This document shows, piece after piece, positions 1 through 64,000 of a stretch of 64,000 nt of DNA. The stretch comes from Pseudomonas sp. PDM18 (lineage in GTDB: Bacteria; Pseudomonadota; Gammaproteobacteria; Pseudomonadales; Pseudomonadaceae), in assembly GCF_014852585.1 (NCBI RefSeq), contig NZ_JACVBX010000001.1, positions 930,001 through 994,000 of the forward strand, written 5' to 3'. The notes under the pieces are model-generated. The model ran no database searches. It had not been told where the DNA came from and was given only the letters and a program-made list of their open reading frames with translations. Position 1 is the stretch's first letter; every line of letters begins with the position of its first letter. Made by a program: the position numbers and the translations under genes.

Positions 1-416
1 AAGGCAATGAAGGCCAGCGCGGCGCAGCGGGCAAATACCCGGGGCTGCAACTGGAACACGCCGAACAGCAGGATCAGCACATAGAGCACCATCAGCGTAC
101 CGCGCGCGGTATCGACGTTGGCCAGGAACAATGTGTTCCAGACCACCGCCACCAGCACCTGCGGTTCGGTCATGCTCGGGTCGCTGAAGCGTTGGTTGCG
201 CCCGCTGAAAAACAGCCAGGCGAACACCAGCTGGCTGCCGGCGACCAGCAGCGTACAGGTCAGGGCAAAGCTGACGGGCGCGCGATAGAACTCGCCGAAC
301 ACGGCCAACCACAGCAACAGAAGCGCCAGGGCATAGGTCCCGAGGGCCATGCCGAATCGCCTGATGAGTAGTTTTTGTAAGGCGTGCTGCTTCAGAGGTG
401 GTTTCAGCGTGCTCAT
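1..416 (-). CDS. N-terminal membrane region of a probable diguanylate cyclase (partial, runs off the left edge)
   Basis: The reverse strand is open from an ATG at 416 to the window edge, about 138 codons, with GGAG just upstream. The translation begins MSTLKPPLKQHALQ and has four or more hydrophobic helices, including ALGTYALALLLLWLAVF, FALTCTLLVAG and GTLMVLYVLILLFGVF. This resembles the membrane sensor half of SadC-type GGDEF proteins, and in P. aeruginosa sadC lies next to the class I fumarase gene as here (synteny from memory). The catalytic GGDEF domain would lie outside the window, so the enzymatic assignment is inference. It is divergent from fumarase, with 263 bases shared upstream. 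Confidence 0.6.
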   Translation of the reverse strand, partial: MSTLKPPLKQHALQKLLIRRFGMALGTYALALLLLWLAVFGEFYRAPVSFALTCTLLVAGSQLVFAWLFFSGRNQRFSDPSMTEPQVLVAVVWNTLFLANVDTARGTLMVLYVLILLFGVFQLQPRVFARCAALAFIA

Positions 417-679
417 GGGGCTCCGTCCCGTAATGGCACCTGGCCTTCACTCTACTATCAAAGCGCCCCAGTGCCTAGCCGATCGGAATGTGGGCGGTCA
501 GCGAGCTCTTTGATAAGAGCTGCGGGTTATCTGGGACCAAGGTCGGATCACTGGCGAGTGCGCGGCAAGCGGCCGCGGCGCTATACTATGGCGCCTTTTT
601 TCGCCGCAGCCGTGTCGGCGAAACCCTGATGTAGCAGGCTAGAAGCCTGTCTTACCCTGCCTGAAGAGGACCGTGCTCC

Positions 680-2203
680 ATGGCCGTGATCAAGCAAGAC
701 GACCTGATCCAGAGCGTCGCCGATGCCCTGCAGTTCATCTCCTACTACCACCCGGTTGATTTCATCCAGGCCATGCATGAGGCCTACCTGCGCGAAGAAT
801 CGCCGGCTGCCCGGGACTCGATGGCGCAGATCCTGATCAACTCGCGCATGTGCGCCACCGGCCACCGCCCGATCTGCCAGGACACCGGTATCGTCACCGT
901 GTTCGTCCGCGTCGGCATGGATGTGAGCTGGGCCGGCGCCACCATGAGCGTCGACGACATGATCAACGAAGGCGTACGCCGCGCCTACAACCTGCCGGAG
1001 AACGTCCTGCGTGCCTCCATCCTGGCCGACCCGGCGGGCGCGCGTAAGAACACCAAGGACAACACCCCGGCCGTGATCCACTACTCCATCGTCCCGGGCA
1101 ACACCGTGGAAGTGGACGTGGCAGCCAAGGGCGGCGGCTCCGAGAACAAATCGAAGATGGCGATGCTCAACCCGTCCGACTCCATCGTCGACTGGGTCCT
1201 GAAGACCGTTCCGACCATGGGCGCCGGCTGGTGCCCGCCGGGCATGCTCGGCATCGGCATCGGCGGCACCGCCGAGAAGGCCGCGGTGATGGCGAAGGAA
1301 GTCCTGATGGACGAGATCGACATCCACGAGCTGAAGGCCCGCGGTCCGCAGAACAAGATCGAGGAAATGCGCCTCGAACTGTTCGAGAAGGTCAATCAGC
1401 TGGGTATCGGTGCCCAGGGCCTGGGCGGCCTGACCACGGTGCTGGACGTGAAGATCATGGACTACCCGACCCACGCAGCTTCCCTGCCGGTGTGCATGAT
1501 CCCCAACTGCGCCGCCACCCGCCACGCACACTTCGTGCTCGATGGCTCCGGCCCCGCCGAGCTGGAAGCACCGTCCCTGGACGCCTACCCGGAGATCGTC
1601 TGGGAAGCCGGCCCGTCCGCGCGCCGCGTCAACCTGGACAGCATCACCCCGGAAGAAGTGCAGAGCTGGAAGCCGGGCGAGACCATCCTGCTCAACGGCA
1701 AGATGCTCACCGGCCGCGACGCTGCGCACAAGCGCATGGTCGACATGCTGAACAAGGGCGAAGAGCTGCCGGTGGACCTCAAGGGCCGCTTCATCTACTA
1801 CGTCGGCCCGGTCGATCCGGTCGGTGACGAAGTGGTTGGCCCGGCTGGCCCGACCACCGCGACCCGCATGGACAAGTTCACCCGCCAGATCCTCGAGCAG
1901 ACCGGTCTGCTGGGCATGATCGGCAAGTCCGAGCGCGGCCCGATCGCCATCGAGGCAATCAAGGACAACAAGGCCGTCTACCTGATGGCCGTGGGCGGCG
2001 CTGCCTACCTGGTCGCCCAGGCGATCAAGAAGTCCAAGGTCCTGGCCTTCGCCGAACTGGGCATGGAAGCGATCTACGAGTTCGAAGTCAAAGACATGCC
2101 GGTGACCGTTGCGGTCGACACCAATGGCGAGTCGGTGCACATCACCGGCCCGGCCATCTGGCAGAAGAAGATCGCCGAGAACCTGGCGGTGGAAGTGCAG
2201 TAA
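680..2203 (+). CDS. Class I (iron-sulfur) fumarate hydratase
   Basis: Converts fumarate to L-malate in the TCA cycle using an oxygen-sensitive [4Fe-4S] cluster in the cytoplasm. The 507-residue product has the full class I two-domain length. Candidate cluster cysteines are Cys66 (ICQDTG), Cys185 (GWCPPG) and Cys277 (NCAATRH), with the spacing expected of single-chain class I fumarases. The glycine-rich KGGGSENKSKM lies near 150-160. The ATG at 680 is preceded by GAAGAGGA. The upstream region holds a TATACT -10-like hexamer at 582-587 inside the imperfect palindrome GGCGC...GCGCC (577-595). A strong terminator follows, so the gene is probably monocistronic. Class I fumarases in Pseudomonas coexist with an iron-independent class II enzyme used under iron limitation (family knowledge). 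Confidence 0.93.
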   Translation: MAVIKQDDLIQSVADALQFISYYHPVDFIQAMHEAYLREESPAARDSMAQILINSRMCATGHRPICQDTGIVTVFVRVGMDVSWAGATMSVDDMINEGVRRAYNLPENVLRASILADPAGARKNTKDNTPAVIHYSIVPGNTVEVDVAAKGGGSENKSKMAMLNPSDSIVDWVLKTVPTMGAGWCPPGMLGIGIGGTAEKAAVMAKEVLMDEIDIHELKARGPQNKIEEMRLELFEKVNQLGIGAQGLGGLTTVLDVKIMDYPTHAASLPVCMIPNCAATRHAHFVLDGSGPAELEAPSLDAYPEIVWEAGPSARRVNLDSITPEEVQSWKPGETILLNGKMLTGRDAAHKRMVDMLNKGEELPVDLKGRFIYYVGPVDPVGDEVVGPAGPTTATRMDKFTRQILEQTGLLGMIGKSERGPIAIEAIKDNKAVYLMAVGGAAYLVAQAIKKSKVLAFAELGMEAIYEFEVKDMPVTVAVDTNGESVHITGPAIWQKKIAENLAVEVQ

Positions 2204-2221
2204 TCACTGCATGAGCGCCCC

Positions 2222-2256
2222 ATGAAAAAGCCCGGCCAAGTGCCGGGCTTTTTCAT
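2222..2256 (+). terminator. Rho-independent terminator of the fumarase gene
   Basis: Perfect 15-bp inverted repeat ATGAAAAAGCCCGGC / GCCGGGCTTTTTCAT with the loop CAAGT. The descending arm carries five T. The A/T flanks make it bidirectional in form, so it could also insulate the minus-strand gene ending at 2280. Confidence 0.9.
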
Positions 2257-2279
2257 GTCTGCGATTCAGGTCCTGAAGG

Positions 2280-2582
2280 TCAGGCGCTGCGCGGCACCCG
2301 GCTCAGCTCGACGATGTTGTCACGGCGCTGGGCGAGGAACCGCGTGCAGCTCACCCGCAGGAAGGAAGCGAAGTTCACCACCTCCCCGCGGTAGTCCATC
2401 ACCTCGTCGTAGAGCTTGGTGATCAGTTGATTGGTGGTCATGCCGTCCACCTCGGCGATCTCGCGCAGGATGTCCCAGAACTGGTTCTCCAGACGCAGCG
2501 TGGTGACCACGCCGCGGATGCGCAGCGAGCGCGAGCGTGACTCGTAGAGAATCGGGTCGGCCTTTACGTAGAGTTCGCACAT
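2280..2582 (-). CDS. Ribbon-helix-helix domain protein (100 aa)
   Basis: A small cytoplasmic protein resembling the RHH_4 family: a beta strand (GVVTTLRLENQFW) followed by two helices (WDILREIAEV, TTNQLITKLYDEV). This is the fold of MetJ/Arc DNA-binding dimers. The start at 2582 (MCELYVKADP) is chosen because GGAGGAG lies 6-7 bases upstream. The upstream in-frame extension to 2750 runs into the neighbouring gene's 3' end and looks non-coding. Its DNA target is unknown. The C-terminus (ASFLRVSCTRFLAQRRD) is conserved-looking and not part of the core RHH fold. It lies between the fumarase terminator and the DJ-1 gene on the same strand as the latter. Confidence 0.75.
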   Translation of the reverse strand: MCELYVKADPILYESRSRSLRIRGVVTTLRLENQFWDILREIAEVDGMTTNQLITKLYDEVMDYRGEVVNFASFLRVSCTRFLAQRRDNIVELSRVPRSA

Positions 2583-2616
2583 GGACGGCTCCTCCAGGCT
2601 GGTTAACGGAATCAGT

Positions 2617-3198
2617 TTACAGGCTGATCTTCGTGCCCAGCACGTCGAGGAATTTCGCCAGCCAGGCGGGGTGTGCCGGCCAAGCCGGAGCGGTGACCAG
2701 GTTACCGTCGACGTGGGCGGCGTCCACCGGAATGTCCACATACTCGCCACCGGCCAGCGTCACTTCCGGGCCGCAGGCCGGGTAGGCGCTGCACGCGCGG
2801 CCCTTGAGCACGCCAGCGGCGGCCAGCAACTGGGCGCCATGGCAGACGGCAGCGATGGGCTTCTTCGCGGCATCGAAGGCTTTCACCAGTTCGATCACCT
2901 TGGCGTTCAGGCGCAAGTATTCCGGGGCGCGGCCGCCGGGGATCAGCAGCGCGTCGTAGTCTTCGGCGCGCACAGCGGCGAAGTCAGCGTTGAGGGCGAA
3001 GTTGTGCCCAGGCTTCTCGCTGTAGGTCTGGTCGCCTTCGAAATCGTGGATGGCGGTGCGGATGCTCTGACCGGCCTTCTTGTCGGGGCAGACGGCATGG
3101 ACGGTGTGCCCGACCATCAGCAGTGCCTGGAACGGCACCATGGTTTCGTAGTCTTCGGCGTAATCGCCGACCAGCATCAGGATCTTCTTCGCGGCCAT
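2617..3198 (-). CDS. DJ-1/PfpI family protein
   Basis: A 193-residue single-domain member of the class I glutamine amidotransferase-like superfamily. The nucleophile elbow AAVCHGAQ places the reactive cysteine at 119 followed by His120. The acidic partner is probably Glu15 in GDYAEDYE, and the PGGRAPEYL loop lies near 87-95. Members act as glyoxalase III/deglycase-type enzymes, chaperones or peptidases, and the activity here cannot be told from sequence. The start at 3198 is preferred over 3207 because GGGAG lies 9 bases upstream. Stress or aldehyde detoxification would fit the aldehyde-rich gene island that follows, but this is inference. Confidence 0.85.
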
Positions 3199-3289
3199 CG
3201 TGGGCATCTCCCGGCAGGGCCCGACCGTGGTGGCCAGGCATGCGGGAGAGCTTAGTCAGTCAGGCTGCCGGCGGGGTAATACGCCGCTA

Positions 3290-4954
3290 CTACACCGTCG
3301 CGCGCTGGGCCGGCTCTACGGCCGGACGCTGTTCGGCGACCTGGCGCGCGTCTTCGAGGATCAGGTCGGCGCCCTTCTCCGCCACCATCATCACCGCGGC
3401 GTTGGTGTTGCCGGAGGTGACATTGGGGAAGATCGACGCATCGACCACGCGCAGCCCCTTGAGACCATGCACGCGCAGGCGGTTGTCCACCACTGAGGTC
3501 TGCGCGTCACTACCCATGGCGCAGCTGCCGCACAGGTGGTAGATCGAGCCGCAGTTCTCACGGAAGTACTGCAGCATCTGCTCGTCGGACTGAGTAGCGG
3601 GGCCCGGCAGGACTTCTTCCACGGTGATCTTCTTCAGCGCGGGGGCGTTCATGATCTTGCGGATCAGGTGGCTGCCCTGGATAGCCTCGTCGATATCCTT
3701 CTGCGTGCTCAGGTAGTTCGGGTCGATCAGTGCGGCGTCGGCCGGGTTCTTCGAGGCGATGCGGATCTCGCCGCGGCTGGTCGGACGGCAGGGGTTGAAG
3801 CAGAGCAGGAAGCCCGAATACGGCTCGGGTTTCAGGCTGGCCTTGTTGCTCTTGGGAATCTGGTAGGACAGCGGGTTGAAGTACAGCTGCAGGTTCGGGT
3901 GCTCCAGCTGATCGTCGCTGCGGAAGAAGCCGCCGCTCTGGTTCACGCTCATCGACAGCGGGCCCTTGCGGGTCAGCAGGTACTCCAGGCCAAGTTTCGC
4001 CTGGCCGAACAGCGAGCCGAAGTCATCGTTCAGGGTGCGGATATTGGCCTTGTAGTAGTAGCTGACGCACAGGTGGTCCTGCAGGTTCTTGCCCACGGCG
4101 GGCAGTTGGTGCACCTGGGGAATCTGGTGCTGGTCGAGCAGTTCGCGGTCGGCAACCCCGGACAGTTGCAGCAGCTTGGGCGAATCCACCGCACCGGCGG
4201 CGAGGATGACTTCGCGCTCGGCGCGGAACTCACGCTGCACGCCGCTCTGCTTCACGCTCACACCGATGGCGCGCTTGTTCTCGTCGAACAGCACGCGCTC
4301 CACCAGCGCGTTGCGCTCGATGGTCAGGTTTACGCGGTTCTGCGCCGGATGCAGGTAGGCGAAGCTGCTGGAGCAGCGCTGGCCGTTCTTCGTATTGACG
4401 TCATACAGGCCGGCGCCTTCGAAGTCCTTGCCGTTGAAGTCGTCGCTCAGGGGATAGCCCAGCTCCTGGCAGCCTTCGAGGAAGCGGTCGCAGATCGGAT
4501 GGGTATGGCCCTTCATGGGCGTGATCCGGATAGGACCGTCAGCGCCGTGGTACTCAGTGTTGCCCAGCGGGTGCGATTCCAGCTTGCGGAAGTACGGCAG
4601 CACGTCCTGGAACGACCAGCCGTCGTTGCCGTTGGCGGCCCAGTCATCGAAGTCGTGGGCCTGGCCACGCACGTAGATCATCGCGTTGATCGATCCCGAA
4701 CCACCCTGCACCTTGCCGCGCGGCGCATAGAGTTCGCGATTGGCGAGCTGCTTCTGCGGCTGGCTGTAGTACATCCAGTTGAAGGTCGGGTTGTAGTAGA
4801 GCTTGGCGAAGCCCACCGGGATCTTGAACCAGTGCGAGCTGTCCTTACCGCCGGCTTCCAGCAGCAGGACGCTGTGTTCGCCCGATTCGCTCAGGCGGGC
4901 GGCGAGGATGCAACCGGCTGAACCGGCGCCGACGATGATGTAGTCGTATTTCAT
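3290..4954 (-). CDS. GMC-family FAD-dependent alcohol oxidoreductase
   Basis: Oxidises a primary alcohol to an aldehyde with FAD; choline dehydrogenase and alkanol dehydrogenases are relatives. The 554-residue product starts with the Rossmann dinucleotide motif YDYIIVGAGSAG (about 4-15). The GMC signature GKVQGGSGSINAM lies near 80-92, and a second signature (GAVDSPKLLQLSG) near 254-266. The C-terminal active site has His in IYHLCGSCAMG and Asn in SGNTNAAV. It is the last gene of the ALDH-MFS-dehydratase-GMC operon, 64 bases after the dehydratase. No strong Shine-Dalgarno sequence precedes the ATG at 4954. The substrate is unknown and is probably the alcohol imported by the operon's permease. 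Confidence 0.88.
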   Translation of the reverse strand: MKYDYIIVGAGSAGCILAARLSESGEHSVLLLEAGGKDSSHWFKIPVGFAKLYYNPTFNWMYYSQPQKQLANRELYAPRGKVQGGSGSINAMIYVRGQAHDFDDWAANGNDGWSFQDVLPYFRKLESHPLGNTEYHGADGPIRITPMKGHTHPICDRFLEGCQELGYPLSDDFNGKDFEGAGLYDVNTKNGQRCSSSFAYLHPAQNRVNLTIERNALVERVLFDENKRAIGVSVKQSGVQREFRAEREVILAAGAVDSPKLLQLSGVADRELLDQHQIPQVHQLPAVGKNLQDHLCVSYYYKANIRTLNDDFGSLFGQAKLGLEYLLTRKGPLSMSVNQSGGFFRSDDQLEHPNLQLYFNPLSYQIPKSNKASLKPEPYSGFLLCFNPCRPTSRGEIRIASKNPADAALIDPNYLSTQKDIDEAIQGSHLIRKIMNAPALKKITVEEVLPGPATQSDEQMLQYFRENCGSIYHLCGSCAMGSDAQTSVVDNRLRVHGLKGLRVVDASIFPNVTSGNTNAAVMMVAEKGADLILEDARQVAEQRPAVEPAQRATV

Positions 4955-5018
4955 GGAATGCGTACCGCGGTATTGGGTAAAACCCCGCGCACTCTTTCGA
5001 GGACGCGCGGGTCCGACA

Positions 5019-6236
5019 TCAGCCTTTGGCCGGTGCGTTGTCTTTCACGTCGACGGGGTCCGGGCCCATCTGCAGGTGCAGGCGCTCGCCGGTGTAGGGG
5101 CTGTGGGCGCGCACCACGTCCATGTTCAGCTCGACGCCAAGGCCGGGCTCGCTGGACGGGATGATGTAACCGTCTTCCCACTGCAGCGGCTTCTTCAGCA
5201 CCTGCGCGTGGAAGCCGTCCCAGGTGCCGATGCTTTCCTGGATCAGGAAGTTCGGCGTGCAGGCCGCCAGTTGGAAGCTCGCCGCCGCGCCGATGGGGCC
5301 GTTGTAGAGGTGCGGGGCAATCTGCGCGTAGAAGGCTTCGGCCATGGAGGCGATCTTCTTGCCTTCGAGCAGGCCGCCGCAGCGACCGACGTTCATCTGC
5401 AGGATCGACGCGCCGCCGGCCTGCAGTAACTTGAAGAATTCGTACTTGGTGGTCAGGCGCTCGCCGGTGGCAATCGGGATGCTGGTCTTGGCGGCAACCT
5501 GGCCCATGGCTTCTTCCTGGCCCGGCGGGATCGGCTCCTCGAACCACAGCGGGTCGTACTTCTCCAGGCGCCTGGCCAGGCGGATGGCCGAGGACGGCAC
5601 CATCTGCCCGTGGGTGCCGAACAGCAGGTCGCATTTACTACCCACCGCTTCGCGGATCTTGCGGCAGAAGGTCTCGCAGCGATCCAGCACTTCCAGCGAT
5701 ACCTGGTGGCCGGAGAACGCCGTGTAGGGGCCGGCCGGGTCGAACTTCAGCGCGGTGAAGCCGAGCTTCATATTCTCAATGGCGCACTCGGCGGCCAGTT
5801 CCGGGTCGGAGTAGTCGTACTCGCCCTGGGCGTTCTTCGGGTACAGGTAGGTGTAGGAGCGCAGGCGCTCGTGGACCTTGCCGCCGAGCAACTCGTAGAC
5901 CGGCTTGTTCGCCGCCTTGCCGATGATGTCCCAGCAGGCCATTTCCAGGCCGCTGACGATGCCCATCATGGTCAGGTCGGGGCGCTGGGTGAAACCGCTC
6001 GAATAGGCGCGACGGAAGAAGCGCTCGATATGGTGCGGGTCCTGGTTCTCCAGGTAGCGGCCGAACACGTCCTCGATGGCCGGGACCATGACCTTGGGAT
6101 GGAAGGTGGCGGCATAGATCTCGCCGACGCCTTCGATGCCGCAATCGGTCTTCAGCTTGACGAACAGCCAGTACATACCACCGACGTGGGGCGGCGGGAC
6201 GGCGACCACATGGGTTTCGAGGGAGACGATCTTCAT
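5019..6236 (-). CDS. Mandelate racemase/muconate lactonizing enzyme family protein (probable sugar-acid dehydratase)
   Basis: A 405-residue enolase-superfamily protein. The N-terminal capping domain (1-about 125) has the flexible loop VVAVPPPHVGG. In the barrel, the metal-binding acids probably include Asp in CDLLFGTHGQM, Glu in WFEEPIPP and Glu in ATGERLTTKYEF, and a catalytic His is probable in IAPHLYNGPIG. This arrangement resembles acid-sugar dehydratases of the galactonate/mannonate type more than cycloisomerases (inference). It overlaps the upstream MFS gene by the ATGA tetranucleotide (6233-6236), showing translational coupling. Its product would be a 2-keto-3-deoxy acid. No aldolase or kinase for such a product is in the window, so the pathway is incomplete here. 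Confidence 0.85.
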   Translation of the reverse strand: MKIVSLETHVVAVPPPHVGGMYWLFVKLKTDCGIEGVGEIYAATFHPKVMVPAIEDVFGRYLENQDPHHIERFFRRAYSSGFTQRPDLTMMGIVSGLEMACWDIIGKAANKPVYELLGGKVHERLRSYTYLYPKNAQGEYDYSDPELAAECAIENMKLGFTALKFDPAGPYTAFSGHQVSLEVLDRCETFCRKIREAVGSKCDLLFGTHGQMVPSSAIRLARRLEKYDPLWFEEPIPPGQEEAMGQVAAKTSIPIATGERLTTKYEFFKLLQAGGASILQMNVGRCGGLLEGKKIASMAEAFYAQIAPHLYNGPIGAAASFQLAACTPNFLIQESIGTWDGFHAQVLKKPLQWEDGYIIPSSEPGLGVELNMDVVRAHSPYTGERLHLQMGPDPVDVKDNAPAKG

Positions 6237-7531
6237 GCTTGTTTCGCTCTCTTCTGGATGCGCTTGTTCAGGATCAGGGTGGCGACCACGCCCAGCAGGC
6301 CCATCACCACGACGTAGGAGAAATAGATCTGGTAGCCGACGAAGCCGGGGAAGCGGTCAGTGATCCAGCCGTTGAGCAGCGGCAGGTAGGCATCGGGCGA
6401 GTAGCCGATGACCGAGATGATGCCGATGGCCAGGCCGGTGACGCGCAGCGGGATGCGGCAGTCGTCCAGCACGGCCCAGTACAGGCCGCGGATGGCGTAG
6501 GTCATCAGGCCGATGAAGATCACCAGGAAGATCAGCACGCCGAGCACATGCAGGCTCGGCAGCACGATCAGGCCGATCATGCCCAGCGCGGAGAGCAACA
6601 TCGCCCAGGTCAGCACGCCGGCCTTGGAGAAGCGGTCACCCAGCCAGCCACCGCCGATGCCGCCCACCGGGCGCATCCAGAGCTTGATGGTGGTGATGAT
6701 GCCAGCAGCGGTGGCGGAGAGGCCGAAACCGCCTTCCTGCAGGTAGGCCGAGAAGCTGTAGGTGGCCCAGAAGAAGTGGTAGCCGCAGAAGACGATGGCG
6801 GTGACCAGCCAGAGTTCGGGGATGCGCAGCAGGGTGCGGAAGTCTTCCAGCAGGTTGCCCTTTTCGGCGCGGGACTGCTTGCCGTTCTTCTGCGGATCGC
6901 GCACCAGCATCAGCGCGGCGCCCAGCACGATGCAGAAGATCGCGTACATATGGATGACCAGTTGCAGGCCCTGGGCGTTCTTCTCGCCACGGGTCTCGGT
7001 GACGTAGGCGAACAGCGCGATGGCAATAGTCGCCAGCAGCGCCTCGACCAGCCCGCGGCCACCGTCGAGCACGCCGAAGAAGCGCCCCTGCTCATCTTCG
7101 CCGGCGAGCATCTTCACCCGCTTGATCAGCGCGGCCCAGAATGTCAGGCCGGTGGTGACGCCGAAACCGCAGAAGATCACCAGCAGCGTGTCGAAGCCCG
7201 GCAGCATGGCGTACCACATACCGAGCAGGCCGGTGCCGATCAGCGAGAAGCTGATCAGGAAGCGCGGTGACAGGCGATCCGCCAGCCAGCCGCTGGGCAG
7301 GTAGCTGAGCAGGAAGGCGGTGCCGAGGATCGAATAGAGGTAGCCCAGTTCGCTGTTGTTGATCGCCAGCGCCTCGAGCATGGTGCTCTGATACACCTGG
7401 CGCAGATACAGCATCGGGTAGATCGCCCCCGCCGCGAGCACGAGCAGTGCGAGCTGGATGTAACGGGTGAGGTTGGCGTTAGCGGGCACGGCCATGGGCA
7501 TGGCTTCTGCACTTATTGTTTTTTTCATCAT
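6233..7531 (-). CDS. MFS transporter of the GMC/dehydratase operon
   Basis: About 432 residues with roughly 12 hydrophobic helices. The first is IQLALLVLAAGAIYPMLYL, and the cytoplasmic 2-3 loop carries the MFS-type SGWLADRLSPRF. The central loop near residue 210 is charged (RDPQKNGKQSRAEKGN). An organic acid or sugar-acid uptake role fits its position between the ALDH and the dehydratase genes. The ATG-ATG pair at 7531/7528 is preferred to the in-frame 7561 because the latter begins a low-complexity leader (MPATEPAARC). It overlaps the downstream gene by 4 bases. Confidence 0.83.
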   Translation of the reverse strand: MMKKTISAEAMPMAVPANANLTRYIQLALLVLAAGAIYPMLYLRQVYQSTMLEALAINNSELGYLYSILGTAFLLSYLPSGWLADRLSPRFLISFSLIGTGLLGMWYAMLPGFDTLLVIFCGFGVTTGLTFWAALIKRVKMLAGEDEQGRFFGVLDGGRGLVEALLATIAIALFAYVTETRGEKNAQGLQLVIHMYAIFCIVLGAALMLVRDPQKNGKQSRAEKGNLLEDFRTLLRIPELWLVTAIVFCGYHFFWATYSFSAYLQEGGFGLSATAAGIITTIKLWMRPVGGIGGGWLGDRFSKAGVLTWAMLLSALGMIGLIVLPSLHVLGVLIFLVIFIGLMTYAIRGLYWAVLDDCRIPLRVTGLAIGIISVIGYSPDAYLPLLNGWITDRFPGFVGYQIYFSYVVVMGLLGVVATLILNKRIQKRAKQA

Positions 7532-7634
7532 GCATCTCGCAGCCGGCTCGGTCGCCGGCAACTGGTCGGAACAGCAGTGGGAGTGACGGAGCCCAGGCAG
7601 TGGGCCCCGTGGGTTGGATCAGCAGATCAGCGAA

Positions 7635-9056
7635 TCAGAACTTCAGGACCACGAGGCGCGTCTGGGTGAACTCCAGCATCCCGTGCTTGCCGTCGTCGCC
7701 GCCCAGGCCCGAGCGCTTCCAGCCGGCGTGGAAGCCCTGGTAGGGGTCGGCGGGCGTGCGGTTGATGTAGATCTCGCCAGCCTCGATGTGGTTGGCGACC
7801 TTCATGGCGTTGCGGTAGTTCTCGGTGAACAGCACCGAGGACAGGCCGAACTGGTGGTCGTTGGCCATGGTCAGCGCGTCGTCGAGGGTCTCGTAGGACA
7901 GCACCGGCAGCACCGGGCCGAAGATTTCCTCCTGAACGATCTCCATGTCCTGGCGGCAGCCGCTAAGCAGGGTCGCCGGATAGAAGTGGCCGGCGCCCTC
8001 GGGCAGCACGCCGCCGCACTCCAGCACGGCACCTTCGGCCAGCGCGCGCTGGACCTTGGCGTGCACGTCCTGGCGGGCGCGGGCGTGTTGCAGCGGGCCC
8101 ATCAGGCTGGCGTCTCTGGCACGGTTGCCAATGCGCACGGCGGCCATCTTCTCGCGCAGCAGGGCGAGGAAACGCTCATGCACGCTGGCCTGCACGTAGA
8201 CGCGCTCAATGGCGGTGCACAGCTGGCCGCAGTGGGTGGTCTTGGAGGCGACGATGGCGACGGCAGCTTTATCCAGGTCGGCATCCGCCTCGATGATCGC
8301 CGGGGTCTTCCCGCCCAGTTCCAGGGATGGCTTGGCGATGTTGGCCTTGCAGTAGTCGAGCACGATACGGCCGGCGCCGACGCTGCCGGTGAGGGTGATC
8401 AGGCCGATCTGCGGCTGCTGGCAGAGCACGGCGGCGACGTCGTGATTCATGGTCAGCACGTTCAGCACGCCGGCGGGCAGGCCGGCTTCCTCGGCGCAAC
8501 GGGCGATCTCGAAGGCGGAAGTCGGGGTGTTGTTGCTCGGGCGCACCACCACGGTGTTGCCGGTGATCAGCGCCGGCGCGACCTTGCGCAGGAAGGTGTA
8601 CACCGGGTAGTTGAACGGGATCAGCGCCACGACCACGCCGATCGGTTCGCGCTGCAGCAGGATGGTTTCGTCGGCGGAATCGCTGGGTATGACTTCGCCT
8701 TCGATGCGACGCGCCCATTCGGCGTGGTAGCGGGTGATCTGGCCGGCGTAGAAAGCTTCGCTGCTGGCGTCGGCCAGGCTCTTGCCGGACTCAGCGGCCA
8801 GGGCGGCGCCGATACGATCGGCGTTACGCTCCAGCGCTTCGGCGAAGCGGCGCAGGTGCTCGCCACGCTCGATGGCCGGCAGGCGGGCCCAACCGCGCTG
8901 GGCGCGAGCGGCGGCTTCCACGGCGTTGCGCACATCGGCTTCGGTCGCAGCCGGCACCTGGGCGACCTGCTGCTCGGTCGCCGGGTCGTACACGGCGATG
9001 TGGGCGGAGGAAGCTTCGGCAAAGCGGCCGTCGATGAAGTTTCGATCTGTACGCAT
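7635..9056 (-). CDS. NAD(P)-dependent aldehyde dehydrogenase, AldA-like
   Basis: Oxidises an aldehyde to its carboxylate. The product is about 473 residues. The catalytic cysteine lies in THCGQLCTAIERVYV, the general base Glu in LELGGKTPAII, and the cofactor loop in LTGSVGAGRIV. The C-terminal signature GFHAGWKRSGLGGDDGKHG closely resembles E. coli AldA (lactaldehyde dehydrogenase), as remembered. The start at 9056 is chosen because AGGA lies 7 bases upstream. It is the first gene of the operon, so the GMC enzyme and this ALDH together would carry an alcohol to an acid that the dehydratase could then use. The 262 bases upstream, to the LysR gene at 9319, hold no other gene I can support. Confidence 0.88.
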   Translation of the reverse strand: MRTDRNFIDGRFAEASSAHIAVYDPATEQQVAQVPAATEADVRNAVEAAARAQRGWARLPAIERGEHLRRFAEALERNADRIGAALAAESGKSLADASSEAFYAGQITRYHAEWARRIEGEVIPSDSADETILLQREPIGVVVALIPFNYPVYTFLRKVAPALITGNTVVVRPSNNTPTSAFEIARCAEEAGLPAGVLNVLTMNHDVAAVLCQQPQIGLITLTGSVGAGRIVLDYCKANIAKPSLELGGKTPAIIEADADLDKAAVAIVASKTTHCGQLCTAIERVYVQASVHERFLALLREKMAAVRIGNRARDASLMGPLQHARARQDVHAKVQRALAEGAVLECGGVLPEGAGHFYPATLLSGCRQDMEIVQEEIFGPVLPVLSYETLDDALTMANDHQFGLSSVLFTENYRNAMKVANHIEAGEIYINRTPADPYQGFHAGWKRSGLGGDDGKHGMLEFTQTRLVVLKF

Positions 9057-9318
9057 GGTCATGTCCTGTCGTTCTAGCAAGGCTTCGGGCCGGGGGCGGC
9101 CCCACGCAACGACAAGGTGCAGACTGGCTCATGCAAGCGACGGGCAAGTCGGCGCGGCGCAGGCAGGAAGGTGACTCTTGTCGTTATCGGTTGGCCGAAG
9201 TTTCGACAGCCGCCCAGGTCACGACAAGCGATTAATAGACCGCCATAACATGCAAAAAACGCAGGTTAGTGCGCGTAGGAAAGTCACCACTTCCTACAGG
9301 AAACGACGATGGATTCGT

Positions 9319-10257
9319 TCAGGAAAGACTGATGATGGAGCCCGATCCCGCCAGGTTGCGCTCGGTCATCCACACCTCCTGCTGCAACCACTCATGGAAG
9401 CGTTGAACGTGGGACGGTAACTCCTGCTCCGGCCGGCTGACCCACCAGTAGGACTGGTGCCCCTGCACCTCGACGTCGAGCATCTGCACCAACTGCCCCG
9501 CCGCCAGTTCACGGGCGACCATCTGCCGGTCGGCGATAGTGATGCCCAGCCCGTCGATGGCCGCGCGGATGGCCATGTCCAGGAGGTCGAACTCGTAGCC
9601 GCCCTGCAGGTCGACGCCCTGGATCTTCGCGGCATCCAGCCAGTGGCGCCAGGTCAGGAAGCGCTGGTCGTCGCGCGCCAGCACATGCAGCAAAGTCATG
9701 CTGCGCAGGTCGATGTCCTGCTCCTCGCGCTGCGCCAGCAGGTTGGGCGCGCACACCGCGATGTGCCGCTCGTGCATCAGCAGCGAGCTGTCCAGGCCGT
9801 CCCATTCGCCGTTGCCGAAACGGATCGCGCAATCCAGCGTGCTGCTCTGCGCAAGGCTGTCCTGCAGGTTGGTGGTCAGGCTCACTTCAAGGTCGGGGTG
9901 CGCTTCGCGCAGGCGCGACAGACGCGGCAACAGCCAGCGCAGGGCGAAGGTCGGCGGCGCGTTGACCCGCAGGCGGTTGAGGTGGTGGCGCTGCTGGATA
10001 CCGCGCACCGTCAGCTCGATGCGGTCGAATGAGAGTTGCAGCGCGCGCAGCAGTACACGCCCGGCCTCGGTCAGCTCCAGGTGATGATGCCGGCGCACCA
10101 GCAGGCTCTCGCCCAGTTGTTCCTCCAACTGGCGCACCTGGCGGCTGACCGCGCTCTGGGTCACGTTGAGCAGCTCGGCCGCACGGGTAAAGCTCCCGGT
10201 GCTGCCGGCGACTTCGAAGGCCTTCAGCGCATTGAGCGCCGGAATCTTGCGTTTCAC
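9319..10257 (-). CDS. LysR-family transcriptional regulator (GcvA-like), GTG start
   Basis: A 312-residue LysR protein. The N-terminal winged helix-turn-helix (IPALNALKAFEVAGSTGSF to VTQSAVSRQVRQLEEQLG) is followed by a linker helix and a two-lobed effector-binding domain. The LNALKAFE opening and the SAVSRQVRQLEE recognition helix are typical of the GcvA/AmpR subgroup. I place the start at GTG 10257 (VKRKIPALNAL); the longer open frame to 10431 would overlap the porin gene and carries no LysR sequence. It sits between the porin and the ALDH operon on the same strand and probably controls one of them. Confidence 0.85.
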   Translation of the reverse strand: MKRKIPALNALKAFEVAGSTGSFTRAAELLNVTQSAVSRQVRQLEEQLGESLLVRRHHHLELTEAGRVLLRALQLSFDRIELTVRGIQQRHHLNRLRVNAPPTFALRWLLPRLSRLREAHPDLEVSLTTNLQDSLAQSSTLDCAIRFGNGEWDGLDSSLLMHERHIAVCAPNLLAQREEQDIDLRSMTLLHVLARDDQRFLTWRHWLDAAKIQGVDLQGGYEFDLLDMAIRAAIDGLGITIADRQMVARELAAGQLVQMLDVEVQGHQSYWWVSRPEQELPSHVQRFHEWLQQEVWMTERNLAGSGSIISLS

Positions 10258-10310
10258 CCACCCTTCCCTGCCCGCCGGCCTTCCCCGTGCGGGCTTCGTC
10301 TGCGCGCTGA

Positions 10311-11477
10311 TCAGAAGTAATAGCCGATGTTGGCGTACAGCTGATTCTCCCAGTGGTCGGTGCCACCTTCGGCCAGACTCCGGGTGTAACTGCTGCCACC
10401 GATATACGGGTCGTTGCGGCCGTTTAGCCATTCCACGGCGATGTACACCGACTTCACCGAGAAGGAGGTGCCGAGGATGAAACGCTCGGAGGTCTTGAAG
10501 TCATCGGCGGATTTATCGAAGGCGCTGTAATTGCCATAGATCTTCACGCCGCTGACCCAACCATCAAGGAAATTTCCGGGAATGCTGTAGCTCAGGTCGC
10601 CGACGTATAGGTTACCGCGGCTGGCAACATTGAAAGTACCGTCGTACCCACCGAATGTGACTACCTCGTCGCTACCCGGATTCCTAGGAGACATCTGCTG
10701 GCGGGCAGCTTGCAACTGCACGCCCCACGGGCCGTTCTGCCCCATGTAGTGGACGGCGTAGGCATTGCGCCGGCCGTCGTTGCCGGTGTCGCGGTTTTCC
10801 AGGCGCGAGGTCAGCGCGGAAGCGCCCACCTCGGCTTTCCAGTCGCCCAGCTGCAACGAGCGCGCCACGCGGCCGACCAGGATCTGTCGTTCCTTGTTGC
10901 GGTTGCCGTCGGCGACGTAGCTGTCGGCATCGGTGACCACGGTGGAATAGCTGGCGCCGTTGCTGGTGCCGTTGCCGGCCCACGCTGGCCGCGCATAGGC
11001 GCCGAGCTGAAAGTTCCAGCCGCCCTGCTGCTGAATGTACTTCACACCGACATCGTTGACGTCTTCCAGGCCAACAACGTTGCCCAGGGTTTCGTAGAAG
11101 GTGCTGCCGAAGTAGGGCTGCAGGCCGAAGGGAATGCTGTTGAGGCCGACCTGCACCTGTTTGTCCGGATCGAACTTGTAGCCGATCCAGGCGTACTCGG
11201 CGAAGTTCACGTCGCCAAAGTGCTGGGTGTACTGGTAGGGATAGTCCTTGCCGTACCACCGGTAACGCGCCGCGCCGATCCAGGTGTCGGAGGTGTAGGT
11301 GACGCGCAGCATCGCGGTATCGATGCCGAACTTCTCGATGTCGCGGTCCGGGTCATGATCCCAACGCGCACGCACGGCGCCGCCGATGTCCAGGTTGTCG
11401 GTCACCGGTACGGCGATGGCGGTGGAGCTGAGGGCGAAGAGTGCGGGAAGCAGGAACGGCAGGTGGAGTCTGGCCAC
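10311..11477 (-). CDS. Outer-membrane porin-like protein
   Basis: A 388-residue secreted beta-barrel protein. A signal peptide (LPFLLPALFALSSTAIA, about 1-23) is followed by alternating amphipathic strands with many Trp, Tyr and Asn residues. It ends in the aromatic C-terminal strand NQLYANIGYYF, the terminal Phe being the usual BAM recognition signal. It is probably a substrate-specific channel for the compounds handled by the flanking operons, as catabolic Pseudomonas loci often carry their own porin. The exact family is not recognised. It is divergent from the LysR gene at 11699, with 221 bases between that probably hold the promoters of both. Confidence 0.72.
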   Translation of the reverse strand: MARLHLPFLLPALFALSSTAIAVPVTDNLDIGGAVRARWDHDPDRDIEKFGIDTAMLRVTYTSDTWIGAARYRWYGKDYPYQYTQHFGDVNFAEYAWIGYKFDPDKQVQVGLNSIPFGLQPYFGSTFYETLGNVVGLEDVNDVGVKYIQQQGGWNFQLGAYARPAWAGNGTSNGASYSTVVTDADSYVADGNRNKERQILVGRVARSLQLGDWKAEVGASALTSRLENRDTGNDGRRNAYAVHYMGQNGPWGVQLQAARQQMSPRNPGSDEVVTFGGYDGTFNVASRGNLYVGDLSYSIPGNFLDGWVSGVKIYGNYSAFDKSADDFKTSERFILGTSFSVKSVYIAVEWLNGRNDPYIGGSSYTRSLAEGGTDHWENQLYANIGYYF

Positions 11478-11698
11478 GTTGAAGGTGCCTCGGCTGGTTT
11501 CTTGTCGTTATGGGAGTCGCCCGCGCCCGGTGCTCCCCGGTGCGTGAGCGCGGCCGAAACTAGCCCTTGGCCGAGCCGCCACACAAACGACTAAATCGCA
11601 ACCCAAACCCGAGAAAAACGCATACTCCAAAAGCATCGCCATCGCTAGAATCAGCGAAAAAAGCCCGCGCCACGAGCGTACTTCCGGATGGCCCCGCC

Positions 11699-12574
11699 AT
11701 GCGTAATCTGCCGCCCTTGACCATGCTCCGCGTTTTCGAAGAAGTAGCCCGCCACCGCAGTTTCAATCGTGCGGCCGATGCACTGAACGTCACCCAGGGA
11801 GCCGTCAGCCGGCAGATCAAGCAGTTGGAGGAATACCTTGGAATCAGCCTTTTCCTACGCACACCCCGTGGGCTGACGTTGACCGAAGCCGGCAGTGCCC
11901 TCGCTCCGCACCTGGGCGAAGCCTTCGACCAGATCGAACGTGCGCTGCAGGCCGTGCGCGTGCCCAACCTGCGTCAACGCCTGCGCATCCTCGCTCCACC
12001 GACCTGGGGTACCCGCTGGCTGTCGCCGCGTCTGCGCAGCTTCCTCAAGCGCTATCCGGACATCAACCTGAGTGTCACCAACCACCTGGACGGCGAGAAT
12101 GCCGGCGAGCTGGACTGCCGCATCCGCTTCGGTCTGGAGCAGGCCGTCCACTGCCACAGCGAGCTGCTGGTGATGGAACGTCACATCGCCGTGGCGAGCC
12201 CGGAGCTGTTCGACGGAGAGCAACCACCGGATCTCAATGCCCACCCGCTGCTGCACATCCTGCATGAGGGCAAGCGCCTGCGGGTTTGGGAAAACTGGCT
12301 GGAAGCGGTAGGCCGCAGCGACGTCGATGCCGCCAGCGGCATCGAGTTCAGCACCCTGGACCAGGTCATCCACACGACCCTGGCCGGGGGCGGACTGGCG
12401 GTGATCGACCGGCAGATGATCGAGCGGGAGCTTCTCAGCGGAAGCCTGCTGCCGATCACCCCCGTCGAAGTGATCGGTCCCTACGGCTACTGGCTGGATA
12501 TCGCGACTGACCGGCAGGGCCTGTCGAAGGTACAGCGCTTCCAGGACTGGTTGAGTCTGGTCAGCAATCCCTGA
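11699..12574 (+). CDS. LysR-family transcriptional regulator (GcvA-like)
   Basis: A 291-residue LysR protein beginning MRNLPPLTMLRVFEEVARHR, with the recognition helix VTQGAVSRQIKQLEEYLG and the RTPRGLTLTEAG wing. The ATG at 11699 matches the family N-terminus; the longer frame from 11567 adds a basic, low-quality leader. It is divergent from the porin gene and convergent with the MFS gene that ends at 12607. It is a second GcvA-type regulator in the same island, about 1.3 kb from the first. The two could control the left and right operons separately. Confidence 0.85.
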   Translation: MRNLPPLTMLRVFEEVARHRSFNRAADALNVTQGAVSRQIKQLEEYLGISLFLRTPRGLTLTEAGSALAPHLGEAFDQIERALQAVRVPNLRQRLRILAPPTWGTRWLSPRLRSFLKRYPDINLSVTNHLDGENAGELDCRIRFGLEQAVHCHSELLVMERHIAVASPELFDGEQPPDLNAHPLLHILHEGKRLRVWENWLEAVGRSDVDAASGIEFSTLDQVIHTTLAGGGLAVIDRQMIERELLSGSLLPITPVEVIGPYGYWLDIATDRQGLSKVQRFQDWLSLVSNP

Positions 12575-12606
12575 GCGTCAGCAACGCCCAGGGAGCGCTG
12601 GCTGCA

Positions 12607-13968
12607 TCAAGCCACGCTGGCGACTTTGCCCGGCGATGCCGGCGCCGCAGCGTCCTCCTCCGCGCGACCGCAATCGGTGAGGGTCAGGTACTTGGTTTCC
12701 GGCGCCCAGGCTATGGAGATGATTGCGCCCAGCAGCAGGATGCCGGCGAGGATCGCCATGGTCGGGTTGAGCCCGATGCCTGCCACGCTGACCGGCAGCA
12801 GGAAGGTGCTCAGTGCCGAGCCCAAGCGGCTGGCCGCCGTCGCCAGGCCGATTCCGCCGGCGCGTACTTCAGTGGGGAAGCTTTCCGCCGGGTAGACGCC
12901 GACCAGGTTGCTCACCGCCGACAGCACCAGGGTGAACAGGCCGAAGCACGCGACCATCAGCCAGGCCATGCTGCCCGGCAGCAGCACCAGCAGGAACAGC
13001 GAAGCGGCGAGGATCAGGAAGGAGTTGATGAGGAAGCCGCGGCGGCTGAACTTGATGGTGCACCAGATACCCAGCAGCGCGCCGACGATCAGTAGTGCGT
13101 TGAGCATCATCTCGGTGCCGAAGCCTTCGGACAGTCCCATCTTCTGCAGGATCGACGGCAGGAAGGTGTAGATGGCGAAGTACGGCATGACGATGCAGAT
13201 GAAGAACAGGCAGTTGAACGCCGTGCGCTTGCGGTATTGCGCGCTGAACAGCGCCTTGTAGCCGCTGTGCTTGCGATTGATGACTTCCTCGTCGATCTCC
13301 ACGTTGGCGCCCAGGTGCTTCCTGACGATGGCGCGGGCTTCTTCGATGCGGCCCTTGTAGACCAGCCAGCGCGGCGACTCGGGGGTGCCGATACGGGCGA
13401 TCAGGATCATCGCCGCCGGAATGGCCGAGGACGCCAGCATCCAGCGCCAGGCGTCATCGCCCAGGGACAGCATGGCCGTGCCGACGAAGGTGGCGGCGAC
13501 GTAGCCGAAGGTCCAGATCACGCTGAACGATCCCAGCAGCACACCGCGATGCTTGCGTGGCGAGAACTCGGCGAGCATGGCGTGGCCGACGCTGAAGTCG
13601 CCGCCCAGGCCGATGCCGATCAGCACCCGGCAGAGGAACAGCTGCATCGCGGTTTCCACATAGAACTGCATCACCGATGCAGCCGTGATCAGCACGAAAC
13701 TGATGAGGAATATCTTCTGCCGGCCGAGGTGGTCGGAAATCCAGCCGAAGAACAGGCTGCCGAGGAACAGGCCGAACAGCGCCGAGCTGCCGATCAGGCC
13801 CTGCCAGAACGGCGTCAGCGCCATCTGCGGATTGATCAGGGTAAAGGCGATGCCGATCAGGCCGAGGATGTAGCCATCGGTGAAGTGGGCGCCGAAGGTG
13901 AGGCCGGCGATCTTGATGTGGAACCTGCCGATGGGCAGGTCATCGATTTTGACTGGTTGACCCGACAT
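12607..13968 (-). CDS. MFS transporter, sugar/aromatic acid:H+ symporter type
   Basis: A 453-residue permease with 12 predicted helices. The helix 2-3 loop has FFGWISDHLGRQKIF, which follows the MFS signature GxxxDRxGRR, and PESPRWLVYKGR is the PESPRW box of the sugar porter and AAHS/SHS families. YPAESFPTEVRAGG matches the second-half conserved loop. The start at 13968 (MSGQPVKIDDL) is preferred to 14016. It is the last gene of the fae-AKR-ALDH-MFS operon and the likely substrate importer, 96 bases after the ALDH gene. Confidence 0.85.
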   Translation of the reverse strand: MSGQPVKIDDLPIGRFHIKIAGLTFGAHFTDGYILGLIGIAFTLINPQMALTPFWQGLIGSSALFGLFLGSLFFGWISDHLGRQKIFLISFVLITAASVMQFYVETAMQLFLCRVLIGIGLGGDFSVGHAMLAEFSPRKHRGVLLGSFSVIWTFGYVAATFVGTAMLSLGDDAWRWMLASSAIPAAMILIARIGTPESPRWLVYKGRIEEARAIVRKHLGANVEIDEEVINRKHSGYKALFSAQYRKRTAFNCLFFICIVMPYFAIYTFLPSILQKMGLSEGFGTEMMLNALLIVGALLGIWCTIKFSRRGFLINSFLILAASLFLLVLLPGSMAWLMVACFGLFTLVLSAVSNLVGVYPAESFPTEVRAGGIGLATAASRLGSALSTFLLPVSVAGIGLNPTMAILAGILLLGAIISIAWAPETKYLTLTDCGRAEEDAAAPASPGKVASVA

Positions 13969-14064
13969 GATCGTCTCCGAGTTTTTGTTATAGGAAACAC
14001 CGCGAGGTTGAACCACCGCGCCCTTGGCGGCGCGGCGGATGAGGCAGAACGCCTTTGGGGCGCG

Positions 14065-15504
14065 TCAGGCAGACAGGCCGCCCATGAGCAGGTACTTGAT
14101 CTCCACGTAGTCCTCGATGCCGTATTTCGAGCCTTCGCGGCCCAGGCCTGACTCCTTGATGCCGCCAAAGGGCGCCACCTCGGTGGAGATGATTCCTTCG
14201 TTGATGCCGACCATGCCGGCCTCCAGCCCCTCGGCCATGCGCCAGACGCGGCCGATGTCGCGGCTGTAGAAATAGGCGGACAGGCCGTAGGGCGTGTCGT
14301 TCGCCAGATTCAGGACTTCAGCCTCGTCGCGGAAGCGGAAGCAGGCGGCGACAGGGCCGAAGGTTTCCTCACTCGCGATGAGCATTTGCGGATTCGCTTC
14401 GGCCAGCACGGTGGGCTCGTAGAAGGTGCCACCCATTGCATGGCGGCGACCGCCACAGAGTACCCGTGCGCCCTTCTCCACCGCGTCACCGACGTGTTGC
14501 TCGACCTTGGCCAGCGCCGCTTCGTTGATCAGTGGGCCCTGCTCGGTCTCGCCTTCCAGCGCATTGCCCACCCGCATGGCGCGCACGGCTTCGGTGAGGC
14601 GCGAAACGAAAGCCTCGTACACCCCCTCCTGGATGTAGAAGCGATTCACGCACACGCAGGTCTGTCCGGTGTTGCGGAACTTCGACGCCATGGCGCCGCG
14701 CACGGCGGCCTCGATATCGGCGTCATCGAAGACGATGAAGGGGGCGTTGCCGCCCAGCTCCAGCGAGACCTTCTTCAGCGTCTCCGCCGCCTGGCGCATC
14801 AGCAGCTTGCCGGTGCGGGTCGAGCCGGTGAACGACAGTTTGCGCACCGCCCCCGATGCCTGCAGCGCGCCGCCGATGGCCGGGGCGTTGCCAGAAACGA
14901 TGTTGAACACGCCCGGCGGGATGCCCGCTTCTTCCGCCAGCACCGCGAGGGCGAAGGCCGACAGCGGGGTTTCTTCCGAAGGCTTGAGAATCATCGTGCA
15001 GCCGGCGGCCAACGCCGGACCGACCTTGCGGGTGACCATCGCCAGAGGGAAGTTCCACGGAGTGATCGCCGCGACCACGCCGATCGCCTGCTTGATGACC
15101 ACGATGCGCGCATCACCCTTGTGCGAAGGGATCACATCGCCGTAGACACGTTTGGCTTCCTCGGCGAACCACTCGAGGAAGCTCGCCGCATAGGCTACTT
15201 CGCCCTTGGCCTCGGCCAGCGGCTTGCCCTGCTCGGTACTGAGCAGGCGCGCCAGATCGTCCTGGCGCTGCAGCATCAGCTCGCCCCAGCGGCGGATGCG
15301 CGCGCTGCGTTCCTTGGCAGTCAACGCGCGCCAGGCCGGCAATGCGCGTTCGGCGGCGGCGATGGCGGCGTTGGTTTCCTCGGCGCCACCACGGGCGACT
15401 TCGACGATCAGCGCACCGGTGGCCGGGTTGCGCACCGGATAGGTCGCGCCACCGGTCACCCATTGGCCGTCGATATAGTGGCCGGTCTTCAGCAGCTCGC
15501 TCAT
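14065..15504 (-). CDS. Succinate-semialdehyde dehydrogenase-type aldehyde dehydrogenase (GabD-like)
   Basis: A 479-residue NAD(P)-dependent aldehyde dehydrogenase. The catalytic cysteine is in NTGQTCVCVNRFYIQ, the general base Glu in LELGGNAPFIVFDDAD, the cofactor loop is SFTGSTRTGKLLMR, and EVAPFGGIKESGLGREGS lies near the C-terminus. These are characteristic of the GabD subfamily, in which the second Cys of the CxC pair can form a regulatory disulfide. Overall resemblance to GabD is strong, but the genomic setting (Fae-like, AKR, MFS) suggests a different aldehyde. It overlaps the AKR gene by ATGA (15501-15504), so the two are translationally coupled. Confidence 0.88.
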   Translation of the reverse strand: MSELLKTGHYIDGQWVTGGATYPVRNPATGALIVEVARGGAEETNAAIAAAERALPAWRALTAKERSARIRRWGELMLQRQDDLARLLSTEQGKPLAEAKGEVAYAASFLEWFAEEAKRVYGDVIPSHKGDARIVVIKQAIGVVAAITPWNFPLAMVTRKVGPALAAGCTMILKPSEETPLSAFALAVLAEEAGIPPGVFNIVSGNAPAIGGALQASGAVRKLSFTGSTRTGKLLMRQAAETLKKVSLELGGNAPFIVFDDADIEAAVRGAMASKFRNTGQTCVCVNRFYIQEGVYEAFVSRLTEAVRAMRVGNALEGETEQGPLINEAALAKVEQHVGDAVEKGARVLCGGRRHAMGGTFYEPTVLAEANPQMLIASEETFGPVAACFRFRDEAEVLNLANDTPYGLSAYFYSRDIGRVWRMAEGLEAGMVGINEGIISTEVAPFGGIKESGLGREGSKYGIEDYVEIKYLLMGGLSA

Positions 15505-16535
15505 GCCACCGCCTCCGTCAGCGCGAAGGCTTCGCGCATGGGCCGGGCAGCACGCAGGATGCGCTTGCCGGCGGTGTAGTCGTTGATCACGTCGCAGGGC
15601 GTGTAGTTGCGCTCCAGCTCGTGGATTTCCTCATCATCCAGACGGGTTTCCAGTGCAGCCAGCGCGCTGTCGAACTGCGCGGTGGTGTCGGCGCCGACCA
15701 GCATGCAGTCCACGCCCGAATGCTGCAGGACCCAAGCCTGGGCGATCTGCGCGTTGGACACGCCGCGGCGCTGGGCCACGCGCTGCACGGAGCGGGCGAT
15801 CTCGAAGGAGGCTTCGTCGGCGTACATCTGCTGCGTGAAGAAGTCGGTCTGGTTGCGCGTGGAGTTCGCATCGCCGGTTAGCAGGCCGCGCGCCAGCGGG
15901 CTGAACACCGAGACGCCGAGGCCCTGGTCGCGGCAGAACGGGATCATCTCGCGCTCTTCCTCGCGGTAGGCGCAGTTGAGCTGCAGCTGCATGTTGATCG
16001 GCTTGACCCAGCCGTTGCGCTCGCAGGCCATGAGGATCTTCGCCAGCTGGCCGGTGAGCATGGTGGACACGCCGATGTAGCGGGCCTTACCGGCGCGGAC
16101 GATGTCGTTCAGCGCGCCCATCACCTCTTCCACCGGGGTGTTCACGTCGTAGAAGTGCAGCATGTAGATGTCGACGTAATCCATGCCCATGCGCTTCAGG
16201 GAGGCATCGATGCCATCCATGATGTGCTTGCGCGAATGGCCGCTGGCGTTGATGCCGGGACGGGTGCCGTAGCCGACCTTGGTGGTGATCACCACGTCCT
16301 CGCGACGCACCAGGCGCTTGAGGATGCGGCAGACCACTTCTTCGCCGACGCCGGCGGAATAGAAGTCGGCCAGATCGATGAAGTTCACGCCGGCATCCAG
16401 CGCATGCTTCACGATCGGCTCGCTCCTGGCCTCATCGAAAATCCACGGTTTCCAGTCCGGGGTGCCCATGTTCATGGTGCCCAGGCACAGCTTGGACACC
16501 TGCAGGCCGGAGTTGCCGAGACGGATGTATTGCAT
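15501..16535 (-). CDS. Aldo/keto reductase
   Basis: A 344-residue NADPH-dependent oxidoreductase of the (beta/alpha)8 AKR superfamily. The catalytic tetrad is visible: Asp and Tyr in DLADFYSAG, Lys in VVITTKVG and His in IYMLHFYD. The family opening YIRLGNSGLQVSKLCLGT is intact. It would reduce a carbonyl, or oxidise an alcohol in reverse, and may pair with the adjacent aldehyde dehydrogenase. It starts 10 bases after the Fae-like gene stops and overlaps the ALDH gene by 4 bases, so it sits in the middle of a tight four-gene operon. Confidence 0.88.
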   Translation of the reverse strand: MQYIRLGNSGLQVSKLCLGTMNMGTPDWKPWIFDEARSEPIVKHALDAGVNFIDLADFYSAGVGEEVVCRILKRLVRREDVVITTKVGYGTRPGINASGHSRKHIMDGIDASLKRMGMDYVDIYMLHFYDVNTPVEEVMGALNDIVRAGKARYIGVSTMLTGQLAKILMACERNGWVKPINMQLQLNCAYREEEREMIPFCRDQGLGVSVFSPLARGLLTGDANSTRNQTDFFTQQMYADEASFEIARSVQRVAQRRGVSNAQIAQAWVLQHSGVDCMLVGADTTAQFDSALAALETRLDDEEIHELERNYTPCDVINDYTAGKRILRAARPMREAFALTEAVA

Positions 16536-16545
16536 GCTGCTGACC

Positions 16546-17058
16546 TCAGGCCTTGGGGGTGTAGAAGGGGTTGGCGATGGCGTTGACCACGTCGGCCAGC
16601 TGCGCGCGCTCGGGCTTGCAGCTCAGCGCCGCGCGGATCGCGGTGCGGCAGGCGTTGTAGTTGTTCAGGTAGACGGCATCGAGGTCGTCGCAACCGGGGT
16701 TGACCCAGTTGGCGGTGACGATGGCCCACTCGTCCTCGGCTTCCGGCGGCAGCGTGCCGTCTAGCAGCGCCTCGGTGACGGCCTTGGCGATGCCCGCCTG
16801 GGACGCGCCCCAGGTGGCGTTGGCGTGCATATCGCCGTTGATCTCGGCCTTGTTCACGTAAAGGGTCATTGGCTTGACCGGAATGTTCGGCTGCGCGATC
16901 ACCATGAATGGGCAGTGCCCCTGACTGGGCGAGGAAAGGCTGTTGGAGAAGGCTTGGCCGGCCGGTCCGCTGCGCGGGCCGAGCAGGATGTTGATGTGCG
17001 CGGCATTGACGCCGGGGCCTTCGAAACCTTCACCGATGTACAGGTCGAGCTTTTTCAT
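16546..17058 (-). CDS. Formaldehyde-activating enzyme (Fae) family protein
   Basis: A 170-residue protein matching the Fae fold along its length. It begins MKKLDLYIGEGFEG, then VNAAHINILLGPRSGPA with His21 at the position of the catalytic His of true Fae. PNIPVKPMTLYVNKAEI corresponds to the PNxPxKPxTLxxNK block. Genuine Fae condenses formaldehyde with tetrahydromethanopterin in methylotrophs. Pseudomonas is not known to make that cofactor, so the role here is open: Fae2/Fae3-type paralogs of unknown function exist. The start at 17058 is used because GAGGT precedes it; 17070 is an alternative. It is the first gene of an operon with AKR, ALDH and MFS genes, which points to small-aldehyde handling. 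Confidence 0.82.
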   Translation of the reverse strand: MKKLDLYIGEGFEGPGVNAAHINILLGPRSGPAGQAFSNSLSSPSQGHCPFMVIAQPNIPVKPMTLYVNKAEINGDMHANATWGASQAGIAKAVTEALLDGTLPPEAEDEWAIVTANWVNPGCDDLDAVYLNNYNACRTAIRAALSCKPERAQLADVVNAIANPFYTPKA

Positions 17059-17387
17059 GGGGTACCTCATGGAACCGTGGGGTGTAAGAAAGCCCGGGCC
17101 TGCTTGCGCGGCCCGTGGCAAAACCGGCGCAGTGGCGCCGGGGGAAAGCGGAAGGGGGATCAGGAATCGACGGGCGAGTCGGACGGGTGCGCGAAGGCAC
17201 CGGACAGGCCGGAAAACGGAGGACGGATCGAGGGCGGGGAAAACAGGCAGGTGATCATGTCGCGTCGCTCTTTGTTGTTGTCGATGAGCTGGTGCGACGA
17301 TTTTTAGCACCGGGCCCGAGCGGCCCGGTAACCACAAAAACTCAAGGAGTTATGACTTGCCCTCATAACTGCAGAGCGCGATGAATC
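17059..17387 (-). promoter_or_regulatory. Upstream region of the Fae-like operon, with inverted repeat AGTTATGA-N7-TCATAACT
   Basis: A stretch of 329 bases without a supportable gene, between the Fae-like gene and the lipoprotein gene on the same strand. It must hold the operon promoter. The clearest element is a perfect 8-bp inverted repeat at 17348-17370 with a 7-base spacer, about 300 bases upstream of the start. The symmetry and AT-rich arms suit a dimeric regulator, but the distance is long. It could also act as a transcript-end structure for the lipoprotein gene that stops at 17388. No T-run follows it. Confidence 0.35.
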
Positions 17388-17966
17388 TCAGAGCCCGATG
17401 CGCTCGAAGAAGCCCGGCCCTTCCACTTCCTTGCCGCTGGCGGCAATGCTCACCGGCTCCTGGACCTGCCGGGTGGCGGGGATTTCCCGCGAGCCCAGCT
17501 CCTTGCCCACCAGTTGCAGCGGGCCGGCGCCCTGGCCGGCGGTGTGTTCGTACTTGGGCGGCGTGTGGGTCTCGTCGTAGCGCAGGTAGTAGACCTCGCC
17601 AGCGCGGGCTTCCAGGGTGAAGCCGGCGATCAGAGTGAAGTCCAGGCTGCCGCCGGCGAAGTAGGTCCAGAAGCTGCCCAGCAACGGGCGGCGCATCTGC
17701 AGCGGATAACTGCCGGGGGCGAAGCTCAGGGCGAAGTAGCCGTTGCTCGGCAGGCTGCCGATCAGTTCGTTGTTGATGAACAGGCCCGGCGCCTCCAGCT
17801 CTTCGTCGGACCACTGGTTCTGCGGCCGGTAGATGTACACCGTGGCCTGCTGCGCATCTGCGGGCAACGCGCCGAAAGGCGGCCCGTCCACCGCGCCGAA
17901 GAACGCGCCGGGCGAGCTGCAACCAGCGAGCATCAGGAGAAAGGCGCACAGGGCCACTCGGAGCAT
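17388..17966 (-). CDS. Outer-membrane lipoprotein, DUF2846-like
   Basis: A 192-residue lipoprotein precursor. The signal sequence MLRVALCAFLLMLAGC ends in the lipobox LAGC, with Cys16 as the lipidation site. The mature part contains QATVYIYRPQNQWSD, FINNELIGSLPSNGYFAL and a strand-rich region ending GEVYYLRYDET. This matches DUF2846-type envelope proteins (VYxYRP, xxGyf). Residue +2 after the Cys is Ser, which favours outer-membrane sorting. The function is unknown. It is divergent from the toxin-antitoxin pair at 18154. Confidence 0.75.
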   Translation of the reverse strand: MLRVALCAFLLMLAGCSSPGAFFGAVDGPPFGALPADAQQATVYIYRPQNQWSDEELEAPGLFINNELIGSLPSNGYFALSFAPGSYPLQMRRPLLGSFWTYFAGGSLDFTLIAGFTLEARAGEVYYLRYDETHTPPKYEHTAGQGAGPLQLVGKELGSREIPATRQVQEPVSIAASGKEVEGPGFFERIGL

Positions 17967-18153
17967 GGAAAGTCCCTCTTATGGTTATCCCCGGAGCATA
18001 ACCAGCGCTTCGCGCCTTGCCACCCGTCGAAAGTCCGGGTCTACGGCATCACAGTTACCGGCGCCCTCGCCCCCGCCTACCCCTTCCTGTTTGACACTGT
18101 TCCCAGGCAAGCGAAGTATTATCCGGTATTACCTTTTAGTAAGAGGTGTGAAC

Positions 18154-18423
18154 ATGGCCACTTCGGTCAAACTCGACGAGGAAATGCTCGCCCGAATCCG
18201 CGAACTGGCCGAGCTGCGCCAGCGCTCGCCGCACTGGATCATTCGCGAAGCCATCGGCCAGTACGTGGTGCGCGAAGAGCAGCGCGAAAAGCTGAAGAAG
18301 GAAACCGAGCAGGCGTGGGAGGAGTTCCAGGCAACCGGTCAGCACGTCACCGCGGAGGCCGTGGAGAACTGGCTGAACAGCTGGGGCGCTGAGGACGAAC
18401 AAGACACTCCGAAATGCGAGTGA
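18154..18423 (+). CDS. ParD/CopG-type antitoxin (ribbon-helix-helix)
   Basis: An 89-residue protein opening MATSVKLDEEMLARIRELAELRQRSP, a ribbon-helix-helix N-terminus for operator binding, followed by a charged helical C-terminal segment (REEQREKLKKETEQAWEEF) expected to wrap the toxin. AAGAGG lies about 7 bases before the ATG. The stop overlaps the toxin start by 10 bases, the usual type II arrangement. The RHH dimer probably autorepresses from the AT-rich promoter just upstream (18100-18150, TATTATCCGGTATTACC). Confidence 0.85.
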   Translation: MATSVKLDEEMLARIRELAELRQRSPHWIIREAIGQYVVREEQREKLKKETEQAWEEFQATGQHVTAEAVENWLNSWGAEDEQDTPKCE

Positions 18424-18701
18424 TCTACGCACCTGCAGCACTGCGCGACCTCGAACGTCTGCGGCGTTTCCTGCGGGAAACCAACCCTGCCGCCGCAAGC
18501 CGCCCCGGCCGGGTCATCATCGAAGCCACCCAGGCCCTCGCCGCGTATCCGCAGATAGGCCGGCTGATCGATGATCTGCCGGTGACCTTTCGCGAATGGC
18601 CGATCGATTTCGGCGACAGCGGTTACCTCGCCCGCTACCGCATCGACGGTGAAACCCTGGTGATCCTCGCCATCCGCCACCAGCGCGAAGCCGGCTACTG
18701 A
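18414..18701 (+). CDS. RelE/ParE-family toxin
   Basis: A 95-residue basic protein of the RelE/ParE fold: MRVIYAPAALRDLERLRRFL, then PQIGRLIDDLP, and the C-terminal strand SGYLARYRIDGETLVILAIRHQREAGY. The RYRIDGETLVILAIRHQRE block is typical of ParE-type toxins, which target DNA gyrase, whereas RelE relatives cleave mRNA. The target cannot be decided here. It begins inside the antitoxin gene (10-base overlap) and ends 7 bases before the convergent GNAT gene's stop. Confidence 0.85.
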   Translation: MRVIYAPAALRDLERLRRFLRETNPAAASRPGRVIIEATQALAAYPQIGRLIDDLPVTFREWPIDFGDSGYLARYRIDGETLVILAIRHQREAGY

Positions 18702-18708
18702 ACCCGTA

Positions 18709-19302
18709 TCAACTCAGATCCTTGAGCCAGAACATCAGCGACTTGGCAGTCTCCTGTTGCTCGCCGATATCGCGCCAGTGGTATTCGGTCTGCAGGGAGG
18801 GTTGCGGAGTGAAACCCTGCTGCAGCCAGAAGGCGTCCGGCGAGCGGTAGCTGGCAGGGCGCGCGGAATGCTCCGGCGGCCGCCGAAGGGCGCAGAACGC
18901 ACACCAGTCGAAGCGATCCAGGCCACGCGCAAAGCGCTCGCGCTCCTCGAAGAAGCGCCGGTCGAGATCAGCGCTGCGGTACTGGGGCAGAACCACCGAC
19001 TCGCCAAGATAGAAGATTCGCTCCGGATTCCAGCCTTGCGCCAGGAACGGCTGCTGGAAAGCCTCGGCCTCGTCCAGCAACGGCAGCCCGGTCGAGGCCC
19101 CGACCACCCGGCCTTCATCGATCACCAGCACGCACAGGCTCCAGGCCGAGCGCACATGGCTGGCGAGGTACCCGGCTTCGTACTCCGGGCTGCCGTCGAA
19201 GAGGTACGGATACTCGCGGAACACGCTGATGCGCAGTCGCGCCAGATCATCGATGAACGGGCGAAGAGCGTCGCCGCTGAGCAGACGGATATCCAGGGGC
19301 AT
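18709..19302 (-). CDS. GNAT-family N-acetyltransferase
   Basis: A 197-residue protein with the GNAT outline: an N-terminal helix (LRPFIDDLARLRISVFREYPYLFDG), the central strand SLCVLVIDEGRVVGASTG, then IFYLGESVVLPQYRSADLDRRFFEERERFA, where the acetyl-CoA loop (normally Q/RxxGxG/A) is weak. That loop looks relaxed to YRSADL, so binding may be atypical. Substrate unknown. It is convergent with the toxin gene. Confidence 0.7.
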   Translation of the reverse strand: MPLDIRLLSGDALRPFIDDLARLRISVFREYPYLFDGSPEYEAGYLASHVRSAWSLCVLVIDEGRVVGASTGLPLLDEAEAFQQPFLAQGWNPERIFYLGESVVLPQYRSADLDRRFFEERERFARGLDRFDWCAFCALRRPPEHSARPASYRSPDAFWLQQGFTPQPSLQTEYHWRDIGEQQETAKSLMFWLKDLS

Positions 19303-19456
19303 GGTGGGAGTCCGCAGGTGCCGCCACCGGCAAGGTGGCAGCGATGTCGAAACCTAGCATGCGCCGCGAAGCCTGCCGAGGTTCCGGCTGCGACAGAAGG
19401 GTCTCCCTGCGCGCCAGGTTTCAAGGCAGTTCGCGGGGAGGGCCGACGAAGACGAC

Positions 19457-20755
19457 TCAGGACTCCGTCACCACCCGTCGTCGTGTGGCCGGCGGTGTTG
19501 TGGGCGGAACCGGCAGCAGGTGACGCACCAGCCATTTGCGCACAGGCACCACGCAGCGCTCCTGTACCAGCACGCAACTGGTGACCATGAACAGCAGGAA
19601 CAGCGGGTACAGCCACAGCGACAGTTGCTGGTGCGTTGCCGACTCCACGCAGAAGGCCCAGTCCGCCAGGCAGTCTCCCGGTGCGCGAATCAGCTTCTCG
19701 GTGCGCGAGAACAGGGTGAACAGCGGCACATGCAAGGCGAACAGCGACAGCGACGCCGCCCCCAGACGTGGCGACCAGTGGCGGACCAGGCTGCTCTGCG
19801 GCTCGCGCGGCAAGGCGCTCATGTACACAAGCACCAGCTGCGCCGGGAGCAGCAGGCCGTTATGCAGCAGGAAGTACCAGTACTTGGCGCCGTGGGTGTA
19901 GAGGTAATCGGCGACGAGGAAATTGGCCAGCACGAAAGCGCCCATCGCCACCAGCATCCCGCGTCCCGGCAGGCGGCCGGCACCCTTGTACTCGCGGAAC
20001 AGCCCGTAGGCGAGGATGCCGCTGAGGAACTCCGGCAAACGCAGCAGCGGGTTGCGGTGCAGCAGGCCGGTCCAGGGCATGCCGTACTGCTCGCTGGCGA
20101 CCACCAGGATCGGCGGAATCAGGTAGAGCCCCCACAGCGCCAGCAGCCAACGCCACTTGTTCGTCAGGCGTGCCAGGCGTGGGGCGACGAAGGGGAAGCA
20201 GAGGTAGAAGAAGAACAGCGTCGACAGCGACCAGAGCGGCGCGTTGAAGGTCAGGTAATACGGGTTCCAGGCCTGCAGCATGGTGAGTTGGAGGATGCTG
20301 TTGAACAGCAGTTCGCGGTCGCTCATCCAGTGGTGGAACAGCTCCGGCTGCAGCCGCCCGATGGCTTCGTTGGTGTCATAGATGACGAAGCGCGGCGTCG
20401 CCTGGTCGAGGTCCGGGCCGATGCCCAACCCGCTCACCACCAGCAGCACGGCGATGGTCAGCAGGATCGAGAAGATATGCAGCGGGTAGAGGTTGGACAG
20501 GCGCTTGGTGAAGAAGCTGCGCGGGCTCTCGCGCAGCTGCCCGTCGGTGACGTAGACGTGGCAGAGCAGGAAGCCGGAGAGCACGAAGAAGGTGCTGGTG
20601 GCGAAGAAGCCCAACGCGGTGAGGTCATCGAGGCCGGCGAACTTCTGCTCCGCCGGGTAGCTGTGCAGCGTGTGATAGATCACCACGTAGAGGCCCATCA
20701 GGAAGCGCAGCCACTCCAGCCCGATGAAACGCTCCTTTTTTTGTATGTTCTCCAC
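19457..20755 (-). CDS. Acyltransferase 3 family membrane protein (OafA/YrhL-like)
   Basis: A 432-residue integral membrane acyltransferase. The start is a GTG at 20755 preceded by AAGGAGAGAAGC. The family opening FIGLEWLRFLMGLYVVIYHTLHS contains the catalytic His in YHTLH, and LWSLSTLFFFYLCFPF holds the next conserved block. About ten hydrophobic helices follow. These enzymes move acetyl or other acyl groups onto surface polysaccharides or lipids. The C-terminal tail (PVPPTTPPATRRRVVTES) is disordered-looking. It lies 51 bases after the phospholipase D gene and is probably co-transcribed with it. Confidence 0.83.
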   Translation of the reverse strand: MENIQKKERFIGLEWLRFLMGLYVVIYHTLHSYPAEQKFAGLDDLTALGFFATSTFFVLSGFLLCHVYVTDGQLRESPRSFFTKRLSNLYPLHIFSILLTIAVLLVVSGLGIGPDLDQATPRFVIYDTNEAIGRLQPELFHHWMSDRELLFNSILQLTMLQAWNPYYLTFNAPLWSLSTLFFFYLCFPFVAPRLARLTNKWRWLLALWGLYLIPPILVVASEQYGMPWTGLLHRNPLLRLPEFLSGILAYGLFREYKGAGRLPGRGMLVAMGAFVLANFLVADYLYTHGAKYWYFLLHNGLLLPAQLVLVYMSALPREPQSSLVRHWSPRLGAASLSLFALHVPLFTLFSRTEKLIRAPGDCLADWAFCVESATHQQLSLWLYPLFLLFMVTSCVLVQERCVVPVRKWLVRHLLPVPPTTPPATRRRVVTES

Positions 20756-20806
20756 GCTTCTCTCCTTCCAGGTAGGCGAACGACAGCTGGACGAACCACA
20801 ACGACA

Positions 20807-21964
20807 TCAGCGGCGGCGGTCGAGGAAGTTCACCACCAATCGGTCCAGCGAGCCCCACAGGCGCTCGCGCAGGCGCTTCCACCAGGGGCGCGCGCGCCAG
20901 AAGCCCAGGTCGATCTCGCGGCTCTGTGCGAAATCGGCGGCCAGGCAGTCGGCCACCGCCGCGGTGAATGGCGGATCGAACGCTTCTACATTGGCCTCCA
21001 GATTGAACCGAAGGTTCCAATGATCGAAGTTGCACGAGCCGACGCTGACCCAGTCATCGACCAGTACCATCTTCAGATGAAGGAAACGCGGCTGGTACTC
21101 GAAGATCTTCACCCCGGCGCGCAGCAGGCTCGGGTAATAGCGCTGGCCCGCGTAGCGCACGGGCGCATGATCGGTGAGGCGCCCGGTAAGCAGCAGGCGC
21201 ACATCGACGCCACGCTGGGCGGCCTTGCGCAAGGCGCGGCGGACTTTCCAGGTCGGCAGGAAATACGGCGTCGCCAGCCACACGCGCTGGTGCGCGCCAC
21301 GTAGCGAGCGCACCAGCGCCTGGAGAATGTCGCGGTGCTGACCGGCGTCGGCATAGGCGACCCGCGCCAGACCTTCGCCGTAGTTGGGGATCGGCGGCAG
21401 GCGGGTCAGCAGGACTTCCTCGCGGGGCTTCCAGGCGCGCACGCCAAGGCAGGCATTCCACTGCCGCTCGAATAGCCGTTGCCAGTCGGCAACGATGTGG
21501 CCGGTCATCTCGACCATCACTTCATGCCAGTCGCTGCGGTTCTCCCGCGCGGACCAGAACTCATCGGTGGCGCCGGTGCCGCCGACATAGGCGATGCGTT
21601 CGTCCACCAGCAGCAGCTTGCGGTGGTCGCGGTATAGGTTGCGGATGCCGGCCTTCCAGTTCAGCGGGTTGTAGTGGCGCAGCTCGCCGCCCGCCTCCCG
21701 CAGTTGGCGCGTCCAGGAACTGGAGAGTTTCAGGCTGCCGAAGGCGTCGAACAGGCAACGCACCTTCACGCCGCGCGAGCGCGCAGCCAGCAAGCGATCC
21801 AGCAGCGCCTCGGCGCAGCTGCCGCTTTCCACCAGATAAAGCTCCAGCTCAATCTGCCGCTGCGCACTGTCGATGGCTTCGAACATGCGCGGGAAGAAGC
21901 GCTCGCCATCGCAGAGCAGGGCGAAACGGTTGCCCGTCCGCCAGGGGAAGATCGGTCCGCTCAC
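20807..21964 (-). CDS. Phospholipase D/cardiolipin synthase family protein (ClsB-like), GTG start
   Basis: A 385-residue protein with two HKD motifs: YRDHRKLLLVDERIAYVGGT near 134-153 and LHLKMVLVDDWVSVGSCNFD near 303-322. ClsB-type enzymes join phospholipids to make cardiolipin or use other alcohols. The size and absence of N-terminal membrane helices fit ClsB rather than ClsA. Translation starts at GTG 21964, which overlaps the yceI stop (GTGA, 21961-21964). An ortholog is present at this position in PAO1 (PA4339, from memory). Confidence 0.88.
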   Translation of the reverse strand: MSGPIFPWRTGNRFALLCDGERFFPRMFEAIDSAQRQIELELYLVESGSCAEALLDRLLAARSRGVKVRCLFDAFGSLKLSSSWTRQLREAGGELRHYNPLNWKAGIRNLYRDHRKLLLVDERIAYVGGTGATDEFWSARENRSDWHEVMVEMTGHIVADWQRLFERQWNACLGVRAWKPREEVLLTRLPPIPNYGEGLARVAYADAGQHRDILQALVRSLRGAHQRVWLATPYFLPTWKVRRALRKAAQRGVDVRLLLTGRLTDHAPVRYAGQRYYPSLLRAGVKIFEYQPRFLHLKMVLVDDWVSVGSCNFDHWNLRFNLEANVEAFDPPFTAAVADCLAADFAQSREIDLGFWRARPWWKRLRERLWGSLDRLVVNFLDRRR

Positions 21965-22536
21965 CGGGAGGCGAAGATCAGCACGGCGCCCACCGGCACC
22001 GACAGGCCGATGCTCTTGAGCCCGGCCAGTTTGCGCAGCTGCGCCACGCCCGGCGCAAGGCCGAAGTCAGCGGCGTTGATCACCAGCGGCGAGAGGGTCA
22101 CCACCTGGAAGCGATGCTCGTCCAGGCGGGTGATCAGCACATCGGTGCGGTAGTCCTTCACCTGGCCATTCAATTCCAGGCGCAGCGGCAGGCGCGTCTC
22201 CAGCTGCACGCCGTTGGCGAGATCGGTAACGGGGCGCAGGTCGATGGTCGAGGTGATACGCGCCTCGGGGAATTTCTCCGTATCGAACAGCTTGTCGCGC
22301 ACACGTTCATCGCGCAGCGGGATGCCGGTGCTCAGGGAATCCATCTCGATGCGCAGTTCCACCTGGCCCTGCTCCTCCACCTTGCCGTGCATCACCAGGA
22401 AGCGGTTCACCTCGGCGATATCGGCGTTCTTGGTGGTGACGAAGGTCAGCCGCGAGGACTCGTAGTCGAGGTACCAGGCAGCCTGGGCGGAAGCGGCGAA
22501 GCAGGCCGCGAAGAGGAAGGCGAACAGCGAGCGCAT
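21961..22536 (-). CDS. YceI-family periplasmic protein
   Basis: A 191-residue secreted lipocalin-like protein. The signal peptide MRSLFAFLFAACFAASAQA is followed by WYLDYESSRLTFVTTKNADIAEV, the YceI opening. LSTGIPLRDERVRDKLFDTEKFPEARITS matches the SIxTxNxxRDxHLxSxDFFD region of the family. YceI proteins bind long isoprenoids or lipids in the periplasm. The ATG at 22536 is required for a proper signal peptide. Coupling by overlap to a phospholipase D gene suggests a lipid-related function. A paralog lies at 25801-26400. Confidence 0.87.
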   Translation of the reverse strand: MRSLFAFLFAACFAASAQAAWYLDYESSRLTFVTTKNADIAEVNRFLVMHGKVEEQGQVELRIEMDSLSTGIPLRDERVRDKLFDTEKFPEARITSTIDLRPVTDLANGVQLETRLPLRLELNGQVKDYRTDVLITRLDEHRFQVVTLSPLVINAADFGLAPGVAQLRKLAGLKSIGLSVPVGAVLIFASR

Positions 22537-22648
22537 GAAATCCCTTACATGGAAAACGGATGGATCAACGGCCAACGATAGCGGCCCGCCGTCGGCTTGC
22601 AAACCAGCCGACCGGCGAGCCCATTGGGCAAACATGGGCGCCAATGGT

Positions 22649-23554
22649 TCAGTCGGCGAGCAGCGCGGGAATTCCGGCCACCAGCGCATCGATAGCGCAG
22701 CGGATCTTCGAAGGCATGTAGCGGGTCTTGGGCCACACCGCGTGGATATCCAGCGGCGGCAGGTTGCAGCGCCCCTTCACCACCACCAGTTCGCCCAGCT
22801 TCACGTGCCGGGCCAGCAACCAGGACGGCAGACGCGCCAGGCCGAAGCCGGCCACGGCGGCGGCGGTAATGGCCTGAAGGTCGTCCATGCTCAGTTGCGG
22901 ATCGATGTCGATGCGTTTCACCCGGCCGTCGTCGTCGCGCAGGTCCCAAGGGGAGGTTACGCCCGCGACGGAATAGCTGATGGCCGAGTGGCCGACCAGA
23001 TCGTCCAGCTCCTCGGGCATGCCGTATTGCGCGATGTAGGAAGGCGCCGCGCCGATGCTGGTGTACTGCACGCCCAGCTTGCGTGCCGCGAGCGTGGCAC
23101 TGTCGCCCAGCGGCCCGATGCGCACGGCCAGGTCGAAGCCCTCCTCCACCAGGTCGACGCGGCGGTCGGTGAACGACAGGTCGATCTTCAGCGACGGATA
23201 CTGCCGCGCCAGCGCCAGCATCAGCGGCGCCACGCAGAGGTGACCAAAGGAGATCGGCACGCTGACCCGCAGGCGCCCACGCGGCTCCATGCGCCCGCCT
23301 TCCAGCGCGGTGTGCGCGGCGTCCAGCTCGGCCAGCGCACGCACGCAACTGTCGTAGAACACCTGGCCGTCGTCAGTGAGGTTCTGGCTGCGCGTGGTGC
23401 GTTGTAGCAGGCGCACCCCCAGGCGTGCCTCCAGCCGGGCGATGGCCTTGCCCACCGCCGAACGCGTGAGGTTCAGGCGCTCCGCCGCAAGGGCGAAGCT
23501 GCCGGCATCCACCACCTGGACGAAGGTGGCGATGCCATCGAATCGGTCATCCAT
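22649..23554 (-). CDS. LysR-family regulator of the adjacent efflux gene
   Basis: A 301-residue LysR protein beginning MDDRFDGIATFVQVVDAGSF, with the helix-turn-helix LNLTRSAVGKAIARLEARLGVRL and the sensor domain starting GRLRVSVPISFGH. It resembles the CrgA/AaeR-type subgroup. It is divergent from the DHA2-type MFS gene, with starts 109 bases apart, a standard arrangement for a LysR that controls its neighbour. The start at 23554 gives the normal family N-terminus. Confidence 0.86.
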   Translation of the reverse strand: MDDRFDGIATFVQVVDAGSFALAAERLNLTRSAVGKAIARLEARLGVRLLQRTTRSQNLTDDGQVFYDSCVRALAELDAAHTALEGGRMEPRGRLRVSVPISFGHLCVAPLMLALARQYPSLKIDLSFTDRRVDLVEEGFDLAVRIGPLGDSATLAARKLGVQYTSIGAAPSYIAQYGMPEELDDLVGHSAISYSVAGVTSPWDLRDDDGRVKRIDIDPQLSMDDLQAITAAAVAGFGLARLPSWLLARHVKLGELVVVKGRCNLPPLDIHAVWPKTRYMPSKIRCAIDALVAGIPALLAD

Positions 23555-23663
23555 CGGCCTGCTCAGTTGATTCCTGAAGAGACCCAATGATGGGACCAAA
23601 TGGAGTCAATGGGGAACCCTGTTCTTTTCGACAATGGTGGCTCGCCAAACGGAGCCCACTCCC

Positions 23664-25163
23664 ATGACTGCCCAGCACAACCCCAGAAACCTCATCGCCC
23701 TGGCGGCGGTGTGCCTGTCCTCGATGATGTTCGGCCTGGAAATCTCCAGCGTACCGGCCAGCCTGCCGGCGCTGGAGCGCGTGCTGCACGGCGACTTCCA
23801 AGACCTGCAATGGGTGATGAACGCCTACACCATCGCCGTCACCAGCGTACTGATGGCCGCCGGCACCCTGGCCGACCGCTTCGGCCGCAAGCGTCTGTTC
23901 GTCATCAGCCTGGCGCTGTTCGGCCTGACCTCGCTGCTCTGCGGACTGGCGGGCGACATGCCGACCATGATCGCCGGGCGCTTCCTGCAGGGCGCCGCCG
24001 GCGGGGTGATGCTGATCTGCCAGGTGGCCGTGCTCACCAGCCAGTTCAGCGACCCGGCAGAACGCGTGCGCGCCTTCGCTGCCTGGGGCGTGGTGTTCGG
24101 CATCGGCCTGGGCTTTGGGCCGATCGTCGGCAGCGCCATCGTCGCCCTCGCCAGCTGGCAGTGGGTGTTCCTGGTCCACGGCCCGCTCGCCCTGCTCACC
24201 TTGGCGCTGGCGCAGTACGGCGCGGTGGAATCGCGCGATCCGGACGCCGAGCAGTTGGATGTCGGCGGCATGCTCACGCTGTCGCTGGCGGTGCTCGGCA
24301 CGGTGTTCTACATCACCCAGGGCGCCGAGATGGGCTTCGCCAGCCCGGCCGCGCTGGCAATCCTGCTGTTCAGTTTCGCCAGCCTGATCGCCTTCGTTCT
24401 GATCGAGCGCCGCGTCGCCCACCCGATGTTCGACTTCTCGGTGCTGCGCATCCGCGCTTTCTCCGGCGCGATCTTCGCCTCGGCGGGAATGAACGTCAGC
24501 TTCTGGCCGCTGATGATCTACCTGCCGGTCTACTACCACGGCGTGCTCGGCTACGACGACGTGAAGGCCGGCTGGTCGCTGCTCGCCTACACCCTGCCGA
24601 CGCTGGTGGTGCCGCCGATCGCCGAGCGCCTGGCGCACCGTTTCCAGCCCGGCTGGGTGATCCCCGGCGGGATGTTCGTGATCGGCGCCGGCTTCTTCCT
24701 GATGCTCTGGGGCTGCAGCGTGGACCACGCCAGCTGGCTGACCCTGCTGCCCGGCTGCGTGCTGGCCGGCATCGGCCTGGGCCTGACCAACACCACGGTG
24801 ACCAACACCTCCACCGCCGCCGTCCCGGCCGCTCGCGCCGGCATGGCCTCGGGCATCGACATGAGCGTGCGGATGATCTCCCTGGCGATCAACATTGCGG
24901 TGATGGGGCTGATCCTGCTCTCCGGCGTCGCGGCAGCTCTGAACGGCGCAGAGGGTGGCGAGAAGCTGCCCCTGGCGGCGAGCATCGCCAGCGGCCGGTT
25001 GGGCACGGACGATCCGGACGCTGCCCGCGCCGCACTGGTTCAAGGGTTTGGCTGGGTACTCGGCTACGGCGGCATCAGCGCCTGGCTGTTCGCGGTGGGC
25101 AGCTTCCTGACCTTCGGTGTGCATCGGACGGAGCGGCCTAGACTGGAGGCTGTCCAATCCTGA
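23664..25163 (+). CDS. MFS drug:H+ antiporter, 14-helix (DHA2/EmrB-QacA) type
   Basis: A 499-residue transporter with about 14 hydrophobic helices. Motif C/A features include SVPASLPALERVLH in helix 1 with the following QWVMNAYTIAVTSVLM, and LADRFGRKRLFVIS in the 2-3 loop. The length and the extra two helices fit DHA2. It would export drugs or toxic organics, or metabolites. It is divergent from a LysR gene. The start at 23664 (MTAQHNPRN) follows GGAGCCC. A short possible peptide gene follows 17 bases after its stop. Confidence 0.86.
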   Translation: MTAQHNPRNLIALAAVCLSSMMFGLEISSVPASLPALERVLHGDFQDLQWVMNAYTIAVTSVLMAAGTLADRFGRKRLFVISLALFGLTSLLCGLAGDMPTMIAGRFLQGAAGGVMLICQVAVLTSQFSDPAERVRAFAAWGVVFGIGLGFGPIVGSAIVALASWQWVFLVHGPLALLTLALAQYGAVESRDPDAEQLDVGGMLTLSLAVLGTVFYITQGAEMGFASPAALAILLFSFASLIAFVLIERRVAHPMFDFSVLRIRAFSGAIFASAGMNVSFWPLMIYLPVYYHGVLGYDDVKAGWSLLAYTLPTLVVPPIAERLAHRFQPGWVIPGGMFVIGAGFFLMLWGCSVDHASWLTLLPGCVLAGIGLGLTNTTVTNTSTAAVPAARAGMASGIDMSVRMISLAINIAVMGLILLSGVAAALNGAEGGEKLPLAASIASGRLGTDDPDAARAALVQGFGWVLGYGGISAWLFAVGSFLTFGVHRTERPRLEAVQS

Positions 25164-25180
25164 ATGAAAGGAAAGTCGCC

Positions 25181-25279
25181 ATGAAAACTATCCTGCTGCT
25201 CACCTTCGTGGTTATCGGCGCTTCCAGTTGCAGCGTGGTGGTCCGGGTTTCGCTTCCAGCCCGACGTGCCGGCGATTGA
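25181..25279 (+). CDS. Possible 32-residue lipoprotein-like peptide, perhaps a truncated gene
   Basis: The open frame reads MKTILLLTFVVIGASSCS followed by VVVRVSLPARRAGD. It looks like a lipoprotein signal with a lipobox-like ASSC, and AAAGGAAAG stands 5-6 bases before the ATG. The frame stops after 32 codons where a GC-rich, repeat-bearing intergenic region begins. It may be a real small lipoprotein or the remaining 5' end of a longer gene cut by repeat insertion. I do not recognise it. Confidence 0.3.
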   Translation: MKTILLLTFVVIGASSCSVVVRVSLPARRAGD

Positions 25280-25328
25280 GGCGCGGGCTTGAGGCCAGCT
25301 GTTTTTTGCGGTTGACGCTGTGCCGTGC

Positions 25329-25353
25329 GGCTCGCGAGCAAGCTCGCTCCTAC
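25329..25353 (-). repeat. Single Pseudomonas REP element
   Basis: Contains GCTCGCGAGCAAGCTCGCTC followed by CTAC. It is one copy of the same palindromic unit found at 33305-33328, 36294-36366, 48286-48358 and 63161-63185. A (CTCTGG)n-like run of about four units follows at 25375-25397. Confidence 0.8.
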
Positions 25354-25445
25354 GAAGAGCCATATATGTCGGCATGGCTCTGGCTCTGGCTCTGGCAGAC
25401 TTCCAGATAAACCTCAGCGGCACTCCGAACGCCCCGTTCAGGAGG

Positions 25446-25664
25446 CCTCGTTGAAGCGGAGTTTCAGGGGTTGAGCGACATGGATGTCGCGAGAGCCGCG
25501 ATGGGCCAGGGATGGCCCTTCGTGGGGGGACGCCTAGTTCGTGCCCCTTAAACTTCGCTTCAACGAGGGTATTTTTCGCCCCAAGCGAAAAACCGGATGT
25601 CCGGGGCAAGACCTTTTGGTTCCTTTTGGGGCGTTTGCCAAAAGGGACTCGCCCGAGGGGGCGA
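25446..25664. repeat. Dense hairpin array with terminal inverted repeats (dispersed-element candidate)
   Basis: The 520 bases between 25280 and 25800 hold no convincing gene but have strong symmetry. Near-matching arms (GCCTCGTTGAAGCGGAGTTT at 25446-25465; its complement at 25550-25569, two mismatches) enclose two hairpins: GCGACAT-GG-ATGTCGC (25476-25491) and GGGCCA-N4-TGGCCC (25503-25518). Four further hairpins follow: TTTTTCGC-N5-GCGAAAAA (25572-25592), CCGGA-TG-TCCGG (25593-25604), CCTTTTGG-N8-CCAAAAGG (25622-25645) and TCGCCC-N4-GGGCGA (25649-25664). Similar ...GACATGGATGTCGCGAGAG... sequences recur between genes in other Pseudomonas as I recall. The function is unknown. Confidence 0.6.
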
Positions 25665-25800
25665 AACACGAGGTCCACGCACACGCCGTAGCGGCGCCGA
25701 AGTGCCCAAACCAAAGCAGCAACATTGGAGCAAAACAAGGCGCCGGCCATACCGACGGATCGCGGATAAGATCCGCTCCTGGAAGGTCACGGCGTGCGTA

Positions 25801-26400
25801 TCAAGGCGCCTGCTTGATCACCTGACTGAACCCCAACACCGCAAACACCGGCACCTCCGGAGTAATGGACGGCACATTGGCGACCTCCTTGAGCGGCTCC
25901 AGCTTCTCCTCCAGGTCGAAGTCGATCAGCTTGAGCACCAGCGGCTCCATGGTCGTCACTTCGATGCGGCTCTCACTGGGGCGGCTGACCAGCACCTCGG
26001 ACTTCAGTCGGCGCTGCTGGCCGTGCAGGTCGAGGTTGAAGTCGATGGTTTCCTGGCGCGACTGGCCGACCTGCAGGTCCTCGTAACGGCTGAGGTCCAG
26101 CTGGCTGCTGATGATCGCCTCGGGGAAGCGCTCGATCTCGAAGAAGGCATTTCGCATGCGCTCGTCGCGCAGCGCCAGGCCGCTGTCGATGGACTCCAGC
26201 GGCACCACCACGCGCACCGCGCCCTTGTCGTCGATCTGCCCAGAAAGGCGGTCGAAACGCTGCACTTCTGCCATCTTGCCGCGCTTGACCGAGACGAAGC
26301 TGATCCGCGAGGTGTCGCCGTCCAGTTGCCATTCGGCCAGGGCCAGGGGGCTGGCCAGCACCAGCAACGCGCATACAGCTCCTGTTACAAAAGAATGCAT
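25801..26400 (-). CDS. YceI-family periplasmic protein (second copy)
   Basis: A 199-residue secreted protein. The signal MHSFVTGAVCALLVLASPLALA is followed by EWQLDGDTSRISFVSVKRGKMAEVQRF. SIDSGLALRDERMRNAFFEIERFPEAIIS matches the corresponding stretch of the first YceI protein at 21961-22536, so the two are paralogs. Both are in operons with membrane or envelope genes. It is the last gene of the serine hydrolase-small membrane protein-yceI set, 43 bases after the small gene. Confidence 0.86.
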   Translation of the reverse strand: MHSFVTGAVCALLVLASPLALAEWQLDGDTSRISFVSVKRGKMAEVQRFDRLSGQIDDKGAVRVVVPLESIDSGLALRDERMRNAFFEIERFPEAIISSQLDLSRYEDLQVGQSRQETIDFNLDLHGQQRRLKSEVLVSRPSESRIEVTTMEPLVLKLIDFDLEEKLEPLKEVANVPSITPEVPVFAVLGFSQVIKQAP

Positions 26401-26443
26401 TGATCCTCCGAAGCGGGTCGCCCCGCTCCGTGGAGCGCGCCCG

Positions 26444-26791
26444 TCAGTGGCTGCCCGATTCGGGCAAATCGTCCGCCTGGGGCATCAGTTGGCATCCCTC
26501 GCGCGCACTGAGCCAGGCGGCTGTCTGCGTACTGCCCAGGCCGCGGGCGGTCACCCGCTTGCGCGCTTCGTCGTCGAGGAAGGCGCTGGTCGGCACGTAC
26601 TGTTTGGTATAGGCCCGGCAATAGTCCGCCGAGTTCCCCATAACGTAGCGGCAGGAGCAGTACTCCTTGGCGGTATAGGCGCCGATGATGCCGGGGAAGG
26701 CGGCGAGATGGATGCGGTTCTGCCAGGCCGTGGTCACCAACGCGAGCAACAGAAGGACCAGGGCGGTGAGGATCGGATGGCGGCGGATCAT
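26444..26791 (-). CDS. Small membrane-anchored protein of unknown function (115 aa)
   Basis: The protein starts MIRRHPILTALVLLLLALVTTAW, a single N-terminal anchor or uncleaved signal. Next comes a probably periplasmic domain with Cys in KEYCSCRYVMGNSADYCRAY and REGCQLMP, so two disulfides or a metal site are possible. Its ATG overlaps the stop of the serine hydrolase gene (26788-26791, ATGA), which fixes the start and shows coupling. It looks like a conserved accessory protein of the serine hydrolase, but I do not recognise the family. Confidence 0.72.
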   Translation of the reverse strand: MIRRHPILTALVLLLLALVTTAWQNRIHLAAFPGIIGAYTAKEYCSCRYVMGNSADYCRAYTKQYVPTSAFLDDEARKRVTARGLGSTQTAAWLSAREGCQLMPQADDLPESGSH

Positions 26792-27915
26792 GGCTGCACC
26801 TCCCCGTGGGCGAAGGCCGCCTGGGCAAGCTTGAGGAAGGTGTCGTGCTGGTAGCTGCCGTCGCGGTCGTCGGCGTAGCGAACGATCACCAGCTTCTGCT
26901 CGGGGATCACGTACAGCGCCTGGCCCCAGTGGCCGAGGGCGGCGAAGGTGTCCTCGGGCGCATCCGGCCAGGGCGCGGGCGCACCGGCCACCGGGCGGTT
27001 GAGCCACCACTGGCCGCCGGGCACTGCCTCATTGGGCTTCTTCGGATCGGGCTGGTACTCGGGGAATGGCGCGAGGACGAATTTCAGCCAGTCCTGCGGC
27101 AGCAACTGGCGATCCTTCCAGCGCCCGTCGCGCTCCATCAGCAGGCCGATGCGCGCGAGGTCGCGGGCGGTCATGTAGGCGTAGGACGAGCCGACGAAGG
27201 TGCCGCTGGCGTCACGCTCCCAGACGGCGGACTGGATGCCCAGCGGCTCGAACAGCGCGGTCCAGGGGTAGTTGGCGTAGTCCTTGCCGACCATCTGCTT
27301 GAGCGTGGCGGAGAGCACGTTGCTGTCGCCGCTGGAGTAGCGGAAGCGCTTGCCCGGTTCGGCATCGGCGGGGAAACCGGCGGTGAACCTGGCCATGTCA
27401 TCGCGGCCGCGGGTGTAGAGCATCGCCACCACCGAGGAGCGCACCGGCGCGTACTCATATTCTTCCTGCCAGGCCAGGCCTGAGGCCCAGTGCAGCAGGT
27501 CGCGCATCTTGATGTCGGGGTGGTCGGCGAAGGCCGGATAATGCTTGGCCACTGGATCGTCGAGCTGGAACTTGCCCTCGCCGAAGGCTACGCCGAGGAC
27601 GCTGGCCATCACGCTCTTGCTCATCGACCAGGCCAAGTGCGGAGTCTCGGCGCGTGTCGGGCCGGCGTAGCGCTCGTAGATCAGCTGGCCGTCGCGAATG
27701 ACGACCACGGCGTCAGTGCGCACGCCCTTGCGGGTGCCGTCATCACGGGTAGGAAAGGCGTAGTTTTCGAACGCCTGCACGGCGGCGCCGCTGGGCATGG
27801 CGCCGTGGGGCCAGTCGGCCTCGGGCCAGGTTTCGGCTCCGTGGGCGTGGCTGCTCAGCAGGCAGGTGGCCAGCGCCAGCGCGCGCAGCGCTGGGCGGAA
27901 GGGGGCAAAGGGCAT
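26788..27915 (-). CDS. Secreted serine hydrolase of the beta-lactamase/6-aminohexanoate-dimer hydrolase family
   Basis: A 375-residue precursor with the signal MPFAPFRPALRALALATCLLSSHAHG. The class C beta-lactamase-type motifs are present: SMSK in AWSMSKSVMASVLG (nucleophile Ser, base Lys), YSSGD in FRYSSGDSNVLSATL (Tyr-x-x) and HWGQ in ALGHWGQALYV in place of KTG. This set is usual for EstB/NylB-type esterases and amide hydrolases rather than true lactamases. The start at 27915 gives a proper signal. It is the first gene of a three-gene operon with a Cys-rich small membrane protein and YceI. Confidence 0.83.
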   Translation of the reverse strand: MPFAPFRPALRALALATCLLSSHAHGAETWPEADWPHGAMPSGAAVQAFENYAFPTRDDGTRKGVRTDAVVVIRDGQLIYERYAGPTRAETPHLAWSMSKSVMASVLGVAFGEGKFQLDDPVAKHYPAFADHPDIKMRDLLHWASGLAWQEEYEYAPVRSSVVAMLYTRGRDDMARFTAGFPADAEPGKRFRYSSGDSNVLSATLKQMVGKDYANYPWTALFEPLGIQSAVWERDASGTFVGSSYAYMTARDLARIGLLMERDGRWKDRQLLPQDWLKFVLAPFPEYQPDPKKPNEAVPGGQWWLNRPVAGAPAPWPDAPEDTFAALGHWGQALYVIPEQKLVIVRYADDRDGSYQHDTFLKLAQAAFAHGEVQP

Positions 27916-28059
27916 CGGCGGGCCTCTTGTTATCAGGTCGGCCCGCACCCTAGCACGGTGAAGATGACGGATTAAGCGCCGATCGTGCCGTAATCAAGGA
28001 CGATTGGCGCAATCGGTCAGCGCCGTGCTTGTTAACAGGAGCGTGTCAGCACGAGCGCG

Positions 28060-28845
28060 CTAGCGCGGAACCTGGTAGTCGTCCGGCCCCATGAGATCCA
28101 TGCCGCATTGCAGGTCGGCGATCCAGTCGAGGAATGCCGTGATCATCGGCTTGCCCACGAAGGGCCGGCCGTGCTGCGGGACGATCATCTCGATGTCCAG
28201 GCCACGGACCATGTTGGCCCACAGTCGGCCGACCTTGTTCGAGGCCATGTAGCGGCGGTGGAAGCCCTCCATGTGAGGCACGTGGGCGGCGAAGTCCTGC
28301 ACCGGGCTGGCGTCGTCCACCAGGGAGGCGCCCATATCGCCGGAGAAGAGGATCTTGCTGATCGGGTCGTAGATCTGGAAGTTGCCCACCGAGTGGAGGA
28401 AGTGCGCGGGGATCATCTTCAGTTGGCAGCGGCCCAGTTGCACCGACTCGCCACGGTCCGGCAGCGGGATCACGCGGTCATAGGTGGAAATGCCGTGGCT
28501 GACCGCCAGGTAGCTGGCCGTGAGGTGCGGCAGGAAGCGCGCCCAGAGCTTGGAGCAGATGACCTTGGCGCGGGTGTGCAGCAGCCACTTGTCCAGCGCG
28601 GCGATGATGTCCGGGTCCTGGTGCGAGGCGAAGATATAGTCCAGGTCCTGGAGCGGGAACAGCTTGGAGAGTTCCAGCGACAACGGGGTGTAGGTCAGGT
28701 CGCCGCCCGGATCGAGCAGCAGGCGCTTATCGTGGTCGACGATGAGGAACTGGTTGGATTGCACACCGTCGCCGCTGACCAGATCGTCGAAACACAGGCA
28801 TTGATGTTTACCGTCGTCGAACAGCACGATGGGTTCGCGTCGCAT
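28060..28845 (-). CDS. Metallo-beta-lactamase-fold protein of the diiron flavoprotein (ODP) type, without flavodoxin domain
   Basis: A 261-residue cytoplasmic MBL-fold protein. Metal-ligand positions fit the oxygen-reducing diiron family: FASHQDPDIIAALDKW, HFLHSVGNFQIYD, SGDMGASLV and VPQHGRPFVG. The first motif is HxDxDI instead of the usual HxExDH, so one ligand is altered and one apparently lost. There is no C-terminal flavodoxin, so electrons would come from a separate carrier. A weak FNR-type site (TTGACCCACGTCAG on the minus strand, 28954-28967) lies about 110 bases upstream, inside the end of the preceding gene. Confidence 0.78.
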   Translation of the reverse strand: MRREPIVLFDDGKHQCLCFDDLVSGDGVQSNQFLIVDHDKRLLLDPGGDLTYTPLSLELSKLFPLQDLDYIFASHQDPDIIAALDKWLLHTRAKVICSKLWARFLPHLTASYLAVSHGISTYDRVIPLPDRGESVQLGRCQLKMIPAHFLHSVGNFQIYDPISKILFSGDMGASLVDDASPVQDFAAHVPHMEGFHRRYMASNKVGRLWANMVRGLDIEMIVPQHGRPFVGKPMITAFLDWIADLQCGMDLMGPDDYQVPR

Positions 28846-28950
28846 GAGGGGATTTCCTAAAGCAGTGGGAGGGAAAACAGTGGGTAGCCCTGCGGAAATT
28901 TCTAGGTATCTCAGAAACTTCTGTAAGGCTAACGTCCCCTCCCCGAGCCC

Positions 28951-29847
28951 TCACTGACGTGGGTCAAGGCCTATTGCCACCCTCGCTTTCTCCAGGCGTT
29001 TGGCCCGCGCGGAGCCGGCAATGGCAAGCACGCCCTTGTCCCGCTTCCATACCGCGGCCAGCTCCGCAGCACCGGAGGCGAACGCGGTATCCAGCGCCGC
29101 GGCGAGGCTTTCGAACTGGCTGAACACACCGGCCAGCAGCAGATGGGTTTCCGGCGGCGAGGCGGGCTGCCGGCTGACTTCGGCGCAACCGGCAAGTACG
29201 CCGGTGAGGCGCAGACTCAGCTCCGCCGGCCATCGGTGTTCCACGGCCAGGCCATAGAGCCAGGCGCAGACTGCAGCCAGCACATGGGTGTCTTCCAGGG
29301 TGCGGAAAGGTTTGCTGTAAGCCTCCCAGCCATCGCCGGGCAGGCGCTCGCAATGGGCCCCATCGAGCAGCAGGCGGGCATGGGGGATATCGGGCATCAG
29401 CGGCAGGGCCGGCAGCGCTTCGAGCTTCGCGCCGGGGGCGCCGGCCAGCACCACGGTCATGGCGATGCGCGGCGGCTCGCCCTCTTCCTCATCGCGCGCA
29501 GCGACCAGCCACCAGGCGGCGCTGTCGGCGGCGGTGGCGAAGTCCTTGCGCCCGTGCAGCACCAGGCCTTCGAGGCGCGTCTGCAAGTCGGCGGGGCGCA
29601 CGCTCTTCTTCTCGGTCACACACAACGCTCCGAGACTCCGCGGGGCAGCCGGCCAGAGAGCGCGCAGCGCCGCCTGGTAGCCGGCAAGAAAAGCCAACCC
29701 CGGCGAAGTCGCCAGACGGCCACCGAGCACTGCCAGTTCGAAGCTGCCGGCGCACTCTGCGCGGGTGAGCAATTCGGCGTACCAGTCGTCCAGGGCCAGG
29801 CCGGACGGTAACCGGTCCTGCGGGCCGAGCAGGCATTTCCAGGGCAT
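28951..29847 (-). CDS. Short acyl-CoA dehydrogenase-like protein (degenerate?)
   Basis: A 298-residue protein distantly resembling acyl-CoA dehydrogenases: an N-terminal helical part ([22 protein letters not shown]), a middle beta part ([28 protein letters not shown]) and C-terminal helices ([17 protein letters not shown]). It is about 80 residues shorter than the usual 380. I see neither the catalytic Glu/Gly segment nor the C-terminal FAD-contacting block with confidence. It may be a non-catalytic homolog. The start at 29847 (MPWKCLLGP) has AAGGAAGGAG upstream. It is divergent from olsB. Confidence 0.55.
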
Positions 29848-29995
29848 CGCGGCGCTCCTTCCTTCGAGGTCGTCGTTCTTGTCATACAAGCATCACCGCA
29901 CCGTCATGGGCGTGACACCGGTCATTCCTAGCCTGAGCTTGCACAACAAAGCCGACCGGCCGCAACCCGCATGGCCGGTTCACGGAGGCACTCGC

Positions 29996-30751
29996 ATGAG
30001 TCAGATCGCCCTCTCCTGTGACACCCCGGCAGAACGCCGTCTCAAGGCCGTGCGTCTGCGCGGCGCCCGCGCCCTGCGCGAAGCCCAGGCCCTGCGTTAC
30101 CGCGTGTTCAGCAGCGAGTTCGATGCCCAGCTCAAGGGCGCGGACCAGGGGCTGGACATGGACGACTACGACCGCCACTGCGCCCACATCGGCGTGCGCG
30201 ACCTGAATACCGGCGCGCTGGTGGCCACCACCCGCCTGCTCGACCACCGCGCCGCGCAGCGCCTGGGCCGCTTCTACAGCGAAGAGGAATTCGCCCTCGA
30301 CGGCCTGGGCGACCTGCAAGGGCCGGTGCTGGAAATCGGCCGCACCTGCGTCGACCCGGACTACCGCAACGGCGGCACCATCGCCGTGCTCTGGAGCGAG
30401 CTGGCCGAAGTGCTCAACGAAGGCGGCTACCGCTACCTGATGGGCTGCGCCAGCATTCCCATGCGCGACGGCGGCATCCAGGCCCGCGCCGTGATGCAGC
30501 GCCTGCGCGACCGCTACCTGTGCCAGCAAAACCTGCGCGCCGAGCCGAAGACCCCGCTGCCGCCGATGGACGTGCCGGACAACCTCACCGCCGAGCTGCC
30601 GCCGTTGCTCAAGGCCTACATGCGCCTGGGCGCGAAGATCTGCGGCGAACCCTGCTGGGACCCGGACTTCGGCGTTGCCGACGTGTTCATCCTGCTCAAG
30701 CGCGACGAGCTCTGCCCGCGCTACGCCCGCCACTTCAAGGCCGCGGTCTGA
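29996..30751 (+). CDS. olsB: L-ornithine N(alpha)-acyltransferase OlsB
   Basis: Transfers a 3-hydroxyacyl group from acyl-ACP to ornithine, giving lyso-ornithine lipid, the first step of phosphate-free membrane lipid synthesis. The 251-residue product has the GNAT-like OlsB core: [44 protein letters not shown] and [25 protein letters not shown], the last carrying the ExGRxxVxPxxR block. CGGAGG precedes the ATG at 29996. It overlaps olsA by one base (TGATG). P. aeruginosa orthologs PA4350-PA4351 are induced by low phosphate (known for the family). No Pho box was sought in detail. Confidence 0.9.
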
Positions 30752-31518
30752 TGCGCAGCCTGCGCGCCTGGCTGCGCGTCGCCCGCCTGCTGTCATTGCT
30801 GCTGGTGGGCCTCGCGCTGGCCAGCTTCGTCAGCCTGCTGGAGCGCCTGCCTGGCGACCGTATGCCCCTGCGTCAGCGCCTGACGCGCTGGTTCCTAGCA
30901 CGCCTGTCTGGTGCCCTGCCCTTCGAACTACAGGTGCACGGCGAGCTGCCCACGCAGCCGATGCTGTGGGTCTCCAACCATGTGTCGTGGGTCGATATTC
31001 CGCTGCTGGGCGGGCTGCTGCCGCTGACTTTCCTGTCCAAGGCCGAAGTGCGCCAGTGGCCGGTGGCCGGCTGGCTGGCGGAGAAGGCCGGCACGCTGTT
31101 CATTCGCCGTGGCTCGGGTGATGCGCGGATGATCAACGCACAGCTGGCCACGCACCTGTCGCGCGGTCGTTCGCTGCTAGTCTTCCCCGAAGGCACCACC
31201 ACCGACGGTCAGGGCCTGCGCACTTTCCATGGCCGCCTGATGGCCAGCGCCATCGAAGCCGGCGTGCCGGTGCAGCCGGTAGCGCTGCGCTACCGCCGCA
31301 ACGACCGGGCGTGCGAACTGGCGCCGTTCATTGGTGATGACGATCTGGTCAGCCACCTGAAACGCCTGTTCGACCATGACCGGGGCGTCGTGGAAATTCA
31401 CCTGCTGCCGGCGCTGTCCAGCGCGCACCAGGACCGCAACCTGCTGGCCAAGCAGGCGCACGCCGCGATCCACGCAGTGGTGTGTGAGGCTCAGGAAGAA
31501 TCGGCCATCGCGGCCTGA
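30751..31518 (+). CDS. olsA: Lyso-ornithine lipid O-acyltransferase OlsA (PlsC family)
   Basis: Adds the second acyl chain to lyso-ornithine lipid at the inner membrane. The 255-residue product has an N-terminal membrane helix (LLSLLLVGLALASFVSLL) and the PlsC motifs: NHVSWVDIP (motif I, HxxxxD), RRGSGDARM (motif II region), FPEGTTTDGQGL (motif III) and VPVQPVALRY (motif IV). The start overlaps the olsB stop by one base, so both genes are expressed together. Confidence 0.9.
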   Translation: MRSLRAWLRVARLLSLLLVGLALASFVSLLERLPGDRMPLRQRLTRWFLARLSGALPFELQVHGELPTQPMLWVSNHVSWVDIPLLGGLLPLTFLSKAEVRQWPVAGWLAEKAGTLFIRRGSGDARMINAQLATHLSRGRSLLVFPEGTTTDGQGLRTFHGRLMASAIEAGVPVQPVALRYRRNDRACELAPFIGDDDLVSHLKRLFDHDRGVVEIHLLPALSSAHQDRNLLAKQAHAAIHAVVCEAQEESAIAA

Positions 31519-31620
31519 AGCCTGCCTGGAAAGCGGCAGGGAGTAAGGAGATGGTTTGGAGCCCGCCGTAACCTACGGCCGACGGGTTCCCACTCTGACG
31601 AAACGGCTTTCAAACTGCGC

Positions 31621-31644
31621 CGGGCGGCACCCTCGAGCCGCCCG
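31621..31644. terminator. Hairpin between convergent olsA and universal stress gene
   Basis: Perfect 8-bp arms CGGGCGGC / GCCGCCCG with an 8-base loop. It is in the 161-base gap between two convergent stops. There is no T-run on either side, so it is only a possible transcript-end structure. Confidence 0.35.
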
Positions 31645-31679
31645 ATGCAACCTGAAAACAGTCTCCAGGCGCCGGTGGC

Positions 31680-32540
31680 TCAAGCCTCCGGCGGCACGAC
31701 CAGGATGTCACAATCCAGTTCGCGCAGAGCGTAGTCGGCAACACTGCCGATCAGGGCACGCTTGATCCCACCCATACCCCGAGTACCCATGACCAGCAGA
31801 TCGGGCCGATGCTTGTCGACCATCCGCTGCAACACGTTGCCCGGCAGCCCGACGGCCACCAGTTGTTCGTCGATGCGTTCTTCCAGATGGCGCTCGTGGA
31901 GGAACTTCTTCAGCTCGTCCACCGCCTGGCGGGATTCGCTGCCGACGAATTCGTCGATGCGTTCCTCGCTCACTCCGGAGTACTGCATCATGCCCTTGGC
32001 CAGCGGGCTGAAGGCGTAGACGCCCCGGCGCACGGCACCTTCGAGCAGGCCCAGCTCATCGGCCACTTCCACCGCATGGGCCGAGGCCGGCGAGGTATCG
32101 AGGGCGATCAACAGATCGCGGTACTGGCCGCCGGCCGGCTGGTTGACCACCAGCACCGGCAGTTGCCCGGCGCGCAGCACTCGCTCGACCGTGGTGCCGA
32201 CGAAGATGTCGCGCAGCACGCTCTTGCGGTGCGCGCCCATCACCAGCATCTCGCAGTCCTGCTGCTTCGCCGCGGCGAGGATCCGCTGATTCGGATCGCC
32301 GCGCTCCACCAGCAGTTTCGGACAGGTGCCGCCCAATTCGGTGAGTTCCACCAGCCGCGCCTCGAGCATCAGGCGCACCTGGGTAAGCTCCTGCTCGACC
32401 AGCGCCGAGGGCTGGTCTTCATCAACCACGTAGAGCACGGTCCAGGGACAGGCGTAGCGCTTGGCCAGCGCTGCCGCACGGTGCAAAGCCTTTTCGGAAC
32501 GGCCGGACAGATCCGTTGCGACCATTAACGACTTCATCAT
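31680..32540 (-). CDS. Universal stress protein, tandem UspA domains
   Basis: A 286-residue protein with two UspA modules, near 1-140 and 150-285. Each carries an ATP-binding loop: VMGAHRKSVLRDIFVGTTVERVL-type in the first and VMGTRGMGGIKRALIGSV in the second. Double-UspA proteins of Pseudomonas support anaerobic survival; the PAO1 ortholog PA4352 is ANR-controlled (recalled). A good ANR/FNR box lies 60-75 bases upstream of the start here (32601-32614), which agrees. Convergent with olsA. Confidence 0.88.
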   Translation of the reverse strand: MMKSLMVATDLSGRSEKALHRAAALAKRYACPWTVLYVVDEDQPSALVEQELTQVRLMLEARLVELTELGGTCPKLLVERGDPNQRILAAAKQQDCEMLVMGAHRKSVLRDIFVGTTVERVLRAGQLPVLVVNQPAGGQYRDLLIALDTSPASAHAVEVADELGLLEGAVRRGVYAFSPLAKGMMQYSGVSEERIDEFVGSESRQAVDELKKFLHERHLEERIDEQLVAVGLPGNVLQRMVDKHRPDLLVMGTRGMGGIKRALIGSVADYALRELDCDILVVPPEA

Positions 32541-32600
32541 GCTGCTCCTCTCGTCGTCCTTCAGATGTGTCTATTGCACACGCGATGGGCCGTCGGGCGG

Positions 32601-32614
32601 TTGACACATATCAA
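32601..32614 (-). promoter_or_regulatory. ANR/FNR box upstream of the universal stress gene
   Basis: TTGACACATATCAA matches the FNR/ANR palindrome TTGAT-N4-ATCAA at 9 of 10 fixed positions. It is centred about 67 bases before the start codon at 32540, which suits a -41.5 activator position with a short leader. Anaerobic activation of the gene is therefore likely. Confidence 0.7.
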
Positions 32615-32615
32615 G

Positions 32616-33209
32616 TCAGGTCGGACCGCCCATCACATTTGGCAGATTTCTGACGAAAGCCTGCAATTCGGGATAGAAATCGCGGAAATCGCTGCTCAAC
32701 GGTTCGTACAGACGATCCAGTTCATCCCAGGCGCCGTCCAGCAGGGACGGCCGGGACAGGCGGCGGGACATCCCGGCGACCACGTCCTGCAGTACCTCGA
32801 ACTCGCGATAACTGCCAAGCCAGTCCTGCGCTGCCATGCACGGTGCAATGCGCGCCAGACGCTCCGGCAGGCCGGGCGTGCGGCCCAGTACACCGTAGAC
32901 CCGTTGGGTGAAGTGCTCCAGCGGCTCGCCGGAGAAACGCCCCCAGTCGCGGGCCAGGCAATGGTCGAAGAACACGTCCAGAAGCACGCCGGCCATGCGC
33001 CGTCGCTCACTGGGGAAGCGCGTCTTGGCACTGTGTATCAAGGCGTGACTGTCGGTGAAGGCGTCGATGCGCCGGTGCAGGCGGATGCCCGCCTCGATCT
33101 CGGCGGGCCACTGGCCGGCCAGCGGTCCCTTGACGAAGTCGCCATAGAGGCTGCCAAGCAGTTGGGCGGGCCGGTCGCCGCCCAGGTGGAGGTGTGCGAG
33201 GTAGTTCAT
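32616..33209 (-). CDS. acpH: Acyl carrier protein phosphodiesterase (AcpH)
   Basis: Removes the 4'-phosphopantetheine arm from acyl carrier protein. The 197-residue protein begins MNYLAHLHLGGDRPAQLLGSLYGDFVKG, the AcpH signature, and its HD-like helical core contains LHRRIDAFTDSHALI and DVFFDHCLARDW, which carry the metal-binding His/Asp pairs. It lies 75 bases upstream of the universal stress gene on the same strand. That gene's ANR box is in the gap. Confidence 0.88.
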   Translation of the reverse strand: MNYLAHLHLGGDRPAQLLGSLYGDFVKGPLAGQWPAEIEAGIRLHRRIDAFTDSHALIHSAKTRFPSERRRMAGVLLDVFFDHCLARDWGRFSGEPLEHFTQRVYGVLGRTPGLPERLARIAPCMAAQDWLGSYREFEVLQDVVAGMSRRLSRPSLLDGAWDELDRLYEPLSSDFRDFYPELQAFVRNLPNVMGGPT

Positions 33210-33242
33210 GCCGATCAGCTTAGCGCGGAACCGGTGCGGACC

Positions 33243-33328
33243 TGTAGGACCGAGGGGGACGCCCAGTCCTTGCTCGCGAACAGGTTACGCTTCGGCGCCG
33301 GGAGGTTCGCGAGCAAGCTCGTTCCTAC
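33243..33328. repeat. REP doublet (REPIN-like), one arm degraded
   Basis: The right arm has GTTCGCGAGCAAGCTCGTTC followed by CTAC (33305-33328). The left arm, in opposite orientation, begins TGTAGGACCGAG and resumes TTGCTCGCGAAC about 16 bases later. This suggests an insertion in a former TGTAGGAGCGAGCTTGCTCG... arm. Confidence 0.65.
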
Positions 33329-33370
33329 AAAAGCAGGCTGCAACGCGCTGGACGTCTCTCGCGGATAGGC

Positions 33371-33446
33371 CGCAGGGCGCATGACGCGCAGCGTTATCCG
33401 CCGCGGGACCATTGGCGCATAACCCGTTCCGGGTTATGCGCCCTAC
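33371..33446. repeat. Two GGCGCATAAC-type palindromes in the acpH-arsR gap
   Basis: The second palindrome has perfect 13-bp arms GGCGCATAACCCG / CGGGTTATGCGCC around TTC (33414-33442) and ends in CTAC. The first (33376-33401) is the same unit with two mismatches. The 376 bases from 33210 to 33585 otherwise hold the REP doublet above and the arsR promoter region, and no gene. Confidence 0.7.
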
Positions 33447-33539
33447 AAGGATTTCGCGGCAGGAATCCACGCCTTCAGGGACGGGGCCACCCGGGTAATA
33501 TCATCGGGAGTGATCATTACTATCGCCCCAAACGAATTC

Positions 33540-33581
33540 ATATCGTTTTTGACCGATATATAGTTCGTCTCAACGCGATAT
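33540..33581 (+). promoter_or_regulatory. Operator candidate before the ArsR-type regulator (ATATCG/CGATAT sites)
   Basis: ATATCG (33540-33545) and CGATAT (33554-33559) form an inverted repeat with an 8-base spacer, and a third CGATAT lies at 33576-33581, just before the start codon. ArsR-family repressors bind such short AT-rich symmetric sites over their own promoters, so autoregulation of arsR-MFS-xenB is likely. Confidence 0.5.
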
Positions 33582-33594
33582 ACCGATGTGCCCC

Positions 33595-33924
33595 ATGACT
33601 GAACAAACCCATCTCGATCCTGACATCGACCTCGAAGAAATCTTCAAGGCCCTGGCCCACCCGGTGCGGCGCGACATGCTGCACTGGCTCAAGGACCCAG
33701 AGCAGTTCTTCGTCGAGCAGGAACACCAATCCTTCGAGATCGGCGTCTGCGCCGGCAAGTTCGACCAGCGCACCGGCCTGTCGCAATCCACCGTCTCCGC
33801 GCATCTGGCCACCCTCCAGCGCGCGGGCCTGGTGACCAGTCGAAAAGTCGGCCAGTGGAACTTCTTCAAACGCAATGAAGAGACCATCCAGGCCTTTGTT
33901 CGCCACCTGAGCGAAGCGCTGTAA
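33595..33924 (+). CDS. ArsR-family transcriptional regulator
   Basis: A 109-residue winged helix protein: DLEEIFKALAHPVRRDMLHWL, then the recognition helix GLSQSTVSAHLATLQRAGLVTSRKVGQWNFFKRN. The usual ELCVCDL metal site is absent. The only internal cysteine is in FEIGVCAGKF, so it may sense a thiol-reactive compound rather than a metal (inference). A shorter upstream extension from 33586 (MCPM) is possible, and neither start has a clear Shine-Dalgarno sequence. It heads a probable operon with an MFS transporter and XenB, syntenic with PA4354-PA4356. Confidence 0.85.
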   Translation: MTEQTHLDPDIDLEEIFKALAHPVRRDMLHWLKDPEQFFVEQEHQSFEIGVCAGKFDQRTGLSQSTVSAHLATLQRAGLVTSRKVGQWNFFKRNEETIQAFVRHLSEAL

Positions 33925-33970
33925 CCGGCTACTGCCAGCCAAGACAATTCCACTCTCCAGGAGCAGGCAC

Positions 33971-35134
33971 ATGCCCACTTCGCTTCTCGTCCTCGCTTTG
34001 TCCGCGTTTGCCATCGGCACCACGGAATTCGTGATCATGGGCCTGTTGCCCGAGGTTGCGGGCGACCTCTCCGTGACCATTCCCGCCGCCGGCTGGCTGG
34101 TCAGCGGCTATGCCTTCAGCGTCGCCATCGGCGCGCCGATCATGGCCCTGCTCACCGCCCGCCTGCCGCGCAAGACCGCGCTGCTGATGCTCATGGGCAT
34201 CTTCATCCTCGGCAACCTGCTCTGCGCGGTGGCCGCCAACTACGGCCTGCTGATGCTGGCGCGGATCATCACCGCCCTGTGCCACGGCGCCTTCTTCGGC
34301 ATCGGTTCGGTGGTCGCCGCCAGCCTGGTGCCAGCCAACCGCAAGGCTTCCGCCGTGGCCCTGATGTTCACCGGCCTGACCCTGGCCAACGTGCTCGGCG
34401 TACCGGCCGGCACCGCCCTGGGGCAGATCGCCGGCTGGCGCTCGCCGTTCTGGGCGGTGACCCTGATCGGGGTGTTCGCGCTGATCGGCCTGTGGAGCGT
34501 GCTGCCCAGGAAACACGATGAAGAAGCCGTGGACATGCGCAAGGAAGTCGCCGCGCTGCGCAACGGCCAGCTGTGGCTGGCGCTGGGCACCACCGTGCTG
34601 TTCGCCGCGGCCGTTTTCGCCCTGTTCACCTACGTCGCGCCGCTGCTGGGCGAAGTCACTCAGGTCTCGCCGCGCGGCATTACCTGGAGCCTGGTACTGA
34701 TCGGCCTCGGCCTGACCCTGGGCAACATCCTCGGCGGCCGCCTCGCCGACTGGCGCCTGGGCACCACCCTGGCCGGCGTGTTCGCCACCATGGCAGTGGT
34801 CTCCACCGTCCTGAGCTGGACCAGCGCCGCGCTGATCCCGGCCGAAATCACCTTGTTCATCTGGGCCGCAGCCGCCTTCGCCGCGGTGCCCGCCCTGCAG
34901 GTCAACGTGGTGCGCGTCGGCGGCGCCGCGCCGAACCTCGTCGCCACCCTGAACATCGGCGCCTTCAACGTCGGCAACGCCATCGGCGCCTGGGTCGGCG
35001 GCAGCGTCATCGACCACGGCCTGGGCCTAACCCGCGTGCCCCTGGCCGGCGCCGTGCTCTCCGTACTCGCGCTGATCGCGGTGATGATCGCCTTCAGCGG
35101 CAAGCCCAACCAAACCCAACCCGTCCTCGACTGA
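33971..35134 (+). CDS. MFS transporter, DHA1/AraJ-type efflux pump
   Basis: A 387-residue 12-helix transporter. It starts LLVLALSAFAIGTTEFVIMGLLPEV, the opening typical of AraJ/sugar-efflux DHA1 members, and has the 2-3 loop LTARLPRKTALLLM. It is preceded by CCAGGAG. It lies 46 bases after arsR and 29 before xenB, so the three are likely one transcript. It probably exports the substrate or product of the xenobiotic reductase. Confidence 0.85.
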   Translation: MPTSLLVLALSAFAIGTTEFVIMGLLPEVAGDLSVTIPAAGWLVSGYAFSVAIGAPIMALLTARLPRKTALLMLMGIFILGNLLCAVAANYGLLMLARIITALCHGAFFGIGSVVAASLVPANRKASAVALMFTGLTLANVLGVPAGTALGQIAGWRSPFWAVTLIGVFALIGLWSVLPRKHDEEAVDMRKEVAALRNGQLWLALGTTVLFAAAVFALFTYVAPLLGEVTQVSPRGITWSLVLIGLGLTLGNILGGRLADWRLGTTLAGVFATMAVVSTVLSWTSAALIPAEITLFIWAAAAFAAVPALQVNVVRVGGAAPNLVATLNIGAFNVGNAIGAWVGGSVIDHGLGLTRVPLAGAVLSVLALIAVMIAFSGKPNQTQPVLD

Positions 35135-35163
35135 TCCTCCCCCTCACGCCCCGGAGTAACGCA

Positions 35164-36213
35164 ATGACCACGCTTTTCGACCCCATCGTCATCGGTGACC
35201 TGGAACTGCCCAACCGCATCGTCATGGCCCCGCTGACCCGCTGCCGCGCCGACGAAGGCCGTGTGCCCAACGCGCTGATGGCCGAGTACTACACCCAGCG
35301 CGCCGACGCCGGCCTGATCCTCAGCGAGGCCACCTCGGTGACCCCGATGGGCGTGGGCTACCCGGACACCCCCGGCATCTGGTCCGACGACCAGGTGCGT
35401 GGCTGGACCAACATCACCAAGGCCGTACACGCCAACGGCGGCCGCATCATGCTGCAGCTGTGGCACGTGGGCCGCATCTCCGACCCGCTGTACCTGAACG
35501 GTGAACTGCCGGTAGCGCCGAGCGCCATCAAGCCCGCCGGCCACGTCAGCCTGGTGCGTCCGATCAAGGAATTCGTCACCCCGCGCGCCCTGGACACCGA
35601 AGAGATCGCCGACATCGTCGAGGCTTACCGCATCGGTGCCGAGAACGCCAAGGCCGCCGGTTTCGACGGCGTGGAAATCCACGGCGCCAACGGCTACCTG
35701 CTCGACCAGTTCCTGCAGAGCAGCACCAACCAGCGCACCGACCAGTACGGCGGCTCCATCGAGAACCGTGCACGGCTGCTGCTGGAAGTCACCGACGCCG
35801 CCATCGGCGTCTGGGGCGCCGGCCGCGTCGGCGTGCACCTGGCCCCGCGCATGGACTCGCACGACATGGGCGACGCCGATCCGCTGGCCACCTTCGGCTA
35901 CGTAGCCCGCGAGCTGGGCAAGCGCGGCGTGGCGTTCATCTGCACCCGCGAGAAGGCAGGCGACGACAGCATCGGCCCGAAACTGAAGGAAATCTTCGGT
36001 GGTGTGTACATCGCCAACGAACGCTTCACCAAGGACAGCGCCAACGAGTGGCTGGAAAGTGGTAAGGCTGACGCAGTGGCCTTCGGCATTCCGTTTATCG
36101 CCAACCCGGACCTGGTGACCCGCCTGAAAAAAGGCGCCGCCTGGAACGAACCGCACCCGGAAACCTTCTACGGCAAGGGCCCGGTCGGCTACCTGGACTA
36201 CCCGCGCCTGTAA
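35164..36213 (+). CDS. xenB: Old yellow enzyme family xenobiotic reductase (XenB-like)
   Basis: FMN-dependent, NADPH-using ene-reductase of 349 residues. XenB enzymes reduce nitrate esters, nitroaromatics and activated alkenes. The FMN-facing opening is LFDPIVIGDLELPNRIVMAPLTRCRA, and the catalytic His-x-x-Asn pair is in VEIHGANGYLLDQFLQ. QRTDQYGGSIENRARLLLEV is the OYE phosphate-binding signature. It is the last gene of the arsR-MFS-xenB group, followed by a strong terminator. An electrophile-responsive defence role is likely. Confidence 0.9.
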   Translation: MTTLFDPIVIGDLELPNRIVMAPLTRCRADEGRVPNALMAEYYTQRADAGLILSEATSVTPMGVGYPDTPGIWSDDQVRGWTNITKAVHANGGRIMLQLWHVGRISDPLYLNGELPVAPSAIKPAGHVSLVRPIKEFVTPRALDTEEIADIVEAYRIGAENAKAAGFDGVEIHGANGYLLDQFLQSSTNQRTDQYGGSIENRARLLLEVTDAAIGVWGAGRVGVHLAPRMDSHDMGDADPLATFGYVARELGKRGVAFICTREKAGDDSIGPKLKEIFGGVYIANERFTKDSANEWLESGKADAVAFGIPFIANPDLVTRLKKGAAWNEPHPETFYGKGPVGYLDYPRL

Positions 36214-36234
36214 CGGCGGGTTCCAGCGCCAATG

Positions 36235-36267
36235 AAAAGGGCGCCTTCATTCGAAGGCGCCCTTTTT
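36235..36267 (+). terminator. Rho-independent terminator of the arsR-MFS-xenB operon
   Basis: Arms AAAAGGGCGCCTTC / GAAGGCGCCCTTTT with loop ATTC, followed by a T-run of five. Confidence 0.9.
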
Positions 36268-36293
36268 GTTGTCCTGAAAATCCGCAGCCGACC

Positions 36294-36366
36294 TGTAGGA
36301 GCGAGCTTGCTCGCGAACCGCCCGGCATCGCGACTGAGCCTGTTCGCGAGCAAGCTCGCTCCTGCG
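36294..36366. repeat. REP doublet (REPIN-like) between xenB and feoC
   Basis: The left arm TGTAGGAGCGAGCTTGCTCG... (36294-36318) and inverted right arm GTTCGCGAGCAAGCTCGCTC... (36342-36366) are separated by a 23-base spacer. Two inverted REPs with a short spacer is the REPIN organisation mobilised by RAYT transposases elsewhere in the genome. No RAYT gene is in the window. Confidence 0.8.
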
Positions 36367-36380
36367 AAAAGCCGCCGTTG

Positions 36381-36414
36381 TGGCGGATAACCCGTGCCGG
36401 GTTATGCGCCCTAC
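36381..36414. repeat. GGCGxATAACCCG palindrome abutting the feoC stop codon
   Basis: Arms GGCGGATAACCCG / CGGGTTATGCGCC (one mismatch) with loop TGC, then CTAC. On the minus strand the family motif GTAGGGCGCATAACCC supplies the TAG that ends feoC. It is related to the copies at 33414-33446, 60330-60366 and 63232-63268. Confidence 0.75.
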
Positions 36415-36680
36415 GCATTGCTCCAGCGCAGCGGGACGGCCACGGTTCGCCCCGCCAACCGATACCCAGTGGTCGAACACCGCGTCGCCTCCGCGCAATC
36501 CTTGCAGCTCCCGCACGCAGCTGGCTCGGGCTCGACCTTTTCCACCACGCCCATCGCCAGGAGGCGCTCCAGCAGTGCTTCGAGCAGAGCCTTCGAGGCG
36601 CCGAGGCGCTGGGCCAGGGTCGGTACATCCGCCTCGCCCATCTCGCCGAGCAGGTTGCGCACCGCAATTGCCGTGGCCAT
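36411..36680 (-). CDS. feoC: FeoC-like iron transport regulator
   Basis: An 89-residue winged-helix protein: IAVRNLLGEMGEADVPTLAQRLGASKALLEALLERLLAMGVVEKV, then a cysteine cluster CGSCKDC with a further Cys in EATRCSTTGYR, the Fe-S/redox motif of FeoC. It probably modulates FeoB stability or activity. Its ATG overlaps the feoB stop by one base (TGATG). The stop codon lies inside a dispersed palindrome, so the C-terminal residues (RTVAVPLRWSNA) may have been set by a repeat insertion. Confidence 0.85.
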   Translation of the reverse strand: MATAIAVRNLLGEMGEADVPTLAQRLGASKALLEALLERLLAMGVVEKVEPEPAACGSCKDCAEATRCSTTGYRLAGRTVAVPLRWSNA

Positions 36681-38974
36681 CAGTGGCAGCTCCCTGCGGA
36701 TGTTGGGCGCAGCTCCCGCTCGCCGTCCAACTCCAGGCCGCGCCGACCGACCCAGCGCAGTATCAGGAACAGCACCAGGTTGAACGCCAGCACCAGGCCG
36801 ATGGCCACGGTGCTGTATTGCGGATGTTCGGCGAAGCTGAAGACCTGGTAGCACAGGGTCGCCAGGGAGTAGGCGACATTGAGGCCCCAGAACACCGCGA
36901 AGGTCATCCAGCCACGGCCGCTCTCGCGAGTCAGCGCACCGAGGGTCGCCACGCAGGGCACGTAGAGCAGCACGAACACCAGGTAGGCGTACGCGGCCAG
37001 CGGGCTGCCGAACTTGGCGGCGAAGGTGCCCATGGAGCCCTCCTCCATCTCGCCATCGGCCATGCTCGCGGCGACCGGGTTGGCCAGCACGCTGAGGCTG
37101 AACGAGTCACGCAGGCCATCCAGGGTATCCGCGCCGGCCTGCTTGAGCTGGCCCCAGAGGTCGTAGCCGTCGGCATCGAAGGCTTCGCCCTGGATGTGCT
37201 CGGCGGTGTACAGGGTGTTCAAGGTGCCGACCACCACTTCCTTGGCCAGCGCGCCGGTGACTAGGCCGACCGTGGCCTGCCAGTTGTCCTCGTGTACGCC
37301 CATGGGTTTGAGCAGCGGCGTGACCTTGTGGCTGAGGCTGGCCAGCGCCGAGTCGGCGATGTCGCCCTGCACCGGGCGGCCGTCAAGGGTGACGCTGTTG
37401 AGGCCGCCGATCACCAGGCTGACCAGGATGATCACGGTCCCCGCGCGGACCACGAAGGCGCGCAGGCGCATCCAGGTCTGCAGCAGCAGGCTGCGCAGGT
37501 GCGGCACGTGGTACAGCGGCAGCTCCATGACGAAGGGCGAGGCCTCGCCACGCATCAGCGTGTGCTTGAGCAGCAGGCCGGTGAGCACTGCCACGACGAT
37601 GCCCAGCAGGTACAGCGAGAAGATAGCCAGCGCGCCGTTCTGGCCGAAGAAGGCTGCGGCGAACACGGCGAAGATCGCCAGCCGCGCACCGCAGGACATG
37701 AACGGCGCCATTATCGAGGTCATCAGGCGCTCGCGCGGGTTGTCCAGGGTGCGGGTGCCCATGATCGACGGTACGTTGCAGCCGAAGCCGACGATCAGCG
37801 GCACGAAGGACTTGCCCGGCAGGCCGAGGGCCTGCATCAGGCGGTCCATGACGAAGGCCGCGCGGGCCATGTAGCCGGAGTCTTCGAGCAGGGCGAGGAA
37901 CAGGTACATCAGGCCGATCTGCGGGATCAGCGGCAGCACCGCGTTGATGCCACCGCCCAGCCCCTGGGCGAGCAGCGCGGTCAGCCAGTCCGGCGCGCCG
38001 CCTCGGGCACCCAGCCATTGGATGCCATCGATGAAGAGTGCCGAGGAGCCCTGATCGAAGATCGGCTGCAGCGCGCCGCCCAGGGTGATGGCGAAGAAGA
38101 ACATCAGGTACATCACGAAGAGGAACACCGGGATGCCCAGCCAGCGGTTCAGCGCGATGCTGTCCAGCAGCTGGGTCAGGCGATGCGGCGCGGCCTGGCG
38201 GTGATTGCTGGCGCGCTCGCAGAGTTCGCCGATCAGCCGGTAGCGCGCGTCCACCAGCAGCAGTTCCGGGTCCTCACCGCAGGCGCAGCGGATTGCATCG
38301 CGCGCCGCCAGCAGGCTCGCCGGGTCGAGCTCGAGTTGACGGGCGCTGTGCAGGTCGCCTTCGAGCGCCAGCAGGGCCATCCAGGCCTGGGTCGGCGGTG
38401 CATCGGCGGGCAGCAACTGCGTGACGACATTGTGTAGCGCGGCGGGATACGGCACGTTCAGCGGCGGCTGATCAGTGACGCTATCGAGGGCGTCCTTCAG
38501 CGCGTCTATGCCTTCGCCACGGGTCGAGACCAGCGGCACCACCGGGCAACCCAGCTCACGCGACAGCGCCTCGCGGTCGATGTTCAGGCCCTGGGTGCGG
38601 GCGATGTCGAGCATGTTCAGCGCCACCACGCAGGGCAACCCCATCTCGCGCAGTTGCACGGTGAGGTAGAGGTTGCGTTCCAGGTTGGTGGCGTCCACCA
38701 CGTTGACCAGCATGTCCACCTCGCCATCGACGATACAGCGCCGTGCGATCTGCTCGTCCAGCGAGGCCTGGGTCGACAACGTGGTCAGCGAGTAGGTGCC
38801 GGGGAGGTCCACCAGGCGCACATTGTGGCGCGCGGTGCGGAAGCTGCCTTCCTTGCGCTCCACGGTGACGCCGGCCCAGTTGCCGACGCGCTGGCGCGAG
38901 CCGGTGAGCTGGTTGAACAGGGTGGTCTTGCCCGCGTTGGGGTTGCCGATCAGGCCGATGCGCAGTTCGTCCAT
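36680..38974 (-). CDS. feoB: Ferrous iron transporter FeoB
   Basis: GTP-dependent Fe2+ uptake across the inner membrane. The 764-residue product has an N-terminal G domain with GNPNAGKTTLFNQL (G1, about 10-23), DLPGTYSL (G3, about 56-63) and NMLD (G4, about 119-122). A helical guanine-dissociation-inhibitor region follows. The membrane part has two Gate-type segments (PLIVGFGCNVPSIMGTRTL, FVLLYVPCVATLGALTRE) with conserved Cys in GCNVP and PCVAT. It is 6 bases after feoA and overlaps feoC by one base. A Fur-like box precedes feoA. Confidence 0.95.
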   Translation of the reverse strand: MDELRIGLIGNPNAGKTTLFNQLTGSRQRVGNWAGVTVERKEGSFRTARHNVRLVDLPGTYSLTTLSTQASLDEQIARRCIVDGEVDMLVNVVDATNLERNLYLTVQLREMGLPCVVALNMLDIARTQGLNIDREALSRELGCPVVPLVSTRGEGIDALKDALDSVTDQPPLNVPYPAALHNVVTQLLPADAPPTQAWMALLALEGDLHSARQLELDPASLLAARDAIRCACGEDPELLLVDARYRLIGELCERASNHRQAAPHRLTQLLDSIALNRWLGIPVFLFVMYLMFFFAITLGGALQPIFDQGSSALFIDGIQWLGARGGAPDWLTALLAQGLGGGINAVLPLIPQIGLMYLFLALLEDSGYMARAAFVMDRLMQALGLPGKSFVPLIVGFGCNVPSIMGTRTLDNPRERLMTSIMAPFMSCGARLAIFAVFAAAFFGQNGALAIFSLYLLGIVVAVLTGLLLKHTLMRGEASPFVMELPLYHVPHLRSLLLQTWMRLRAFVVRAGTVIILVSLVIGGLNSVTLDGRPVQGDIADSALASLSHKVTPLLKPMGVHEDNWQATVGLVTGALAKEVVVGTLNTLYTAEHIQGEAFDADGYDLWGQLKQAGADTLDGLRDSFSLSVLANPVAASMADGEMEEGSMGTFAAKFGSPLAAYAYLVFVLLYVPCVATLGALTRESGRGWMTFAVFWGLNVAYSLATLCYQVFSFAEHPQYSTVAIGLVLAFNLVLFLILRWVGRRGLELDGERELRPTSAGSCH

Positions 38975-38980
38975 GCTGGA

Positions 38981-39208
38981 TCAGTCCTGCGCTTCGAGCT
39001 GGAGGAAGGCCAGGTCGCGGCGGCGCAGCACCAGGCTGCACTGGCGGGTATCCACCTGCACCGGATCGCCCAGCGGCGCGACTCGGCGCACCTTCAACTC
39101 GGCGCCCGGCAATAGCCCCATGGAGAACAGTCGCTGACGGAAGGCGGCGCCGATCCCGGGGCGGTATCCGGCAATGCGGTACCGGCGTTGCGCTTGAAGA
39201 TCGTGCAT
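38981..39208 (-). CDS. feoA: Ferrous iron transport protein FeoA
   Basis: A 75-residue SH3-like protein required for FeoB function. It has QRRYRIAGYRPGIGAAFRQRLFSMGLLPGAELKVRRVAPLGDPVQV, the FeoA core. It is first in feoABC, with the Fur-like box 35-53 bases upstream. Its ATG is preceded by GGAGGC. Confidence 0.93.
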   Translation of the reverse strand: MHDLQAQRRYRIAGYRPGIGAAFRQRLFSMGLLPGAELKVRRVAPLGDPVQVDTRQCSLVLRRRDLAFLQLEAQD

Positions 39209-39242
39209 GGGGTGCCTCCGGGCGGATGATCGAACAAGGGAG

Positions 39243-39261
39243 AATCAGAATGACTCTCATT
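39243..39261 (-). promoter_or_regulatory. Fur-box candidate upstream of feoABC
   Basis: On the minus strand the 19-mer AATGAGAGTCATTCTGATT matches the symmetric Fur operator AATGATAATCATTATCATT at 15 of 19 positions by hand count. It is centred about 44 bases before the feoA start. Fur repression in iron-replete cells is expected for feo. Confidence 0.75.
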
Positions 39262-39348
39262 TGTTTGCAATTATTCGCCCGATACCCTGCGCTGAAACTG
39301 ATTCAGGACAAGTTTTGCCGTCGCTACCCAGAAAGAGGCATGGCCAAC

Positions 39349-39384
39349 AAAAAGCCCCCGGACCTTTCAGTGCGGGGGCTTCTT
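39349..39384 (-). terminator. Terminator of the minus-strand coiled-coil gene
   Basis: Arms AAGCCCCCG (39352-39360) / CGGGGGCTT (39373-39381) with a 12-base loop. Read on the minus strand it ends GGGGGCTTTTTG, a T-run after the stem. Confidence 0.75.
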
Positions 39385-39398
39385 CGTTTGCAGCGCCA

Positions 39399-40238
39399 TC
39401 AGCGAGTGCTGATCTGCTGCTGAAGGTTCTGCATCTGCTGCTGCAGGGTATTGATGTTGCGCATCACCTGGATGCGGAACACGTCGAACTCCTTGGTATC
39501 GTTGCTGGCCTGGCCCTGGCGGCCGTCAACCTCGGCGCGCAGCAGCATCAGGTCGTCCTGGAGGCTCTTGATCGCCTGGCTCTGGTTGCCCTGCTTCTTC
39601 AGGTTGGCGATCTCGGTGTTCAGCGCCTGAATCTGCTGGTTGGCGGCAGTCAGATCAGCCTGCACGTTCTTGAACTTGGCCTGCTCGTCGGTGATGGACT
39701 TGAGCCTGACGTCCAGTTGCTGCATGAGCAGCGCGGCGCTTTCCTGCTGCTCCTTGAGCTCGGCGCTGACCTGCGCCAGGCGCTTGCCCTGGGCGCCGTC
39801 GAATTCCGACAGCGAGGCCTGCTGGGCCTTGGCCTGCTCGGCGAGACGGCCCTGCAGTTGCTTGACCTGCAACTTCAGCGCTTCGCGGTCGGTCATGACG
39901 TTGGACTCGTTGGCGACGAACTTGCCACGAATGTCATCCAGACGACCGGCGGCTTCCTCGCTGATCTTGGCGAAGCTTTCCTGGGTGGCAATGAGTTGCT
40001 GCTCCATGAGCATCAGTTGCTGGTGACTCCACCAGCCCACGCCGCCCAGGGCGATGGCCATGGCCGCAACCAATGCCCAAAGCGCTCCGGTACCGCCGCC
40101 ACGCTTCACCGGCTGGGGCTGCGGGCGGCCGTTGGGCTCGACCACGCGGCGCGGGTGATGACCGAACTCGTCGCGATCGGCGGCGTCGGTGGACAGGTGG
40201 GGCACATCATCGAATTCGTCGAACGTGTCGTTACGCAT
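39399..40238 (-). CDS. Membrane-anchored coiled-coil protein of unknown function
   Basis: A 279-residue protein with a cytoplasmic N-terminal segment of about 50 residues rich in Asp/Arg/Pro, one membrane helix (ALWALVAAMAIALGGVGWW) and a long periplasmic coiled coil (about 70-270) rich in Gln, Leu and Lys, ending IQVMRNINTLQQQMQNLQQQI. It resembles PA4360-type proteins by position. Partner proteins are unknown. It could be a scaffold in the envelope. The ATG at 40238 (MRNDTFDEFDDVPHL) is used. Confidence 0.75.
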   Translation of the reverse strand: MRNDTFDEFDDVPHLSTDAADRDEFGHHPRRVVEPNGRPQPQPVKRGGGTGALWALVAAMAIALGGVGWWSHQQLMLMEQQLIATQESFAKISEEAAGRLDDIRGKFVANESNVMTDREALKLQVKQLQGRLAEQAKAQQASLSEFDGAQGKRLAQVSAELKEQQESAALLMQQLDVRLKSITDEQAKFKNVQADLTAANQQIQALNTEIANLKKQGNQSQAIKSLQDDLMLLRAEVDGRQGQASNDTKEFDVFRIQVMRNINTLQQQMQNLQQQISTR

Positions 40239-40487
40239 GGAATGAACCTGTGGGGATAAAGCGGCGTGTTGCCTGCGCAGGGCGCAGTATATCCGTTCGC
40301 ATGAGACTGAGAGCAGCGTGCCATCACAGGGCGTCACGCACCTCGTCGGCGCACAGAAGACCCGTGACGGAGGTCGCAGTTCCCCAGGCGACCCGCCAAT
40401 AGTGGCTTTGCGACATCGTGGCACGCCCCTTGCTCTCGCTCCTGGTACTTGGCGCCGCTTTGGCGCCCTTCGCGGGGAGGAAGTCGG

Positions 40488-40781
40488 GTGATCGAACTCA
40501 ACAAGGCCATCCTGGATTGCATGCGCGAACTGCGCCGCCGTCTGCGTGAAGAGCAGGCACTGGAGATCCAGTACCAGCAGAGCGACGCCATCGAGCGGAT
40601 GCTGCGCGCCTGCGCCGACTCAGCGCGGGAAGAAACGCGCCAGCTGGGCGAACGCCTGAGCGAGCTGAGCGGCGTGCAGTTGCCCCGCGTGGTGCAGGAG
40701 CCGAGTTTCCTGCCGGTGCAGGGCGGCGGCGACCAGCAGTATTCCGGCCCGCTGCGCGGCGGTGCCCGTCCCTCTCGCTAA
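40488..40781 (+). CDS. Small helical protein of unknown function, GTG start
   Basis: A 97-residue protein starting at GTG with GGGGAGGAAG just upstream. It reads VIELNKAILDCMRELRRRLREEQALEIQ, then helical (DAIERMLRACADSAREETRQLGERLSEL), with a proline/glycine-rich tail. It is charged, has no signal sequence and may be a coiled-coil dimer. It is divergent from the membrane coiled-coil gene, with 249 bases between. I do not recognise the family. Confidence 0.6.
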   Translation: MIELNKAILDCMRELRRRLREEQALEIQYQQSDAIERMLRACADSAREETRQLGERLSELSGVQLPRVVQEPSFLPVQGGGDQQYSGPLRGGARPSR

Positions 40782-40814
40782 AGCCTGCATCTTTTGTAGG
40801 AGCGACGTCGCCCG

Positions 40815-41804
40815 CTAGGCCCCGCGCAACCGCCACCAGTCGCAGAACTCGTCCAGCGCATCCCACAGGCTGTTCTGCGGGTCGTAGTCGAGGTACTGGC
40901 GGGCGCGGGAGATATCCAGGGAGAAGTCCTTGGCCATCACTGCCATGCCCAGGCGATGCAGGGTCGGTTCCGGGCGCCCGGGCAGGACCTTGCACACACA
41001 CTCGTTGAACAGCGCCAGGCTGTAGGCCAGCCTGTAGGGCATGTGTCGCTCCACCGGCGGCATGTCCAGGCGACGCAACACGTAATTCACCACATCCCAC
41101 AGCGGCAGCGGCTGGCCGTTGCTGATGTTGTAGGCCTGGCCGAGCGCCTCGTCCCCGGCCATGAGGCTGGCGAACAGGGCGTCGTTGAGGTTCTGGATAC
41201 TGGTGAAATCCACCTTGTTCAGGCCCTGGCCGATGATGCGCAGGCGCCCCTTGCGGTGCGCGGCGATCATCCGCGGGAAGATGCTGGTGTCGCCGGCGCC
41301 AGTGACGAAGCGCGGGCGCAGCGCCAGCACTTCCAGGCCGAACTCCTGGGCACCGAGGGCGACCAGCTCGGACTGGTACTTGGTCGAGCCGTAGTGGTTG
41401 GCGAAGCGCTTGGGCACCTGCTGTTCGGTGATACCGACGTGGGACTGGCCATCGAAGTAGATCGACGGCGACGACAGGTGTACCAGCCGGCGCACCTTCT
41501 GCTTGAGACAGGCCTCGACCACCGACTCGGTCATGGTCACGTTGGCCTGGTGGAAATAGTCCTGGCTGCCCCACACACCCACCGCGCCAGCGCAATGCAC
41601 CACCGCATCGACGCCGCTGCACAGCGCGCGGACCAGCGCCGGGTCCGACAGGTCGCCGGCCATGAACTCGGCCCCACGCGCCACCAGCGGCTGCAGCGCC
41701 TCTTCGCGGCGCCCGTTCACCCGCACCGCCAGCCCCTGCTCCAGGGCAAAACGGGCGAAACGCCCGCCAATGAACCCGCTGGCTCCGGTGACCAGAATCT
41801 TCAT
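40815..41804 (-). CDS. NAD(P)-dependent epimerase/3-beta-hydroxysteroid dehydrogenase-like oxidoreductase
   Basis: A 329-residue extended short-chain dehydrogenase. The nucleotide motif is KILVTGASGFIGGRFARF (2-19). The catalytic Tyr-x-x-x-Lys appears in FANHYGSTKYQSELV, with upstream Ser in LVHLSSPSIYF. The middle and C-terminal parts resemble the 3-beta-HSD/GAPDH-like epimerase family. The substrate is unknown. The start at 41804 is favoured over 41813 by the family N-terminus. It is divergent from the saccharopine dehydrogenase-like gene. Confidence 0.83.
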   Translation of the reverse strand: MKILVTGASGFIGGRFARFALEQGLAVRVNGRREEALQPLVARGAEFMAGDLSDPALVRALCSGVDAVVHCAGAVGVWGSQDYFHQANVTMTESVVEACLKQKVRRLVHLSSPSIYFDGQSHVGITEQQVPKRFANHYGSTKYQSELVALGAQEFGLEVLALRPRFVTGAGDTSIFPRMIAAHRKGRLRIIGQGLNKVDFTSIQNLNDALFASLMAGDEALGQAYNISNGQPLPLWDVVNYVLRRLDMPPVERHMPYRLAYSLALFNECVCKVLPGRPEPTLHRLGMAVMAKDFSLDISRARQYLDYDPQNSLWDALDEFCDWWRLRGA

Positions 41805-41998
41805 GCACGCCACTCCCGTTCTTATAGTCCGGCGACTCTAGCAGGCGCCGCACCGTACTACTCTGGCCTTGCACGCCAGAAACGAATCCTTGCAGACCGC
41901 GCCGCTGCACCAGGGTTGCACGACTTGCGATCGGCGACATGCAGCGGGCGGTTGCGGCTACCCTTGAAACACCCTTCGCTTTCTACCGAGGCCGCATG

Positions 41999-43060
41999 AT
42001 GAGCAAGCCCCACTGGATGATCTACGGCGCCAACGGCTACACCGGCCGGCTGGTGGCCGAGCAGGCGCAGCGCGAGGGCCTGAAGCCTGTCCTCGCCGGC
42101 CGCAACCCGGCCAGCCTGCATGCGCTGGGCAGTTCACTGGGCCTGGAATGCCGGGTGTTCGACCTGAACGACAGCGCCGCCGCCCTGGCCGCGCTGGAAG
42201 ATGTCGGCGTGGTCGCCAACTGCGCCGGGCCCTTCTCCGCCACCGCCGCGCCGATGATCGAGGCGTGCATCGCGAGCGGCGCGCATTACGTGGATATCAC
42301 CGGGGAGATTTCCGTCTTCGAATACGCCCACAGCCTCGACGAAGTCGCGCGCACGGCGGGCGTAGTGATCTGCCCCGGCGTCGGCTTCGATGTGATCCCC
42401 ACCGACTGCGTTGCCGCCTGCCTGAAGGAAGCCATGCCCGATGCCGCGCACCTGGCACTGGGCTTCGACAGCGGCAGCGGTCTCTCGCCAGGCACCGCCA
42501 AGACCACCGTGGAAGGACTCAAGCTGGGCGGTAAGGTGCGCGAGGCCGGGCGTCTGCGTGATGTGCCGCTGGGCTACAAGCGCCGCGACATCGACTTCGG
42601 CCGTGGCCTCAAGCACGCGGTGACCATTCCTTGGGGCGACGTCGCGACGGCCTATTACTCCACCGGTATCGGCGACATCGAGGTCTACCTGCCCGTACCG
42701 CCGGCCGCCGCCATCGGCATGCGGGTGATGGACAGTTTGCGCCCGCTGCTGGGCCGCGACCGCGTGCAGGACTGGCTCAAGCAACAGGTAGACAAGCGCG
42801 TTCGCGGCCCTGACGAACTGGCCCGCAGCAAGCTGCGCACCTGGGTCTGGGGCGAAGTGCGCAACGCCCGTGGCGAGCGCCGCACTGCACGGCTGGAAAC
42901 CGCCAACGGCTACGACGTGACTATCCACGGCGTGATCTTCGCGGTGCGCCACCTGCTGGCCAACCCCAATACGGTCGGCTACTTCACCCCGTCGAAACTC
43001 TTCGGCGCGCGCTGCATCGAGCAATTGCCGGGCAGCGGGAGCATCGTCATTCGCGGCTGA
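41999..43060 (+). CDS. Saccharopine dehydrogenase-like NAD(P)-binding protein
   Basis: A 353-residue protein with the N-terminal Rossmann motif WMIYGANGYTGRLVAEQA and the conserved CAGPFSATAAPMIEACIASGAHYVDITGE, typical of the saccharopine dehydrogenase/trans-acting enoyl reductase-like family. Most such bacterial proteins have no proven substrate. The start may be 41996 or 41999 (two adjacent ATGs after GAGG). Its last 14 bases overlap the convergent argP gene. Confidence 0.82.
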   Translation: MSKPHWMIYGANGYTGRLVAEQAQREGLKPVLAGRNPASLHALGSSLGLECRVFDLNDSAAALAALEDVGVVANCAGPFSATAAPMIEACIASGAHYVDITGEISVFEYAHSLDEVARTAGVVICPGVGFDVIPTDCVAACLKEAMPDAAHLALGFDSGSGLSPGTAKTTVEGLKLGGKVREAGRLRDVPLGYKRRDIDFGRGLKHAVTIPWGDVATAYYSTGIGDIEVYLPVPPAAAIGMRVMDSLRPLLGRDRVQDWLKQQVDKRVRGPDELARSKLRTWVWGEVRNARGERRTARLETANGYDVTIHGVIFAVRHLLANPNTVGYFTPSKLFGARCIEQLPGSGSIVIRG

Positions 43061-43946
43061 TCGGCACCATGAGCCCCGGCGCCTTTGCCAGCAGGTGGCG
43101 GGTCAGCGCAGTGAGCAACTCACCGCCGTTGCGCCAGTGGTGCCAGTAAAGGGGAACGTCGATCACCTGCCCCGGCAGCATGTCCACCAGCTCACCGCGT
43201 TCCAGCTCGCCGCGCACTTGCTGTTCGGGAACAAGGCCCCAGCCGAGGCCGCCGCTGGTCATGCGCACAAAGCCTTCGGAGGACGGGCACAGGTGATAGC
43301 TGAAGTGGCCATCGACGCCGAGGTCCCTCAGGTAGCGGTGCTGCAGTTGATCGTCCGGACCATAGACGATGGCCGGAGCACGCACGAGCCCGGCGGGGCT
43401 CACGCCCTTGGGAAAGTGCCGGGCGATGAATTCCGGGCTGGCCAGCCCGCGATAGCGCATGGCGCCCAGCGGCTCGGATCGCCCGCCGGCCACCGGGCGC
43501 GGACTGGCGCAGACACAGCCGGCCACCTCACCCGCGCGCATGCGCTTGAGGCCGACTTCCTGGTCCTCCACGACCAAGTCCAACAGCACATGGCGCTCGC
43601 CGCAGAAATCGCCGACCGCGTCCGCCCACCAGGTGGCCAGGCTGTCGGCGTTCAACGCCAGGCGCAGGCGCTCGGGCGCCGCGCCGTCATCCAGCGCAGG
43701 CACCCATTGCTGCAGATCGCCCTCCAGCAGGCGCACCTGCTGCACATGGTTGAGCAGGCGCTGGCCGAGATCGGTCGGCTGCGGCCTTGCCGCGCGCACC
43801 AGCACCGGCTGGCCGACCCGCGCTTCGAGCAGCTTTATGCGCTGGGAAATGGCCGACTGCGACAGCCCCAGCACCTGGGCGCCGCGTTCGAAACCGCCCT
43901 GTTCCACCACGGCGGCCAGGGCGGCAAGCAGCTTGTAGTCGAACAT
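43047..43946 (-). CDS. argP: LysR-type regulator ArgP (IciA)
   Basis: Activates argO, the arginine/lysine exporter gene, in response to basic amino acids. The 299-residue protein starts MFDYKLLAALAAVVEQGGFERGAQVLGLSQSAISQRIKLLEARVG, a near-signature ArgP helix-turn-helix, with WAHHWRN-like YWHHWRNGGELL near the C-terminus. It is divergent from the ACT-domain and argO genes, with starts 100 bases apart, which fits local regulation. Its 3' end overlaps the preceding convergent gene by 14 bases. The intergenic segment 43960-43990 has TTATACAGG/ATACAAGAAAA-type AT-rich symmetry. Confidence 0.88.
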   Translation of the reverse strand: MFDYKLLAALAAVVEQGGFERGAQVLGLSQSAISQRIKLLEARVGQPVLVRAARPQPTDLGQRLLNHVQQVRLLEGDLQQWVPALDDGAAPERLRLALNADSLATWWADAVGDFCGERHVLLDLVVEDQEVGLKRMRAGEVAGCVCASPRPVAGGRSEPLGAMRYRGLASPEFIARHFPKGVSPAGLVRAPAIVYGPDDQLQHRYLRDLGVDGHFSYHLCPSSEGFVRMTSGGLGWGLVPEQQVRGELERGELVDMLPGQVIDVPLYWHHWRNGGELLTALTRHLLAKAPGLMVPISRE

Positions 43947-44045
43947 GATCAGTTTCCCTAATGAGATATCAGCAGTATTGCTTTTTCTTATACAGGCCAA
44001 AGCCGGACAATCGCCAGCATTCCCACTCTTTATGGACTGCCCACC

Positions 44046-44453
44046 ATGGCTGGCGAAACCTCCCTGGCCGCGCTGCTGCGCGACATGACCCCGGTGCTCA
44101 ACGACGGCGAGTACGTCTTCTGCACCCTGCCGGACGGCCAGCTCCCGACCGGCCTGCAGCCGCTGGGCAGCTTCCGCGAGAGCGAGGGTCTGACGCTGAT
44201 CCTGTCGCGCGCCGAAGCCGAACAAGCCGGGCTGGCCTTCGACTACGTCGCCGCTTGGCTGACCCTGGAAGTGCACTCGGCGTTGCAGGCGGTCGGTCTC
44301 ACCGCTGCCGTGGCCGGCGCCCTGGCCAAGGCCGGAATCAGTTGCAACGTGATCGCCGCCTGGTACCACGACCACCTGTTCGTCGCCTACGCCGACGGCC
44401 CGCGAGCGCTGGACGTGCTGCGCGCCCTCGCCCGCAACCCGGAAGGAGCCTGA
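44046..44453 (+). CDS. ACT-domain protein between argP and argO
   Basis: A 135-residue protein of the tandem ACT_3/ACT_7 type: LAALLRDMTPVLNDGEYVFCTLP, FRESEGLTLILSRAEAEQAG and VGLTAAVAGALAKAGISCNVIAAWYHDHLFVAYAD. ACT modules bind amino acids, so it may sense or buffer lysine or arginine together with ArgP and ArgO. It ends 3 bases before the argO start and is likely co-transcribed. Same order as PA4363-PA4365 from memory. Confidence 0.85.
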   Translation: MAGETSLAALLRDMTPVLNDGEYVFCTLPDGQLPTGLQPLGSFRESEGLTLILSRAEAEQAGLAFDYVAAWLTLEVHSALQAVGLTAAVAGALAKAGISCNVIAAWYHDHLFVAYADGPRALDVLRALARNPEGA

Positions 44454-44456
44454 ATC

Positions 44457-45059
44457 ATGTGGCAGAGCTACCTCAATGGAGTGCTGGTCGCCGCCGGCCT
44501 GATCATCGCCATCGGTGCACAGAACGCCTTCGTCCTCGCCCAGAGCCTGCGCCGCGAACATCACCTGTCAGTGGCCGCGCTGTGCGTGCTGTGCGACGCC
44601 ATCCTGGTCAGCGCCGGGGTGTTCGGCCTGGCCAAGGTCCTCGCCGAGAACCCGACGCTGCTGGCCATCGCGCGCTGGGGCGGCGTCACCTTCCTGGTCT
44701 GGTACGGCCTCAAGGCACTGCGTCGTGCAGTCGCACCCGAAGCCATGGCCGATGCCCAGGAAACCGGCCCGCGTTCACGTCGCACCGTGCTGATGGCAGC
44801 GCTGGCGGTGACCCTGCTCAACCCCCACGTCTACCTCGACACCGTGCTGCTGATCGGCTCACTCGGCGCCCAGCAGACAGCGCCCGGCGCCTACGCCATG
44901 GGTGCGGCCAGCGCCTCTCTGCTGTGGTTCTTCACCCTGGCCTTCGGCGCCGCGTGGCTTGCGCCGTGGCTGGCGCGGCCGGCGACCTGGCGCCTGGTGG
45001 ACCTGATGGTCGCGGTGATGATGCTGGGCATGGCCGCGCAACTGGTGTTCGCCAACTGA
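44457..45059 (+). CDS. argO: Arginine/lysine exporter, LysE family (ArgO)
   Basis: A 200-residue inner-membrane exporter with six hydrophobic helices. The opening YLNGVLVAAGLIIAIGAQNAFVLAQSLRREHH is the LysE/ArgO signature (IAIGAQNAFVL). Expelling excess arginine or lysine protects from their accumulation and from canavanine. GGAAGGAG precedes the ATG. Expression is expected to be ArgP-dependent. Confidence 0.87.
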   Translation: MWQSYLNGVLVAAGLIIAIGAQNAFVLAQSLRREHHLSVAALCVLCDAILVSAGVFGLAKVLAENPTLLAIARWGGVTFLVWYGLKALRRAVAPEAMADAQETGPRSRRTVLMAALAVTLLNPHVYLDTVLLIGSLGAQQTAPGAYAMGAASASLLWFFTLAFGAAWLAPWLARPATWRLVDLMVAVMMLGMAAQLVFAN

Positions 45060-45385
45060 TCTGCGGCCCGCCGAGGGAAGCTTTTCGAACGACGTTCCGT
45101 CATCCCGGTCTGTGCATAGTGAGCGTCGCGCTCCGACGCAAGCCGCTGTGCAGGGCCTTTGCCCCTACAGTTGCTGCGTGGATATGCCGCAGGTCGGGTG
45201 CTATGATCGGACCTTCGCGGCGCCGGCGGGCTCTGAGCCTTCCGGACGCAACTGGCGCGCTGCCTGTCCCTTGATGGGGCGCATTGCAGCTACGCCCGGA
45301 TGCCGCGACAAACATCGAACCGGCCCCGTGTACCGGTCGCGCGCACGTCGCGCTAGCCCAGACTGAGTGAGATAGGAGAGAGACC
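45060..45385 (+). promoter_or_regulatory. Upstream region of sodB (no other gene seen)
   Basis: A 326-base gap. A TATGAT -10-like element at 45202-45207 with TGGATA 17 bases upstream is a weak promoter candidate and would leave a 175-base leader. No Fur-box match was noticed. I see no tRNA or convincing small ORF. The ribosome-binding site of sodB is AGGAGAGAGA. Confidence 0.3.
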
Positions 45386-45967
45386 ATGGCTTTCGAATTG
45401 CCGCCGCTGCCTTACGCGAAGAACGCCCTTGAGCCGCACATTTCCGCGGAAACCCTGGAATTCCACCACGACAAGCACCACAACACCTACGTCGTGAACC
45501 TGAACAACCTGGTTCCGGGTACCGAGTTCGAAGGCAAGAGCCTGGAAGACATCGTCAAGACCTCTTCCGGCGGCATCTTCAACAACGCCGCCCAGGTGTG
45601 GAACCACACCTTCTACTGGAACTGCCTGAGCCCCAACGGCGGTGGCCAGCCCTCCGGCGCCCTGGCGGATGCCATCAACGCTGCCTTCGGTTCCTTCGAC
45701 AAGTTCAAGGAAGAGTTCAGCAAGACCTCCATCGGCACCTTCGGCTCCGGCTGGGGCTGGCTGGTGAAGAAAGCCGACGGCTCCCTGGCCCTGGCCAGCA
45801 CCATCGGCGCCGGCTGCCCGCTGACCAGCGGCGACACCCCGCTGCTGACCTGCGACGTCTGGGAACACGCCTACTACATCGACTACCGCAACCTGCGTCC
45901 GAAGTACGTCGAGGCGTTCTGGAACCTGGTCAACTGGGACTTCGTGGCTGAGCAGTTCGCTGCCTGA
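45386..45967 (+). CDS. sodB: Iron superoxide dismutase
   Basis: Dismutates superoxide in the cytoplasm. The 193-residue protein has the Fe/Mn-SOD ligands: His27 in [11 protein letters not shown], His74 in [11 protein letters not shown], and Asp157/His161 in [13 protein letters not shown]. The Fe-type marker [13 protein letters not shown] and the short length fit SodB. Strong ribosome-binding site and perfect terminator follow a monocistronic layout. It precedes bifA as in P. aeruginosa PA4366-PA4367. Confidence 0.97.
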
Positions 45968-45986
45968 ATGCACCCTGCTTGATAGG

Positions 45987-46014
45987 AAAAACCCGGCCTT
46001 GCGCCGGGTTTTTT
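45987..46014 (+). terminator. Rho-independent terminator of sodB
   Basis: Arms AAAAACCCGGC / GCCGGGTTTTT with loop CTTGC, ending in six T. Confidence 0.92.
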
Positions 46015-46160
46015 CGTAATGGACGCGTATCACCTTCGTGTCAGCTAACCTGAAAGGCCGGTACAGTCACGAAACACAACGATGGCCCTTTGACGTCATT
46101 GCGCCAATTGCCAATACTCAGCCCCAGTCGTTCGCCCCTGGCGAGAAACAAGGAAAGCCC

Positions 46161-48242
46161 TTGAAACTGGATCCCCGGCACAGCCTCTCCCTCAAGCTGC
46201 TGCGAATGGTATTGCTCGCGGCCCTCGTGGTCGGAGTGGTACTCAGCTGTGCCCAGATCGTCTATGACGCCCACAAGGCCCGCCAGGCCGTGCACAACGA
46301 TGCCCAGCGCATCCTGGCGATGGTCCGCGACCCGTCCACCCAGGCCGTCTACAGCCTCGACCGCGACATGGCGATGCAGGTCCTCGAAGGCCTGTTCCAG
46401 CACGAAGCCGTGCGCTACGCCGCCATCGGCCATCCCGACGAACCCATGCTGGCGGAGAAATCCCGCCCGCTGCTGGACTCCAACACCCGCTGGCTGACCG
46501 ACCCGATCCTCGGCGCCGAGCAGAACTACTCCATTCGCCTCGCCGGCCGTGGCGGCTCCAACGAGTACTACGGCGACCTGAAGATCACCCTCGACACCGC
46601 CCCCTATGGCGACGACTTCGTCGCCACCTCGGTGATCATCTTCATCTCCGGCATCCTACGCGCCATGGCCCTGAGTCTGGTGCTGTTCATGGTCTACCAC
46701 TGGCTGCTGACCAAGCCGCTGTCGAAGATCATCGAGCACCTTGCCTCGATCAACCCGGACCGCCCCAGCCAGCACAAGCTGCCGATGCCCGACGGCCACG
46801 AGAAGGACGAGCTGGGTTTATGGGTGAATACCGCCAACCAGCTGCTGGCCTCTATCGAGCGCAACGGCCATTTGCGCCGGGAGGCCGAAGACAGCCTGCT
46901 GCGCATCTCCCAGTACGACTTCCTCACCGGCCTACCCAACCGCAAGCTGCTGCAACAGCGTCTGGACCAGATACTCGAAGGCGCCTCGCGCCTGCAACGC
47001 CGCGTCGCCGTGCTCTGCCTGGGCCTGGATGACTTCAAGGGCATCAACGAGCAATACAGCTACCAGTTCGGCGACCAGTTGCTGATCGCCCTCGCCGACC
47101 GCCTGCGCACCCGCAGCGCACACCTCGGCGCCCTGGCGCGGCTGGGCGGCGACCAGTTCGCCCTGGTCCAGGCCGACATCGAACAGCCCTACGAAGCGGC
47201 GGAGCTGGCCCAGCAGATCCTCGACGATCTCGAAGCTCCCTTCGAGCTCGACCAGCACCTAGTGCACCTGCGCGCCACCATCGGCATCACCCTGTTCCCC
47301 GAGGACGGCGAGACCACCGAGAAGCTGCTGCAGAAAGCCGAGCAGACCATGACCCTGGCCAAGAGCCGCTCGCGCAACCGCTACCAGTTCTACATCGCCA
47401 GCGTCGACAGCGAGATGCGCCGCCGCCGCGAGCTGGAGAAGGACCTGCGCGAAGCCCTGGCGCGCAACGAACTGCACCTGGTGTATCAGCCGCAGGTGGA
47501 TTACCGCGATCACCGCGTGGTCGGCGTCGAGGCGCTGCTGCGCTGGCAGCACCCGACCCAGGGCTGGGTCGCGCCGGACCTGTTCATTCCGCTGGCAGAA
47601 CAGAACGGCAGCATCTTCAGCATCGGCGAATGGGTACTCGACCAGTCCTGCCGCCAACTGCGCGAATGGCACGACCAGGGCTTCGACGACCTGCGCCTGG
47701 CGGTCAACCTGTCCACCGTGCAGCTGCGCCACAACGCCCTGCCGCGGGTGGTCAGCAACCTGTTGCAGATGCACCGCCTGCCGCCACGCTCGCTGGAGCT
47801 GGAAGTCACCGAGACGGGCCTGATGGAGGACATCTCCACCGCCGCCCAGCACCTGCTCAGCCTGCGCCGCGCAGGCGCCTTGATCGCCATCGACGACTTC
47901 GGCACCGGCTACTCCTCGCTGAGCTACCTGAAGAGCCTGCCGCTGGACAAGATCAAGATCGACAAGAGCTTCGTTCAGGACCTGCTGCTGGACGACGATG
48001 ACGCCACCATCGTTCGCGCCATCATCCAGCTGGGCAAGAGCCTGGGCATGCAGGTGATCGCCGAGGGCGTGGAGACGGTCGAGCAGGAGGCCTACATCAT
48101 TGCCCAGGGCTGCCACGAAGGTCAGGGCTACCTCTACAGCAAGCCGCTGCCGGCGCGCGAGCTGACCCTGTATCTCAAGCAGGCGCGGCGCCTGGCCGAA
48201 GCGGCCGGCGGCAATCCGGGCGGGTCCGTCGAGCGGCATTGA
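46161..48242 (+). CDS. bifA: BifA c-di-GMP phosphodiesterase (degenerate GGDEF plus EAL), TTG start
   Basis: A 693-residue inner-membrane enzyme that breaks down cyclic di-GMP and so promotes swarming over biofilm. It has membrane helix 1 (LLRMVLLAALVVGVVLSCAQIV), a periplasmic domain, and helix 2 (TSVIIFISGILRAMALSLVLFMVY). Next comes a HAMP-like segment, a GGDEF domain in which the active-site motif is GGDQF (cyclase-dead), and an EAL domain with EALLRW, EVTETGLMED and DDFGTGYSSL intact. I choose TTG 46161 (LKLDPRHSLSLK) because AAGGAAAG lies upstream and the length fits PAO1 BifA. The in-frame GTG at 46038 lacks a ribosome-binding site and abuts the sodB terminator. Confidence 0.9.
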   Translation: MKLDPRHSLSLKLLRMVLLAALVVGVVLSCAQIVYDAHKARQAVHNDAQRILAMVRDPSTQAVYSLDRDMAMQVLEGLFQHEAVRYAAIGHPDEPMLAEKSRPLLDSNTRWLTDPILGAEQNYSIRLAGRGGSNEYYGDLKITLDTAPYGDDFVATSVIIFISGILRAMALSLVLFMVYHWLLTKPLSKIIEHLASINPDRPSQHKLPMPDGHEKDELGLWVNTANQLLASIERNGHLRREAEDSLLRISQYDFLTGLPNRKLLQQRLDQILEGASRLQRRVAVLCLGLDDFKGINEQYSYQFGDQLLIALADRLRTRSAHLGALARLGGDQFALVQADIEQPYEAAELAQQILDDLEAPFELDQHLVHLRATIGITLFPEDGETTEKLLQKAEQTMTLAKSRSRNRYQFYIASVDSEMRRRRELEKDLREALARNELHLVYQPQVDYRDHRVVGVEALLRWQHPTQGWVAPDLFIPLAEQNGSIFSIGEWVLDQSCRQLREWHDQGFDDLRLAVNLSTVQLRHNALPRVVSNLLQMHRLPPRSLELEVTETGLMEDISTAAQHLLSLRRAGALIAIDDFGTGYSSLSYLKSLPLDKIKIDKSFVQDLLLDDDDATIVRAIIQLGKSLGMQVIAEGVETVEQEAYIIAQGCHEGQGYLYSKPLPARELTLYLKQARRLAEAAGGNPGGSVERH

Positions 48243-48285
48243 TCCCTTCGGGTGGAAAACGCCCCTCCTCACGCCGAATCCTCCC

Positions 48286-48358
48286 TGTAAGAGCGAGCTT
48301 GCTCGCGAACAGCCCGAGCGCCGGTGCCAAGAGGTTCGCGAGCAAGCTCGTCCCTACA
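48286..48358. repeat. REP doublet (REPIN-like) between bifA and icmP
   Basis: Left arm TGTAAGAGCGAGCTTGCTCG... (48286-48312) and inverted right arm GGTTCGCGAGCAAGCTCGTC... (48331-48358) enclose a short spacer. Same element family as 36294-36366. Confidence 0.8.
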
Positions 48359-48436
48359 AAGAACGACTCTCCCTGCGCGCTGATAGCGACTTGCTGGCCC
48401 CGCGACCGAACCGCGCTATCGAACGCCCTTTTCAAA

Positions 48437-48455
48437 AATGCAAATCTTTCGCATT
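48437..48455 (+). promoter_or_regulatory. Fur-box candidate upstream of icmP
   Basis: AATGCAAATCTTTCGCATT has AATGC/GCATT ends and matches the symmetric Fur operator AATGATAATCATTATCATT at 14 of 19 positions by hand count. It lies 66-84 bases before the icmP start, in an AT-rich stretch of an otherwise GC-rich region. Iron repression of the imelysin module is the expected consequence. Confidence 0.6.
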
Positions 48456-48520
48456 ATGTTGCGGATTTTCTTGCGCAGTCCTTTTTACGTGCGCCTCTTT
48501 TCCATGCAAAGGAACCCGTC

Positions 48521-49852
48521 ATGACTCGTATGCCCTGGGCCACTGCCAGCCTGCTCGCCATCGCCATTTCCCTCGCCGGCTGCGGCGATGACAAGAAAGC
48601 CGAAGCCCCCGCCGTGCAGGCGCCCAGCACGCAGAGCGCTGCACCGGCGGCTGCCAAGGTCGACGAGGCTGCGGTCAAGGCCGTGGTGAAGAACTACCTG
48701 GACATCGCCGAAGCCACCTACGGCGACGCCCTGACAACCGCCAAGGCCCTGCAGACCGCCGTCGATGCGCTGATCGCCAAGCCCAGCGAAGAAACCCTGA
48801 AGGCCGCCCGCGAAGCCTGGATCGCTTCCCGCCCGTCCTACTCGCAGAGCGAAGCCTTCCGCTTCGGCAACTCGATCATCGACGACTGGGAAGGCGCGGT
48901 TAACGCCTGGCCGCTGGACGAAGGTCTGATCGACTACGTCGCCAAGGACTATCAGCACGCTGAAGGCAACGCTGGCGCCAGTGCCAACATCGTCGCCAAC
49001 ACCGAGATCCAGGTTGGCGAAGACAAGATCGACGTCAAGGAAATCACCGGCGAGAAGCTCAAGGGCCTGAACGAGCTGGGCGGTTCCGAAGCCAACGTCG
49101 CCACTGGCTACCACGCCATCGAATTCCTCCTGTGGGGCCAGGACCTGAACGGCACCAAGCCGGGCGCCGGCGATCGCAAGTACACCGACTACGCCCAGGG
49201 CAAGGACTGCACCAACGGTCATTGCGACCGTCGTGCCGCCTACCTGAAGGCCGTCACCGACCTGCTGGTTTCCGACCTGGAAGAAATGCACGGCAACTTC
49301 AAGGCCGGCGTTGCCGACAACTACCGCGCCAAGGTCGAGGCCGACACCGCCGAGAACAACCTGCGCAAGATGTTCTTCGGCATGGGCTCGCTGTCCCTCG
49401 GCGAGCTGGCTGGCGAGCGCATGAAGGTCGCGCTGGAAGCCAACTCCACCGAAGACGAGCACGACTGCTTCAGCGACAACACCCACAACACCCTGTTCTT
49501 CAATGCCAAGAGCATTCGCAATATCTACACCGGCGAATACAAGCGCACCGACGGCAGCGTCGTGAAGGGCCCGAGCCTGTCCGACCTGGTCGCCAAGGTC
49601 GACGCCGCCGCCGATACCGATCTGAAGAATGACCTGGCCAACACCGAAGCCAAGATGAAAATCATCGTCGACCGTGCCGAGAAGGACGGTGTGCACTTCG
49701 ACCAGATGATCGCCCCGGAAGACAAGGACGATCAGCAGAAGATCCGTGACGCCATCGCCTCGCTGGTCAAGCAGACCGGCGCCATCGAGAAGGCCGCCAC
49801 CGCGGTCGGCGTGCAGGACCTGAAGCCGGACAACGCCGATCACCAATTCTGA
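48521..49852 (+). CDS. icmP: Imelysin-family lipoprotein, insulin-cleaving metalloproteinase IcmP
   Basis: A 443-residue lipoprotein precursor. The signal LLAIAISLAGC sets Cys21 as the lipidation site. The imelysin motif GYHAIEFLLWGQD places the HxxE pair at His198 and Glu201. The family includes P. aeruginosa IcmP and EfeO-type iron-binding proteins. The proteolytic activity is known for the P. aeruginosa protein, but for many members iron binding seems more likely. A Fur-like box is upstream and a terminator (49916-49940) follows. The start at 48521 gives the lipoprotein signal; the open frame from 48239 crosses the REP elements. Confidence 0.88.
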   Translation: MTRMPWATASLLAIAISLAGCGDDKKAEAPAVQAPSTQSAAPAAAKVDEAAVKAVVKNYLDIAEATYGDALTTAKALQTAVDALIAKPSEETLKAAREAWIASRPSYSQSEAFRFGNSIIDDWEGAVNAWPLDEGLIDYVAKDYQHAEGNAGASANIVANTEIQVGEDKIDVKEITGEKLKGLNELGGSEANVATGYHAIEFLLWGQDLNGTKPGAGDRKYTDYAQGKDCTNGHCDRRAAYLKAVTDLLVSDLEEMHGNFKAGVADNYRAKVEADTAENNLRKMFFGMGSLSLGELAGERMKVALEANSTEDEHDCFSDNTHNTLFFNAKSIRNIYTGEYKRTDGSVVKGPSLSDLVAKVDAAADTDLKNDLANTEAKMKIIVDRAEKDGVHFDQMIAPEDKDDQQKIRDAIASLVKQTGAIEKAATAVGVQDLKPDNADHQF

Positions 49853-49915
49853 TCAGCCTGACCTGAAGGGTTGCAGGCGCTGCGGCTCCACGCCGCAGCG
49901 ACCTTGAAACCAAGG

Positions 49916-49940
49916 CAAAGCCCCGCCTCGCGGGGCTTTG
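49916..49940 (+). terminator. Terminator after icmP
   Basis: Arms CAAAGCCCCG / CGGGGCTTTG with a 5-base loop whose ends also pair. The T-run is short. Confidence 0.75.
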
Positions 49941-49972
49941 TCATTTCTGGACGGCAAACGATGTCGTTCGCA

Positions 49973-49991
49973 AATACAAATTTTTCATATT
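49973..49991 (+). promoter_or_regulatory. Weak Fur-box-like AT-rich site before the diheme peroxidase-like gene
   Basis: AATACAAATTTTTCATATT matches the symmetric Fur operator at 11 of 19 positions, so alone it would not stand out. Its position 61-79 bases before the next gene of an iron-related cluster is the reason to list it. The AT-rich patch is more certain than the identity of the regulator. Confidence 0.3.
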
Positions 49992-50051
49992 TGCATTTGA
50001 CACCCCTGCTACCATGGCGTGCTGCCATATACCGCCCTGGAACCCCCGCCA

Positions 50052-51476
50052 ATGCTCCACCGCCGTACCGCCCTGTGCCTCGTGCCGCTGCTGTCTGCCC
50101 TCGCCCTTGCCGCATGCAAGCCGGAGACCTCCCAGCACGCCGTGGCCGAGCCTGGCGAAGCACTTTCTGGCGGCGCCACTACGGTGAAGCAGAGCGACCG
50201 TAACGCCTTCTCCATGCCCTCGGGCAACCTCACGCCGAGCCGCCGCCTTGACTTCGCCGTGGGCAACAGCTTCTTCCGCAACCCCTGGGTGATTGCGCCG
50301 AGCACCACCACAGCCCGCGATGGCCTCGGCCCGCTGTTCAACACCAACGCCTGCCAGAACTGCCACATCAAGGACGGCCGTGGCCATCCGCCGGAGTTGA
50401 ACGACGTCAACGCCGTATCGATGCTGGTGCGCCTGTCGATTCCCGCCGGCTCCGCCGACATCGAAACCATCAAGCGCCTGGGCGTGGTGCCCGAGCCGGT
50501 GTACGGCGGCCAGTTCCAGGACTCGGCCATCCCCGGCGTGGCACCCGAGGGCAAGGTGCGGGTGGACTACGAGCCGGTGAAGGTCAGCTTCAAGGACGGC
50601 ACCGTGGTCGAGCTGCGCAAGCCCATGTTGCGCATCAGCGACCTGGGCTACGGGCCGATGCACCCGGACACGCTGTTCTCCGCCCGCATCGCCCCGCCGA
50701 TGATCGGCCTGGGCCTGCTGGAGTCCATCAGCGAGGCGGACATCCTCGCCAACGCGGACCTCCAGGCCAAGGGCAGCGACGGCATCCACGGCCGGCCGAA
50801 CCGGGTCTGGGACGACGAGAAACAGGCCACAGTCCTCGGCCGCTTCGGCTGGAAGGCCGGGCAACCCAACGTCGCCCAGCAGAACGCCCACGCCTTCTCC
50901 GGCGACATGGGCCTGACCAGCGACCTGCTGCCCAGCGATGACTGCACCCAGGCCCAGGTCGATTGCCTGAAAGCCATCGACGGCGGCAAACCGGAAGTCA
51001 GCCAGCACATCTTCAACCAGGTCGCCTTCTACGCCCGCAACCTCGCTGTGCCGGCACGGCGCAAAGTCGACGACCCGCAGGTGCTCACCGGCAAGGGCCT
51101 GTTCTTCGATTCCGGCTGCGCCAGCTGCCACACGCCCAAGTTCACCACCGGCATCAATGCCGCCGAGCCCGAGCTCGCCAACCAGGTCATCCGCCCCTAC
51201 AGCGACCTGCTGCTGCATGACATGGGCGAGGGACTAGCGGACAATCGCCCGGAATTTCTTGCCAGCGGCCGCGACTGGCGCACCGCGCCGCTGTGGGGCA
51301 TCGGCCTGACCGAAACGGTCAACGGCCACACCCAGTTCCTGCATGACGGCCGCGCCCGCAACCTGCTCGAAGCCGTGCTCTGGCATGGCGGCGAAGCCGA
51401 AGCGGCCAAGCAACGCGTACTGAATTTCGACGCCGGGCAGCGCGATGCCCTGTTGGCGTTTTTGAACTCACTCTAA
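50052..51476 (+). CDS. Diheme cytochrome c peroxidase-like lipoprotein (DUF1111, thiol oxidoreductase-like)
   Basis: A 474-residue envelope protein. The lipobox ALAAC places the lipid Cys at 22. Two haem motifs are present: CQNCH (101-105) and CASCH near 360. DUF1111 proteins resemble MauG/CcP diheme enzymes but their substrates are mostly unknown. The N-terminal RLDFAVGNSFFRNPWVIAPS and ATDGLGPLFNTNAC-type region are typical. It starts a group with an imelysin and a DUF1513 propeller, 15 and 24 bases apart, so it is probably one operon. It may supply oxidation of Fe(II) or haem-linked electron transfer for periplasmic iron handling. Confidence 0.85.
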   Translation: MLHRRTALCLVPLLSALALAACKPETSQHAVAEPGEALSGGATTVKQSDRNAFSMPSGNLTPSRRLDFAVGNSFFRNPWVIAPSTTTARDGLGPLFNTNACQNCHIKDGRGHPPELNDVNAVSMLVRLSIPAGSADIETIKRLGVVPEPVYGGQFQDSAIPGVAPEGKVRVDYEPVKVSFKDGTVVELRKPMLRISDLGYGPMHPDTLFSARIAPPMIGLGLLESISEADILANADLQAKGSDGIHGRPNRVWDDEKQATVLGRFGWKAGQPNVAQQNAHAFSGDMGLTSDLLPSDDCTQAQVDCLKAIDGGKPEVSQHIFNQVAFYARNLAVPARRKVDDPQVLTGKGLFFDSGCASCHTPKFTTGINAAEPELANQVIRPYSDLLLHDMGEGLADNRPEFLASGRDWRTAPLWGIGLTETVNGHTQFLHDGRARNLLEAVLWHGGEAEAAKQRVLNFDAGQRDALLAFLNSL

Positions 51477-51491
51477 GGAGCCGAGCCCACC

Positions 51492-52553
51492 ATGTTCCGC
51501 CCCCGACTTCTGATCACCAGCCTCGCCATCGCCCTGGGCGCCTGCTCGCCCACCGACCCGCAGGCCACCACCAGCGCCACCCTGGCCCAGCAGGTGATCC
51601 TGCCGACCTACAGCCGCTGGGTCGACGCCGACCGCGCGCTGGCCGCCAGCGCCCTGGCCTACTGCCAGGGCAAGGAAGACCTGACCAAGGCACGCGCCGA
51701 CTTCATGGCCGCGCAGAAGGCCTGGGCCGAGCTGCAGCCGCTGCTGGTCGGCCCGCTGGCCGAGGGCAACCGCTCCTGGCAGGTACAGTTCTGGCCGGAC
51801 AAGAAGAACCTCGTGGCGCGCCAGGTCGAGCAACTGCTGAGCAGCGGCAACGCGATATCCCCGGAGACCCTGGATAAATCCAGCGTCGTGGTGCAGGGCC
51901 TGACCGCCTACGAATACATCCTCTTCGATGCGAAGATCGACCTGGCCAACGCCGAGACCAAGGCTCGCTACTGCCCGCTGCTGGAAGCTATCGGTGCGCA
52001 CCAGCAAACCCTGGCCGAAAGCATCCTGGCGCAGTGGAAGCAGGACGGCGGCATGCTCGCCCAGCTCTCCAAGTTCCCCAACGAGCGCTACGCCGATGCC
52101 CACGAGGCCATCGCCGAACTGCTACGCGTGCAGGTCACCGCGCTGGACATGCTGAAGAAGAAACTCGGCACCCCGCTGGGCCGCCAAAGCAAGGGCATCC
52201 CGCAGCCGTTCCAGGCCGAAGGCTGGCGCAGCGACGCCTCCCTGGCGAGCCTGGACGCCAGCCTGACCGGCGCCCAGGCGCTGTGGGACGGCACCGACAA
52301 GAAGGGCCTGCGCGCCCTGCTGCCGGCCGAACAGAAAGAGCTGGCCGGCAAGATCGACGCGGCCTATGCCGATGTCCACGGCAAGCTGAAGGCGATCAAC
52401 CAGCCGCTCAGCGAACTGCTCAAGGACGACGCCGGCCTCAAGCAGCTGAATGAGTTGTACGACAGTCTCAACGTCGTCCACCGCCTGCACGAGAGCGACC
52501 TGGCGAAGGCGCTGGGCGTGCAGCTGGGCTTCAACGCCAACGACGGCGACTGA
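51492..52553 (+). CDS. Second imelysin-family lipoprotein with altered HxxE motif
   Basis: A 353-residue lipoprotein (lipobox IALGAC, Cys18). It has the imelysin helical bundle duplication, but the family GxHxxE motif is replaced by GLTAYEYILFD, so His is gone and only the Glu side remains (AYEY). It is more compact than IcmP. It sits between the diheme protein and the DUF1513 protein and may act as a partner or iron-binding chaperone rather than a peptidase. Same order as PAO1 PA4371-PA4373 (from memory). Confidence 0.83.
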   Translation: MFRPRLLITSLAIALGACSPTDPQATTSATLAQQVILPTYSRWVDADRALAASALAYCQGKEDLTKARADFMAAQKAWAELQPLLVGPLAEGNRSWQVQFWPDKKNLVARQVEQLLSSGNAISPETLDKSSVVVQGLTAYEYILFDAKIDLANAETKARYCPLLEAIGAHQQTLAESILAQWKQDGGMLAQLSKFPNERYADAHEAIAELLRVQVTALDMLKKKLGTPLGRQSKGIPQPFQAEGWRSDASLASLDASLTGAQALWDGTDKKGLRALLPAEQKELAGKIDAAYADVHGKLKAINQPLSELLKDDAGLKQLNELYDSLNVVHRLHESDLAKALGVQLGFNANDGD

Positions 52554-52577
52554 TCGAGAGCGGACGAGGTGAAAACC

Positions 52578-53672
52578 ATGTTGCGACGTCACGTGATCGG
52601 CCTGGGCAGCCTGCTGCTCGGCGCCCTGACCTTCTGCGGCTGGACGCTGTCACGCAAGGGCAAGGAGCCCCTGGTGCTGTCCGCCCGTGACGACGCGGAT
52701 GGCAAGCACTATGCCGTGGGCTATCGCCTGGACGGCAGCTGCGCCTTCGCCACCGAGGTCGGCCTGCGCTGCCACGACGTGGTGCAGCATCCCAGCCTGC
52801 CGCTGGCGCTGTTCGTCGCCCGTCGTCCGGGCCGGCAGAGCTACCTGATCGACCTGAACGACGGCCGCCTGCTGCAGACCGTCGATTCGCAGGCGGACCG
52901 CCACTTCTACGGCCACGGCGTGTGGCACAAGGACGGCGAGTGGCTGTACGCCACCGAGAACGACACCTCCGATCCGGGCCGCGGCCTGCTCGGCGTATAC
53001 CGCTTCGACGGTGAGCGCCTGAGCCACGCCGGCGAGGTCTCCACCCACGGCCTCGGCCCGCACCAGGTGTCCTGGATGCCCGATGGCGAAACCCTGGTGG
53101 TGGCCAACGGCGGCATCCGTACCGAAGCCGAAAGCCGCGTTGAGATGAACCTCGACGCCATGGAGCCGAGCCTGGTGCTGATGCAGCGCGACGGCGTGCT
53201 GATCTCCAAGGAAACCCTGCCGCAGCCGATGAACAGCGTGCGCCACCTGGCCATCGCCGCGGACGGCACCATCGTCGCCGGGCAGCAGTACATGGGCGAT
53301 GCCCATGATCGCGCCGACCTGCTTGCCATCAAGCGCCCCGGCGAGGCCTTCCAGGCCTTCCCGCTGGCCGACGAGCAGCGCCTGGCGATGACCCAGTACA
53401 CCGCCAGCGTCGCCGTGCACAACGACCTGCGCCTGGTCGCCCTGACCGCCCCGCGCGGCAACCGCTTCTTCATCTGGGACCTGGACTCCGGCGCCGTGCG
53501 CCTGGACGCGCCGCTGCCCGACTGCGCCGGCGTCGGCGCGGTGAAGGACGGCTTCGTCGTCACCTCCGGCCAGGGCCGCTGCCGCTTCTACGACTGCCGC
53601 GGCGAACGCATTGCCGGCACGCCGCTGGACCTGCCCCCGGCGTTCTGGGACAACCACCTGCACCTGGCCTGA
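52578..53672 (+). CDS. DUF1513 periplasmic beta-propeller protein
   Basis: A 364-residue protein with a twin-arginine-like N-terminus (MLRRHVIGLGSLLLGALTF) followed by repeated propeller strands: YAVGYRLDGSCAFATEVGLRCHD, GVWHKDGEWLYATEND, HQVSWMPDGETLVVANGG, and so on. GAGGT stands before the ATG at 52578; GTG 52569 is the alternative start. The function of DUF1513 is not established. Clustering with two imelysins and a diheme protein implies an exported iron-related complex. A repeat-filled 427-base gap follows. Confidence 0.82.
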   Translation: MLRRHVIGLGSLLLGALTFCGWTLSRKGKEPLVLSARDDADGKHYAVGYRLDGSCAFATEVGLRCHDVVQHPSLPLALFVARRPGRQSYLIDLNDGRLLQTVDSQADRHFYGHGVWHKDGEWLYATENDTSDPGRGLLGVYRFDGERLSHAGEVSTHGLGPHQVSWMPDGETLVVANGGIRTEAESRVEMNLDAMEPSLVLMQRDGVLISKETLPQPMNSVRHLAIAADGTIVAGQQYMGDAHDRADLLAIKRPGEAFQAFPLADEQRLAMTQYTASVAVHNDLRLVALTAPRGNRFFIWDLDSGAVRLDAPLPDCAGVGAVKDGFVVTSGQGRCRFYDCRGERIAGTPLDLPPAFWDNHLHLA

Positions 53673-53727
53673 CTCCGGCGAGCGTAGGAGCAACTGTCTT
53701 CTCCCGGATAATTCGGCGCCTGCATTT

Positions 53728-53843
53728 CCCCCTCACCCCAACCCTCTCCCTCAGGGAGAGGGGGCAGACCGTGCCGGCTGACGCTGTGGTTTCATCCTGC
53801 ACCATTGGGTCCCCTCTCCCTCCGGGAGAGGGCTAGGGTGAGG
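53728..53843. repeat. Inverted pair of CCCTCTCCC hairpin elements
   Basis: CCCTCACCCCAACCCTCTCCC (53730-53750) and GGGAGAGGGCTAGGGTGAGGG (53823-53843) are inverted copies with two mismatches. Each is followed inwards by a CCCTCTCCCTC(A/C)GGGAGAGGG hairpin. Together with the 53869-53950 element they fill most of the 427-base gap between DUF1513 and the chemoreceptor gene. No gene is seen there. Confidence 0.75.
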
Positions 53844-53868
53844 GCCGGCCCGTGTACAGAAGTTTCCC

Positions 53869-53950
53869 GTAGGAGCGGACTCCGTCCGCGATGTGCAACC
53901 GTCAAGCTCGGAACCGCCGGATAGCGATCGCGGATGAATCCGCTCCTGCG
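53869..53950. repeat. GTAGGAGCGGACTCCGTCCGCGA repeat pair (inverted)
   Basis: GTAGGAGCGGACTCCGTCCG... (53869-53892) and ATCGCGGATGAATCCGCTCC... (53927-53950) are inverted relatives. They share the GTAGGAGCG end with the REP elements but differ in the stem, so they are a separate subfamily. Confidence 0.65.
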
Positions 53951-54099
53951 ACACCGGCAGCCCATGGCATCAGGCCAGAACGCCCGTACCAGAGCGCCCG
54001 AAAACCCCTACCACTCGTCTGCCTGTCCTCAGGAAGACACCCACCCGGCCGATGCAAAAGCTGACCGATCCCACCCTGCGTCTTAGAGGCGTAAACAAG

Positions 54100-55725
54100 A
54101 TGTCCCCCAATACTTCCCTGCGTACCCAGATCCTTTCGCTGCTGGGCGGCAGCCTGCTGCTCGTGCTGCTGATCGCCCTCGCCTGCTTCCATTTCCTGTC
54201 CGGCAGCGTCAGCGCCTACCAGCGCCTGCTGGACGGCCCGTTGCAATCCTCGCAACTCGTGGACCAGGCCAACCTGGCTTTCAAGGCCCAGGTGCAGGAG
54301 TGGAAGAACGTCCTGCTTCGCGGCCAGCAGCCGGCGGACCTGAACAAGTACTGGAGCCAGTTCGAAGACCAGGAACGCGCCGTGCAGGACCTGCTCCAGC
54401 GCCTGGAGCAGAACGCCGCGGATGATGCGACGCTCAAGGCCCAGGTCACCCGTCTGCGCGACGAGCATCGCCAGCTCGGCCAGGCCTACCGCAAGGGCCG
54501 CGACGCCTATGTCGCCGCCGGCAGTGACCCGCGCGCCGGTGACGTCGCGGTGAAGGGCATCGACCGTGCCGCCAGCGAGCAGATGGCCGCCCTGGTGGAC
54601 AGCCTGCATCACGACGCCCAGGAGGAAGCCAAGAGCATCTCCGCCAGTGCCGACAGTACCGTTGTCAGCGGCACTCTGGTCCTGCTGCTCTCGGGCATCG
54701 CGCTGGGCCTGCTCAGCCTGTGGCTGGTCAACCGCAACCTGATCGGCCCGATCGCCCGCCTGATCGAACACATCGCCCAGCTCAGCGAGGGCAACTTCGG
54801 CGAGCGCGTCGACGCCAGCCGCCGCGACGAACTGGGCCGCCTGGCCCGTGCCGCCAACACCCTGCGCGATTTCCTGGCCGAGACCTTCACCCGTCTGAAA
54901 CACAGCACCACCGAACTGGACACCGCCAGCGGCGAGCTGAACGCCATCGCCACCCTGATGGCCGAAGGCACCCGTGAGCAGTTCTCGCGCACAGACCAGG
55001 TGGCCACGGCGATGCACGAGATGTCCGCCACCGCCCAGGAAGTCGCCCGCCACGCCTCCGACGCCGCCCGCGCCGCCGACGATGCCGACCAGCACGCCCA
55101 GGAAGGCGGCGAAGTGATGAAGACCACCATCGTCACCATCACCGAGATGAGCAACGAGATCGCCAACACCGCCGACGTCATCCGCCGCCTGGAAAGCGAC
55201 AGCGGACGCATCGGCAAGGTGCTGGAAGTGATCCGCGGCATCGCCGACCAGACCAACCTGCTGGCCCTCAACGCCGCCATCGAGGCCGCCCGCGCCGGTG
55301 AAGCCGGGCGTGGTTTCGCCGTGGTCGCCGACGAGGTCCGCACCCTGGCCCAGCGCACCGCCGAATCCACGGCCGAGATCCACCAGATCATCGACACCGT
55401 GCAAACCGGCTCGGTGAACGCCCTGCGCGCCATCGAGAGCGGCAAGACCCGCAGCGAACAGGGCGTGGAGCGCGTCACCCAGGCCGGCGAAGTGTTGCGC
55501 AGCATCACCCATGCCGTGGAAGCGATCCGCGACATGAACCGCCAGATCGCCACCGCCGCCGAGGAACAGACCTCGGTCGCCGAGGACATCTCGCGCAACC
55601 TCACCGAGATCACCGCCATCGGCGCCACGAACGAGGAAAACGTGGTCCGCACCCAGGGCGCCAGCCGCCACCTGCACGGCCTCTCCGGCGAACTCGCCGA
55701 CGTCACCCGCAAGCTCAGCGCCTGA
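54100..55725 (+). CDS. Methyl-accepting chemotaxis protein
   Basis: A 541-residue chemoreceptor. Membrane helix 1 (QILSLLGGSLLLVLLIALACFHFL) is followed by a periplasmic helical-bundle sensor of about 160 residues containing QVQEWKNVLLRGQ, then helix 2 (GTLVLLLSGIALGLLSLWLV), a HAMP domain (LIGPIARLIEHIAQLSEGNFG), and the cytoplasmic signalling hairpin GIADQTNLLALNAAIEAARAGEAGRGFAVVADEVRTLAQ-type tip. Glu/Gln methylation sites flank the tip. The ligand is unknown. It is inserted between the iron module and mexVW compared with my recollection of PAO1. The start at 54100 is chosen; 54052 is an in-frame alternative. Confidence 0.88.
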   Translation: MSPNTSLRTQILSLLGGSLLLVLLIALACFHFLSGSVSAYQRLLDGPLQSSQLVDQANLAFKAQVQEWKNVLLRGQQPADLNKYWSQFEDQERAVQDLLQRLEQNAADDATLKAQVTRLRDEHRQLGQAYRKGRDAYVAAGSDPRAGDVAVKGIDRAASEQMAALVDSLHHDAQEEAKSISASADSTVVSGTLVLLLSGIALGLLSLWLVNRNLIGPIARLIEHIAQLSEGNFGERVDASRRDELGRLARAANTLRDFLAETFTRLKHSTTELDTASGELNAIATLMAEGTREQFSRTDQVATAMHEMSATAQEVARHASDAARAADDADQHAQEGGEVMKTTIVTITEMSNEIANTADVIRRLESDSGRIGKVLEVIRGIADQTNLLALNAAIEAARAGEAGRGFAVVADEVRTLAQRTAESTAEIHQIIDTVQTGSVNALRAIESGKTRSEQGVERVTQAGEVLRSITHAVEAIRDMNRQIATAAEEQTSVAEDISRNLTEITAIGATNEENVVRTQGASRHLHGLSGELADVTRKLSA

Positions 55726-56015
55726 TCCTTCTCAGCCACATGGACGTGGCTTCCCCTCCAGCGCACTTCTCCGCACCGATCCAGCGCACATCCTCCGCAA
55801 ACAACCTTACTTTTCGTGGGAAACCTCTTGTAATCCCAGCCCTTTGACTCTCCGCGCATTCAGGCATAAGGTGCGCAATTCCGCCCCGCAATGGGGCGTC
55901 CCACGTATCGGCTTCAAAGCCTGATCGATATCTGCGCGAACGGAAGGCCGCCCGGCAACTTGTGGGCGAGCGATCGCGCCCGATTGCTGCCAGGCACGTA
56001 CCAAGGAACAGGAAG

Positions 56016-57137
56016 ATGTTGCGCCGCATGCTGATCATGCTGGGCGTAGTTGCCGTCATCGTTGCGGTGCTCGCCGGCTCGAAATACCTCTCCATCAAGA
56101 AACAGATCGCCATGTTCTCGGCGCCGCGTCCGCCGGTGAGCGTGAACGCCGCCAATGCCGAAGAACGCGACTGGCAGAGCCGCCTGCAGGCCATCGGCAC
56201 CCTGCGCGCCATCCAGGGCGTAACCCTGACCGCCGAGGTTTCGGGAACGGTCAGCGCGGTGCAGTTCGTCTCCGGCGACAAGGTCAAGGTCGGCCAGCCG
56301 GTGGTGCAGCTCGAATCCGACGTCGAGCAGGCCACCCTGCGTACCGCCGAGGCAGACCTCGGGCTGGCCCAGGTCGAGTACGAGCGCGGCAAGAGCCTGG
56401 TGGGCCGCCAGGCCATTTCCAAGAGCGAGTACGACCGCCTCGCCGCCCAGTTGAACCGATCCACTGCCACCGTCGCGCAACTGCGCGCGGCGCTGGCGAA
56501 GAAGCGCATCCTCGCGCCCTTCTCTGGCACCATCGGCATCCGCCAGGTGGACGTCGGGGACTACGTTTCCCCGGGCACGGAGATCGTCACCCTGCAGGAT
56601 CTCTCGACCCTGCAGGTGGACTTCTTCCTGCCCGAGCAAGACTTCCCCCTGCTCAAGCGCGGGCAGAAAGTCGTGGTGCGCGTGGCGGCCTATCCGGGGC
56701 AGAGCTTCGACGCGCAGATCGACGCCATCAGCCCGCGCGTGGACAACCAGACGCGCAACCTGCTGGTCCGCGCCAGCATGGCCAACCCCGACGGCAAGCT
56801 GCTACCGGGCATGTTCGCCAACCTGGAAGTACAGTTGCCGGACAGCGCGCCGCGCGTGGTGGTGCCCGAGACTGCCGTGGCCTTCACGCTCTACGGCAAC
56901 TCGGTCTATGTGGTGGTGCCGCACAAGCCCAAAGAGGGCGAGAAAGCCGAAGACGCCAAGACTGACGACAAGTCGCCGAAGCTGGACGTCGAGCGCCGCT
57001 TCGTGAAGACCGGCGAACGCCGCGAAGGCAGCGTGGTGATCCTCGAGGGCCTGAAGGCCGGCGAGCAGGTGGTGACCTCCGGCCAGCTCAAGCTGGACAA
57101 CGGCACCGCCGTGGCCATCGCCAAGGACCCGCAGTAA
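56016..57137 (+). CDS. mexV: RND efflux periplasmic adaptor, MexV-like
   Basis: A 373-residue membrane fusion protein that links the RND pump to an outer-membrane channel. The N-terminal anchor MLIMLGVVAVIVAVLAGSKYL is followed by the lipoyl/hairpin region (GTVSAVQFVSGDKVKVGQPVVQLE) and a beta-barrel domain, with a Lys/Asp/Glu-rich linker (PKEGEKAEDAKTDDKSPK). It starts the mexVW operon, with mexW 83 bases downstream. P. aeruginosa MexVW uses OprM as its channel and exports fluoroquinolones and other drugs. No dedicated outer-membrane gene is present here, as in PAO1. Confidence 0.85.
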   Translation: MLRRMLIMLGVVAVIVAVLAGSKYLSIKKQIAMFSAPRPPVSVNAANAEERDWQSRLQAIGTLRAIQGVTLTAEVSGTVSAVQFVSGDKVKVGQPVVQLESDVEQATLRTAEADLGLAQVEYERGKSLVGRQAISKSEYDRLAAQLNRSTATVAQLRAALAKKRILAPFSGTIGIRQVDVGDYVSPGTEIVTLQDLSTLQVDFFLPEQDFPLLKRGQKVVVRVAAYPGQSFDAQIDAISPRVDNQTRNLLVRASMANPDGKLLPGMFANLEVQLPDSAPRVVVPETAVAFTLYGNSVYVVVPHKPKEGEKAEDAKTDDKSPKLDVERRFVKTGERREGSVVILEGLKAGEQVVTSGQLKLDNGTAVAIAKDPQ

Positions 57138-57220
57138 TCGCATAGCCGGCGCGTCGCTCGATGTGGCGCGCCAACAGACCCCGCCGTCATCCGGCAGGGT
57201 CCGCATTAAAGGATTGAGCT

Positions 57221-60200
57221 ATGTTCACCGATCCCTTTATTCGTCGCCCGGTGCTGGCCACCGTGGTCAGCCTGCTGATCGTCCTGCTCGGCATGCAGGC
57301 CTTCAGCAAGCTGGTGATCCGCGAGTATCCGGCGATGGAAAACGCGCTGATCACCGTCACCACCTTCTATGCTGGCGCCAACGCCGAAACCATCCAGGGC
57401 TACATCACCCAGCCGCTGCAGCAGAGTCTCGCCAGCGCCGAAGGCATCGACTACATGACCTCGGTGAGCCGGCAGAACTACTCGGTGATCTCGATCTACG
57501 CGCACATCGGCGCCAACTCCGATCGCCTGGTCACCGAGCTGCTGTCGAAGATCGGCGAGGTGAAGACCCAGCTGCCGCCCGACGCCGAAGACCCGGTGCT
57601 GGACAAGGAAGCGGCCGACGCCTCGGCGCTGATGTACATCAGCTTCTTCAGCGAGCAGATGAACAACCCGCAGATCACCGACTACCTGTCGCGGGTGATC
57701 CAGCCCAAGCTCGCCACCCTGCCGGGCATCTCCGAAGCCGAGATCCTCGGCAACCAGGTGTTCGCCATGCGCCTGTGGCTGGACCCGGTGAAGATGGCCG
57801 CCTACGGCATCACCGCCGGCGACGTGGCCGATGCGGTGCGCCAGTACAACTTCCTCTCCGCCGCCGGCGAGATGAAGGGCGAGCTGGTGGTCACCTCGGT
57901 GAACGCCTCCACCGACCTGAAATCCCCGGAAGCCTTCGCCGCCATCCCGCTGAAGACCGCAGGCGACCGTCGCGTGCTGATGGGCGACGTGGCGCGCATC
58001 GAACTGGGTGCGGCGAGCTACGACGCGGTCAGCTCGTTCAACGGCATCCCATCGGTGTACATCGGCATCAAGGGCACGCCCAGCTCCAACCCGCTGGACG
58101 TGATCAAGGAAGTCCGCGCCAAGATGCCGGAGCTGGAAGAGCAGCTGCCGCCCGGCCTGCAGGTATCCATCGCCTATGACGCCACGCGCTTCATCCAGGC
58201 CTCCATCGACGAGGTGGTGAAGACCCTGGGCGAGGCGATCCTGATCGTCATCGTGGTGGTCTTCCTGTTCCTCGGCGCGTTCCGCTCGGTGATCATCCCG
58301 GTGGTGACCATCCCGCTGTCGATGATCGGCGTGCTGTTCTTCATGCAGGTGATGGGCTACTCGATCAACCTGCTGACGCTGCTGGCCATGGTGCTCGCCA
58401 TCGGCCTGGTGGTGGACGATGCCATCGTGGTGGTGGAGAACATCCACCGCCACATCGAGGAGGGCAAGTCGCCATTTCAAGGCGCCATCGAGGGCGCGCG
58501 GGAAATCGCCGTGCCGGTGGTGACCATGACCATCACCCTGGCCGCCGTGTACGCGCCCATCGGATTCCTCAGCGGCCTGACCGGCGCGCTGTTCAAGGAG
58601 TTCGCCTTCACCCTGGCCGGTGCGGTGATCATCTCCGGCATCGTCGCCCTGACCCTGTCGCCGATGATGTGCTCGCGTCTGCTGCGCCATGACGAAAACC
58701 CCAGCGGCCTGGCCCATCGCCTGGACCTGATCTTCGAAGGCCTCAAGCAGCGCTACCAGCGCGCCCTGCACGGCACGCTGAACAGCCGCCCGGTGGTGAT
58801 CGTCTTCGCCCTGCTGGTGCTGGCGATCATCCCGCTGCTGATGATGTTCACCCACAAGGAACTGGCGCCGGAGGAAGACCAGGGCATCGTCTTCCTCATG
58901 GCCAACGCGCCGCAGACGGCGAACCTCGACTACCTGTCGAAGTACACCGCCGAGTTCGAGGGCATCTTCCGCAAGTTCCCCGAGTACTATTCGGCATTCC
59001 AGATCAACGGCTACAACGGCGTGCAGACCGGCATCGGCGGCATGCTGCTCAAGCCCTGGGACGAGCGCGAGCGCAGCCAGATGGAACTGCTGCACGCGGT
59101 GCAGGGCGAGCTGGACAAGATCCCCGGCCTGCAGATCTTCGGCTTCAACCTGCCGTCGCTGCCGGGCACCGGCGAGGGCCTGCCGTTCCAGTTCGTGATC
59201 AACACCGCCAGCGACTACCAGTCCCTGCTGCAGGTGGCCGAGCGGGTGAAGAAGCGTGCGGAAGAGTCGGGCAAGTTCGCTTTCCTCGACCTCGACCTGG
59301 CCTTCGACAAGCCCGAGCTGGTGGTCGACATCGACCGCGCCAAGGCCGCGCAGATGGGCGTGTCCATGCAGGACCTGGGCGTCGCGCTGGGGGCGCTGCT
59401 GGGTGAAGGCGAGATCAACCGCTTCACCATCGACGGGCGCAGCTACAAGGTGATCGCCCAGGTCGAGCGCGCCTACCGCGACAACCCGGGCTGGCTGAAC
59501 AACTACTACGTGAAGAGCCAGGGCGGCCAGCTGATCTCGCTGTCCACACTGGTGACCTTCCACGAGCGCGCGCGCCCGCGCCAGCTCAACCAGTTCCAGC
59601 AGCTGAACTCGGCGATCATCTCCGGCGTGCCGATGGTCAGCATGGGCGAAGCCATCGACACCGTGCGCGGCATCGCCGAGCAGGAATCACCGCGCGGCTT
59701 CTCCTTCGACTACGCCGGCGCCTCGCGGCAGTTCGTGCAGGAAGGCAGTGCGCTGATGATCACCTTCGCCCTGGCACTGGCGGTGATCTTCCTGGTGCTG
59801 GCGGCGCAGTTCGAGAGCTTCCGCGATCCGCTGGTCATCATGGTCACCGTGCCGCTGTCGATCTGCGGTGCGCTGATTCCGTTGTTCCTCGGCCTGTCGA
59901 GCCTGAACATCTACACCCAGGTCGGGCTGGTGACGCTGATCGGGCTGATCAGCAAGCACGGCATCCTCATCGTCGAGTTCGCCAACCAGCTGCGCCATGA
60001 GCGCGGGCTGTCGGTACGCGAGGCCGTGGAGGAAGCCGCGGCAATCCGCTTGCGTCCGGTGCTGATGACCACCGCCGCCATGGTGCTCGGCGTGATCCCG
60101 CTGCTGCTCGCCACCGGTGCCGGCGCGGTGAGCCGCTTCGACATCGGCGTGGTGATCGCCACCGGTATGAGCGTCGGTACGCTGTTCACCCTGTTCGTGC

Positions 60201-60277
60201 TGCCGTGTGTGTACACGCTGCTGGCCAAGCCGGACAAGAAGCCCGCCGAAAACCCCGCGCTGGCCACGGCGCACTGA
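57221..60277 (+). CDS. mexW: RND multidrug efflux transporter, MexW-like
   Basis: A 1018-residue inner-membrane proton antiporter, the length of PAO1 MexW. The first helix is RRPVLATVVSLLIVLLGMQAF. Twelve membrane helices flank two large periplasmic loops. The helix 4 charged motif LVVDDAIVVVENIHRH supplies the proton-relay Asp pair, and GLISKHGILIVEFANQLR has the matching Lys. A perfect terminator follows. Single-component RND transporter of the HAE-1 group without linked outer-membrane gene. Confidence 0.92.
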   Translation: MFTDPFIRRPVLATVVSLLIVLLGMQAFSKLVIREYPAMENALITVTTFYAGANAETIQGYITQPLQQSLASAEGIDYMTSVSRQNYSVISIYAHIGANSDRLVTELLSKIGEVKTQLPPDAEDPVLDKEAADASALMYISFFSEQMNNPQITDYLSRVIQPKLATLPGISEAEILGNQVFAMRLWLDPVKMAAYGITAGDVADAVRQYNFLSAAGEMKGELVVTSVNASTDLKSPEAFAAIPLKTAGDRRVLMGDVARIELGAASYDAVSSFNGIPSVYIGIKGTPSSNPLDVIKEVRAKMPELEEQLPPGLQVSIAYDATRFIQASIDEVVKTLGEAILIVIVVVFLFLGAFRSVIIPVVTIPLSMIGVLFFMQVMGYSINLLTLLAMVLAIGLVVDDAIVVVENIHRHIEEGKSPFQGAIEGAREIAVPVVTMTITLAAVYAPIGFLSGLTGALFKEFAFTLAGAVIISGIVALTLSPMMCSRLLRHDENPSGLAHRLDLIFEGLKQRYQRALHGTLNSRPVVIVFALLVLAIIPLLMMFTHKELAPEEDQGIVFLMANAPQTANLDYLSKYTAEFEGIFRKFPEYYSAFQINGYNGVQTGIGGMLLKPWDERERSQMELLHAVQGELDKIPGLQIFGFNLPSLPGTGEGLPFQFVINTASDYQSLLQVAERVKKRAEESGKFAFLDLDLAFDKPELVVDIDRAKAAQMGVSMQDLGVALGALLGEGEINRFTIDGRSYKVIAQVERAYRDNPGWLNNYYVKSQGGQLISLSTLVTFHERARPRQLNQFQQLNSAIISGVPMVSMGEAIDTVRGIAEQESPRGFSFDYAGASRQFVQEGSALMITFALALAVIFLVLAAQFESFRDPLVIMVTVPLSICGALIPLFLGLSSLNIYTQVGLVTLIGLISKHGILIVEFANQLRHERGLSVREAVEEAAAIRLRPVLMTTAAMVLGVIPLLLATGAGAVSRFDIGVVIATGMSVGTLFTLFVLPCVYTLLAKPDKKPAENPALATAH

Positions 60278-60278
60278 A

Positions 60279-60310
60279 GAAAAAAGCCCCGCATCAGCGG
60301 GGCTTTTTTC
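60279..60310 (+). terminator. Rho-independent terminator of mexVW
   Basis: Arms GAAAAAAGCCCCGC / GCGGGGCTTTTTTC with loop ATCA, six T on the descending side. Confidence 0.93.
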
Positions 60311-60329
60311 TGGCACCTGCGATTCATCC

Positions 60330-60366
60330 GTAGGGCGGATAAAGCGTTCCGCTTTATCCGCCCTAC
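60330..60366. repeat. Perfect 17-bp palindrome GTAGGGCGGATAAAGCG
   Basis: Arms GTAGGGCGGATAAAGCG / CGCTTTATCCGCCCTAC with loop TTC. It belongs to the same GTAGGGCG(N)ATAA... dispersed palindrome group as 33414-33446, 36381-36414 and 63232-63268, but with AAAGCG in the stem in place of ACCCG or ACGC. Confidence 0.8.
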
Positions 60367-60409
60367 GACAACAGGAAAACTCCGGCGCAATGTCTCCTAC
60401 AGGCAACCG

Positions 60410-61525
60410 TCACGGCTTGGGAATGGAAAACGCCACCAGCCGATACCCCTCGGCGGTACGGATGAAGTCGAAGCTGGCATGCCGGGCCGGCTCGAACGAG
60501 CCTTGCTGCCAATGTTCCATGACCGACACCTTGGGCGTCTTCCACTGGGCGAACTCGCCGCAACCGTCGAAGTACTGCGGGTCACGCTCGGGGTCGAAGG
60601 GCCAGCCCATGTCGTCCGCGCGCACGCCATAGCCTGCGGAGGTACGCAGTGCCACCAGCCGCTTACGCAGCTCCGCGCCGTGCTTTTGCAGCACTTCATC
60701 CGGCGTGGCGGCCTGCCAGTCATCCAGCGGCTCACCGCCCTGCCCGCTCCAGATTCGGGAGTAGCTGTGGGCTTTCAGAGAAGCATCATCGAGGTGCGCG
60801 AGGAACTCGTCGCGGAACCAGACGGCAAAGTCCTTCTCGATATCGACGAAGCTGATATAGCGACCATCGACAGCCTTGAACGAAACGCGGCGCGCATCGC
60901 TGGAAGGTTGCTCGCCCACCTGCCTGGAGTACCAGTCCAGCGCCTCGGCGCGCGAAGCGTCGAAGCCTTGCACCAGCGTCCTGCCGTGGCGATCCAGCAG
61001 CAGTTCAGTGCCGCCGCTCCAGCCCTTGTGCTCGCACTGCTCCAGGCTCACGCCCGGATCGGCACAGCTGCGCGTGGCGCCCTTCAGCGCCACCACCATG
61101 CCGTTGCGCATGGCCGTCGCATCGCTCAGCTCGGCCGCGATCAGCACCTGGCCGTTGCCGTCGAGGAAGCCGACCTTGTCGCGCTGACGGTCGCGGAAGC
61201 GGATGCTGTTTTCGCTCTCGCAGATCGGTGCATTGTCGAAGAAGTACAGCGAGTCCGGCGCCACCTGGCGGCCGTCGCGCAGCAGGTAGTAGTTGCGGTA
61301 ACCGTCGGCCGTTTCCTCACCGGTGGCGATGATGTGCTCGAAGCGCCGGGCCATCGTGAACATCGGGCTGAGCGTCGGCTCGATCTTCACCACGCCCTGC
61401 GCATCCTTGAATCCGATCAACTCGTTCTGTGTGAACGCCACCCATGGCTCATCCGCTGCGGCCGCAACGCTCAGCGCCAGCGCCGCGAGGCCTGCCAGCC
61501 ATGCACCGATGCCCTTTCCTTCCAT
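60410..61525 (-). CDS. Secreted WG-repeat-like protein of unknown function
   Basis: A 371-residue secreted protein. The signal peptide GAWLAGLAALALSVAAAA precedes WVAFTQNELIGFKDAQGVVKIEPTLSPM, and DKVGFLDGNGQVLIAAELSDATAMRNGMV is a second repeat-like unit similar to WG/KGxxG repeats (GFxDxxG). Three further Cys occur in ICESEN, SCADPG and EQCEHK, suggesting disulfides. The start at 61525 has GAGGGGAGG upstream. Function unknown. Confidence 0.72.
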   Translation of the reverse strand: MEGKGIGAWLAGLAALALSVAAAADEPWVAFTQNELIGFKDAQGVVKIEPTLSPMFTMARRFEHIIATGEETADGYRNYYLLRDGRQVAPDSLYFFDNAPICESENSIRFRDRQRDKVGFLDGNGQVLIAAELSDATAMRNGMVVALKGATRSCADPGVSLEQCEHKGWSGGTELLLDRHGRTLVQGFDASRAEALDWYSRQVGEQPSSDARRVSFKAVDGRYISFVDIEKDFAVWFRDEFLAHLDDASLKAHSYSRIWSGQGGEPLDDWQAATPDEVLQKHGAELRKRLVALRTSAGYGVRADDMGWPFDPERDPQYFDGCGEFAQWKTPKVSVMEHWQQGSFEPARHASFDFIRTAEGYRLVAFSIPKP

Positions 61526-61581
61526 GCTGGAAACCTCCCCTCGATTCCGTGTTCTGCCGCATTGTGCCATGGGCAAAGAAA

Positions 61582-61609
61582 AGCCCCCGCGCATCACTGC
61601 GCGGGGGCT
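61582..61609 (-). terminator. Terminator of the MFS gene (minus strand)
   Basis: Arms AGCCCCCGCGC / GCGCGGGGGCT with loop ATCACT. On the minus strand it is followed by TTTTCTTT. Confidence 0.85.
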
Positions 61610-61627
61610 CGGTCTCGCGAAGAGCTA

Positions 61628-62992
61628 TCAGGCCGGCTGGCGCTGCATCGCGCCGCTCTCGCTCTCGCCTTTCAGGCTCCAGCTCTTCAGGTGTTCCAGG
61701 CTCGCGCGGTACGGCTTCAGACCACTGGCCAGCAGCAACGCCCCGGCGACCAGGGCCACAACGCTGACAATCAGCAGCGAGTAACGCAGCGCCATGTCGT
61801 CGGCGAACACGTAGTCGGTCACCAGGGCGATGGCGGTCGGGCCGATGCCCAGGCCGAGCAGCGTCACCACGAACAGGTAGATCGCCGAGGCCTGGCCGCG
61901 CATGGAGTTGGGCATGATTTCCTGGATCGCCGCCGGGGCGACGCCGAAGGGCATGCTGAGGAAGAACACAATGGGCGCCATCATCGCTGCCGCCGCGTTG
62001 CCGCTGTCCAGCAGCGGATAGACCAGGCTCAGCGGGATGGCCAGGCAGGCGGCCAGCAGGCCCACGCGCATGTTGGCATCGGTGCGCCCGCGCTTGGCCC
62101 AGTAGTCGGCCAGGCGGCCGCCGCAGACGATGCCCAGGCAGCCGAACACCGCAACGATGCTGCCGTATACCACGCCGACGTGGCCGGCATCCCAGCCGTA
62201 GGTGCGGACGAAGAAGGTCGGCACCCAGGCTCCGCTGCCGTAGCTGGCGAAGGAGATGCAGGCGAAGCCGAAGTTGTGGCAGAGCACGGTCTTGCGGTTG
62301 GCGCGCAGGTAGGCGCCCACTTCACTCATCGGCACGACCACGCCGGCACCGACGCCACGGCGGGTCGGTTCCTTCACCGCGAGCATCAGCAGGGTGAAGA
62401 GCACGCCGGCAGCGCCGAGGATCAGGAAGATCAGCTGCCAGGGGCGCACTTCACCGAGGATCGGCAGGTGTACGTCGCCCTGGGCGGAAGCGAACTTGAT
62501 CACCAGCCCGCCGAGCAGGAAGGCCAGCCCCGAGCCAAGGTAGATGCCCATGGAATACACGCTGATGGCGGTGGCCCGACGCTGGGCCGGGAAGCTGTCG
62601 GCGATCAGCGAGTAGGCGGCCGGCGACAGGGCCGCCTCGCCCACGCCGACGCCGACGCGGAACAGCAGGAAATGCCAGTACTGACGAGCCAGGCCGCAGG
62701 CAGCGGTCATGGCGCTCCAGATCAGCACGCCGACGGTGATCAGCCCGCGACGGCTGCGGCTGTCGGCCATGCGCCCGAGGGGGATGCCGCACAGCGTGTA
62801 GAACAGCGCAAAGGACAGGCCCATCAGCAGGCTCATCTGCGTATCGCTGATCTCCAGATCGCGGCGGATGGGGCCGACCAGCAGGTTGAGAATCTGTCGG
62901 TCGATGAAGGAAAGCACGTAGGCGACCATGAGGATCGCAACCGTGGACCAGGCCACGGCACTGGAGGGGTAGCCGTTATTGTTGTTGTTCAT
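61628..62992 (-). CDS. MFS transporter, Spinster-like
   Basis: A 454-residue transporter with 12 helices. The region YVLSFIDRQILNLLVGPIRRDLEISDTQMSLLMGLSFALFYTL and GIPLGRMADSRSRRGLITVGVLIWS is characteristic of Spinster-type MFS proteins (FxDRxxLxxLxxxIxxDLxxSDxQxGLL). The N-terminus has a run of five Asn. The start at 62992 matches the family. The substrate is unknown; lipids or organic acids are typical for the group. It is upstream of the secreted WG-like gene on the same strand, with its own terminator. Confidence 0.83.
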   Translation of the reverse strand: MNNNNNGYPSSAVAWSTVAILMVAYVLSFIDRQILNLLVGPIRRDLEISDTQMSLLMGLSFALFYTLCGIPLGRMADSRSRRGLITVGVLIWSAMTAACGLARQYWHFLLFRVGVGVGEAALSPAAYSLIADSFPAQRRATAISVYSMGIYLGSGLAFLLGGLVIKFASAQGDVHLPILGEVRPWQLIFLILGAAGVLFTLLMLAVKEPTRRGVGAGVVVPMSEVGAYLRANRKTVLCHNFGFACISFASYGSGAWVPTFFVRTYGWDAGHVGVVYGSIVAVFGCLGIVCGGRLADYWAKRGRTDANMRVGLLAACLAIPLSLVYPLLDSGNAAAAMMAPIVFFLSMPFGVAPAAIQEIMPNSMRGQASAIYLFVVTLLGLGIGPTAIALVTDYVFADDMALRYSLLIVSVVALVAGALLLASGLKPYRASLEHLKSWSLKGESESGAMQRQPA

Positions 62993-63160
62993 GCCGGGCT
63001 CCTGAAACGCCGCCAATCGCGGCGAAGGCGAAGGGAGAAGCCGCAGAGTAGGCATTGCGAACGCGTCGCGCGCGCACTATCAGATCTCTGAATGCGCGCG
63101 TTGGCCGTTGGCTGATGAATGGGTGGTCAGGGATTGGACGGAGGGTTCTAGCCCAGCCCA

Positions 63161-63185
63161 TGTAGGAGCAAGCTTGCTCGCGAAC
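63161..63185 (+). repeat. Single REP element
   Basis: TGTAGGAGCAAGCTTGCTCG followed by CGAAC: one copy of the REP unit, with a G-to-A change in the stem. Confidence 0.75.
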
Positions 63186-63231
63186 CCGTTACCCGAGAGC
63201 CGCGGCATCCGGCGAAGAACAGGGCTTCCAT

Positions 63232-63268
63232 GTAGGGCGCATAACGCTTGAGGCGTTATTCGCCCTAC
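63232..63268. repeat. GTAGGGCGCATAACGC palindrome
   Basis: Arms GTAGGGCGCATAACGC / GCGTTATTCGCCCTAC with one mismatch. The 385 bases from 62993 to 63377 hold this, the REP at 63161 and GC-rich sequence with a possible CTCTCCC...GGGAGAGAG structure near 63300-63355. No gene is seen. Confidence 0.75.
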
Positions 63269-63377
63269 CTGACTAGAGTCCACGTGAATGCGGAGCCCCT
63301 CTCCCCCGCCCTTTCCCTTCCGAGCGTGGCGCGCAGCCAGGGTCAGGGAGAGAGCAATGTCCCGCGGCGATGCAGCA

Positions 63378-64000
63378 TCAGATCGCCACCGGCAACCGCT
63401 CGCAAAGCTTCGCCAGCGCCCGTGCCCAGAGTTCCTGATCGTTCAGGCAAGGCACCAGCACCAGCTCCTCGCCGCCCGCCGCGCGGAACTGCTCCTGGCC
63501 GCGCTGGCCGATCTCTTCCAGCGTTTCGATGCAGTCGGCGACGAAGGCCGGGCACATCACCAGCAGGCGCTTCACGCCCTGCTTGCCGAGTTTGTCCAGC
63601 TGCGCCTCGGTGTAGGGTTCGATCCACTTGTTGCGGCCCAGGCGTGACTGGAAGGACACCGACCAGCGCCCGTGCTGCAGACCGGCACCCGCGGCGAAAT
63701 CCTCCGCCGTGCGCAGGCACTGGCTGCGATAACAGACGGCCATAACGTCCTCGTGCACGCCCCGGCTGGAACTGGCAGTGAGATCGTGACTCTTGTCCTT
63801 CACCAACTTGCGAATGTGCGACTCGGGCAGGCCGTGGAAGCTCAGCAGCAGGTGATCGTAGGGTTGCTCCAGATACGGTTTCACGCTGTCCACCAACGCC
63901 TGTCGGTACTCCGGCTCGGCATAGAACGGCGGCAGCACCTTCAGCTCCAGCTTGAGGTTGTGCTCGCGCATCACCCGACGGGCTTCCTCGATGGCGGTGG
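63378..64000 (-). CDS. hemH: Ferrochelatase HemH, C-terminal part (runs off the right edge)
   Basis: Inserts Fe2+ into protoporphyrin IX, the last step of haem synthesis. About 207 C-terminal residues lie in the window. The family motif [11 protein letters not shown] carries the metal-binding His, and [15 protein letters not shown] is the next conserved block, followed by [16 protein letters not shown] with the conserved Glu. The N-terminal third lies beyond 64000. The reading frame continues open to the edge. In PAO1 hemH is PA4655, elsewhere, so this junction may mark a synteny break (from memory). Confidence 0.92.

Follow-up and report, generated by a model that had tools for sequence, protein, structure and literature searches.

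What does a Fae-family protein do in a Pseudomonas operon that lies outside any visible tetrahydromethanopterin (H4MPT) pathway? Fae condenses formaldehyde with an amine, releasing water, and is commonly used to mark C1 metabolism linked to H4MPT. The stretch of DNA analysed here (64,000 nt in full, hereafter the window) raised this question through a first-pass annotation, which had assigned the DNA to Pseudomonas and had placed a Fae-family protein at 16546..17058 (minus strand). Both assignments stand. Among the best 80 of 134 relatives, the closest named fae loci are those of Pseudomonas sp. 21 (99%) and P. nitroreducens (98%). The 170-residue product scores 163 bits for PF08714 (Fae) in Pfam, whose cut-off is 27 (E 6e-48, positions 1-158 of 159), and with 131.4 bits it also passes the cut-off of 118.05 bits of the NCBIfam model TIGR03126, under which it is named formaldehyde-activating enzyme. 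The start codon is the ATG at 17058, with GAGG 6 nt upstream, and this Met is invariant across 22 aligned rows. It is the single Fae copy in its 6.4 Mb genome.

The nearest solved structure is 1y5y, also named formaldehyde-activating enzyme, and sequence scores leave little doubt that the protein has the Fae fold. Fae1 of M. extorquens (tetrahydromethanopterin hydro-lyase, PDB 1y5y/1y60) belongs to the same family over its whole length, with 30% identity to the window protein over 164 residues. The two share the His that we take to be the Fae catalytic residue (His21 in the window protein, alignment column 22), Lys71, Gln88, the PNxPxKPxT loop and many Gly and Pro positions. As the first-pass annotation had recognized, this His is retained (AHIN), the PNxPxKPxTL block is present as PNIPVKPMTL, and Asn23 replaces the Asp that follows in AHID.

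We compared 190 distinct rows, comprising 71 Fae1 rows, 112 with His and Asn (HN; the 80 closest loci supplied 57) and seven others that we take to be Fae2/Fae3-like paralogues of methylotrophs, all seven from genomes that also carry Fae1 and MCH. Rows were sorted by residues 22 and 24, so that these two columns are circular for the contrast between HN and Fae1; the presence of the His throughout HN, the window protein included, and of Asn at 24 in the window protein and 112/112 HN rows, is to be read in that light. At the positions that we take to form the Fae active site, the window protein reads H-N-M-K-E-Q and Fae1 H-D-L-K-T-Q, and the paralogues, in which the His is absent from its column, read M-E-F-K-T-Q, EELKTQ or similar. 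His22, Lys71 and Gln88 are common to HN and Fae1. Asp24 and Thr73 of Fae1 are presumably pterin-site residues, and Thr73 is kept in only one of the 112 HN rows, the window having Glu. A further 35 columns, with one end column omitted, are more than 90% fixed in both groups with differing residues; the newly fixed HN residues include His49, His79, Trp84, Asn118, Trp119 and Asn121 (M. extorquens positions). These fixed but different columns make the HN protein look rebuilt under selection rather than decayed. The dN/dS values of 0.04-0.21 between the window gene and seven of the 80 loci, taken together with the fixed new residues, led us to reject a decayed relic, even though six Burkholderiaceae genomes carry broken or incomplete HN copies.

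In a tree of 55 of the 190 rows, thirty Fae1 rows lie behind one branch with 100/100 support and the seven paralogue rows behind another, and the window protein is on neither. Sixteen proteobacterial HN rows group together with 98/86 support; the Streptomyces HN row falls beside Fae1 and the divergent row L174 lies deeper, both on long branches. Since all HN rows form one group in only 4% of bootstrap trees, HN is better described as a grade than as a demonstrated clade. Alignment with Fae1 and the Fae2/Fae3-like rows sets the window protein apart, and judged by its residues HN is a distinct Fae type, in which the His is kept, Asp is replaced by Asn and the presumed pterin-site Thr is lost.

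An H4MPT pathway elsewhere in the genome would, as the first-pass annotation had pointed out, make this an ordinary Fae. We searched genome-wide for the markers MCH (PF02289) and FTR (PF01913), for which the control methanogens matched; a profile for MtdA/MtdB-type proteins (PF09176) gave no match in the controls. Neither MCH nor FTR was found in the genome that holds the window, and the window is therefore without them as well. Each is absent from 13/13 fae-bearing genomes of the genus, this one included. Of 398 genomes drawn evenly from the phylum, 23 had a Fae match, 22 of them over the cut-off. MCH was searched in 20 of the 23, two others (G000 and G007) having been tested in the genus set and the last (G090) being a sub-cut-off match with stops. 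MCH was present in 17/17 genomes with a Fae1-like match and absent from the three that have HN only (G187, G343 and G345). In a further 59 genomes, with types assigned by hand, it was present in 34/34 with a Fae1-like match and in 0/25 with HN only, the latter including the divergent G1103 and also G1340, whose gene is broken across frames. Over all 92 fae-bearing genomes, MCH accompanies Fae1 in 51/51 and HN alone in 0/41.

The absence of the two markers searched, MCH and FTR, together with the position of the protein on another branch of the tree, led us to reject an ordinary Fae. A variant of that explanation, in which an ordinary Fae uses H4MPT from an unrecognised synthesis route or from outside uptake, could appeal to the TIGR03126 score and to HN genomes that do hold the marker: HN stands alongside both Fae1 and MCH in G270, in G977 and in a further 13 Burkholderiaceae whose HN gene is whole. 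It is highly improbable, given the missing markers in genomes of the genus where controls were positive, the 41 HN-only genomes without MCH and the replacement of the two presumed pterin-contact residues. The co-occurrence of both types in those 15 genomes indicates that HN and Fae1 are inherited independently. We conclude that the system in the window very probably operates without H4MPT. Since HN proteins occur without MCH in 41 sampled genomes, the name formaldehyde-activating enzyme can mislead annotation, and the HN type points to a new reaction within a conserved operon.

The partners listed in the first-pass annotation (an aldo-keto reductase, a GabD-like aldehyde dehydrogenase and an MFS permease) are all present on the minus strand. 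The aldo-keto reductase (AKR, 15501..16535; PF00248, 228 bits) starts 10 nt past the fae stop. What we take to be its catalytic tetrad of Asp, Tyr, Lys and His is intact in the window and identical in 159/159 rows, duplicates counted. It is overlapped, by ATGA, by a GabD-type succinate-semialdehyde dehydrogenase (SSADH, 14065..15504; TIGR01780, 703.7 bits against a cut-off of 646.35), in which Cys, Glu and two Arg are found in 105/105 rows and Ser in 104/104, again with duplicates counted; these invariant residues presumably include the carboxylate-binding ones. The nearest solved chain is GabD itself (3jz4), whose catalytic residues are kept. Unlike GabD, the operon enzyme is tied to fae and AKR and falls below the GabD equivalog cut-off of PRK11241 (749 versus 828 bits). 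An MFS transporter (Sugar_tr/MFS_1 by Pfam and NCBIfam; 12607..14016, minus strand, start codon uncertain) follows. Beyond it lie a LysR-type regulator, LysR1 (11567..12574, plus strand; PF00126/PF03466), whose true start, judged by eye, is probably further in, and a putative porin-like outer-membrane protein (10311..11477, minus strand). The latter label is a guess by eye, as the protein has no Pfam or NCBIfam match, and the label OprD was dropped for want of support.

A scan of one genome per species gave 134 relatives, the best 80 of which (79 labelled Pseudomonas and one Paucimonas MAG) were analysed. HN fae, AKR and SSADH occur together in 80/80 of these closest loci, with fae preceding both. 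Between the fae stop and the ATG that follows lie 10 nt in 78 loci and 9 nt in the other two, and AKR ends in ATGA in all 80. Homologues of the MFS transporter (70/80), LysR1 (68/80) and the porin-like protein (51/80) are less constant. In this genus, HN fae is the first gene of the operon. Upstream of it in the window is a gene for a DUF2846 protein (17388-17966, minus strand); as a homologue is found in only six of the 80 related loci, it is probably not part of the system.

The region upstream of fae contains a conserved leader element, GCTC..ACAACAACAA..GAGC (17267..17289, minus strand), 208 nt before the gene and including the motif AAnAAnAA. Many Pseudomonas loci show the same arrangement some 100-210 nt ahead of fae: GCTC..ACAACAA..GAGC and then an ATG. 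Of 80 upstream regions, one from the window and 79 from related loci, 72 contain AAnAAnAA, compared with 6% of single-base shuffles, and 68 have it with GAGC behind it, compared with 0.3% of shuffles; because the loci are related, the count of 72 reflects conservation and not 72 independent events. In Pseudomonas we take AAnAAnAA to be a target of carbon control by Crc/Hfq, which would fit an operon for use of a carbon source. An open frame of 32 codons (17160..17258, minus strand) starts 8 nt past the element. The leader ATG occurs in 62/80 upstream regions, with 32 codons in 38 and 27-32 codons in many relatives. A functional leader peptide was ruled out, since in-frame pN/pS (0.92 for 35 rows, 0.91 for five rows) was no lower than in shifted frames (0.68-1.25); in the absence of selection at the protein level, only the start element is conserved. 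An Rfam search over 9000-18500 gave no matches, and no inverted repeats were found in 16530-17400.

Outside the closest relatives, we fetched 27 loci of other lineages, picked from the hits rather than at random. AKR adjoins fae in 25 of them and SSADH in 23. The exceptions are the Streptomyces locus L163, L237 (neither gene), L238 (no SSADH) and L249 (contig end). In L163 a tartronate-semialdehyde-reductase-like protein replaces AKR, and an SSADH is annotated that falls under the identity limit used. Gene order also varies: MFS precedes fae in the G187 family (L122 and L233-L236), and AKR precedes it in Ensifer (L164) and in L238. The L163 locus, from Streptomyces clavuligerus (L163:5502-12778), contains an osmoprotectant-type ABC transporter, fae, the tartronate-semialdehyde-reductase-like gene and SSADH, and the surrounding plasmid region includes a hybrid NRPS/PKS gene as well. 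L237 carries a lone divergent HN-type Fae (L237:8980-9507) after urease-like genes and before an amidase-like gene, as named by eye, without AKR or SSADH, and this may be another possible use of the fold.

The first-pass suspicion that this is not an ordinary Fae is supported by the MCH counts, by the Asn in place of Asp throughout the type and by the conserved aldehyde-enzyme partners. The retained acid His, the many fixed residues, the frequent absence of H4MPT markers and the linkage to AKR and to a carboxy-aldehyde dehydrogenase together suggest that HN Fae carries out a reaction of the Fae type with a different substrate. We tentatively favour, at somewhat below an even chance, an H4MPT-independent member of the Fae family that performs aldehyde hydro-lyase chemistry in a catabolic operon. 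Uptake by the MFS or an ABC transporter would bring in a small polar compound, perhaps containing nitrogen, on which AKR would interconvert hydroxyl and carbonyl. The Fae His might then serve as general acid while a carbinolamine, hydrate or imine is formed or broken at the aldehyde carbon; this would be the hydro-lyase chemistry of Fae with a substrate other than H4MPT, and the step would either supply or receive the aldehyde of SSADH. Finally, SSADH would oxidise the carboxy-aldehyde so produced, which would be succinate semialdehyde or something close to it, and so feed central metabolism. That the operon is catabolic rather than purely for detoxification seems probable to us, although AKR and SSADH could equally serve the latter. 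Counting against the proposal as a whole are the passed TIGR03126 cut-off, transporters that vary between lineages, the exceptions L163, L237 and L238, the failure of HN to form a single clade and the genomes in which HN accompanies Fae1 and MCH. The substrate is guessed from the neighbouring genes, and betaine-, opine/peptide- and sugar-acid-like classes were considered. Since SSADH keeps the residues that we take to bind carboxylate, it probably acts on a carboxy-aldehyde and not on formaldehyde; that the Fae-type chemistry itself acts on a carboxy-aldehyde rather than on formaldehyde is a possibility we put forward with some reserve. In its most specific form, which is rather doubtful, the proposal is of a pterin-free Fae-fold enzyme that acts on a C4 carboxy-aldehyde, making or breaking its carbinolamine, imine or hydrate, in an undescribed catabolic pathway of Pseudomonas, Burkholderiaceae and a second gammaproteobacterial family, with a looser form in Ensifer and Streptomyces. 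If this were true, the H4MPT reaction of Fae would be one branch of an older family of aldehyde-amine enzymes.

A second gene set on the far side of the porin-like gene bears on the main rival to this proposal. On the minus strand it comprises the regulator LysR2 (9319..10260; LysR-type by Pfam, start approximate), a PRK10090-like aldehyde dehydrogenase, ALDH2 (7635..9080; 527 bits, cut-off 500), the transporter MFS2 (6233..7561), with a weak NCBIfam likeness to phosphoglycerate and galactonate transporters, an enolase-superfamily, galactonate-dehydratase-like protein (5019..6236; PRK14017, 253 bits, below the cut-off of 311; PDB 4e4u) and a GMC-family, choline-dehydrogenase-like oxidoreductase (3290..4954; PRK02106, 594 bits, just below the cut-off of 605). 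A class I fumarate-hydratase-like gene (680-2203, plus strand) lies beside the GMC gene. In the best 80 of 134 loci, ALDH2 is found in 22, LysR2 (at least 55% identity) in 23 and MFS2 in 20, the flanks, at most 10 kb long, not reaching far enough to reveal the GMC and enolase-family genes. In the 27 loci of other lineages, a LysR2 homologue (at least 55%) occurs in 10, at least one of LysR2, ALDH2, enolase-family and GMC genes in 11, and both the enolase-family and GMC genes are linked to fae in five (L238, L240, L241, L242 and L250).

According to the rival explanation, HN Fae captures formaldehyde on tetrahydrofolate or another common carrier, detoxifying formaldehyde that the pathway sets free, for example when the enolase-superfamily dehydratase yields a 4-hydroxy-2-oxobutanoate-like product that is then cleaved. 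Dehydratase-like, GMC and ALDH genes do adjoin fae in the window and in some other loci, the catalytic His, K71 and Q88 are kept, and PMC11748545 suggests a tetrahydrofolate role for Fae-like groups of unknown function. However, ALDH2 is present in only 22/80 loci within 10 kb flanks, so formaldehyde from the second set hardly explains the core operon; no folate enzyme is found among the core genes fae, AKR, SSADH and MFS, and the carboxylate-binding residues assigned to SSADH again speak for a carboxy-aldehyde. We therefore consider tetrahydrofolate capture possible but unlikely.

A second rival treats HN Fae as a sensor or buffer that binds formaldehyde or another aldehyde and is not an enzyme. 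Such sensing or regulatory roles have been proposed for Fae homologues (PMC3728764, PMC11748545). In our loci, however, a LysR gene is already close by in 68/80, fae is locked to AKR at a fixed spacing and the catalytic His is retained, which makes a sensor distinctly improbable.

For Fae groups beyond the H4MPT-linked ones of bacteria and archaea, PMC11748545 describes the function as unknown. The Fae2/Fae3-like paralogues resemble HN in being family members without a settled function according to that source and PMC5023235, but differ from it in lacking the His and in their separate branch; in the latter source, single fae2 and fae3 mutants of Methyloversatilis are described as growing without defect on C1 compounds. 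Genes of the kinds found in the window operon also appear in the genomic region RGP103 of P. aeruginosa CR1, whose table row lists a formaldehyde activating enzyme, aldehyde dehydrogenase, aldo/keto reductase and gluconate dehydratase, with P. citronellolis as origin (PMC6372532). That row labels the region as aldehyde detoxification and gluconate metabolism and contains no H4MPT test, type or mechanism. A study of the function of the HN fae operon was not found in the open-access literature, and the literature on Gfa was set aside because it concerns a different enzyme.

The transporters linked to the operon differ by lineage. An Opp-type ABC gene lies within 4 kb of the porin-like gene in 28/80 loci, none of them among the 22 with ALDH2, and Opp-type binding proteins are also found in Ensifer L164 and in L238. 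Betaine-type ABC systems occur in L240 and in Streptomyces L163. In B. pyrrocinia, a GMC gene (ABD05_RS19810) and proW (ABD05_RS19845) are recorded as raised by peanut root exudate in a transcriptome study (PMC10061817). The two are close in locus tag, and our guess is that they belong to the B. pyrrocinia version of the HN fae locus.

The occurrence of HN Fae is patchy. Within the genus, 13 of the 25 genomes have it; among the genomes listed from the family's other genera, 0/13 do. Of 369 genomes drawn evenly from the class, one contained it, namely that of the window itself, the other 49 matching genomes having at most 36% identity. Elsewhere it is present in 5/149 genomes of the G187 family and in two of 347 of the G352 order (G977 and G1103). 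Burkholderiaceae hold a whole HN gene in 35/200 genomes, and six more (G1340, G1288, G1376, G1368, G1347 and G1262) carry split or partial copies, which suggests that the pathway has been lost repeatedly.
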